DNA of 25,589 bases from a virus, in IMG/VR virus record IMGVR_UViG_3300035228_000387, positions 1-25,589 of that record; one strand, written 5' to 3'. Below the pieces are notes generated by a model. The model was not told where the DNA came from and ran no database searches. It saw only the letters and a list, made by a program, of their open reading frames with translations. The position numbers and the translations under genes are program-made. Below are positions 1 through 25,589 of the stretch, piece by piece (position 1 is the stretch's first letter; each line of letters opens with the position of its first letter).

Positions 1-96
1 GCCTGTTTCTGAATCGAAGTGGACTGAGGTGTTGCCAGACTTCCAATCGATGTTGGCGTGGATGGCAGCGTTCATCTGAGTTTCGATCTTTCGCAT
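1..96 (-). CDS. Partial conserved phage hypothetical protein (3' end outside window)
   Basis: The ATG is at 96 and the frame stays open for 32 codons to the window edge, so only the N-terminus is visible. It starts MRKIETQMNAA and continues with a WKSGNTSVHF stretch. From memory, short proteins starting with a similar M-K/R-x-I-E-x-x-M-N pattern followed by W-K-x-G-N-T recur in T4-like cyanophages without a known function. It is the first gene after the promoter block at 153-180, with a leader of about 50 nt that is purine-rich on the coding strand. This suggests a single-gene cassette. No function is claimed. Confidence 0.7.
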   Translation of the reverse strand, partial: MRKIETQMNAAIHANIDWKSGNTSVHFDSETG

Positions 97-152
97 GATG
101 TAGAAGAGAAGAGAGTTTAGAGAGCGTGGAAGGTGTTGCCCCCTCCACTCCT

Positions 153-180
153 TTAATATACACGATTTTGGGGCGCTGTG
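153..180 (-). promoter_or_regulatory. Promoter-like block with TATATT -10, copy 1
   Basis: On the minus strand a TATATT hexamer lies at 160-155. It is embedded in a 28-nt block that matches the block at 1807-1834 at 25 of 28 positions. There is no good -35. The block follows the stop-embedded repeat at 188-212 and precedes the gene starting at 96. Conservation in front of two unrelated genes argues for a promoter, but its class (early or middle) cannot be told from sequence. Confidence 0.55.
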
Positions 181-187
181 CCGTCTC

Positions 188-212
188 GTGTGCCACTAGT
201 TCAGCTGGCACC
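188..212 (-). repeat. Stop-embedded quasi-palindromic element 1
   Basis: A 25-nt element with arms GTGTGCCA and TGGCACC on the plus strand around CTAGTTCAGC. It matches the element at 1354-1378 at 20 of 25 positions. It contains the TGA stop (203-201) of the gene at 201-473 and lies just upstream of the promoter block for the next gene. Confidence 0.6.
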
Positions 213-473
213 TTGTGGGGTGTCTTTGCTCTTATTGTTGATACGCTGCATTAATGCGGCGAGTTCTTTCATGCCGTATTGATTTAAAACCATGTCTTTG
301 AATTGTTTCTCATCATAATCTTCATAGTATTTTGACATACTATCATAGGCAAATTGTCTGAGATAGTCTTCATCCCATGAATCAATAATACTATCAATGA
401 AAGTATCTTTCATCGAGTTAAGTTCTTCTTGTTCGTTCATTGTTGTTTGGAGATGTTGTTTAATCAAAGACAT
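201..473 (-). CDS. Hypothetical acidic protein, 90 aa
   Basis: The ATG is at 473 and the product is 90 aa, rich in Asp, Glu, Tyr and Lys. The central SWDEDYLRQFAYDSMSKYYED stretch and a long polar helix prediction suggest a small soluble helical protein; there are no membrane segments and no enzyme motif. It is the last gene of the three-gene set 1008-201 (5 bp after the previous stop). Its last codons, encoding Gly-Ala-Ser-stop, lie inside the repeat element at 188-212. I do not recognise a characterised family. Early accessory expression is inferred from context. Confidence 0.7.
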   Translation of the reverse strand: MSLIKQHLQTTMNEQEELNSMKDTFIDSIIDSWDEDYLRQFAYDSMSKYYEDYDEKQFKDMVLNQYGMKELAALMQRINNKSKDTPQGAS

Positions 474-478
474 ATGTA

Positions 479-787
479 TTACTGCTCTCCAAACATTTCA
501 TCGAATAGGTTATCACAATCGTTGGCGAGTTCTTTACGCTCTCCTTCGTAATCAATCATATCGCGCATAGAAACTAGCTTTGATTGTTCTAGTTTGAGTT
601 TATCCATTTCGACATTGATATAATGGAGTTTTGTATTGATGTCAATTCTGTCGAGTCCATCAACAGCGGTGACATTATGAATCATGCCGTTGATTGTAAC
701 TTTCTTGTCTGAGATTGTGTGTGTCATTTTGTTAGTTTCGTGGCAGAAATCAGTAAAAGGTTGAAATACTTCGTCAATGAATGTCAT
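479..787 (-). CDS. Hypothetical protein with coiled-coil tendency, 102 aa
   Basis: The ATG at 787 overlaps the stop of the preceding gene by one base (TAATG type), so the two are probably translationally coupled. The N-terminal half carries an ITINGMIHNVTAVDGLDRID-like segment compatible with beta structure. The second half (about residues 52-80, NTKLHYINVEMDKLKLEQSK onward) has heptad-like Leu/Met spacing and may form a short coiled coil. The C-terminus is acidic. No known domain is recognised. Confidence 0.7.
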   Translation of the reverse strand: MTFIDEVFQPFTDFCHETNKMTHTISDKKVTINGMIHNVTAVDGLDRIDINTKLHYINVEMDKLKLEQSKLVSMRDMIDYEGERKELANDCDNLFDEMFGEQ

Positions 788-1008
788 TAATCGTCGAGTC
801 CTTGAGTCGCGTCAAATGTGTTGTAAAATGAATCCCATGCAGTTTTGTTCTCTACAAATCCATCGATATTCAACATATCGCAAACCCAATCATATGCCAT
901 ATCTAAGTCAGCGTTTGTTTCATAAACAAACATATCCATCTGATCCATGATATCCATCCATCGGTCTTGCTGTTCGGAGGGTGTGAGAGAGAAAATTGCT
1001 GTTGACAT
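787..1008 (-). CDS. Hypothetical acidic helical protein, 73 aa
   Basis: The start is set at the ATG at 1008 (MSTAIFSLTPSEQQ). A longer frame reaches 1065, but it would begin upstream of the expected transcription start of the -35/-10 pair at 1037-1065. The 73-aa product is rich in Met, Asp and Trp (RWMDIMDQMDMF, YDWVCDMLNIDGF) and looks like a compact helical acidic protein. It is first in the three-gene unit ending at 201, and its stop overlaps the next start. Function is unknown; size and acidity resemble many phage early host-interaction proteins, which is inference only. Confidence 0.7.
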   Translation of the reverse strand: MSTAIFSLTPSEQQDRWMDIMDQMDMFVYETNADLDMAYDWVCDMLNIDGFVENKTAWDSFYNTFDATQGLDD

Positions 1009-1036
1009 TTTGGTTTGGTTTCTTTTGATTGATCTA

Positions 1037-1065
1037 AGTATGGCAGGGATTGAGGCAAAATGCAA
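1037..1065 (-). promoter_or_regulatory. Sigma70-like promoter for the 787-1008 gene
   Basis: On the minus strand, TTGCAT (1065-1060), a 17-bp spacer, then CATACT (1042-1037) preceded by TGC. The ATG at 1008 would be about 22 nt from the start of transcription. The same CATACT-type -10 recurs at 1319-1324. Confidence 0.6.
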
Positions 1066-1071
1066 GGGTTT

Positions 1072-1096
1072 GTGGACACCTTGCAGAGTGTCACGC
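1072..1096 (-). repeat. Stop-embedded quasi-palindromic element 2
   Basis: On the plus strand this reads GTGGACA, CC, TTGC, four variable bases, then TGTCAC. It shares this pattern with the elements at 1843-1867 and 13892-13915. The TGA stop (1093-1091) of the gene at 1091-1312 is inside the right arm. The element sits directly upstream of the promoter at 1037-1065. Confidence 0.65.
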
Positions 1097-1312
1097 TGCT
1101 TTTTTCAGGTAGATTTCTGCGAGCCCGATCAGGGATCCATCTTCGACCGTGGTAGGCAGTGGAGCAGTGTTCCACTTGTGGAAGGTCTTGCCCTCATCGC
1201 CTTCGTTCATGATATCTTCGATTAGGTTTCCTGTGATCGCGATGACGCGGGAACCTTGGTAGATTGCTCCGTAGTGAGTGGAGAGAATATCGATCGCTTG
1301 TGTTTTGTTCAT
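1091..1312 (-). CDS. Hypothetical protein, 73 aa
   Basis: The ATG at 1312 (MNKTQAIDILSTHYGAIYQG) is preferred over an upstream in-frame codon at 1330, because the CATACT -10 at 1324-1319 overlaps that extension. The 73-aa protein has an N-terminal helix, a central ITGNLIEDIMNEGDEG acidic segment and a C-terminal helix ending KKAA. It is a stand-alone cassette: its own promoter overlaps a terminator upstream, and its stop lies in the repeat at 1072-1096. No family is recognised. Confidence 0.7.
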   Translation of the reverse strand: MNKTQAIDILSTHYGAIYQGSRVIAITGNLIEDIMNEGDEGKTFHKWNTAPLPTTVEDGSLIGLAEIYLKKAA

Positions 1313-1318
1313 ACTGAT

Positions 1319-1347
1319 AGTATGGCACAAAAAAAGCGGTTTCGCAA
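1319..1347 (-). promoter_or_regulatory. Sigma70-like promoter overlapping a terminator
   Basis: On the minus strand, TTGCGA (1347-1342), a 17-bp spacer, then CATACT (1324-1319). The -35 lies inside the hairpin of the terminator at 1327-1353, so termination of the 1367-1780 gene and initiation of the 1091-1312 gene use overlapping DNA. Confidence 0.55.
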
Positions 1348-1353
1348 CCGCTT
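1327..1353 (-). terminator. Rho-independent terminator after the 1367-1780 gene
   Basis: A perfect 8-bp stem (AAGCGGTT 1334-1341 with AACCGCTT 1346-1353) and a 4-nt loop. On the minus strand it is followed by a run of seven T at 1335-1329. It lies 14 bp after the stop of the gene at 1367-1780. Confidence 0.85.
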
Positions 1354-1378
1354 GTGTGACACTAGCTCAACTGGCAGG
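1354..1378 (-). repeat. Stop-embedded quasi-palindromic element 3
   Basis: A 25-nt element beginning GTGTGACACTAG and ending AACTGGCAGG on the plus strand, 20 of 25 identical to element 1. The TGA stop (1369-1367) is near its centre. It is followed immediately by the terminator hairpin. Confidence 0.6.
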
Positions 1379-1780
1379 GATCTCAACAGGTTCGGGATCT
1401 AAGTCGTTAAACTGATTCATCTTTAAACATTTCCATTCTCCTTTTAATGTCATGATGTATGCATACTCTTCATTATTATCTTTCGTAAGATAATCAATCA
1501 TCGAATCATCAAAACGAGGTGCATTATCTTCAAGTTTCTCACCTCTCGCAGTGTAATACTCAGGAGAATATTCACCCTTTGGGAGTTTATTGCCCCAGAC
1601 TTCATCTGCCCAACATGTTGACATATTGCCACCATTAATCAATTCACCAGCTTTCTTGCGGGAGTTGTATTGCTCTTGCAATGTAACACCCAACCACTCA
1701 GGATATCCGTCCCAATGATGATAAGCAGAAAGCACAGTATTGTGCTGGAGCTGAATACCAATGCGAGCGCGAGTTCCCAT
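1367..1780 (-). CDS. Conserved MGTRxRIG-type hypothetical protein, 137 aa
   Basis: The start is at 1780 (MGTRARIGIQL). The frame extends to 1858, but that extension covers the promoter-like block at 1807-1834 and a neighbouring repeat. The sequence has the N-terminal MGTR-x-RIG motif, a YHHWDGYPEWLG segment at about residues 20-31, and ELINGGNMSTC at about 46-56. From memory these features recur in a phage and bacterial family of unknown function with an invariant HWDGYP. No catalytic role is established. It is a monocistronic cassette with a strong terminator. Confidence 0.8.
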   Translation of the reverse strand: MGTRARIGIQLQHNTVLSAYHHWDGYPEWLGVTLQEQYNSRKKAGELINGGNMSTCWADEVWGNKLPKGEYSPEYYTARGEKLEDNAPRFDDSMIDYLTKDNNEEYAYIMTLKGEWKCLKMNQFNDLDPEPVEIPAS

Positions 1781-1806
1781 GAATTGTGTTGATTTGTTTG
1801 ACTCTC

Positions 1807-1834
1807 TTAATATACATGATTTTGGTGCCCTGTG
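1807..1834 (-). promoter_or_regulatory. Promoter-like block with TATATT -10, copy 2
   Basis: TATATT at 1814-1809 (minus), within a 28-nt block 25/28 identical to 153-180. It lies about 29 nt upstream of the ATG at 1780 and just after repeat element 4. No convincing -35 is seen. Confidence 0.55.
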
Positions 1835-1842
1835 GTGGTTTT

Positions 1843-1867
1843 GTGGACACCTTGCCAACTGTCACAC
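1843..1867 (-). repeat. Stop-embedded quasi-palindromic element 4
   Basis: Same architecture as elements 2 and 7: GTGGACA, CC, TTGC, CAAC, TGTCAC on the plus strand. The TGA stop (1864-1862) of the oxygenase gene is in the right arm. Confidence 0.65.
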
Positions 1868-2350
1868 CACACCTAGCAGACTATCCCATGGATTGATTAT
1901 GATACTATGTCTATATCCTGAATATCTCTCAACATAATGTTCAACGCCAGGTCCAAACATAACGAGTCTATTTTGTACTGGTTCGATGTGTGAATCATCT
2001 TCAAAGAATAACCTACCACCAACAACATCATGAACATCAAGATAATAAACTGTTGTCATGATAGGGTATTTGGTGATACCCATATTCACACAAAGCTCAT
2101 CTTTATCATAATGCCAATGCCCAGGACGATCATTCAATTGCTGCCACATTTCATAGGCAACAGCATCACTCAAATCCCAATGTTTATGAACAATATTAAG
2201 AATGGGATGAAATACTACGATCTCATCCCATGTTAATTGAAACCCGTATTCGTTATGATTAACTAGATTATCTTTGAATAAACTGCTATCACGAATAACT
2301 TGGATTTCTTGCTCAGTTAAAACATTATCAAGAACGGTTAGGTTTATCAA
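1862..2350 (-). CDS. 2-oxoglutarate/Fe(II)-dependent oxygenase, 162 aa
   Basis: Single-domain 2OG-Fe(II) dioxygenase. The facial triad is visible as H80-x-D82 (GHWHYDKD) and distal H138 (GVEHYV), and R147 in GYRHS fits the 2-oxoglutarate-binding arginine. A YYLDVHDVVGGRLFFED segment gives the core jelly-roll strands and GG turn. Such enzymes couple 2OG decarboxylation to hydroxylation or a related oxidation of a protein, nucleic acid or metabolite; the substrate is unknown. The only usable start is TTG at 2350, because an in-frame stop lies two codons upstream. It overlaps the preceding 55-aa gene by 23 bp, which suggests coupling. Known cyanophages often carry several such enzymes. Confidence 0.85.
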   Translation of the reverse strand: MINLTVLDNVLTEQEIQVIRDSSLFKDNLVNHNEYGFQLTWDEIVVFHPILNIVHKHWDLSDAVAYEMWQQLNDRPGHWHYDKDELCVNMGITKYPIMTTVYYLDVHDVVGGRLFFEDDSHIEPVQNRLVMFGPGVEHYVERYSGYRHSIIINPWDSLLGVV

Positions 2351-2495
2351 TGTCTAAACCTTCTGACTCGGAGTTGTACCAAAAGTCGTCCCAATCGTTA
2401 ACGGAGTTGGTCACATCTTCGATACGATTGTCGAGAGTCCAAGTAGGATCACCCGACACGATTCTAGCATTTTCTTCAAATTCTTCGGGAGTCAT
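2328..2495 (-). CDS. Hypothetical acidic microprotein, 55 aa
   Basis: The ATG at 2495 gives MTPEEFEENARIVSGDPTW, a 55-aa acidic, Trp-rich product (NDWDDFWYNSESEG). It overlaps the upstream gene by ATGA and the downstream oxygenase start by 23 bp, so it sits within a tightly coupled chain. The frame is open from start to stop and follows the overlap pattern of its neighbours, which is the main support. No known domain; function unknown. Confidence 0.65.
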   Translation of the reverse strand: MTPEEFEENARIVSGDPTWTLDNRIEDVTNSVNDWDDFWYNSESEGLDIDKPNRS

Positions 2496-2626
2496 TTACA
2501 ATAAGAGGGATCAACTTCACAGAACTGAGATTGTCTTTTCTCAGTGATTTCTTTCATATCATTACCAAGTTCAATACAAAGTAATGCACCTAGTAACATG
2601 ATCACGCAAACAAAAACTACTCTCAT
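2492..2626 (-). CDS. Small membrane or exported protein, 44 aa
   Basis: The ATG at 2626 gives a 44-aa product. Residues 2-18 (RVVFVCVIMLLGALLCIEL) are a hydrophobic segment, either a single membrane anchor or a signal-like sequence. A short polar tail with two cysteines follows (FCEVDPSYC). There is no canonical lipobox, although a Cys follows the LLGALL core. Both ends overlap neighbours by ATGA. Phage inner-membrane microproteins of this size are common; the role is unknown. Confidence 0.65.
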   Translation of the reverse strand: MRVVFVCVIMLLGALLCIELGNDMKEITEKRQSQFCEVDPSYCK

Positions 2627-2772
2627 CTCACAATTTCCGCGAGAGCATTAAGTACGGGCTCTAAATCCCGATCTTCATCATCACTCAAATCGATATACAT
2701 CTGTTCCACGCACCATAGCAGAGTATCTGCTTGAGATTTAGTTACTTCAATTTGTGAAGTGATGGTTTTCAT
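2623..2772 (-). CDS. Hypothetical microprotein, 49 aa
   Basis: The ATG at 2772 gives MKTITSQIEVTKSQADTLLW, a 49-aa acidic, probably all-helical product (EQMYIDLSDDEDRDLEPVLNALAEIVR). Its TGA overlaps the ATG of the next gene (ATGA). It follows the 83-aa gene by about 40 bp. No family recognised. Confidence 0.65.
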   Translation of the reverse strand: MKTITSQIEVTKSQADTLLWCVEQMYIDLSDDEDRDLEPVLNALAEIVR

Positions 2773-2812
2773 TAGTCAGTGAAAGAATTAGGATCAGTTG
2801 TATTTAACAGGG

Positions 2813-3064
2813 TTAGCAAGAACACGCATAAGCACCATTATAAAGTTGTGGAATGGTGTGCATATCTGTCACTTCATAACCATAACCTTCAACGCGGGAA
2901 TCAATTTCACGAGTCATATCACGCTGGTTGATATAACGCTTTGACTGAGTTGATCCTGCGAATGTAAGGGTCTTAAAGATGTGACGAGTGTTGATAGTTC
3001 CATCCGCAAACTTGACGGGATAGAAGTCAACGACCATGTTGCCATCTTTGGAAGTGAGTTGCAT
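2813..3064 (-). CDS. Hypothetical protein, 83 aa
   Basis: The ATG at 3064 is about 23 nt downstream of the TATAAT at 3092-3087, making this the first gene of the transcript running to 1862. The product starts MQLTSKDGNMVVDFYPVKF and has alternating polar and hydrophobic strands followed by a helical, charged middle (RYINQRDMTREIDSRVEGYG). It ends in a Cys pair (YACSC). It is likely a small soluble alpha/beta protein. No characterised family is recognised. Confidence 0.7.
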   Translation of the reverse strand: MQLTSKDGNMVVDFYPVKFADGTINTRHIFKTLTFAGSTQSKRYINQRDMTREIDSRVEGYGYEVTDMHTIPQLYNGAYACSC

Positions 3065-3086
3065 GGGGTGCCTTGCTGATGAATTA

Positions 3087-3114
3087 ATTATAGAGCATCA
3101 GAGCCCTAGATCAA
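3087..3114 (-). promoter_or_regulatory. Sigma70-like promoter for the 3064-1862 cluster
   Basis: On the minus strand, TTGATC (3114-3109), a 16-bp spacer, then TATAAT (3092-3087). The TGA inside TTGATC is also the stop codon of the lysozyme-like gene, so the promoter begins at the very end of the upstream reading frame. Confidence 0.7.
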
Positions 3115-3626
3115 CCCAAAGTGTACGGTTCATGAACTGGCACAATGGTGGTGAACCGATTCCGATAATCGTAACTATAATTATACCTGCTGCCAGTAAT
3201 ACCCCACCCCAACCAATTATAAGCATGTTTCATATAATATGCAATAGATTGATCAGGAGTTTTCAAGTGGATTTCAAAATTAACAAACTGTCTCTCATTA
3301 ACCATGTAACGGAGTTGTGTAATTATATGATCTGGGTTTAAGTTATACTTTCTTGAAAAGTTGCCCAATCCATCATATCTGTCTGCTGTAGTCCATTGAA
3401 TCAAACCAAACCCACCTTGCAAACAATTCTTATAACCTGTCATCGATCCACCTTCACAAACAAGATGCTTAAATCGGGATTCTTGTTTGATGTTACCCAT
3501 GACAACTGCAAGAGCATTGATATTACGGATTCCACGGTGCTCTTGTAAGAAATTCAGAGCAATTCTCTCAACTGGTGAACAATCAAGACACACAACAATT
3601 GGAGCTGGAGGTGAAGCGTAGATCAT
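3111..3626 (-). CDS. Phage tail-lysozyme-like peptidoglycan hydrolase, 171 aa
   Basis: Residues 36-90 carry the features of the phage tail lysozyme / Phage_lysozyme2 fold: ALAVVMGNIKQESRF with E49 in the catalytic Glu position, then GGFGLIQWTTADRYDGL, the goose-type-lysozyme-like substrate loop. A C-terminal helical region includes SIAYYMKHAYNWLGWG. It probably cleaves the glycan strand of host peptidoglycan. Two cysteines near the N-terminus (VCLDCS) do not make a convincing signal peptide. It overlaps the next upstream gene by ATGA, next to a membrane protein. It lies among small accessory genes, not with the fibre genes, so it could be an endolysin or a virion lysozyme. Confidence 0.75.
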   Translation of the reverse strand: MIYASPPAPIVVCLDCSPVERIALNFLQEHRGIRNINALAVVMGNIKQESRFKHLVCEGGSMTGYKNCLQGGFGLIQWTTADRYDGLGNFSRKYNLNPDHIITQLRYMVNERQFVNFEIHLKTPDQSIAYYMKHAYNWLGWGITGSRYNYSYDYRNRFTTIVPVHEPYTLG

Positions 3627-3835
3627 AAAAATAACTTACTGGATGAGATACAAAGTAGAAAGGACAGCATGAGAACAACATCCCATGATTTAGTTCTGAT
3701 GAAATATGGCACTGATATTGCATCGGCAAACAACATCATCATAGCACCTAGACTAGCACTGATATGCAATATTGTAAAGTACGAAATGATGACGAGAGCA
3801 CTACCGAAAACCCTTGCAATCACATCTATTTTCAT
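3623..3835 (-). CDS. Small polytopic membrane protein, 70 aa
   Basis: The start is at 3835 (MKIDVIARVFGSAL); the longer frame to 3877 would run deep into the preceding gene. It is largely hydrophobic, with probable membrane helices at about residues 7-25, 27-44 and 50-66 (VLMLSFLLCISS). A conserved-looking ISVPYFIRTKSWDVV loop lies between the last two. It directly precedes the lysozyme gene with an ATGA overlap, so a holin-like or membrane-modifying role can be imagined. From memory, similar sequences in cyanophages are annotated only as hypothetical. Confidence 0.75.
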   Translation of the reverse strand: MKIDVIARVFGSALVIISYFTILHISASLGAMMMLFADAISVPYFIRTKSWDVVLMLSFLLCISSSKLFL

Positions 3836-4017
3836 GCCATTTCCCTCTTGATATTCTTCTCGATTTCCTTCAACCAACGCGCTTTACCTGGTGTCTTTGA
3901 TGTAACCACCACAGCATTGTTTGGTCCATGCCATGTATAGTGGTTGCCGTTACGATGCAGCACAAACTCATACGATTTCATGAGTTTTCTCAAATCTTTG
4001 TGGATTTTGACAGTCAT
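3832..4017 (-). CDS. HicA-like (dsRBD-fold) small protein, 61 aa
   Basis: The ATG at 4017 gives 61 aa. The sequence resembles HicA/YcfA proteins: an N-terminal helix (HKDLRKLMKSYEF), then VLHRNGNHYTWHGPNNAVVVTSK with H26 in the position of the HicA catalytic histidine, then a lysine-rich C-terminal helix (WLKEIEKNIKREMA). HicA proteins are mRNA interferases with a dsRNA-binding-like fold. No HicB antitoxin-like gene adjoins; the neighbours are a 118-aa hypothetical (2 bp upstream) and a membrane protein (ATGA overlap). It may therefore be an orphan RNA-binding or RNase effector. Similarity is by eye over a short protein. Confidence 0.6.
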   Translation of the reverse strand: MTVKIHKDLRKLMKSYEFVLHRNGNHYTWHGPNNAVVVTSKTPGKARWLKEIEKNIKREMA

Positions 4018-4019
4018 GA

Positions 4020-4376
4020 TCAACGGATGTAGAGATAACCACCGGCCCAATCTGCACGAGCGAGGCAATTTTGACGCGATTCAATCGAAAGAAGATTGTA
4101 ACGCACTCCCTTGGCAGGTGCTTTGAATGATGCTGCTTTGAATACCTCACCACTCTTTTGATCAACAAAAGCGTGGACTGAGCGAGAACCAGCACCAGTC
4201 TCCATGATCAGCTTATGGTACTTGCGACCCGATTCAATGTAGAATTTGTAAGCAGGTCTCGTGCTGCAATCGTAGACCCGCTTAAAATCGTCTGTAAGGC
4301 GCTCGCACAGCGCCAAGCAATGATCCCTGACCATGCCTCGGATCGTCTCTTGTGCTTGCTCTTGCTGTAGGGTCAT
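4020..4376 (-). CDS. Conserved phage hypothetical protein, 118 aa
   Basis: The ATG is at 4376. An N-terminal helical half (EQAQETIRGMVRDHCLALCERL) is followed by a compact basic, aromatic domain: GRKYHKLIMETGAGSRSVHA, FVDQKSGEVFKAASFKAPAKG, VRYNLL and C-terminal RADWAGGYLYIR. From memory, the VHAFVD-x-K-T/S-G-x-V-x-K-x-A-S motif recurs in many T4-like phage hypotheticals with no known function. It is first in the unit running down to the lysozyme, with a TATAAT at 4407-4402 and an inverted repeat over its start. Confidence 0.75.
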   Translation of the reverse strand: MTLQQEQAQETIRGMVRDHCLALCERLTDDFKRVYDCSTRPAYKFYIESGRKYHKLIMETGAGSRSVHAFVDQKSGEVFKAASFKAPAKGVRYNLLSIESRQNCLARADWAGGYLYIR

Positions 4377-4401
4377 GAGGGTGATCCGTGTTTACCCTCA
4401 T
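4375..4401. promoter_or_regulatory. Inverted repeat between -10 and start codon
   Basis: ATGAGGGT (4375-4382) and ACCCTCAT (4394-4401) form a perfect 8-bp inverted repeat around an 11-nt spacer. It spans from the edge of the -10 to the first two bases of the ATG at 4376. It could be an operator or a structure that hides the start. Confidence 0.4.
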
Positions 4402-4407
4402 ATTATA
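4402..4407 (-). promoter_or_regulatory. TATAAT -10 upstream of the 4020-4376 gene
   Basis: A perfect -10 hexamer immediately follows the terminator hairpin at 4409-4434. No clear -35 was found, because the hairpin occupies that space. Position relative to the ATG at 4376 (about 26 nt) is reasonable. Confidence 0.5.
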
Positions 4408-4434
4408 AAACCCCACCGCTATAGCGGTAGGGTT
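4403..4434 (-). terminator. Hairpin terminator after the 4419-4661 gene
   Basis: Arms 4409-4420 and 4423-4434 pair with one mismatch (C4414/A4429). On the minus strand the GGGGTTTTATAA tail gives a short U-rich run. The TAG stop (4421-4419) of the gene lies at the apex of the hairpin. Confidence 0.7.
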
Positions 4435-4661
4435 CCTGTGCCAGTTCTTGGACTGGTATGTTTTTCTAACTTTTTACAGAGCTTTATGGCAGACTGAAAG
4501 TTACGGCAGGTCTTTAATATGTTCCCGCCGTGTATAACTACGAATTTTCTGCCATTACTAGGCACCGCAGCGACCATTCCATCCTTGCTGACATAACCAG
4601 ACCATGGATTTCTCGCTTCAAGAATTCTTGTGTTTGTATGATAAAAAGTTTGATAATTCAA
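4419..4661 (-). CDS. Hypothetical protein, 80 aa, probable TTG start
   Basis: The first usable start is TTG at 4661, one codon after an in-frame stop; the first ATG would remove 28 residues. The 80-aa product has PWSGYVSKDGMVAAVPSNG then RKFVVIHGGNIL, compatible with a small beta-rich domain. A basic helix (FQSAIKLCKKLEKH) and a Thr/Gly tail (SPRTGTGTLPL) follow. The tail is encoded by repeat element 5 and the terminator arm, so the 3' end may have been added or remodelled by cassette insertion. No family recognised. Confidence 0.55.
   Translation of the reverse strand: MNYQTFYHTNTRILEARNPWSGYVSKDGMVAAVPSNGRKFVVIHGGNILKTCRNFQSAIKLCKKLEKHTSPRTGTGTLPL
4435..4459 (-). repeat. Quasi-palindromic element 5
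   Basis: TGTGCCAGTTCTT then GGACTGGTA on the plus strand. The left arm matches element 1 and the core CCAGTTCTT matches element 6. Unlike the other members it lies inside the reading frame, 16 bp before the stop, and is followed by terminator and promoter. Confidence 0.5.
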
Positions 4662-4664
4662 ATG

Positions 4665-4835
4665 TCAATTAAGTGATGAAGGCACAGTAGTCATAACCCT
4701 CTCAATTCTATGAGTAGGGTTTGCTGACTGATAGTCAGTTTCGGCGGTAGTATTATCAGATGCAACGACTGTTGCCTCTAAGAGAGGACCAGATCCGTTA
4801 ACTCTGTAGGAGATAATATGCTTATAGTATGCCAT
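4665..4835 (-). CDS. Conserved-looking microprotein, 56 aa
   Basis: The ATG at 4835 overlaps the preceding TAA by one base. The product starts MAYYKHIISYRVNGSGPLLE and continues ATVVASDNTTAETDYQ, then NPTHRIERVMTTVPSSLN. The first half suggests a beta hairpin and the second a polar helix. From memory, proteins with an RVNG and HRIERV pattern occur in other cyanophages with no function. It lies in the uninterrupted gene run between helicase and terminator. Confidence 0.7.
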   Translation of the reverse strand: MAYYKHIISYRVNGSGPLLEATVVASDNTTAETDYQSANPTHRIERVMTTVPSSLN

Positions 4836-4990
4836 TAAACTTTAGGTGTTGTCTTGATTGATACAACAACAGCACCAGGTACTTCAGCTTTAAGAAGTCT
4901 TTCTGCTGAAGACTTGGAGTTTTTAGCATAAGTTTTTGCCAAAGTTTTGCCACCACTAGTATAGGTGACTTCTTGATTGTAACTTGCCAT
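4835..4990 (-). CDS. Small basic protein with a beta-beta-alpha-beta pattern, 51 aa
   Basis: The start is at 4990 (MASYNQEVTYTSGGKTLAKT); the longer frame begins inside the helicase gene. Pattern: strand (QEVTYTS), strand (KTLAKTYAKN), lysine-rich helix (SSAERLLKAE), strand (GAVVVSIKTTPKV). The same layout and the ending A-x-V-V-S-V/I occur in the 46-aa product at 9007-9147, so the two may be distant paralogs. It lies 10 bp after the helicase stop. Function unknown; the pI is basic, so nucleic-acid contact is possible. Confidence 0.7.
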   Translation of the reverse strand: MASYNQEVTYTSGGKTLAKTYAKNSKSSAERLLKAEVPGAVVVSIKTTPKV

Positions 4991-5000
4991 TGTACTTAGT

Positions 5001-6245
5001 TTATGCGAATGAGTGTGCGGGGAGACCATCAACAAAGATAAGGTCAATAACTTTCTGGAGACGATTGCGGGTCGCCAGTGATGTTTTGCCCGATAGAGGC
5101 ACAGTCACAACACCATGAGATTTGCGGTACTGTGAGAGATTACCAGGAGTAATCTTGCCCTCAGCAATAGCTTTAACATCATCACTATGTAGGCGAATAA
5201 CACGCCCAATCGTCTGCGCCATCTCAATTACAGGCAGATTACGCAGTAAAATAGTGTGTGTCAGACCAGGAACATTGATACCTTCAGAGAGAATAGAATA
5301 ATGGAAGATGATAAACTTCTTGTCATCATCTTTGCCCCACTTCGTCAGAGTATTGAAGAACTCTTGACGACTGACTTTCTGACGATTGACATATGCACCA
5401 TGCTTAGATGTGATGTGCAGGATGTCATAACCTTTGGCATTTAGTTCTGCAAGAACATCAGTTTTAGACAACATGTTCCACAGAACACGAGTATTAGGAG
5501 CAGCAACTAGCACCTTTGCAGACTCTGCCTCAGACAAATCATCAACAACATCGATAAGCAGGTCACGATCTACCTCGTGTGCATTCTCTTTAGTGCGAAC
5601 AAGTTCGGACTCATGAACAACAAGCTTAGGTGGAATGATGCTGCCATTGTTGACGAGTTCAGGGGCAGGAACGAGCACAAGATCATCACCGAACACGACA
5701 CGATTGTTCATGCCGTTAGCATAAGGATTGCGACTGAATTTAGGTGTGGCAGTGAAGAAATATGCAGATTCTGCTGCCATAGATGTAGCAGCAACACCGA
5801 CAAAATGATTTTTCTGTGTTGCATTGTGTGCCTCGTCACAATACAGAACATCAACATCGATGCCACTATCAACAATCTTATGCAGACTGTGATAGGTAGT
5901 GAAGATTAACTGATGAAAGTTACCACGGCAGACAGCATTATGTGATGCAATCTGTGCGACTTTAGTAGCACGATAGGCATCAACCTCACCGCTGTGAACA
6001 TGCATAACAGCACAACTCACCTCACCGTTGAGATAACTATGAAACTCATCATAGAGTTGCACTGCGAGAAGAATACGAGGTGCAACAACTACAATTGTTT
6101 GTTTTTTATCAGACTGAAATCGACGCTTGCAATCTTCCATCATGATGACAGTCTTGCCACCACCAGTAGGAACATAAACGCAACCTTTGTTGGTTTTCTC
6201 GATTGCGTCAAGTGCTCGCTGTTGATGAGGACGAAGTTGCATCAT
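5001..6245 (-). CDS. SF2 DNA/RNA helicase (UvsW/Rad25-like), 414 aa
   Basis: A complete two-RecA-domain helicase: LRPHQQRAL Q-like motif (4-12), Walker A PTGGGKT (26-32), motif Ia VVAPRILLAVQ, motif II DEAH (137-140), motif III FTATP (164-168), motif V SEGINVP (320-326) and motif VI QTIGRVIR (344-351). It translocates on nucleic acid using ATP. The closest functional model is the T4 UvsW branch-migration helicase, which acts in recombination-dependent replication. This protein starts directly at the helicase core, so it lacks the extra N-terminal domain of UvsW and may be a different COG1061-type helicase. Start ATG at 6245 or 6242. It lies in a chain of small genes after an extended -10 at 6266-6274. 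Confidence 0.85.
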   Translation of the reverse strand: MMQLRPHQQRALDAIEKTNKGCVYVPTGGGKTVIMMEDCKRRFQSDKKQTIVVVAPRILLAVQLYDEFHSYLNGEVSCAVMHVHSGEVDAYRATKVAQIASHNAVCRGNFHQLIFTTYHSLHKIVDSGIDVDVLYCDEAHNATQKNHFVGVAATSMAAESAYFFTATPKFSRNPYANGMNNRVVFGDDLVLVPAPELVNNGSIIPPKLVVHESELVRTKENAHEVDRDLLIDVVDDLSEAESAKVLVAAPNTRVLWNMLSKTDVLAELNAKGYDILHITSKHGAYVNRQKVSRQEFFNTLTKWGKDDDKKFIIFHYSILSEGINVPGLTHTILLRNLPVIEMAQTIGRVIRLHSDDVKAIAEGKITPGNLSQYRKSHGVVTVPLSGKTSLATRNRLQKVIDLIFVDGLPAHSFA

Positions 6246-6265
6246 GTTTTGTCGCTTATGAAATA

Positions 6266-6274
6266 ATTATAGCA
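6266..6274 (-). promoter_or_regulatory. Extended -10 (TGCTATAAT) upstream of the helicase
   Basis: TGCTATAAT at 6274-6266 on the minus strand overlaps the stop codon (TAA) of the upstream gene and lies about 20 nt before the helicase ATG. There is no good -35. The same nonamer is found at 9888-9880. Confidence 0.45.
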
Positions 6275-6455
6275 GGTCCATATCCTTGCGTCTGTGTCTG
6301 TGTGACGGTTCATTGACTGACCTATACCATGGGTGCTCGTACTTTTTATTAATGTTATTCTCTTCCACCCATCTTTTCAAAGCATAATATCTTTCTCTCC
6401 AGATGTCAGCTTCAGATTGTTCCTGATTTTTTATTGAAGTTGTACTTAATGACAT
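6267..6455 (-). CDS. Hypothetical microprotein, 62 aa
   Basis: The ATG at 6455 gives a 62-aa charged product. A helical stretch (SEADIWRERYYALKRWVEENN) is followed by a basic His/Arg-rich C-terminus (EPSHRHRRKDMDLL). Such a tail could contact nucleic acid. The first 44 codon-bases overlap the end of the preceding 58-aa gene in another frame, so the two are coupled. No family recognised. Confidence 0.6.
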   Translation of the reverse strand: MSLSTTSIKNQEQSEADIWRERYYALKRWVEENNINKKYEHPWYRSVNEPSHRHRRKDMDLL

Positions 6456-6588
6456 ACTCTTCGTGTTGTTCTCCAGAACTTTGTACTATTTTAACATGTT
6501 CGATCCTATAATGCGGATCTAACATATTGCCAAGTGTATGTAGTTGCCACATAATTTCACTGGCACCTCTAGTATCTTCGTTACTCAT
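6412..6588 (-). CDS. Hypothetical microprotein, 58 aa
   Basis: The ATG at 6588 gives MSNEDTRGASEIMWQLHTLG, then NMLDPHYRIEHVKIVQSSGE, then an acidic/aromatic strand and a basic tail (KYNFNKKSGTI). It overlaps the AbrB-like gene upstream by 8 bp and the 62-aa gene downstream by 44 bp. The frame is fully open and sits in a consistent chain of overlapping starts, which supports translation. Function unknown. Confidence 0.6.
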   Translation of the reverse strand: MSNEDTRGASEIMWQLHTLGNMLDPHYRIEHVKIVQSSGEQHEEYVIKYNFNKKSGTI

Positions 6589-6754
6589 TCTGTTTACTCA
6601 TACTCTGATATGTATCAGGTTTAGTTAAACTCCAAGAACCATCTTGATTATCAATCCATTGCAATACATCACCCTCTTTCCATCCCATCTCTTCTAAGAA
6701 ATAGGGAGGGAATGTAAGCACTCCATCATCATCAACAGTAAGTGTAGTGCTCAT
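6581..6754 (-). CDS. AbrB/SpoVT-like swapped-hairpin domain protein, 57 aa
   Basis: The ATG at 6754 overlaps the upstream stop as ATGA. The sequence fits a small AbrB/MazE-type fold: MSTTLTVDDDGVLTFPPYFL (strand, DG turn, strand with P), then EEMGWKEGDVLQW (helix and GD turn), then strands ending WSLTKP. That family consists of dimeric DNA-binding transition regulators and antitoxins. Here the C-terminal 12 residues are polar. It could be a phage transcriptional regulator or the antitoxin of an unrecognised toxin. The similarity is by pattern only. Confidence 0.6.
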   Translation of the reverse strand: MSTTLTVDDDGVLTFPPYFLEEMGWKEGDVLQWIDNQDGSWSLTKPDTYQSMSKQNE

Positions 6755-7356
6755 GATTTAAGAAAGAAATTGCCAGCAATAGAAACTCTGTAGTCATCAG
6801 ATGTGTAGAAAGGATATACACAATGATGCATTTGTGCAGGGAATAACAACATCGTATTTTCAAATGATTTGTCTATTGGTAATGTAACAGCACTTAAACC
6901 TCCCATAGTATCCTGATAGAAAAGTTCAAATTTACCATTACATGTACCAGTCTCATCCTCTTCTTCTCTATTATAGGGCACTTTTAACCATATTACAAAG
7001 CTAAAGATGCCTCCATGATTATGTACTGGATTATATTCGTATTTCTCCTGAAAGTTTACCCAGGCATCAGGTAGACAGAAATGTGTATCATCTAAACTTA
7101 CATTATATTTGTTGGTTAGAAAGTTCTTCTCTCGTGAATATCTCTCTACCAATGGCATCAACAACGATTCTAATTGTTTGACGCAATTATCACTCAGCTC
7201 ATATTGTTTCTTGATGTGACCAACCAACTTGTAACTAGCATCTTTTGCTGCATTGAAATCATTTTGTATGATACTAACTTCATTCAATAGAAAGTCAATA
7301 TCACTCAATTCATGATGAACAACACCATAAGTGTCTAGTTGCAATAGATTAGTCAT
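6751..7356 (-). CDS. 2OG-Fe(II) oxygenase, cyanophage type, 201 aa
   Basis: The N-terminal 95 residues are helical. The C-terminal jelly-roll has WVNFQEKYEYNPVHNHGGIF with H112/H114, the SFVIWLKVPYN strand, and FPAQMHHCVYPF with H177/H178, then R190 (YRVSIAGN) as the likely 2OG contact. This resembles the 2OG-Fe(II) oxygenase family whose motif is H-x-H followed by FP-x3-H-x-V-x-P. The metal triad therefore seems to be HxH...H instead of HxD...H; it remains to be shown that it binds iron. It sits between two genes with ATGA overlaps and next to a sugar epimerase, which fits a role in modifying a surface or nucleotide-sugar product, though no substrate is known. Confidence 0.8.
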   Translation of the reverse strand: MTNLLQLDTYGVVHHELSDIDFLLNEVSIIQNDFNAAKDASYKLVGHIKKQYELSDNCVKQLESLLMPLVERYSREKNFLTNKYNVSLDDTHFCLPDAWVNFQEKYEYNPVHNHGGIFSFVIWLKVPYNREEEDETGTCNGKFELFYQDTMGGLSAVTLPIDKSFENTMLLFPAQMHHCVYPFYTSDDYRVSIAGNFFLKS

Positions 7357-7670
7357 GCAAATGCTGCTTGTAATGGATTTAGATTAAGTTGCATTGCAGT
7401 AAATGGTGTTGTATCGTCTATATTTACTTCAGCACCTACTTTATTTTTGTTGATGGGGGCATGGTAAGTGTGCGTAGTGCCTCTCTTTGCTGTTGTCTTT
7501 GTTTTACAGAATCCCCAAATTGTGTGATGTGGATTATTGCCATTAAAGAGATACCCAGGACGATATACAAGGAAAATTGCAATGACATTACTTTTGAACT
7601 GAACTTTCTCGTAGAAGTAGTCATCTGTTGGTGGTTCATGAATAAAATCAAGTGGGAGTTCAAGTGTCAT
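7353..7670 (-). CDS. Conserved phage hypothetical protein, 105 aa
   Basis: The start is set at the ATG at 7670, which forms an ATGA overlap with the epimerase stop; the frame itself reaches 7694. The product starts MTLELPLDFIHEPPTDDYF and is beta-rich, with VIAIFLVYRPGYLFNG, HHTIWGFCKTK, THTYHAPINKNKVG and a final TPFTAMQLNLNPLQAAFA. From memory, cyanophage hypotheticals share the TIWGF...YYAPIN...G...TPYTAMQ pattern. No function is known. It is coupled at both ends. Confidence 0.75.
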   Translation of the reverse strand: MTLELPLDFIHEPPTDDYFYEKVQFKSNVIAIFLVYRPGYLFNGNNPHHTIWGFCKTKTTAKRGTTHTYHAPINKNKVGAEVNIDDTTPFTAMQLNLNPLQAAFA

Positions 7671-8374
7671 AATACAGACCGAGTGGGAAACCATCCGATG
7701 TCATACAGTATTCTAGTATCTGCGGTGTTGTCTTGCCTCTCACCTGGTGTCAGTTCTTTGACCGGAAGATGCCCCATGCCCATCTTGTCTGCGAGCTCTC
7801 TTACACTGACAGCGGTGCCCGTTCCGACTGATACAGGACCTCTGACGGTGCTCACAGCGAGGTAACGAATGGCACGGCATACATCATGAACATGAATCCA
7901 ATCTCTTGTGTGATTGGTCACATAAGTTGCAGTTTTATCCTCTAGCATTCTATACATCATATCAGGGCGACTGTCCTCCCCGTATACTGTCGTCAATCTT
8001 AGACCAATGGAGCGAGGTGGTGCCATGACTTCATTGATCCATTTCGTCATCGCGTATGGATTCTCCCAATACTCACCATCTACAGCACTAGATGATGCAT
8101 AGATCAGCAATGTGTTGGTATCTCTACACCAATTAAACAACTTCCGCGCCTTTTCTACATTATTATCGTAGAACTTATGCGGGTTATCTAAGCTTTCACG
8201 AATATTTGCAAACGCTGCCAGGTGGATGACCAGATCATAGGGTCCGCGATTAAAATTGGCAATATCATCAGGAATATCAATTCCATCAACACATTTGTCT
8301 CCTAATTGTTCTTGCCAATCAGCATATACATGTCTACCAATGAAACCTTTGTATCCTGTGACTAATACTTTCAT
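7667..8374 (-). CDS. NAD(P)-dependent epimerase/dehydratase (short SDR), 235 aa
   Basis: An extended-type SDR: the Rossmann GxxGxxG motif is G7-Y-K-G10-F-I-G13, HLAAFANIRES (51-61) matches the H-x-A-A motif, YASSSAVDG (92-100) carries the catalytic Ser, and Y107-AMT-K111 is the YxxxK pair. It would epimerise, dehydrate or reduce a nucleoside-diphosphate sugar. At 235 aa it is much shorter than the usual 300-350 aa of UDP-galactose 4-epimerases; the C-terminal substrate domain is reduced. ATGA overlaps on both sides place it in a coupled operon. The DNA is somewhat more G/C-rich at the 3' end than its neighbours. Substrate unknown. Confidence 0.85.
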   Translation of the reverse strand: MKVLVTGYKGFIGRHVYADWQEQLGDKCVDGIDIPDDIANFNRGPYDLVIHLAAFANIRESLDNPHKFYDNNVEKARKLFNWCRDTNTLLIYASSSAVDGEYWENPYAMTKWINEVMAPPRSIGLRLTTVYGEDSRPDMMYRMLEDKTATYVTNHTRDWIHVHDVCRAIRYLAVSTVRGPVSVGTGTAVSVRELADKMGMGHLPVKELTPGERQDNTADTRILYDIGWFPTRSVL

Positions 8375-8709
8375 CCTTCTTCTTTAACCTCCCATGATCC
8401 ACCAACACCACCATCCATGTTGACAATAATATCTTGCTCTCCTACAGGGGTATATGGATGCTGAGGTTTGTGCTCTCTATCCATAGGTTGAGACTTGGTA
8501 TTGTCATCCTTAGATAGATTTTTAAGCACAATGAATGCATCTTTATTATACTTACGATCACCTTTTTGAGATGCCCATTTCTTATTGTATCCCTCAGTTT
8601 GTTCAATGCCACTCACCTGAGTGCCACCAATCTCCAGGACAATATCATCATTTTCAATATCCCACCCCAAGTACAACATAGTAGCGTGGAAGTCATCGTA
8701 AGTAAGCAT
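8371..8709 (-). CDS. Hypothetical protein, 112 aa
   Basis: The ATG at 8709 overlaps the previous stop by one base. The N-terminal part (MLTYDDFHATMLYLGWDIEN, DDIVLEIGGTQVSGIEQTEG) looks like a small globular domain. A lysine-rich middle (NKKWASQKGDRKYNKD) and a low-complexity polar/Pro tail (QPMDREHKPQHPYTPVG) follow, then an acidic Gly end. It overlaps the epimerase by ATGA. No family recognised. Confidence 0.7.
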   Translation of the reverse strand: MLTYDDFHATMLYLGWDIENDDIVLEIGGTQVSGIEQTEGYNKKWASQKGDRKYNKDAFIVLKNLSKDDNTKSQPMDREHKPQHPYTPVGEQDIIVNMDGGVGGSWEVKEEG

Positions 8710-9020
8710 TAGCCGAAACCTTTTTGTGAACGAGATTTTTGTGATGGATTGTCTTTATCTAGCACTTCAATTCGATCAAGAAATAGTCCCCTATTCCACC
8801 AAATCTCATGCGCTTGTGCCCAGTTGTCAACTACAATTTCATCACCATTCTTGGCAATGATCTTGTAGTTATGGCGATCATAAAGACCGTCACTAGTTTG
8901 TGAGAAAGTCGGTGTCATTGGTGTCATTTTACGGCGCTCAACTGGGTCAAATCCTCTACCTTTAACAACTGCACTCCATGGTGCATATAGTGGACCATCA
9001 TAGTCTTTAAAATTTTGCAT
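8709..9020 (-). CDS. Hypothetical protein, 103 aa
   Basis: The ATG at 9020 (MQNFKDYDGPLYAPWSAVV) is preferred over an in-frame GTG at 9026. The start lies inside the 3' end of the 46-aa gene (14-bp overlap). The middle, YDRHNYKIIAKNGDEIVVDNWAQAHEIWW, suggests a beta hairpin plus helix; the C-terminus is Ser/Arg/Lys-rich (SQKSRSQKGFG), a possible flexible tail. The KIIAKNGDEIVVDN stretch resembles small phage SH3-like or KOW-like strands, but the similarity is too weak to name a domain. Confidence 0.7.
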   Translation of the reverse strand: MQNFKDYDGPLYAPWSAVVKGRGFDPVERRKMTPMTPTFSQTSDGLYDRHNYKIIAKNGDEIVVDNWAQAHEIWWNRGLFLDRIEVLDKDNPSQKSRSQKGFG

Positions 9021-9147
9021 TGACACTAACTACCGTAGCGTTAGGGTTACGAGCTAGTGCAACTTGCTTTGCTTCTTGATAGTCGCGAGCATATACTTCT
9101 TCTTTGAAGACTGTGCCTGCGACGAATAGAGTGACTTCATGTTTCAT
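9007..9147 (-). CDS. Conserved-looking microprotein, 46 aa
   Basis: The ATG at 9147 encodes MKHEVTLFVAGTVFKEEVYA, RDYQEAKQVALARNPNATVV and SVNAKF. The pattern is strand-strand-helix-strand, a compact fold like the 51-aa protein at 4835-4990. It starts 6 bp after the candidate nuclease gene and overlaps the next gene by 14 bp. The clear amphipathic helix and balanced composition support translation. Function unknown. Confidence 0.7.
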   Translation of the reverse strand: MKHEVTLFVAGTVFKEEVYARDYQEAKQVALARNPNATVVSVNAKF

Positions 9148-9153
9148 GATTAA

Positions 9154-9879
9154 TTACTGATAAATGTGGAACATCATGCCGTGGTAACCTGAATTATACT
9201 TCTTACCAGACCCTTTCATTTGCAGATGAAACAATTTGAAACCATCAGCGGTGCGAAACTCTAGAGTTGTGCGATTAAGTTTCCACTTTCCACCTTGACA
9301 TTGATGAGCTAGATCATCGATGTTGATGATCTTCATGTCATCTGTTTTCTTGTTGCGCCACACCATTTTAGTGACAGGCATACCATCATCAAGACCACGA
9401 CGCACGATGACATTGAAGATCTCCATCTTATAGGCGTTCATGAAGTTCAGGAAGGCGTCCTGAATACCTTGAGGGATATTGTCAGCGTAGACACGATTTT
9501 GACGGATCTCAGCGTCACTCAGAGGCAGATCCTTATGACGCAATGCGACAGTTGACATGCCAAAATTGTTAGGCACACCGAAGAACAAACGAATGAAAAG
9601 AGCTGGAAAAGTATCTTCTAGATCAAAATACTCCATGAATTTGCGAGAAGAAAGCAGAGCAACTTGTGTGTGGTTCTTGCTTACATTCTTGACAGAATAT
9701 GCAGTAGTTGAATCATTGTCATAGATGTCAACTTTAGTCTGTGGACGACCATCAGTGACATGATCACCACCGAACATCTCGTTCATTGTGGCAGTCAGAT
9801 CACGCTCATACTCGTGCCCTTGTGCCTTTGCCAGTCGTCCTGCTTCAACAGCGTTCATGTTGCTTTGCTTGTTATCCAT
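9154..9879 (-). CDS. Candidate PD-(D/E)XK-like nuclease, 241 aa
   Basis: Residues 19-75 look like the core of a restriction-endonuclease-like fold: a helix with acidic residues (AQGHEYERDLTATMNEMFGG, E23/E25), then GRPQTKVDIYDN with D51, then a strand AYSVKNVSKNHTQVALLS with K64. The second acidic residue of (D/E)-x-K is replaced by Ser62, a variation I believe occurs in some phage nucleases with S-x-K. The C-terminal half is mixed alpha/beta with many basic residues. It follows the terminator of the 9933-10976 gene by about 10 bp, so the two genes form a compact unit. The ATG at 9879 lies next to a TATAAT; the in-frame ATG at 9858 (MNAVEAG) is an alternative start. No methyltransferase is nearby. 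Nuclease activity is inferred. Confidence 0.5.
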   Translation of the reverse strand: MDNKQSNMNAVEAGRLAKAQGHEYERDLTATMNEMFGGDHVTDGRPQTKVDIYDNDSTTAYSVKNVSKNHTQVALLSSRKFMEYFDLEDTFPALFIRLFFGVPNNFGMSTVALRHKDLPLSDAEIRQNRVYADNIPQGIQDAFLNFMNAYKMEIFNVIVRRGLDDGMPVTKMVWRNKKTDDMKIINIDDLAHQCQGGKWKLNRTTLEFRTADGFKLFHLQMKGSGKKYNSGYHGMMFHIYQ

Positions 9880-9888
9880 ATTATAGCA
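9880..9888 (-). promoter_or_regulatory. Extended -10 abutting the nuclease start
   Basis: TGCTATAAT at 9888-9880 is followed directly by the ATG at 9879. A transcript starting 6-8 nt downstream would begin after that ATG, which favours the downstream start at 9858 or a leaderless arrangement from another promoter. Confidence 0.45.
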
Positions 9889-9915
9889 AATAAAAAGGGG
9901 AGCTTCACGCTCCCC
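9888..9915 (-). terminator. Rho-independent terminator after the 9933-10976 gene
   Basis: A perfect 7-bp GC-rich stem (GGGGAGC 9897-9903 with GCTCCCC 9909-9915), a 5-nt loop, and TTTTTATTT on the minus strand. It lies 18 bp after the stop at 9933. Confidence 0.9.
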
Positions 9916-9938
9916 GACCAGTTCTTAGATTGTCACAG
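9916..9938 (-). repeat. Stop-embedded quasi-palindromic element 6
   Basis: GACCAGTTCTTAGA then TTGTCACAG on the plus strand; the CCAGTTCTT core matches element 5 and the TGTCAC arm matches elements 2, 4 and 7. The TGA stop (9935-9933) lies in the right arm. Terminator and extended -10 follow. Confidence 0.55.
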
Positions 9939-10976
9939 TCCGACGATACGGTTGGGATCGTCACCGAACTCACCTTTGATCTGAGGATAGAATTGATCCT
10001 TATCAAAGGGGAGTTTCCAATCATTGTTGAGCATGTAGAGCGACAATGACTTGCAGATCATACGAAACTCTTCCCACTTGTAGTTTTGAGTTTCGCGCAT
10101 TGCTTCAATATATTCCTCATTATCACCTTTGTTCTCAAAGTGTTGCACCACCTTGACAACTCTACCCCGCGCATGGTATTCCTTCATCAAAGCATATACA
10201 CGATCTTGGAAGTAGTGATAAGGGAAGGAATAGTCAACATCAACATCATCAACACATTTGGTGCTAAGCCATTCCCTGCACTCATTGTCACGCCAAGCAA
10301 TAGTCTTGGTAGGAACATCGCATCCCTTGATAACATTACGAACAACCTCATTCTTATCTTGGGTTGCCATGTTAGGAGCTGATTCAAACACAAAGTCACG
10401 AATAAGTGATTCTTCCTTTTGCATCTCACCTGCTGCAATCAGGGAAGCACAGGAATATTCAATATCTTCCTTTGTGTGCGATTCTTGAGGCAAACCGTCG
10501 TTCTCTTGTTGCAACCAAACTTCACGGTTATATGCAGCAGAACGACCCATAGTTTCGATGAAGTCAACCTCATCAAACCATGCACCATCAGTATATCCAT
10601 TCAAGAAATCTGACTTCTTACGGGTAATGCCATTCTCACCTTTCCAGTAGAAAGTTTTACCATTAATGTCAGTAATGACAGCTGGTGAGATGGCAGGTAG
10701 GGGGCAAGTTGCATCAATACCTTGTGCTCTAGAGTTAGCAAGACCTTTGATATTCTTCTTACTAGATCCTCTCTTGCGAGCAGGGTTCTCTTCAGTTTCG
10801 CCCCAGTAAATATCTTCGTAGTTATGGTAGTTACGACCGAGGTGCTTAACACCTTCTCCACCCTTGAATTCATAAGAGAAGAAATCCGCATCAATGTTAC
10901 GGAGTTCATTGTAAGGAACACGCCCTGCTTGCGTGTCTTCAAAAAACATAGTCATAGTAGTTAAGTCAGCGCCCAT
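9933..10976 (-). CDS. Unknown 347-aa protein, possibly ParB-like N-terminal half
   Basis: The ATG at 10976 is used; in-frame Met at residues 8 and 10 are alternatives. The region at about residues 85-145 (PLPAISPAVITDINGKTFYW, KGENGITRKKSDFLNGY, GAWFDEVDFIE) recalls the strand-turn-helix of ParB/sulfiredoxin-like domains with a G-E-x-G-x-x-R core; this is a weak match. The C-terminal half is acidic and helical with many Trp/Tyr. Its ribosome-binding site precedes a 6-codon ORF that overlaps this start. It has its own near-consensus promoter, an efficient terminator, and the candidate nuclease gene right after it. I do not recognise its family. Confidence 0.75.
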   Translation of the reverse strand: MGADLTTMTMFFEDTQAGRVPYNELRNIDADFFSYEFKGGEGVKHLGRNYHNYEDIYWGETEENPARKRGSSKKNIKGLANSRAQGIDATCPLPAISPAVITDINGKTFYWKGENGITRKKSDFLNGYTDGAWFDEVDFIETMGRSAAYNREVWLQQENDGLPQESHTKEDIEYSCASLIAAGEMQKEESLIRDFVFESAPNMATQDKNEVVRNVIKGCDVPTKTIAWRDNECREWLSTKCVDDVDVDYSFPYHYFQDRVYALMKEYHARGRVVKVVQHFENKGDNEEYIEAMRETQNYKWEEFRMICKSLSLYMLNNDWKLPFDKDQFYPQIKGEFGDDPNRIVGL

Positions 10977-10986
10977 TGCGCTTCAT
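10966..10986 (-). CDS. Putative 6-codon leader ORF (MKRNGR)
   Basis: A GGAGGT ribosome-binding site (10998-10993) with 6-nt spacing points to the ATG at 10986, which opens a 6-codon ORF ending at a TGA at 10968-10966. This ORF overlaps the ATG at 10976 in another frame. It may be a leader for translational coupling, or the remnant of an alternative N-terminus. Low confidence as a product. Confidence 0.3.
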   Translation of the reverse strand: MKRNGR

Positions 10987-11000
10987 TTGTTTACCTCCAT

Positions 11001-11030
11001 ATTATACAGCAAATATGGGGGCTGTGTCAA
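11001..11030 (-). promoter_or_regulatory. Consensus sigma70 promoter for the 9933-10976 gene
   Basis: TTGACA (11030-11025), 18-bp spacer, TATAAT (11006-11001) on the minus strand: both hexamers are perfect. It is the best match to the bacterial housekeeping consensus in the window, suggesting immediate early transcription by host polymerase. Confidence 0.85.
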
Positions 11031-11046
11031 CTGTGTTACGATTCCG

Positions 11047-12447
11047 TCACATCTCAATTGGGTCTAGGTTGATCTCACCAAACGGTTCGGGCGGCAGGAT
11101 AGGATCAGACATAACAGGGAATTTATCAGCATATGGTGCTCCTAATCCCTTGATAGCTTCAATGAAGATCTGATAGTTACTTCCTACAGTTCTATAAATT
11201 TCATCAGAACCTTTGTCAGTCATTCTCATCTTAAGGTGACGAGAATTCTCTGATTGGCGTCTGAAGTAATCCAGTCTAATATTTTCATGAATAGGAATAT
11301 AGTCATGAGAATAACCATCCTGATATACTTCTCTTCTCTCTACATCATGGAAAGTTCTATCTTCTAAGAATCTACATGAATCTTCTCTAGTTTTTACCCA
11401 GAAATCAGATTTGTATTGTGCTCCAAACTGACAATAGAAAGCGAGAGTTGTTGCATAATCTTTCTTAGCATCTTCCCATCTATCTTCTACTTCAAGACGC
11501 TGGAAGTTTGAGAATTGTCTATCAGGATCTTCATAGAGGAACATTGAAATTGCCTCTGATAGATCTGCCTCTGGATATGTCTTGAATCCTAACAATTCAT
11601 CATTAAATCCTAAAGCGCGACCACTTCTAGCATATCTACCACATGGATGAATGCAGTAATCAGAGATATTGTGATCATGATTTGTTTTTTTGTATGAGCA
11701 ATGCTTCTTGATTTCGCAATGCTTGTTGAAGTCTGCTACAGCTTCTTTCTCTGTAGTAATTTCATGATCATATGAATATACCCAGGTCTGTGAATCAGCA
11801 GTAGGAATACCAGTCAGATAACCATGCTCACATGCAACAAATGCAGTGTAATTCCAATCACCAGGAACTCTACGATTGACTGTCAGTGTTGTATCTGTAG
11901 GATTGTAGTATGCCTCATGAAAATCATTTTCAGTTCCCTCTGCGATACCACCTCTCACACAATCAACGACAAAATCAAATGCCTCACCGTCAATACTACA
12001 TCCTTTCTTGTTAATTTTTAATGAGTTTACTCTCTTATCTACAAGGATTACATCACCCCATTTATGTTGCTTGGTGAAGTTATCCCAGAAGAAATCAACT
12101 AGTTTACCCTCATCGAGATGAATACTAGACTCGCTAGTATCATAGTAATTGAAAAAGTTATAATCTCTTCTAGCTCCAAACCCAATAAATTTCATGCCTA
12201 GTTTTCTCGTCGCATCAAATTTGCGATGGAAATCTACACAACTAAGAGTAGTATTATTACCAATTATACTAACACCTAGAGGATCCATCTGAATCCCAAA
12301 GTTTTCTACTTTATGACTACAATCTCTGATCCAATAGATGACATCATCAGAGTATACGCAGTCGATACCATTTCTAGCACCAACTAACTGGGTTAATGCT
12401 AGTACAGCATCAGCTCCAGCACCAATAATTGCAATTTTTCTGCTCAT
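11047..12447 (-). CDS. Tryptophan-halogenase-like flavoprotein, 466 aa
   Basis: N-terminal Rossmann motif IIGAGADAVLAL (7-18) for FAD; FDFVVDCVRGG (157-167) matches the flavin D-C-x-G strand. CEHGYLTGIPTADSQTWVYS (206-225) aligns with the W-x-W-x-I-P region of flavin-dependent tryptophan halogenases, but the tryptophans are replaced. GRYARSGRALGFNDELLGF (270-288) fits the family's G-x-A-x-G-F-x-x-P-L/E segment in a degenerate form. The enzyme class uses FADH2, O2 and halide to halogenate an indole or other aromatic; a non-halogenating monooxygenase is equally possible here. It carries an AATAAATA late-type promoter 23 bp upstream, so it would be made late. Related genes are known in cyanophages, with unknown substrate. 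Confidence 0.75.
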   Translation of the reverse strand: MSRKIAIIGAGADAVLALTQLVGARNGIDCVYSDDVIYWIRDCSHKVENFGIQMDPLGVSIIGNNTTLSCVDFHRKFDATRKLGMKFIGFGARRDYNFFNYYDTSESSIHLDEGKLVDFFWDNFTKQHKWGDVILVDKRVNSLKINKKGCSIDGEAFDFVVDCVRGGIAEGTENDFHEAYYNPTDTTLTVNRRVPGDWNYTAFVACEHGYLTGIPTADSQTWVYSYDHEITTEKEAVADFNKHCEIKKHCSYKKTNHDHNISDYCIHPCGRYARSGRALGFNDELLGFKTYPEADLSEAISMFLYEDPDRQFSNFQRLEVEDRWEDAKKDYATTLAFYCQFGAQYKSDFWVKTREDSCRFLEDRTFHDVERREVYQDGYSHDYIPIHENIRLDYFRRQSENSRHLKMRMTDKGSDEIYRTVGSNYQIFIEAIKGLGAPYADKFPVMSDPILPPEPFGEINLDPIEM

Positions 12448-12470
12448 TTCAGAGACTATTACTTCAACCG

Positions 12471-12478
12471 TATTTATT
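12471..12478 (-). promoter_or_regulatory. T4-type late promoter (AATAAATA) for the halogenase-like gene
   Basis: AATAAATA on the minus strand fits the NATAAATA late consensus of T4-like cyanophages. It overlaps the stop codon of the 50-aa gene and is 23 bp upstream of the ATG at 12447. Confidence 0.6.
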
Positions 12479-12629
12479 AGTTCATAACAGGGAGGATATT
12501 ATAATCTTCAATTCCCTGCTCTTTTAATTGATCAATCCACCACAGGACATCCTTATCTTCATAAAATACTGCCCTTTGAAATGATGAATAACCTTTCTTT
12601 GGACGCTTCCACTCAACAGCAAATTTCAT
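12477..12629 (-). CDS. Small conserved-looking protein, 50 aa
   Basis: The ATG at 12629 gives MKFAVEWKRPKKGYSSFQRA, then VFYEDKDVLWWIDQLKEQGI and EDYNILPVMN. An in-frame ATG two codons upstream (12635) is also possible. The pattern is strand, basic loop, strand, helix, strand, with conserved-looking aromatic residues. From memory similar 50-aa proteins occur in cyanophages and are unnamed. Its stop is embedded in the late promoter of the halogenase-like gene. Confidence 0.7.
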   Translation of the reverse strand: MKFAVEWKRPKKGYSSFQRAVFYEDKDVLWWIDQLKEQGIEDYNILPVMN

Positions 12630-12671
12630 AGTCATAAAAGCTACAGTGTGATGAACCCTGACAGAGTTAGT

Positions 12672-13850
12672 CTACTTAGAATCCCACTGCTTGTCAACAG
12701 TAATGTTTGCAATACGAAACTCATCATCAACAAACTTGAGCATTTTGTTGTTGTGGTGTGCAACATAACCCTCAGGTGTGGTAGGACGAGAACCTACAAA
12801 TGTCTTGATAGACTTTTCTTTGTTGAGTTGCTTGAGAACCATCTGCTTTGCAGTACGGATACTGATGTAAGATGCAATCAAGAAGTATAGCTCTTTCTCA
12901 TACTTTACGATGAACTGTGTGCCTTGTGCCTTAGCATCTTTCCAACGCTGAATAGCACGAGCACTTTTCTTAGATGCAATCTCAATGTCAATAGCTGTAG
13001 TATAATATTTGGCAAACTTAGCAACAATATCTTTTGTATTAGCAATCTTCTTATTGGCACGAATCTGCTCATTGAAGAAACGCTTGAGCATGAGATTTAT
13101 GACAAATCTAGATTGACCCTGCAACAAAATGTTATCAAGAAATGCAGATGAACGCTTGAGTGAACCTTCTGCTACCCTGATAGTAGATTGAAAACTTACC
13201 GCATCGCGAGGATTGAATAGGGTAACACCAGTGGCATCAGCAAAATCCGCACTGGCAACAAACACATCTTTAGTAGAAAGATACTTAGGGGCTTGTTTTT
13301 GCGGTACAACTTGAGCAGTCTGGAGAGTATCTCCCTTATAAACTGTATGAAATACGATGCCAAGTTTGGAGAGATGAATCGCAGAAGCTTTTCTGGAACC
13401 CAAAGGAACAGCGTAAGTAATGGTATTAGGAGTAAAACAAATAACTCGGTTTCCACCGACAATACCGCTCCTTTTATCGTCTTGAGTGAATAGTAAGTCA
13501 CCTTGCACAATACCTGAGATATTCAGTTGTGGAAGATACGCTAAGCAATCTTTGAGTTTGCTAGCAAGTTGACCTGTATAGAAACGATCTACATCAGTAT
13601 CATCAAAACAAATCTTAGGACTAACTTTGTTGAATACAGACTTAGTGCCAATGAAGAAACGACCTGTGACAGGTTCTGTGCCACACACAATAGCAGGAGC
13701 ACCATCCCATTTTGTAGTCACGCTGATCTCACTGGGAACACCAGTCAGCATGTGACCGAACTGACGCAGAAACGAGATGACATCTTTGCCACCAGTGGAA
13801 CCGCTGTTGAGAATGTCGTCTTCTAGGTGCTCTAGGTGTGTGTTTTTCAT
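12672..13850 (-). CDS. Divergent nucleotidyltransferase/ligase-like protein, 392 aa
   Basis: Motifs of the covalent nucleotidyltransferase superfamily (DNA/RNA ligases, capping enzymes) appear in order: motif I K47-W-D-G50, a GRFFIGTKSVF strand (63-73), motif III VQGDLLF (115-121), motif IIIa-like GIVFHTV (164-170), motif IV E360-G361-Y-V, and motif V-like MLKFVD (370-375). K47 would be the adenylated lysine. Between IIIa and IV lies a helical insertion of about 190 residues (170-358), unusual for ligases. From memory, phage proteins with a TKWDGAPA motif are grouped as a DUF without tested function. A TATAAT and AGGAG site lie just upstream of ATG 13850. Activity (ligase, AMP transfer or inactive) is inferred. 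Confidence 0.65.
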   Translation of the reverse strand: MKNTHLEHLEDDILNSGSTGGKDVISFLRQFGHMLTGVPSEISVTTKWDGAPAIVCGTEPVTGRFFIGTKSVFNKVSPKICFDDTDVDRFYTGQLASKLKDCLAYLPQLNISGIVQGDLLFTQDDKRSGIVGGNRVICFTPNTITYAVPLGSRKASAIHLSKLGIVFHTVYKGDTLQTAQVVPQKQAPKYLSTKDVFVASADFADATGVTLFNPRDAVSFQSTIRVAEGSLKRSSAFLDNILLQGQSRFVINLMLKRFFNEQIRANKKIANTKDIVAKFAKYYTTAIDIEIASKKSARAIQRWKDAKAQGTQFIVKYEKELYFLIASYISIRTAKQMVLKQLNKEKSIKTFVGSRPTTPEGYVAHHNNKMLKFVDDEFRIANITVDKQWDSK

Positions 13851-13862
13851 ACTCCTATTATA
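13851..13862 (-). promoter_or_regulatory. TATAAT plus AGGAG upstream of the nucleotidyltransferase-like gene
   Basis: TATAAT (13862-13857) is directly followed by AGGAGT (13856-13851) and the ATG at 13850. There is no good -35. If used as a promoter, the leader would be only a few nt, so the -10 and the ribosome-binding site may not function in the same transcript. Confidence 0.45.
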
Positions 13863-13874
13863 GGTTGCGCTCTT

Positions 13875-13895
13875 CCACTATGGTATGTATAGTGG
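13875..13895 (-). terminator. Hairpin after the 13911-14507 gene
   Basis: A perfect 7-bp stem (CCACTAT 13875-13881 with ATAGTGG 13889-13895) and a 7-nt loop, 16 bp after the oxygenase stop. It has no U-run, so it may be a weak terminator or a transcript-end processing/protection structure. Confidence 0.5.
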
Positions 13896-13915
13896 ACAGT
13901 TTGCCAGGTGTCACC
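13892..13915 (-). repeat. Stop-embedded quasi-palindromic element 7
   Basis: GTGGACA, GT, TTGC, CAGG, TGTCAC on the plus strand, the same pattern as elements 2 and 4 more than 12 kb away. It contains the TGA stop (13913-13911) of the oxygenase gene and partly overlaps the hairpin. Confidence 0.65.
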
Positions 13916-14507
13916 TGAAAGCTGGACCGTTTGCCCATACCACCAATGATCTGCGGATGCCCTCTGTGACTGGCGTAACTCTATGCACACGATAGGAAGG
14001 GAACACGATAACATCTCCCCTATTATCTGAAGCTTCAACTATATTTCCATCGCTTATTTCTAGTCCACCACCATCATAGTCCTCAGGATCTGATAGTTGT
14101 ATTGACATGGACAGTTTTCTAGGTGGTAGATCCGTCAGCATATTATTATCTACATGCCAATCATAGTGTGTGCCACTACCATCGTATACTGTGTATTGTA
14201 AATGCTCATGAAATCCATGGATATCATATTTCCAATACATGCCATTCATACATCTAAGAATTTTACCTAGACGCTGATATATCCACTCTGTGTCATCATT
14301 TAACTCTATCCATGATGTCTTTGATACTCTTATATTATCGATAACTCCAGGTTCTGTGGTGTTACCCACTACTGCACTATCTAAATCACAAGATTCACCA
14401 AGTTTGATGATCTTATCACATTCTTCAGGTGTAAATCCTTCATCCCAAGTTTCAAAACAAGTCTCGCCACCAAAACTAGGTGACGGACAAAGACGATAAA
14501 TTGACAT
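13911..14507 (-). CDS. PKHD/prolyl-4-hydroxylase-type 2OG-Fe(II) oxygenase, 198 aa
   Basis: Canonical triad: H118-V-D120 (THYDWHVDNN) and distal H175 (SYRVHRV), with R186 in the R-x-S-L-V-x-W motif for 2-oxoglutarate. LQYTVYDGSGTHYDWHVD and YDGGGLEI are typical of the PKHD-type/P4H-like subfamily. The N-terminal F-T-P-E-E-C-D-K-I-I helix is also typical. These enzymes hydroxylate prolyl or other side chains. It begins 8 bp after the collagen-like gene on the same strand and shares its likely late transcript. The collagen repeats place Pro before Gly, the usual target, so the neighbouring protein is the best substrate guess. It ends the late block with hairpin and repeat element 7. Confidence 0.9.
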   Translation of the reverse strand: MSIYRLCPSPSFGGETCFETWDEGFTPEECDKIIKLGESCDLDSAVVGNTTEPGVIDNIRVSKTSWIELNDDTEWIYQRLGKILRCMNGMYWKYDIHGFHEHLQYTVYDGSGTHYDWHVDNNMLTDLPPRKLSMSIQLSDPEDYDGGGLEISDGNIVEASDNRGDVIVFPSYRVHRVTPVTEGIRRSLVVWANGPAFR

Positions 14508-14515
14508 AATTTAGA

Positions 14516-16489
14516 TCAGTAAATGTAACGAATGTCACCACTATTGGGGATAACTTGATACTTATCACCTTCGACAGCTCTACCAGCATCACCACCAGGA
14601 CCACCCTGACGGGTTGATGGTTGACCTGCTATACCCCAGTCTCCACCGAAACCACCTGGTTCTCCAGCCTGACCGGGTTGACCAGATGTACCAGCATTAC
14701 CAGGCGTACCAGGTTGACCAGTCTGACCTTGAGTACCAGGTTGACCAGCGGATCCAGGTTGTCCAGGAGTTCCAGAGGATCCAGGAGTTCCAGGAGTTCC
14801 AGGTTGACCACCAGCACCTCTAGATCCACGCCTACCTTTTTTACCCTTGCTGCCCCTACCGCCAGGTGTGCCAGGTGTACCAGCACTACAGCTTGCAGCG
14901 CCTCCAGGTGTACCTTGAGTACCGCGCTGACCAGGTGTTCCAGGTTGACCAGGTGATCCACTGCCACCACTTCCACCAGGTGTGCCACTACTACCAGGTG
15001 TGCCGCCCGTACCAGGTGTTCCAGGTGTTCCAGGTTGACCAGGTGTTCCAGCCTGACCAGGTTGACCAGGACCGCCACCACCGCCAGGTGTGCCAGGTTG
15101 TCCAGGAGTTCCAGGCGTACCTACAATATTTCCTGTCTTATAGTTCCATCCGCGACCAGGGGCAGCGATACCTCTGATACCCTTAATACCACCAGTACCA
15201 TCATATCCAGCAGGACCGCCAACACCACCAGAGCCGCCTTGTCCACCCATTCCACCAGTGCCAGGTCCACCACCTGAACCAGCGCCACCGCCACCGCCAC
15301 GGCTGCCACCGCCACCGCCGGATCCACCGCCGCCACCAGAACCGCCGGATCCTCCAGAACCGCCAGAACCGCCGGATCCTCCTGCACCGCCAGAGCATCC
15401 CTTCCTTCTCTCACCAGTAGCTCTCTGCTGGAAGTATGATACTGACTGATAACCACTCCGCTCCTGCTTAGGACCACGACGCGGTTTTGGCCAACCTCTG
15501 TAACTCTTTCTCCTCTTTCTTCTATTTCTTTGAGAATTTCTGTTCTCTTTCTGTTGTCTTTGTCTAAATGATTGTCTTTGTTGACCAGAACTACCAGGTG
15601 ATCCATTGCCACCAGGGCTACCGCTACTACCAGATCCACCTGATCCGCCACTACCACCAGGTGATCCACTACTACCATTTGATCCAGGGGATCCATTTTG
15701 TCCACCAGCACCAGGTGATCCATTAGGAGACCTACCGAAGGAAGAACCAGGTGATCCAGAAACACCAGTGGTAGCAGTGTTTCCATCAACACCAGTGAAA
15801 CCATCAGATCCAGGAGCTCCGCCACCACCACCAGCATAGATTCTGGCGTCAGTACCCTCACACTCTACAAATACCTTTCTAATTGCAGGCGCACCAGGGT
15901 TAGATACTGAAATAGCATGACCACCAGGTTGACTAATTGCACCACCAGCTGAATACACACCATAAGATGGTGGTGCGTTGTTTACATATACATTCAGGTT
16001 TGATGATGCCTGGTTAGCAATGACAGCAGGAGTTGCTACTGTACCACTTACAATCCTACCTTTAATTTTGAGGTATTTTGATATATTTTTGTTTAAATTT
16101 GAGTTCCAGTCAACAGCGACACTAGGTGTAGTTGGACTGGATAGTGTAGTTACATTAAAGTTCTCTTCTTCAGTATTAGGATCTTGCTCAATAACATACT
16201 CTTTGATGACATTTCTAATATCATCTGGTGTAATTGCACCATCGGTAGGAATGCCAACATGTTCAGTGGCATCTAGAACATATGGTAAATGAGATGAACT
16301 AGATGTTGGATATTTGCCCTGACTAAAGTCATACGGGGCGTCTAAGTCTGTAACTCTGTAAAGTTCTCTAGCAGAGATCGATGCAGTAGTGTTACCAAGA
16401 CCAGATCTAATATCGCCAAAAGATATCTGCGTACCAGGAGCACCAGTTAGGAGTTCTTCTGTTTTTTTACTCCAATCATTAGACGCCAT
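14516..16489 (-). CDS. Collagen-like, Gly-rich tail fibre/adhesin protein, 657 aa
   Basis: Residues 1-100 look like a phage fibre base: QISFGDIRSGLGNTTASIS and ARELYRV match short motifs of tail fibre and neck proteins. Residues 101-215 form a globular beta-rich part. Residues 219-302 and 366-440 are Gly/Ser-rich, and 303-365 is a strongly basic Arg/Lys/Gln insertion. Residues 456-640 are Gly-X-Y triplets with mostly GTP, GQP and GSP, then a short tail with IPNSGDIRYIY. Gly-X-Y arrays form triple helices, expected for a trimeric fibre or tip. Pro is nearly always in the Y position. It lies 10 bp after the 1014-aa repeat protein and 8 bp before a prolyl-hydroxylase-like gene. Long antisense Pro-rich frames here are by-products of the repeats. 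Confidence 0.8.
   Translation of the reverse strand: MASNDWSKKTEELLTGAPGTQISFGDIRSGLGNTTASISARELYRVTDLDAPYDFSQGKYPTSSSSHLPYVLDATEHVGIPTDGAITPDDIRNVIKEYVIEQDPNTEEENFNVTTLSSPTTPSVAVDWNSNLNKNISKYLKIKGRIVSGTVATPAVIANQASSNLNVYVNNAPPSYGVYSAGGAISQPGGHAISVSNPGAPAIRKVFVECEGTDARIYAGGGGGAPGSDGFTGVDGNTATTGVSGSPGSSFGRSPNGSPGAGGQNGSPGSNGSSGSPGGSGGSGGSGSSGSPGGNGSPGSSGQQRQSFRQRQQKENRNSQRNRRKRRKSYRGWPKPRRGPKQERSGYQSVSYFQQRATGERRKGCSGGAGGSGGSGGSGGSGGSGGGGGSGGGGGSRGGGGGAGSGGGPGTGGMGGQGGSGGVGGPAGYDGTGGIKGIRGIAAPGRGWNYKTGNIVGTPGTPGQPGTPGGGGGPGQPGQAGTPGQPGTPGTPGTGGTPGSSGTPGGSGGSGSPGQPGTPGQRGTQGTPGGAASCSAGTPGTPGGRGSKGKKGRRGSRGAGGQPGTPGTPGSSGTPGQPGSAGQPGTQGQTGQPGTPGNAGTSGQPGQAGEPGGFGGDWGIAGQPSTRQGGPGGDAGRAVEGDKYQVIPNSGDIRYIY
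14570..15124 (-). repeat. Collagen-like Gly-X-Pro triplet coding repeat
   Basis: A stretch encoding residues 456-640, dominated by GGT-ACA/CAA-CCT-type triplets (many copies of CCAGGTGTACC-like units on the plus strand). The array is near-perfect in phase with a few breaks (GGGGG and a Cys-containing island at about 531-537). Recombination between units would easily change its length. Confidence 0.8.
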
Positions 16490-16499
16490 GTCTTAAATA

Positions 16500-19400
16500 T
16501 CAGGAAAGTGTAAATGTGACTGATCCGACGCCTGCAACACTAATGTATACCTTAGTAGGATCTAAGGCGTCCTGTTCAATATTTAGTGAGGAAGTTCCAG
16601 AGGACACATAGGATCTGAAGATACTTGCATCGAAGCAATCAGTACCCTGTGCTGTTGCATATTGGTGCTTATTGTACTGCTTATTGTAAACCATATGGGC
16701 AGTACCTAAACCAGGACCAAATGAATTGGATGGATCAAATGGTTGAATCTCGTTATCAACAGTATTGCCAAGATCAGTTCCTCTAGTAGCATCACTATTA
16801 GTAATACCACCAACAAATCCAAGGTGAATTGCATACTGACCGACATCAAAGAAGAAGTCAACAGCAGTCGAAATACCCATGGGCTCGTTGCTATTGTCAA
16901 AAACGAATGGGATGTTTTCTGTTGTATTAAAGTACAGACAACCACGGAAGTTATCACTAGTAGCAGGACCACCATCAATATATGAAGGCATAGCAAAGTA
17001 ACCACCCTCAACATGTGACATGTCGAAGCTTGTTCTAGGAGCAAGAGTTCCTATACCAATGCGAATGAATCCAGATTCTGTGCCACCTGCACCAGTAGCT
17101 CTCTCATGGAATACTGTATTCTTGTAAACTTCAAAGTTATTTTCTTCTATCGCTGATCCATGCGTACCGATGGCAACACCACCCTCAAAGAGTGAATGAC
17201 CACCACTAAAATCTACGCCAACTCTACCATGACCAACATATAAGCTAGTATTACCAGCTCTCTTACCAGATGTTGTGCCAATACCAATACCACGGGTATT
17301 GCCTTGCATGAAGATCTCGGCATCATCAAATCCAGCGATACCTTCAGCAATTGGGAAGTTAGTTAATGTAGTGTTGAAACCAATTCTAGTTGTAAGGAAG
17401 TTTGTTGCCTGACCATCAGTAATATCAAGGTTAGCAACAGTACAGATACCTGCCTCAGAAAGAATAAAGGATGAGAAAATACCATGACCACCAGAATTTA
17501 AGTCGCCAGCATCTATTAGGTCACCATAGTTAAGGTTAATACCCGTACATGTGATAACACCAATCGTGTCGATATCACCAGCATCTTTAATCCCACCACT
17601 GTTAAGTTCTATTCCGCCACAAGTAACAAATCCAGTTTGAGCGTCAATGTTACCAGCTTGATTAATATCGCCATTGTTCAGGAATAAACCGCCACAAGTA
17701 ATAATACCTGTACCTGCAAAAATATCTGCAGTACTACTGATACTACCACCTCTAAGATTTAATCCACCAAATGTGCTGATTCCTGTTGCATTAATTTGCT
17801 TACAAGTAATGATACCGCCAGTAGCATCAATATTACCTCTAGCTGAAATGAATCCTGAAACACCATCAAGTAAGATCTTACCGAATGTTGCAATTGCACC
17901 ACCAGTATTGGAGAAGTTACCTTCAACAACAAGATCTTGACATACAACCTTACCAGTTGTAACTACACCAGTGGTATCATTTATAGAAACAGCACCAGTA
18001 ATATTAACTGGTTGAGTGAAACCAATTTCTGTGCCGCCAATAGCTACGCTACCACCTACAGTCAGTTCATTACCAATTACAAAGTTCTTACCCGCGTTTT
18101 GAGTTACATTACCAGTAATTGTCGTGTCATGTAATACACAACTAGATGTTGTAGTTGCAGAAAGAATACCAGTTGCAATAATCTCACCAGCAGTGACATC
18201 AGAGACATCAACTGCACCACCAAATGTACCACCGATAGCTAAGTTTCCGCCAACAAAAAGGTCACCAGAGAATGTGCCATCACCCCGAACATCAGCACCG
18301 CCAATAACACCAAGACCTCTACCTAATGCAGAGCTAGTAGAACCAACACCAACAAAGTTACCTACACTAATTTCACCACCAAATGTAGATATACCAGTGT
18401 TTCTAATAAAGATGCTATTGATACCAATAGATGTAATCTCATCAACTGAAATATCAGGCGTACCAGTTAATCCCGCCGCCACACCTGCGATACCAGTGAT
18501 ATCACCAATAACATTGCCAATAAATCCACCAGCAGCACCAAGTGCGCCAGTGAATGTACCCGTACCAACAATATCGACAGCATAAGATTCCCTCGGTCTA
18601 GATGTACCCACACCTACTCGACCTTCTCTTGTAGCTACAACTCTAGGTAAAAATGTAGATCCTTGAAGACCCCATAATTCTAACTGTCCACCATCAGATC
18701 CATCTACATTTTGTACTGTTCCGTTGTAAAGAACTGAAAGAAGATCTGTACCCGTTGCAATTTCTTTGAATGAGAGACCACTTCTAGAGTCTCCTAAAGT
18801 ATTAACACCAACAAATGAAATGGTTTTTTCAATACCATTTACAGTAAGACCTGTTGCTCCACCTGTAATAATACCTGTGGCAATATCGAGTTGACCAAAT
18901 GAACCTACGCCAATTGTCTCAAAGTTACCAGTACCATTAGTAATAGATTGAATACCACTGATGGATCCAACCATAGCGATATTGCCCTGCTGAGCATTAC
19001 CGCTTAATGTAAGATTTTTCGCTTCTAATTCTTGATATGTACCAACACCACTAATTGCATCTATTTGAACTATATCACCTACAGCAAAATCTGCCTGTGG
19101 GAATGTTACGGATATCCCAACAGGTCTAAACGCATAGATTGTTGATCCTACTCCAGGATTATCATTATCCCATACAGATGTAGGAAGGTTAGTTAAAGCT
19201 GAACCATCACCAACAAAACTAGTTGCTGTTACTCTACCATCTGCCGTAATAGTTGCACCAGTTGTACCAACACCAACTTGAAAAGTTGCCTCAGGTACGG
19301 TCGTGCCGATGCCAACTGAACTACCTACAGCAACATTAATGTTGCCATAATGTGTAGCAAAACCAATAACATTTACATGTCGTAGATTGGTTTCATTTTC

Positions 19401-19544
19401 GACAATTACATTGCCACGGACATCGAGAGTCTCACGAGGAATCGTGGTCCCAATACCTACCTGACCACCAACTGATACCAGATCGTTTTCATCGACCTGA
19501 ACACCATCCCGAAAATTGATAATAGTCTTATAATTCGTTGGCAT
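16500..19544 (-). CDS. Large repeat-containing fibre-like virion protein, 1014 aa
   Basis: The ATG at 19544 is 28 bp after a GATAAATA late promoter. The N-terminus (MPTNYKTIINFRDGVQVDEN) leads into repeated VGIGT-T-x-P-x-x-TLDVRG units, then many Gly/Asn/Thr-rich short strands, as in phage fibre shafts. Residues 560-690 carry five approximate 30-residue repeats of the type G-I-I-T-C-G-G-L-x-L-N-x-G-x-I-x-x-A-G-D-I. The C-terminal 150 residues look globular (FFFDVGQYAIHLGFVGG; YVSSGTSSLNIEQ). No S74 chaperone is present. It is probably part of the tail fibre or baseplate appendage with its neighbours. Conserved in style with cyanophage fibre genes; receptor binding is inferred. Confidence 0.75.
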   Translation of the reverse strand: MPTNYKTIINFRDGVQVDENDLVSVGGQVGIGTTIPRETLDVRGNVIVENETNLRHVNVIGFATHYGNINVAVGSSVGIGTTVPEATFQVGVGTTGATITADGRVTATSFVGDGSALTNLPTSVWDNDNPGVGSTIYAFRPVGISVTFPQADFAVGDIVQIDAISGVGTYQELEAKNLTLSGNAQQGNIAMVGSISGIQSITNGTGNFETIGVGSFGQLDIATGIITGGATGLTVNGIEKTISFVGVNTLGDSRSGLSFKEIATGTDLLSVLYNGTVQNVDGSDGGQLELWGLQGSTFLPRVVATREGRVGVGTSRPRESYAVDIVGTGTFTGALGAAGGFIGNVIGDITGIAGVAAGLTGTPDISVDEITSIGINSIFIRNTGISTFGGEISVGNFVGVGSTSSALGRGLGVIGGADVRGDGTFSGDLFVGGNLAIGGTFGGAVDVSDVTAGEIIATGILSATTTSSCVLHDTTITGNVTQNAGKNFVIGNELTVGGSVAIGGTEIGFTQPVNITGAVSINDTTGVVTTGKVVCQDLVVEGNFSNTGGAIATFGKILLDGVSGFISARGNIDATGGIITCKQINATGISTFGGLNLRGGSISSTADIFAGTGIITCGGLFLNNGDINQAGNIDAQTGFVTCGGIELNSGGIKDAGDIDTIGVITCTGINLNYGDLIDAGDLNSGGHGIFSSFILSEAGICTVANLDITDGQATNFLTTRIGFNTTLTNFPIAEGIAGFDDAEIFMQGNTRGIGIGTTSGKRAGNTSLYVGHGRVGVDFSGGHSLFEGGVAIGTHGSAIEENNFEVYKNTVFHERATGAGGTESGFIRIGIGTLAPRTSFDMSHVEGGYFAMPSYIDGGPATSDNFRGCLYFNTTENIPFVFDNSNEPMGISTAVDFFFDVGQYAIHLGFVGGITNSDATRGTDLGNTVDNEIQPFDPSNSFGPGLGTAHMVYNKQYNKHQYATAQGTDCFDASIFRSYVSSGTSSLNIEQDALDPTKVYISVAGVGSVTFTLS
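17475..17867 (-). repeat. Tandem approximately 30-residue repeats inside the 1014-aa protein
   Basis: The coding region for residues 560-690 has five degenerate units alternating ATG-I/F-V-T-C-G-G-I and L-N-x-G-x-I-x-x-A-G-D/N-I. Each unit probably gives one turn of a beta-solenoid or beta-prism. Nucleotide identity between units is moderate, so this is an older duplication. Confidence 0.65.
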
Positions 19545-19571
19545 TATCTTAAGTGAGACAGTCCTTTTTTG

Positions 19572-22500
19572 TTATTTATCACCCTCAAGTTCATTGACTT
19601 TGTTAGTGAGTTCCTTGACAGACTCAATGAGTAGAGGAATTAGTTTGTTATAGTGGACACCTTTTGTGCCATCAGGTTTTGTAGATACTGCCTCAGGGAG
19701 AACTTTCTCTACATCTTGAGCAATAACGCCAATGTCATGACCTTTATAGCTCTTGTTACCTTCTTTCCAGTCATACTCTGTACCACGGATTTGCATAACC
19801 TTGGCAAGAGGATCTTCAAGTGTGGAAATATTTTCCTTCATAGCAATGTCAGATGTTTGACCATAGAAAGCAACAATATCATCACATACATGCATAGGAC
19901 CACCACAATATGTGAATCCAGCACCACTCATGAATACATTACCAGAGAATGTGGTAAAACCATTTAGGTTAACTTGCTGCTCAAATGTTACAGATGCAGT
20001 ATATTTGGTATCAGTTGCAATAGCAACAGCAAATCCAGAAGCAGCATTAAGAACCAGATCGCCAGATCCAGGAACTGTTGTAATTTCTGTCAGATTAGTA
20101 CCAACACCAACTAGAACATTGTTTAATTTAGCTCCATTGGGGAAAGAACCAGTGATCTCAATAGTTCCACCAAGTTCAACAGTTCCACTAGTGATTAGAT
20201 CATCAGTGAAGTTAACATCATTGGTGAATGTAACAGGACCATCAAACTGAGACAGAATGTTTTGCTGAGGACCACCCTCAACAATAATTCTCTGTCTAAC
20301 AATAACTTCATCAAATACAACAGAGTTGTTAGATGCAGTCTCACCAGTTACAGTAGGAATAGGAATACCAAAGGAAGATTCTTGACCACTGGAAGAAGAG
20401 ATTCTCTTGTTACCAATGTAGAAGTCACCTTCATTATTCAGACCAGTGTATACAACAGTACCACCAGATCTTTCTTGTGCCTGTGACAGATACTCTTCAT
20501 CATCAGTTAGTGTTCTATCCTGCACCTGAGGAAGACCAGTTGAATAGTTACCAGGACCATAACCAAGATATTCAAATGTGTGACCAGATGCACGGAGAAT
20601 AGAAGGACGCCGCAATTCGATAGCCAGAGGGTCTATCTTGCGTGCTAATGAGCCAACATAGTGAAGGGCAGGAAGTGTACCTAAAGCGCCTCTGAGGACT
20701 GTTAGGGTGTCATTGCCGCCGCCAGATAAACCTGCACTCGCTACTCTTACAATCTCTTTATCAATTTCAAGATAATCTCCAAGTTTCAATCTTAAGTCAG
20801 TGCCAATACCAGCGTTAGGAATTTGTACTCTGATAGATGTATCAATGTTATTGATATCGTCCTTGAGTGTTGCTCTCTCACCAGCATACAAAATAGTGTA
20901 TCTAGATCCAATAGTCTCATTAAGTGCAATCTCTTGCCTATTAGATTCAAAAGCATGTTGATATAACTTGAATCCCGATACATGAGTAATATCATTTACA
21001 GTAGTAGATGTAAATGTATTGACACCAGCTACAGTATCGACAAGGAAATCACCTACCTTACCATCAGTTGGATTGACAACTCTGAATTTACTACCTTTCT
21101 TGAGACCATGTGGTTCGGCACATGTAAATGTAGTTAATCCAAGAGTATTGTCATAGTGTGTGGATGCAATGCTGACGGAAGGTGAAACTCTCATAGCATA
21201 TTGTCCTGAGACAATAAGAGGATCACCATCTGTTAGTGCAATAGCTACACTATTCTTGCTAGGAATACTAGCGATTCTATACAAACCATCGCTAGTTGTG
21301 CCAATACCAGTAATAGCAATAACATCATTAATAGCAGACGAGATACCTGAAGTAGGAACACCAATTGATGAACCAGCGAATCCTTCAATGGATAGTGTTT
21401 CGTTACCTACAAAAGCAGAACCAGGCGCAAATACCTCAAATCCAGTGATAGTTGTAGATCCAAGACCAACAGTGACTGTTGCAGTAGCACCATTCCACAC
21501 ACCAGAATTCAGAAGTCTAGTGTTATATTCTGTCGTTACAGCATAACCAACACCCGATACCAAATTCTCATGAGTAATAAGTCCATTGAGATCGTGTTGA
21601 TTTTCAAAACTGACTGTTACAATACCAGCAGACACTGTTGTAATGCCAGTAATTGCATATCCGATATTAAATGACTTGTTAAACTTATCAAGAGTCTCTC
21701 TAGTTATAGAGTTCTTTAGATCGTTGATCTCGACTTTACCTAGAGGAGCTCTCTTACAGAAAGAAACAGCAGCAGAAGAATTTTGTACAATATTATCTCT
21801 ATCCTGTTGTGGATAGTAATAGGTAACATTCTGCTTATACTTCTTAGGCGTAAATTCCTGTGGTGGTGCATAAGAAGAATTAAGTAATTCTAGAACATAA
21901 ACACCATCATTCTGATCTTTAAGGTATTGAGAAACAACAGATGCTCTGTAAACAGTAAAGTTCTTTTGGTTGTTCTTAATAGCAAATCTAGGCAGGAAAA
22001 GATTTCTGGAATTTGTTGTGTCAACAAATGTACCAGTGTTTCTCTCTACACCATTTGTATCTGTGTTTTGGAATGTAAATTGATATCCATCAATAATACC
22101 ATCAACGATAAAGTTACCGTTGTATCCTTTACCATCTACAGCACCAGTGTTATTGGAGTCTTGAACAAGTTCAACTTGAATTTCATCATCAACTTCTACC
22201 ATGTGAGGAAATTCAGTTCTCACAGTGACAGTATTTGTTGTCTCTGAGATAAATGCGATGAACTGATGATTTCTTCTAAAGTTGTTATCATCTAGTGTGA
22301 TGGTTGTTGCTGTAGGATCAGATGTCTTAGCAAAACCTGTCAAACTAGAGAGCTGAATGTTGAATCCAGTAACAGGATCTCTAGAGTTTCCTGCCTCTTT
22401 AGGAATAACATAACGAACTTTGTATAACTTATCTTCGATACTTCTACTATCTTCATATCTTTCAATGAATGAGATGTTAGTCCCTTCATTATCAAATACA

Positions 22501-24812
22501 TAATCACTAGTTTCTATTTGATTGTAGATATCATTATTAGTATCACTGTGGATAAACCACTGATTCTGATTCGCATCCCACTGAATAGGTTGGGCAAGTT
22601 GACCAGAATCTTTATCAGATACTCTACTTTCAAGTCTCAGTTGTGTACCACCAATAATCCCAATGGGTACATTGTTAATAGCATTAGAGAATGTTGATGC
22701 AACCTTAATTTCTGTGGGACTTACAACAATAACATAGTACAATCTATTGAGTGTAACTCCTTCTGGCAAATCTCCATCATCACTGTAAATTCTAATAGAC
22801 TCACCAGTAATCAGACCAATATTCCCATCTAAGCTCATAGAGAACTGAGAGTTTGGTGCAGTCAATCTAGCTTTCTTAGTACCAGTTTGTGTTCCCAGAG
22901 CTGCTGTTGCAATGCCAGTCAACTCATTCTCAAGCATTTTAACACCAGAGGAGAATACTGTACCTCCAATGTTTACCTTGATCTGTTCATCAAATCTAGC
23001 ACCAATTCGGAAACCCTGAGAGAGTGATAGTGGTGGTTCATCTTCCCTATCAAAACCAAAGATGTAAAGGTGACTAGAAACACCTACATTCTTAGTTTTA
23101 GTTACATCAAACTGATAGAAACTTACAGTATCAATCTTAGAATCAGATATATCTACATGTTGAGGTGTAGTGATGTGTGTGATATATCCTTGGTCATCTC
23201 TTGGGAAAGCATCAGGTCTAAAACCATCAGCAATCAGAGAGAATTGACCAAAGTTAGAGTTAGAGTTAGTGATAGATGCGTCAGCACCACTCTCACCTAA
23301 GAAGTGAGCATTGTATCCGATAGCAAACACGGATACAACCTGAACAACAGCGTTGTTTGAGATCCTAATGTGCGACTGTTCCCATCCCTGTCTGTAAACA
23401 GCACTAGAGTCTAGGTGATAAACAGTAGTAGCATCTGTAGATGAAGATAGTGCTGCAAGCTCAGAACCTTTTACCTCAGGATATGTGATGCCTTCATATA
23501 ATCTTGTAGTTGGATTATATTTAACAAACGCACGGTCATCTTTCTGGAGTGAAATACCCGTAAATTGGGCAACAACCATCGAACGGAAACCAGTGGCTTT
23601 GCTACCATCAGTGTGCATACCGTTCATGCCAAAGACAGAACGCAGCGAGATATTAAAGATATAAGGAGATGCGCCAGTTACAGTATCAGATTCAATTGTA
23701 ACTACTGCGCTAGTAATATTAGACGGTGTAGCAGGTAAGTTGTTTGGGAATGTGGGTAGACTATATGTAAATGTGGTTGAGTCTACAATAGACTGAACAA
23801 ATGTAGAGATATTATACTGAGATACATTAACCCCACTAATCTTAACAGGGGTGCCAGCAGTCAAACCATGAGTTTGCTGTGTAGTAACAGTAACCTGAGA
23901 TGTAGGAGACAATCCATCACCAGAGATGATACTTGCAATCTCTAGAGGGTCATCACCAAGAGCACCAACAATCTCAAATTCAGGACGAACTTTCTCAAAG
24001 TCACCCTGATTGTCTGGCCATTCATATGTAATAGCACGACCAGATGCTTCTTGGAAAGCATAAGTCAGCTTGTAATAATACATGCTGAGGTCAGTATTGT
24101 CATATCCTTTGACCTCATTAACACCATCAGCATACTCAAAGCATGTCAGTTTATGGTGAGAGAATGTGGGGAGAGATCTATTATCTTCATCAAATCTTTG
24201 GTGGTCAGTATATACTAAGCGATCATCTTTTCCATCAAACAGAGAGAACTGCCACATGTAGCAGTTACCAGTAATTCTAAAGATAGAACTATTAGGAACA
24301 CCATCATCTGTAGGGTTGGGTACATACAGAGGACGGATCTTTGTCTTTCTGAGGTCAAGACCAACTAGAGATGTACCTCTAGGGATGATGACACCACCGT
24401 TAACTGAATTAAACCTGTAGAGAGTATTATCGTTTACAGTTAAATCAAATTCACTAGTCAAAGACAGTGCAAACTCTGAAGTTGCTACTGTTTCTGCACC
24501 GATAGGAGATACGCCTACAGCTCTACTAGGGTCAGAAGGATCTTTCTTGATTGCAAATCCAGGTCTGTTATCAATAAAGTGCTCACCTGGGAACAAGAGA
24601 ATAGTCGTCTTGTCAGTAATATCGTTATCAAATCCTGTCTGGTATGAGAATCTAGCAGATTCTAATAGTGCTCGCTGAATAGTTTTGAAGGGTTTTGTTA
24701 AGGAATTACCCTGATTAGTGATTGAGTCGGTAGCATCAAGATCATTAGGGTTAACATAAAGAATTTTACCCTCAGTATTCTTGATGAAATTCTCTAGTTT
24801 ATTAAGTGGCAT
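19572..24812 (-). CDS. Giant tail fibre/appendage protein with S74 chaperone domain, 1746 aa
   Basis: The N-terminal region (residues about 10-70) has GKILYVNPNDLDATDSITNQ then KPFKTIQRALLESARFSY and a TILLFPGEH strand, like the start of a right-handed beta-helix fibre. The long middle is made of beta-rich repeat modules. The C-terminal 93 residues (from about 1654) form an intramolecular chaperone of the peptidase S74/endosialidase type: S-D-x-x-M-K-E-N-I-S, IRGTEYDWKEG, GHDIGVIAQDVEKVLPEAV, HYNKLIPLLIESVKEL and a final coiled coil. In this family the domain trimerises the fibre and cuts itself off at the Ser of S-D. ATG at 24812, preceded by AGAGAG; the CTAAATA late promoter lies 34 bp upstream. 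Confidence 0.9.
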   Translation of the reverse strand: MPLNKLENFIKNTEGKILYVNPNDLDATDSITNQGNSLTKPFKTIQRALLESARFSYQTGFDNDITDKTTILLFPGEHFIDNRPGFAIKKDPSDPSRAVGVSPIGAETVATSEFALSLTSEFDLTVNDNTLYRFNSVNGGVIIPRGTSLVGLDLRKTKIRPLYVPNPTDDGVPNSSIFRITGNCYMWQFSLFDGKDDRLVYTDHQRFDEDNRSLPTFSHHKLTCFEYADGVNEVKGYDNTDLSMYYYKLTYAFQEASGRAITYEWPDNQGDFEKVRPEFEIVGALGDDPLEIASIISGDGLSPTSQVTVTTQQTHGLTAGTPVKISGVNVSQYNISTFVQSIVDSTTFTYSLPTFPNNLPATPSNITSAVVTIESDTVTGASPYIFNISLRSVFGMNGMHTDGSKATGFRSMVVAQFTGISLQKDDRAFVKYNPTTRLYEGITYPEVKGSELAALSSSTDATTVYHLDSSAVYRQGWEQSHIRISNNAVVQVVSVFAIGYNAHFLGESGADASITNSNSNFGQFSLIADGFRPDAFPRDDQGYITHITTPQHVDISDSKIDTVSFYQFDVTKTKNVGVSSHLYIFGFDREDEPPLSLSQGFRIGARFDEQIKVNIGGTVFSSGVKMLENELTGIATAALGTQTGTKKARLTAPNSQFSMSLDGNIGLITGESIRIYSDDGDLPEGVTLNRLYYVIVVSPTEIKVASTFSNAINNVPIGIIGGTQLRLESRVSDKDSGQLAQPIQWDANQNQWFIHSDTNNDIYNQIETSDYVFDNEGTNISFIERYEDSRSIEDKLYKVRYVIPKEAGNSRDPVTGFNIQLSSLTGFAKTSDPTATTITLDDNNFRRNHQFIAFISETTNTVTVRTEFPHMVEVDDEIQVELVQDSNNTGAVDGKGYNGNFIVDGIIDGYQFTFQNTDTNGVERNTGTFVDTTNSRNLFLPRFAIKNNQKNFTVYRASVVSQYLKDQNDGVYVLELLNSSYAPPQEFTPKKYKQNVTYYYPQQDRDNIVQNSSAAVSFCKRAPLGKVEINDLKNSITRETLDKFNKSFNIGYAITGITTVSAGIVTVSFENQHDLNGLITHENLVSGVGYAVTTEYNTRLLNSGVWNGATATVTVGLGSTTITGFEVFAPGSAFVGNETLSIEGFAGSSIGVPTSGISSAINDVIAITGIGTTSDGLYRIASIPSKNSVAIALTDGDPLIVSGQYAMRVSPSVSIASTHYDNTLGLTTFTCAEPHGLKKGSKFRVVNPTDGKVGDFLVDTVAGVNTFTSTTVNDITHVSGFKLYQHAFESNRQEIALNETIGSRYTILYAGERATLKDDINNIDTSIRVQIPNAGIGTDLRLKLGDYLEIDKEIVRVASAGLSGGGNDTLTVLRGALGTLPALHYVGSLARKIDPLAIELRRPSILRASGHTFEYLGYGPGNYSTGLPQVQDRTLTDDEEYLSQAQERSGGTVVYTGLNNEGDFYIGNKRISSSSGQESSFGIPIPTVTGETASNNSVVFDEVIVRQRIIVEGGPQQNILSQFDGPVTFTNDVNFTDDLITSGTVELGGTIEITGSFPNGAKLNNVLVGVGTNLTEITTVPGSGDLVLNAASGFAVAIATDTKYTASVTFEQQVNLNGFTTFSGNVFMSGAGFTYCGGPMHVCDDIVAFYGQTSDIAMKENISTLEDPLAKVMQIRGTEYDWKEGNKSYKGHDIGVIAQDVEKVLPEAVSTKPDGTKGVHYNKLIPLLIESVKELTNKVNELEGDK
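19573..19580 (-). promoter_or_regulatory. T4-type late promoter (GATAAATA) for the 1014-aa gene
   Basis: GATAAATA on the minus strand is made of the last two codons and stop of the giant fibre gene (Asp-Lys-stop). It lies 28 bp before the ATG at 19544 and fits the NATAAATA late consensus. Confidence 0.65.
19575..19853 (-). other. S74 intramolecular chaperone domain coding region
   Basis: Encodes the C-terminal 93 residues of the giant fibre. The S-D dipeptide at its start is the expected autocleavage site, and the IGVIAQDVEKVLPE and YNKLIPLLIESVKEL motifs are hallmark segments. This is an annotation of a domain, not a separate gene. Confidence 0.85.
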
Positions 24813-24845
24813 CTCTCTTCAGACTGAGAATGGTTGTGCTCTGAC

Positions 24846-24860
24846 TATTTAGACTAAATA
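24846..24860. promoter_or_regulatory. Divergent late promoters in one palindrome (CTAAATA both ways)
   Basis: TATTTAG-A-CTAAATA is a perfect 15-bp palindrome, giving CTAAATA on each strand. CTAAATA is a known cyanophage variant of the T4 late promoter. It lies 34 bp from the ATG of the minus-strand fibre gene and 27 bp from the ATG of the plus-strand gene. Confidence 0.7.
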
Positions 24861-24886
24861 AGCAGTGATCTATACGGCTAATTGTC

Positions 24887-25474
24887 ATGTCTGATATTAG
24901 ACCGATGAAATGGGTTGCAATCGGAGCTGGAGCACTGTTCGGTATCGCCCACATTGGACTTTTTGGTTATATTATTAATAAACCAGAACAACCAGAAACC
25001 CCGCAAGTCCCTGCTATCAATATTCCAAGAGGAACTCCTTACTCCTCTTATAGAATTGAAGCAAACAAAGAAGGATATAGTATTGAATATAAAGCAAACG
25101 ATCCTGCCATCTTAGAGTCACACAGATCTCTTGATCTTGATAAGAAGAAGGGTGGACTCTTTGGTGGTAATGGTACAGAAAGGCGTAGCGAAAGCCGTTA
25201 CGATCAGTACACCATGGATGGCACCAGAAACTTAGGAGGTGCAACAGGTGAAGGGGGAAAGTCTGCCAAAGAGATAGAGTGTATCGTGGCGGACGCTGGA
25301 GCACGATCACAAGGTGCAATGGCAGGTAGTGCTATCGCTGCTGGTGTTGCTGTCCCTGCTGTTGCTAGTATCCCTTATGTTGGATGGTTAGCAGGAGGTT
25401 GGGCTTTACTTCTAGGACAAAAAGCAGGGTCTGAATTGGGATCCCAAGTTGGGACAGTATTTAATGATTGTTAA
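24887..25474 (+). CDS. Membrane-anchored protein with glycine-zipper C-terminus, 195 aa
   Basis: Residues 8-30 (KWVAIGAGALFGIAHIGLFG) form an N-terminal membrane helix. Residues 33-120 are polar, with a PEQPETPQVP linker and a charged region (DLDKKKGGLFGGNGTERRSE). Residues about 140-190 are Gly/Ala-rich and hydrophobic (SAIAAGVAVPAVASIPYVG, LLGQKAGSELGSQVG) with small-residue spacing like a glycine-zipper membrane domain. There is no signal cleavage site. Divergent from the fibre gene with a late-type promoter, it is probably a virion or late membrane component. I do not recognise its function. There is no Shine-Dalgarno motif; the ATG at 24887 is the first in frame. Confidence 0.8.
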   Translation: MSDIRPMKWVAIGAGALFGIAHIGLFGYIINKPEQPETPQVPAINIPRGTPYSSYRIEANKEGYSIEYKANDPAILESHRSLDLDKKKGGLFGGNGTERRSESRYDQYTMDGTRNLGGATGEGGKSAKEIECIVADAGARSQGAMAGSAIAAGVAVPAVASIPYVGWLAGGWALLLGQKAGSELGSQVGTVFNDC

Positions 25475-25476
25475 TA

Positions 25477-25589
25477 ATGAAAGACTTAAAGGTTCCTTTT
25501 GCGATTGTATCATTCCTACTTGTTCAGGGTGCTGGTGCCGTATGGTGGGCATCCCAAGTTGATGGTAGGGTAAAGAGTTTAGAAACTCT
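25477..25589 (+). CDS. Partial small membrane protein (3' end outside window)
   Basis: The ATG at 25477, two bases after the upstream stop, opens a frame to the window edge (37 codons seen). The N-terminus MKDLKVPFAIVSFLLVQGAG, then AVWWASQVDGRVKSLE, is a membrane anchor followed by a polar, probably coiled-coil start. It is likely co-transcribed with the preceding gene and might act with it at the membrane. Short membrane proteins of this pattern are known in cyanophages but have no function. Confidence 0.8.
   Translation, partial: MKDLKVPFAIVSFLLVQGAGAVWWASQVDGRVKSLET

Follow-up and report, generated by a model that had tools for sequence, protein, structure and literature searches.

Does a phage hydroxylate the prolines of a collagen-like protein that it encodes itself? 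This question is raised by two adjacent genes in the stretch of DNA analysed here (the window), which comprises a whole IMG/VR virus record of 25,589 bases and is likely a genome fragment. T4-like cyanophages were its best nucleotide matches, and photosystem reaction-centre genes were present in four records with relatives of the gene pair; a marine cyanophage is therefore the likely source. A sequence-only reading had described a collagen-like gene followed, on the same strand and after 8 bp, by an oxygenase gene, and had suggested that the phage hydroxylates its own fibre. The gene arrangement was confirmed by the ORF coordinates (Table 1). From our comparative analyses, we conclude that the collagen-like protein, which is probably located at the tail tip, is likely hydroxylated by the phage's own enzyme on prolines in the Y position (probability about 0.7). 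The support is comparative and hydroxylation itself remains inferred, as neither activity nor hydroxyproline data are available.

Table 1. Features of the collagen-like/oxygenase locus, with positions in the window.
Feature	Position	Strand	Basis
Collagen-like, Gly-rich ORF, 657 aa, ATG start; proposed substrate, probable tail-fibre tip protein	14516..16489	-	ORF and orthologues
N-terminal non-repetitive domain, residues 1-218; 61-91% conserved in 24 viral loci; part homologous to S-SRM01 'adhesin tip complex'	15836..16489	-	
First strict Gly-X-Y run, spanning residues 257-304, with its Pro at Y	15578..15721	-	
Basic Arg/Gln-rich insert, residues 305-363 (about), kept in relatives	15401..15577	-	Alignment
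Gly/Ser-rich Gly-X-Y block, residues 364-442, Pro very scarce	15164..15400	-	
Main Gly-X-Pro array, residues 457-617, interrupted at 532-536; T-P-G, Q-P-G and S-P-G triplets; proposed hydroxylation sites	14639..15121	-	
C-terminal cap, residues 618-657, ending ...GDKYQVIPNSGDIRYIY, conserved	14519..14638	-	Alignment
8-bp gap between collagen-like and oxygenase ORFs	14508..14515	-	
PKHD-type 2OG-Fe(II) oxygenase, 198 aa, ATG start; proposed prolyl hydroxylase (H118, D120, H175, R185)	13911..14507	-	PF13640 3e-15, invariant residues, AlphaFold2, Foldseek
Upstream tail protein, N-terminal part matching phrog_3269; position kept in relatives	16500..19544	-	
DUF6267 gene of unknown function on the downstream side, synteny conserved; listed for context	12672..13850	-	

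The existence of both genes is established, and an assembly chimera was ruled out by the identical gene order in many contigs. The proposal that they share a late transcript is inferred from their spacing only, because neither promoter search gave a signal: the T4 late-promoter motif TATAAATA was seen 0 times against 1.3 expected, and sigma-70-type promoter matches did not exceed those in shuffled sequence. The window encodes three 2OG genes. A single-protein scan with the second of these returned one locus only, making it unusable as a control family.

The oxygenase passed the PF13640 (PKHD-like) cut-off of 27 bits with a score of 57.4. Its Fe ligands H118, D120 and H175 and its 2OG-binding arginine were invariant in 57 sequences. 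The sequence-only reading had named the three Fe ligands correctly and was off by one for the arginine, given as R186, which is R185 and sits in G183-x-R185-x-S187. These Fe and 2OG residues are common to asparaginyl, lysyl and other hydroxylases. An AlphaFold2 model based on the 57 phage sequences (pLDDT 91) met the criterion for a double-stranded beta-helix fold, and its best PDB matches in Foldseek were Pseudomonas putida P4H, PHD2, an algal P4H with a Ser-Pro peptide and PiuC (4iw3 and 9ghl among them). The fold is thus shown to be of the prolyl-hydroxylase type, and the catalytic set to be complete. By sequence, the closest solved structures were the PiuC PKHD hydroxylases (PDB 9ghl, 9qn1) and Sbal_3634 (3dkq), with E-values of 2e-10 and 4e-8, while phmmer found no significant match to collagen-type P4Hs (best E 0.06 for a Bacillus-type and 0.42 for an algal enzyme). 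The collagen P4H group of animals, algae and chlorella viruses has a lysine as the 2OG carboxylate ligand; the phage enzyme has Arg185 at this place and does not meet that criterion. By sequence it falls outside the collagen-type P4H family, and that it works like a prolyl hydroxylase, which is inferred, is a separate claim from its being a collagen P4H. The enzyme is under purifying selection, as comparison with two relatives gave dN/dS values of about 0.15 and 0.23.

The collagen-like protein consists of an N-terminal domain, a first Gly-X-Y block, a basic insert, a Gly/Ser block, a Gly-X-Pro array and a C-terminal cap. Its repeats are broken rather than continuous, with strict Gly-X-Y runs at residues 257-304, 364-396, 398-442, 457-531 and 537-617; between them lie a poly-Gly/Ser block and the basic insert (about 305-363). 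The insert resembles a frameshift at first sight; this was ruled out by its conservation across relatives. The longest uninterrupted runs, of 25 and 27 triplets, meet the criterion of at least ten triplets for a collagen-like protein. The Pfam Collagen (PF01391) score of 18.4 bits lies below the cut-off of 27.2, which was passed by partner proteins at four loci (L008, L169, L291 and L331). Across the Gly-X-Y runs of the whole 657-aa protein (100 triplets), 35 prolines occupy Y and one occupies X (two-sided binomial p about 1e-9, with repeat units being non-independent). The claim that proline almost always precedes glycine in residues 456-640 also held, being true of 29 of 30 prolines. Mutational access does not explain this bias, because more X than Y codons lie one base from a proline codon (53 versus 29). 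Moreover, comparison with L476, a close relative whose oxygenase is 96% identical, showed that proline was gained or lost in 11 of 21 Y substitutions and in 0 of 28 X substitutions. A single-chain AlphaFold2 model of the protein was uninformative (pLDDT 35), and a polyglycine-II fold instead of collagen is possible.

A search with the N-terminal domain only revealed the oxygenase downstream in 24 of 24 viral loci, with a gap of 8-13 bp in nearly all; one ORF lies between the two genes in L042, and L041, L042 and L295 each carry two such oxygenases. Near-duplicates occur among these contigs, and since the query itself dictates the collagen-like partner, the informative finding is the presence of the enzyme. 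For the converse test, the results of a separate profile search with the oxygenases were pooled with the other loci and reduced, at about 85% identity, to 83 distinct enzymes. A Gly-X-Y protein was encoded within about 2.1 kb upstream (or 0.9 kb downstream) of 33 of the 34 distinct oxygenases that were at least ~43% identical, the sole exception having just 1.4 kb of upstream sequence. Eight of the 34 had been reached via the collagen-like gene itself or represent its orthologues, and for these the partner is not independent evidence. The conserved pairing is thereby shown for this clade, and a result that would have refuted the sequence-only reading, namely homologous oxygenases lying equally often beside non-collagen genes, was not obtained within it. 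The pairing was weaker at 36-43% identity (10 of 25 oxygenases), and relatives under ~40%, including all those in cultured cyanophages, are mostly located elsewhere. The clade oxygenase was not found in the collection of cultured phages searched (best identity 39%), and among 13 cultured-phage loci with distant oxygenases, a Gly-X-Y ORF of at least 12 triplets occurred at the DLP_6 locus only. The claim is therefore limited to the ~43% clade and does not extend to the 2OG oxygenases of phages overall. The Gly-X-Y partners of the 33 clade oxygenases contain 920 prolines at Y and 90 at X, and they comprise at least two unrelated N-terminal architectures, both with proline at Y. Some clade members lie near arrays with little or no proline (L287, L318, L330), and three (L322, L347, L337) lie near proteins that are X-type or proline-poor by our rule.

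Proline at Y is not usual for phage collagen-like proteins. A control sample was drawn with a pattern of 12 consecutive Gly-X-Y triplets that is blind to proline, and its 106 phage proteins without a nearby family member had proline at X 1065 times and at Y 218 times, in agreement with PMC3368898. Y-dominant proteins made up 9 of these 106 controls versus 26 of the 33 clade partners (Fisher p 1.6e-14, uncorrected for relatedness). The same difference was observed within single contigs, where the Gly-X-Y gene near the oxygenase had X/Y proline counts of 1/50 (L169), 4/12 (L290) and 1/17 (L326), versus 118/0, 68/3 and 53/3 for the other proline-rich gene. Two Y-Pro proteins without an adjoining oxygenase, in L089 and L132, have a clade enzyme elsewhere in their records (2e-57 and 3e-63), and a record-level search detected the clade oxygenase in 1 of 30 control contigs. 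Position-specific proline conservation thus tracks the presence of the enzyme. L068 and L087, which also encode Y-Pro proteins, contain other PF13640 enzymes. No such oxygenase was found in the records of short Y-Pro tracts detected with a DNA pattern (L050, L102, L121 and others). Several such tracts are short or seemingly non-coding (L072, L118). A whole-record PF13640 search missed known members, and claims of absence therefore rest on the A2 profile only.

The N-terminal domain has a single cultured homologue in the phage collection, a protein of S-SRM01 annotated as gp37-gp38 adhesin tip complex (37% identity over 97 residues); no gp38 structure was matched by sequence. A tail-tip role is thus likely, with the place at the fibre tip being inferred, and the earlier fibre reading is refined: the protein is likely closer to a Gly-rich tail-tip adhesin than to a plain collagen fibre. 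In the complete S-SRM01 genome (240,842 bp), the homologue lacks a Gly-X-Pro array, and the clade oxygenase was not found by a search that does detect positives.

A sister clade of oxygenases (26-33% identical) adjoins collagen-like proteins in which proline is confined, entirely or nearly so, to X (L171, L182, L188, L190, L216, L229). These loci were found through collagen patterns, making their adjacency partly a matter of selection. In a quick enzyme tree with modest supports, X-type and Y-type partners were largely separate, with four changes among 50 labelled rows. Enzyme clade and proline position thus co-vary, which hints at a specificity that varies from clade to clade, as inferred from sequence comparison. 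Since the sister clade sits beside X-Pro collagens, belonging to the family does not determine which residue or position is modified. The X-Pro collagens have threonine or lysine at Y, and two of their loci encode PLOD-like glycosyltransferases: L182 has a GT25 + PLOD-GT + 2OG protein, and L216 a GT25 + PLOD-GT protein truncated by the contig end. The domains are those found in collagen lysyl hydroxylase/glycosyltransferases. Their presence lends support to the broader idea that collagen-like fibres are modified by phages, on lysine as well as proline.

In the mechanism that we propose, the oxygenase would act as a prolyl hydroxylase for one dedicated substrate, the collagen-like product of the preceding gene, with both proteins made late in infection from the same gene block. 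Using Fe(II), O2 and 2-oxoglutarate, the enzyme would hydroxylate Y-position prolines (X-Pro-Gly) in the Gly-X-Pro arrays before or during assembly. Animals likewise hydroxylate prolines of their collagen. The activity, its stereochemistry and 4-hydroxylation are inferred, as is proline as the hydroxylated residue; support for X-Pro-Gly hydroxylation is indirect and comes only from the co-variation with Y-Pro. The modification may stabilise a rod of polyproline-II type, for which a collagen triple helix would be the simplest form, with trimer formation likewise inferred. The rod would end the tail fibre or form its adhesin tip.

The main rival explanation is that the enzyme modifies its Gly-X-Y neighbour on another residue, either Thr, Gln, Ser or Asn before proline or Lys/Arg, perhaps providing a sugar handle or receptor contact rather than stability. 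It is favoured by the X residues, which are mostly T, S and Q in the family of the window protein and often N or A in other partners, and by the Thr/Lys residues and PLOD-like glycosyltransferases of the sister-clade loci. We nevertheless consider it unlikely, as Y-Pro is the feature common to non-homologous clade partners, proline turnover occurs only at Y, and the closest solved folds are mostly prolyl hydroxylases. Next in rank, and also improbable, is the possibility that the structure of a Gly-rich adhesin, with polyglycine-II packing, accounts for Y-Pro and that the oxygenase is a bystander in the tail cassette acting on another virion target. This would fit the annotation of the S-SRM01 tip, since T2-type gp38 is a polyglycine-II sandwich (PMC12892980), and the many 2OG genes of cyanophage genomes (PMC9602691), including those of the window. 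However, Y-Pro and the oxygenase co-occur even when non-adjacent and are both absent from S-SRM01, other Gly-X-Y genes of the same contigs are X-type, and the pairing is common to two unrelated N-terminal architectures. It is very unlikely that the oxygenase is an auxiliary gene directed at the host, lowering 2-oxoglutarate or repairing DNA, which is a published proposal for cyanophage 2OG oxygenases generally (PMC3037559, PMC9602691), because a metabolic gene would not be expected to keep a fixed place among the tail-fibre genes or to pair strictly with one type of protein. Chance or bookkeeping (assembly artefact, frameshift or repeat expansion in one phase) can draw on the repetitive DNA of the array and the frameshift-like insert, but is all but excluded by the conservation of the insert in many independent contigs, the recurrence of Y-Pro in unrelated proteins and the position-specific substitutions.

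If hydroxylation of the collagen-like protein by its neighbour is confirmed, this dedicated phage enzyme-substrate pair would give a concrete role to viral P4HA-annotated and cyanophage 2OG genes. The former are abundant, were present in 62% of Baltic water stations, and have a role described as 'cryptic' (PMC9301287), while the latter have been read as host 2-oxoglutarate regulators or DNA repair enzymes (PMC3037559, PMC9602691). It would also represent prokaryotic hydroxylated collagen and would make phage adsorption dependent on the O2, iron and 2-oxoglutarate available in the infected cell. No phage report of such a pairing was found in the open-access PMC literature searched. A bolder reading, towards which we remain slightly more sceptical than convinced, is that these are phage collagen-maturation cassettes, in which one clade hydroxylates Y-Pro of Gly-X-Pro tail-tip proteins, while the sister clade and PLOD-like lysyl hydroxylase/glycosyltransferases act on Gly-Pro-Thr/Gly-Gln-Lys fibres. 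Were it true, virions of marine phages would widely contain collagen that is hydroxylated and glycosylated, and some of the puzzling surplus of 2OG oxygenases in cyanophages would serve virion maturation instead of metabolism.

Several known systems resemble parts of this locus. PiuC and Sbal_3634, its closest solved relatives by sequence, share the HxD...H...R arrangement; they are bacterial chromosomal, iron-uptake-linked enzymes, and enzymes of this type are not known to have a collagen partner. P. putida P4H and PHD2/EGLN1 are its best or near-best fold matches and are protein prolyl hydroxylases that use arginine for 2OG, but their substrates are EF-Tu and HIF and not Gly-X-Pro repeats. 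Escherichia coli prophage EPclP proteins are likewise phage structural proteins with Gly-X-Y domains, whereas their proline is mostly at X, and bacteria and viruses have been described as lacking prolyl hydroxylases for Y-Pro (PMC3368898). The gp38 proteins of T2, S16 and PP01 (PMC12892980) also form a Gly-rich distal fibre tip as a polyglycine-II sandwich; the runs in the window protein are longer, uninterrupted (25-27 triplets) and rich in Y-Pro, and PDB sequence searches gave no gp38 match. The large-virus precedents for collagen-like proteins and their modifying enzymes invoked by the sequence-only reading are valid. Mimivirus encodes both collagen-like proteins and L230, a lysyl hydroxylase/glycosyltransferase that modifies them; this three-domain enzyme targets lysine in a virus of a eukaryotic host, and its domain set is found in L182 and not in the window. 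The prolyl 4-hydroxylase of Paramecium bursaria chlorella virus 1 belongs to a virus of eukaryotic algae, while the window enzyme has an arginine for 2OG and no significant match to solved collagen-type P4Hs, but both are virus-encoded prolyl hydroxylases, putative in the case of the window enzyme, and for the chlorella virus there is evidence of hydroxyproline in viral proteins (Eriksson et al. 1999, cited in PMC9301287).

At L041, L042 and L295, two PKHD oxygenases are encoded in tandem downstream of a single collagen-like gene, and it is possible that their site preferences are unlike each other. A gene of about 240 codons and unknown function, such as that of locus L169, often separates the Gly-X-Y and oxygenase genes, with similar 0.7-kb genes at other loci; the L169 copy corresponds to phrog_7084, and no Pfam match was found for it.

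Proteins with Pro at the Y position of Gly-X-Y triplets also occur with other 2OG enzymes. In the 2299-aa Gly-X-Y protein of locus L068, Pro occupies Y 373 times and X never, and one unbroken run spans 264 triplets; another kind of PF13640 enzyme is encoded at a separate place in the record. Gly-rich proteins at L120 and L157 have as neighbour a second 2OG subfamily (DFIGIY.DVYPEGYC...), which is also present in L087, where its gene is the sole family member and lies 7 bp away from that of a Y-Pro protein. The 25.6-kb window itself contains two 2OG-oxygenase-like genes beyond the collagen-adjacent one.

Coordinates of the genes and gene sets discussed
Record	Feature	Position	Strand	Remark
L182 (IMGVR_UViG_3300020409_000778)	Three-gene set	5196-7196, 4621-5178, 2801-4621	-	Phage contig
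L179	Gene block	2729-12341	-	Within 170 kb record
L169	Intervening gene	7310-8038	+	
L068	Gly-X-Y protein	1-6897	+	
Window	2OG-oxygenase-like gene	6751-7356	-	PF13759 above cut-off
Window	2OG-oxygenase-like gene	1862-2350	-	PF13640 under cut-off

The bacterial MAG contig L476 (NYTN01000080.1, titled Rhodobiaceae MAG) contains a window-type phage region, its oxygenase being 96% identical to that of the window, and is likely a mis-binned phage contig. In the cultured cyanophages S-SSM5, S-RSM4 and MS29 (L559, L565, L566), distant relatives of the window oxygenase lie within a few kb of proteins containing 32-34% Gly, which lack regular Gly-X-Y repeats; that of S-SSM5 matches Pfam Gly_rich_2.

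L179 encodes two large collagen-like ORFs of the Gly-Pro-Ile/Gly-Pro-Gln type, one with X-Pro in 272 of its 308 triplets and the other in 187 of its 279. Next comes a protein of 795 aa that carries two glycosyltransferase domains and ends in a 2OG-like region, followed by a PKHD oxygenase. The gene order in L216 is collagen-like protein, PKHD oxygenase and GT25 plus PLOD-GT protein, the last truncated at the contig end. In L182, a collagen-like fibre of the Gly-Pro-Thr/Gly-Gln-Lys type is followed after 18 bp by a PKHD oxygenase and then by a 607-aa protein combining GT25, PLOD-GT and 2OG domains, the same domain set as found in collagen lysyl hydroxylase/glycosyltransferases.
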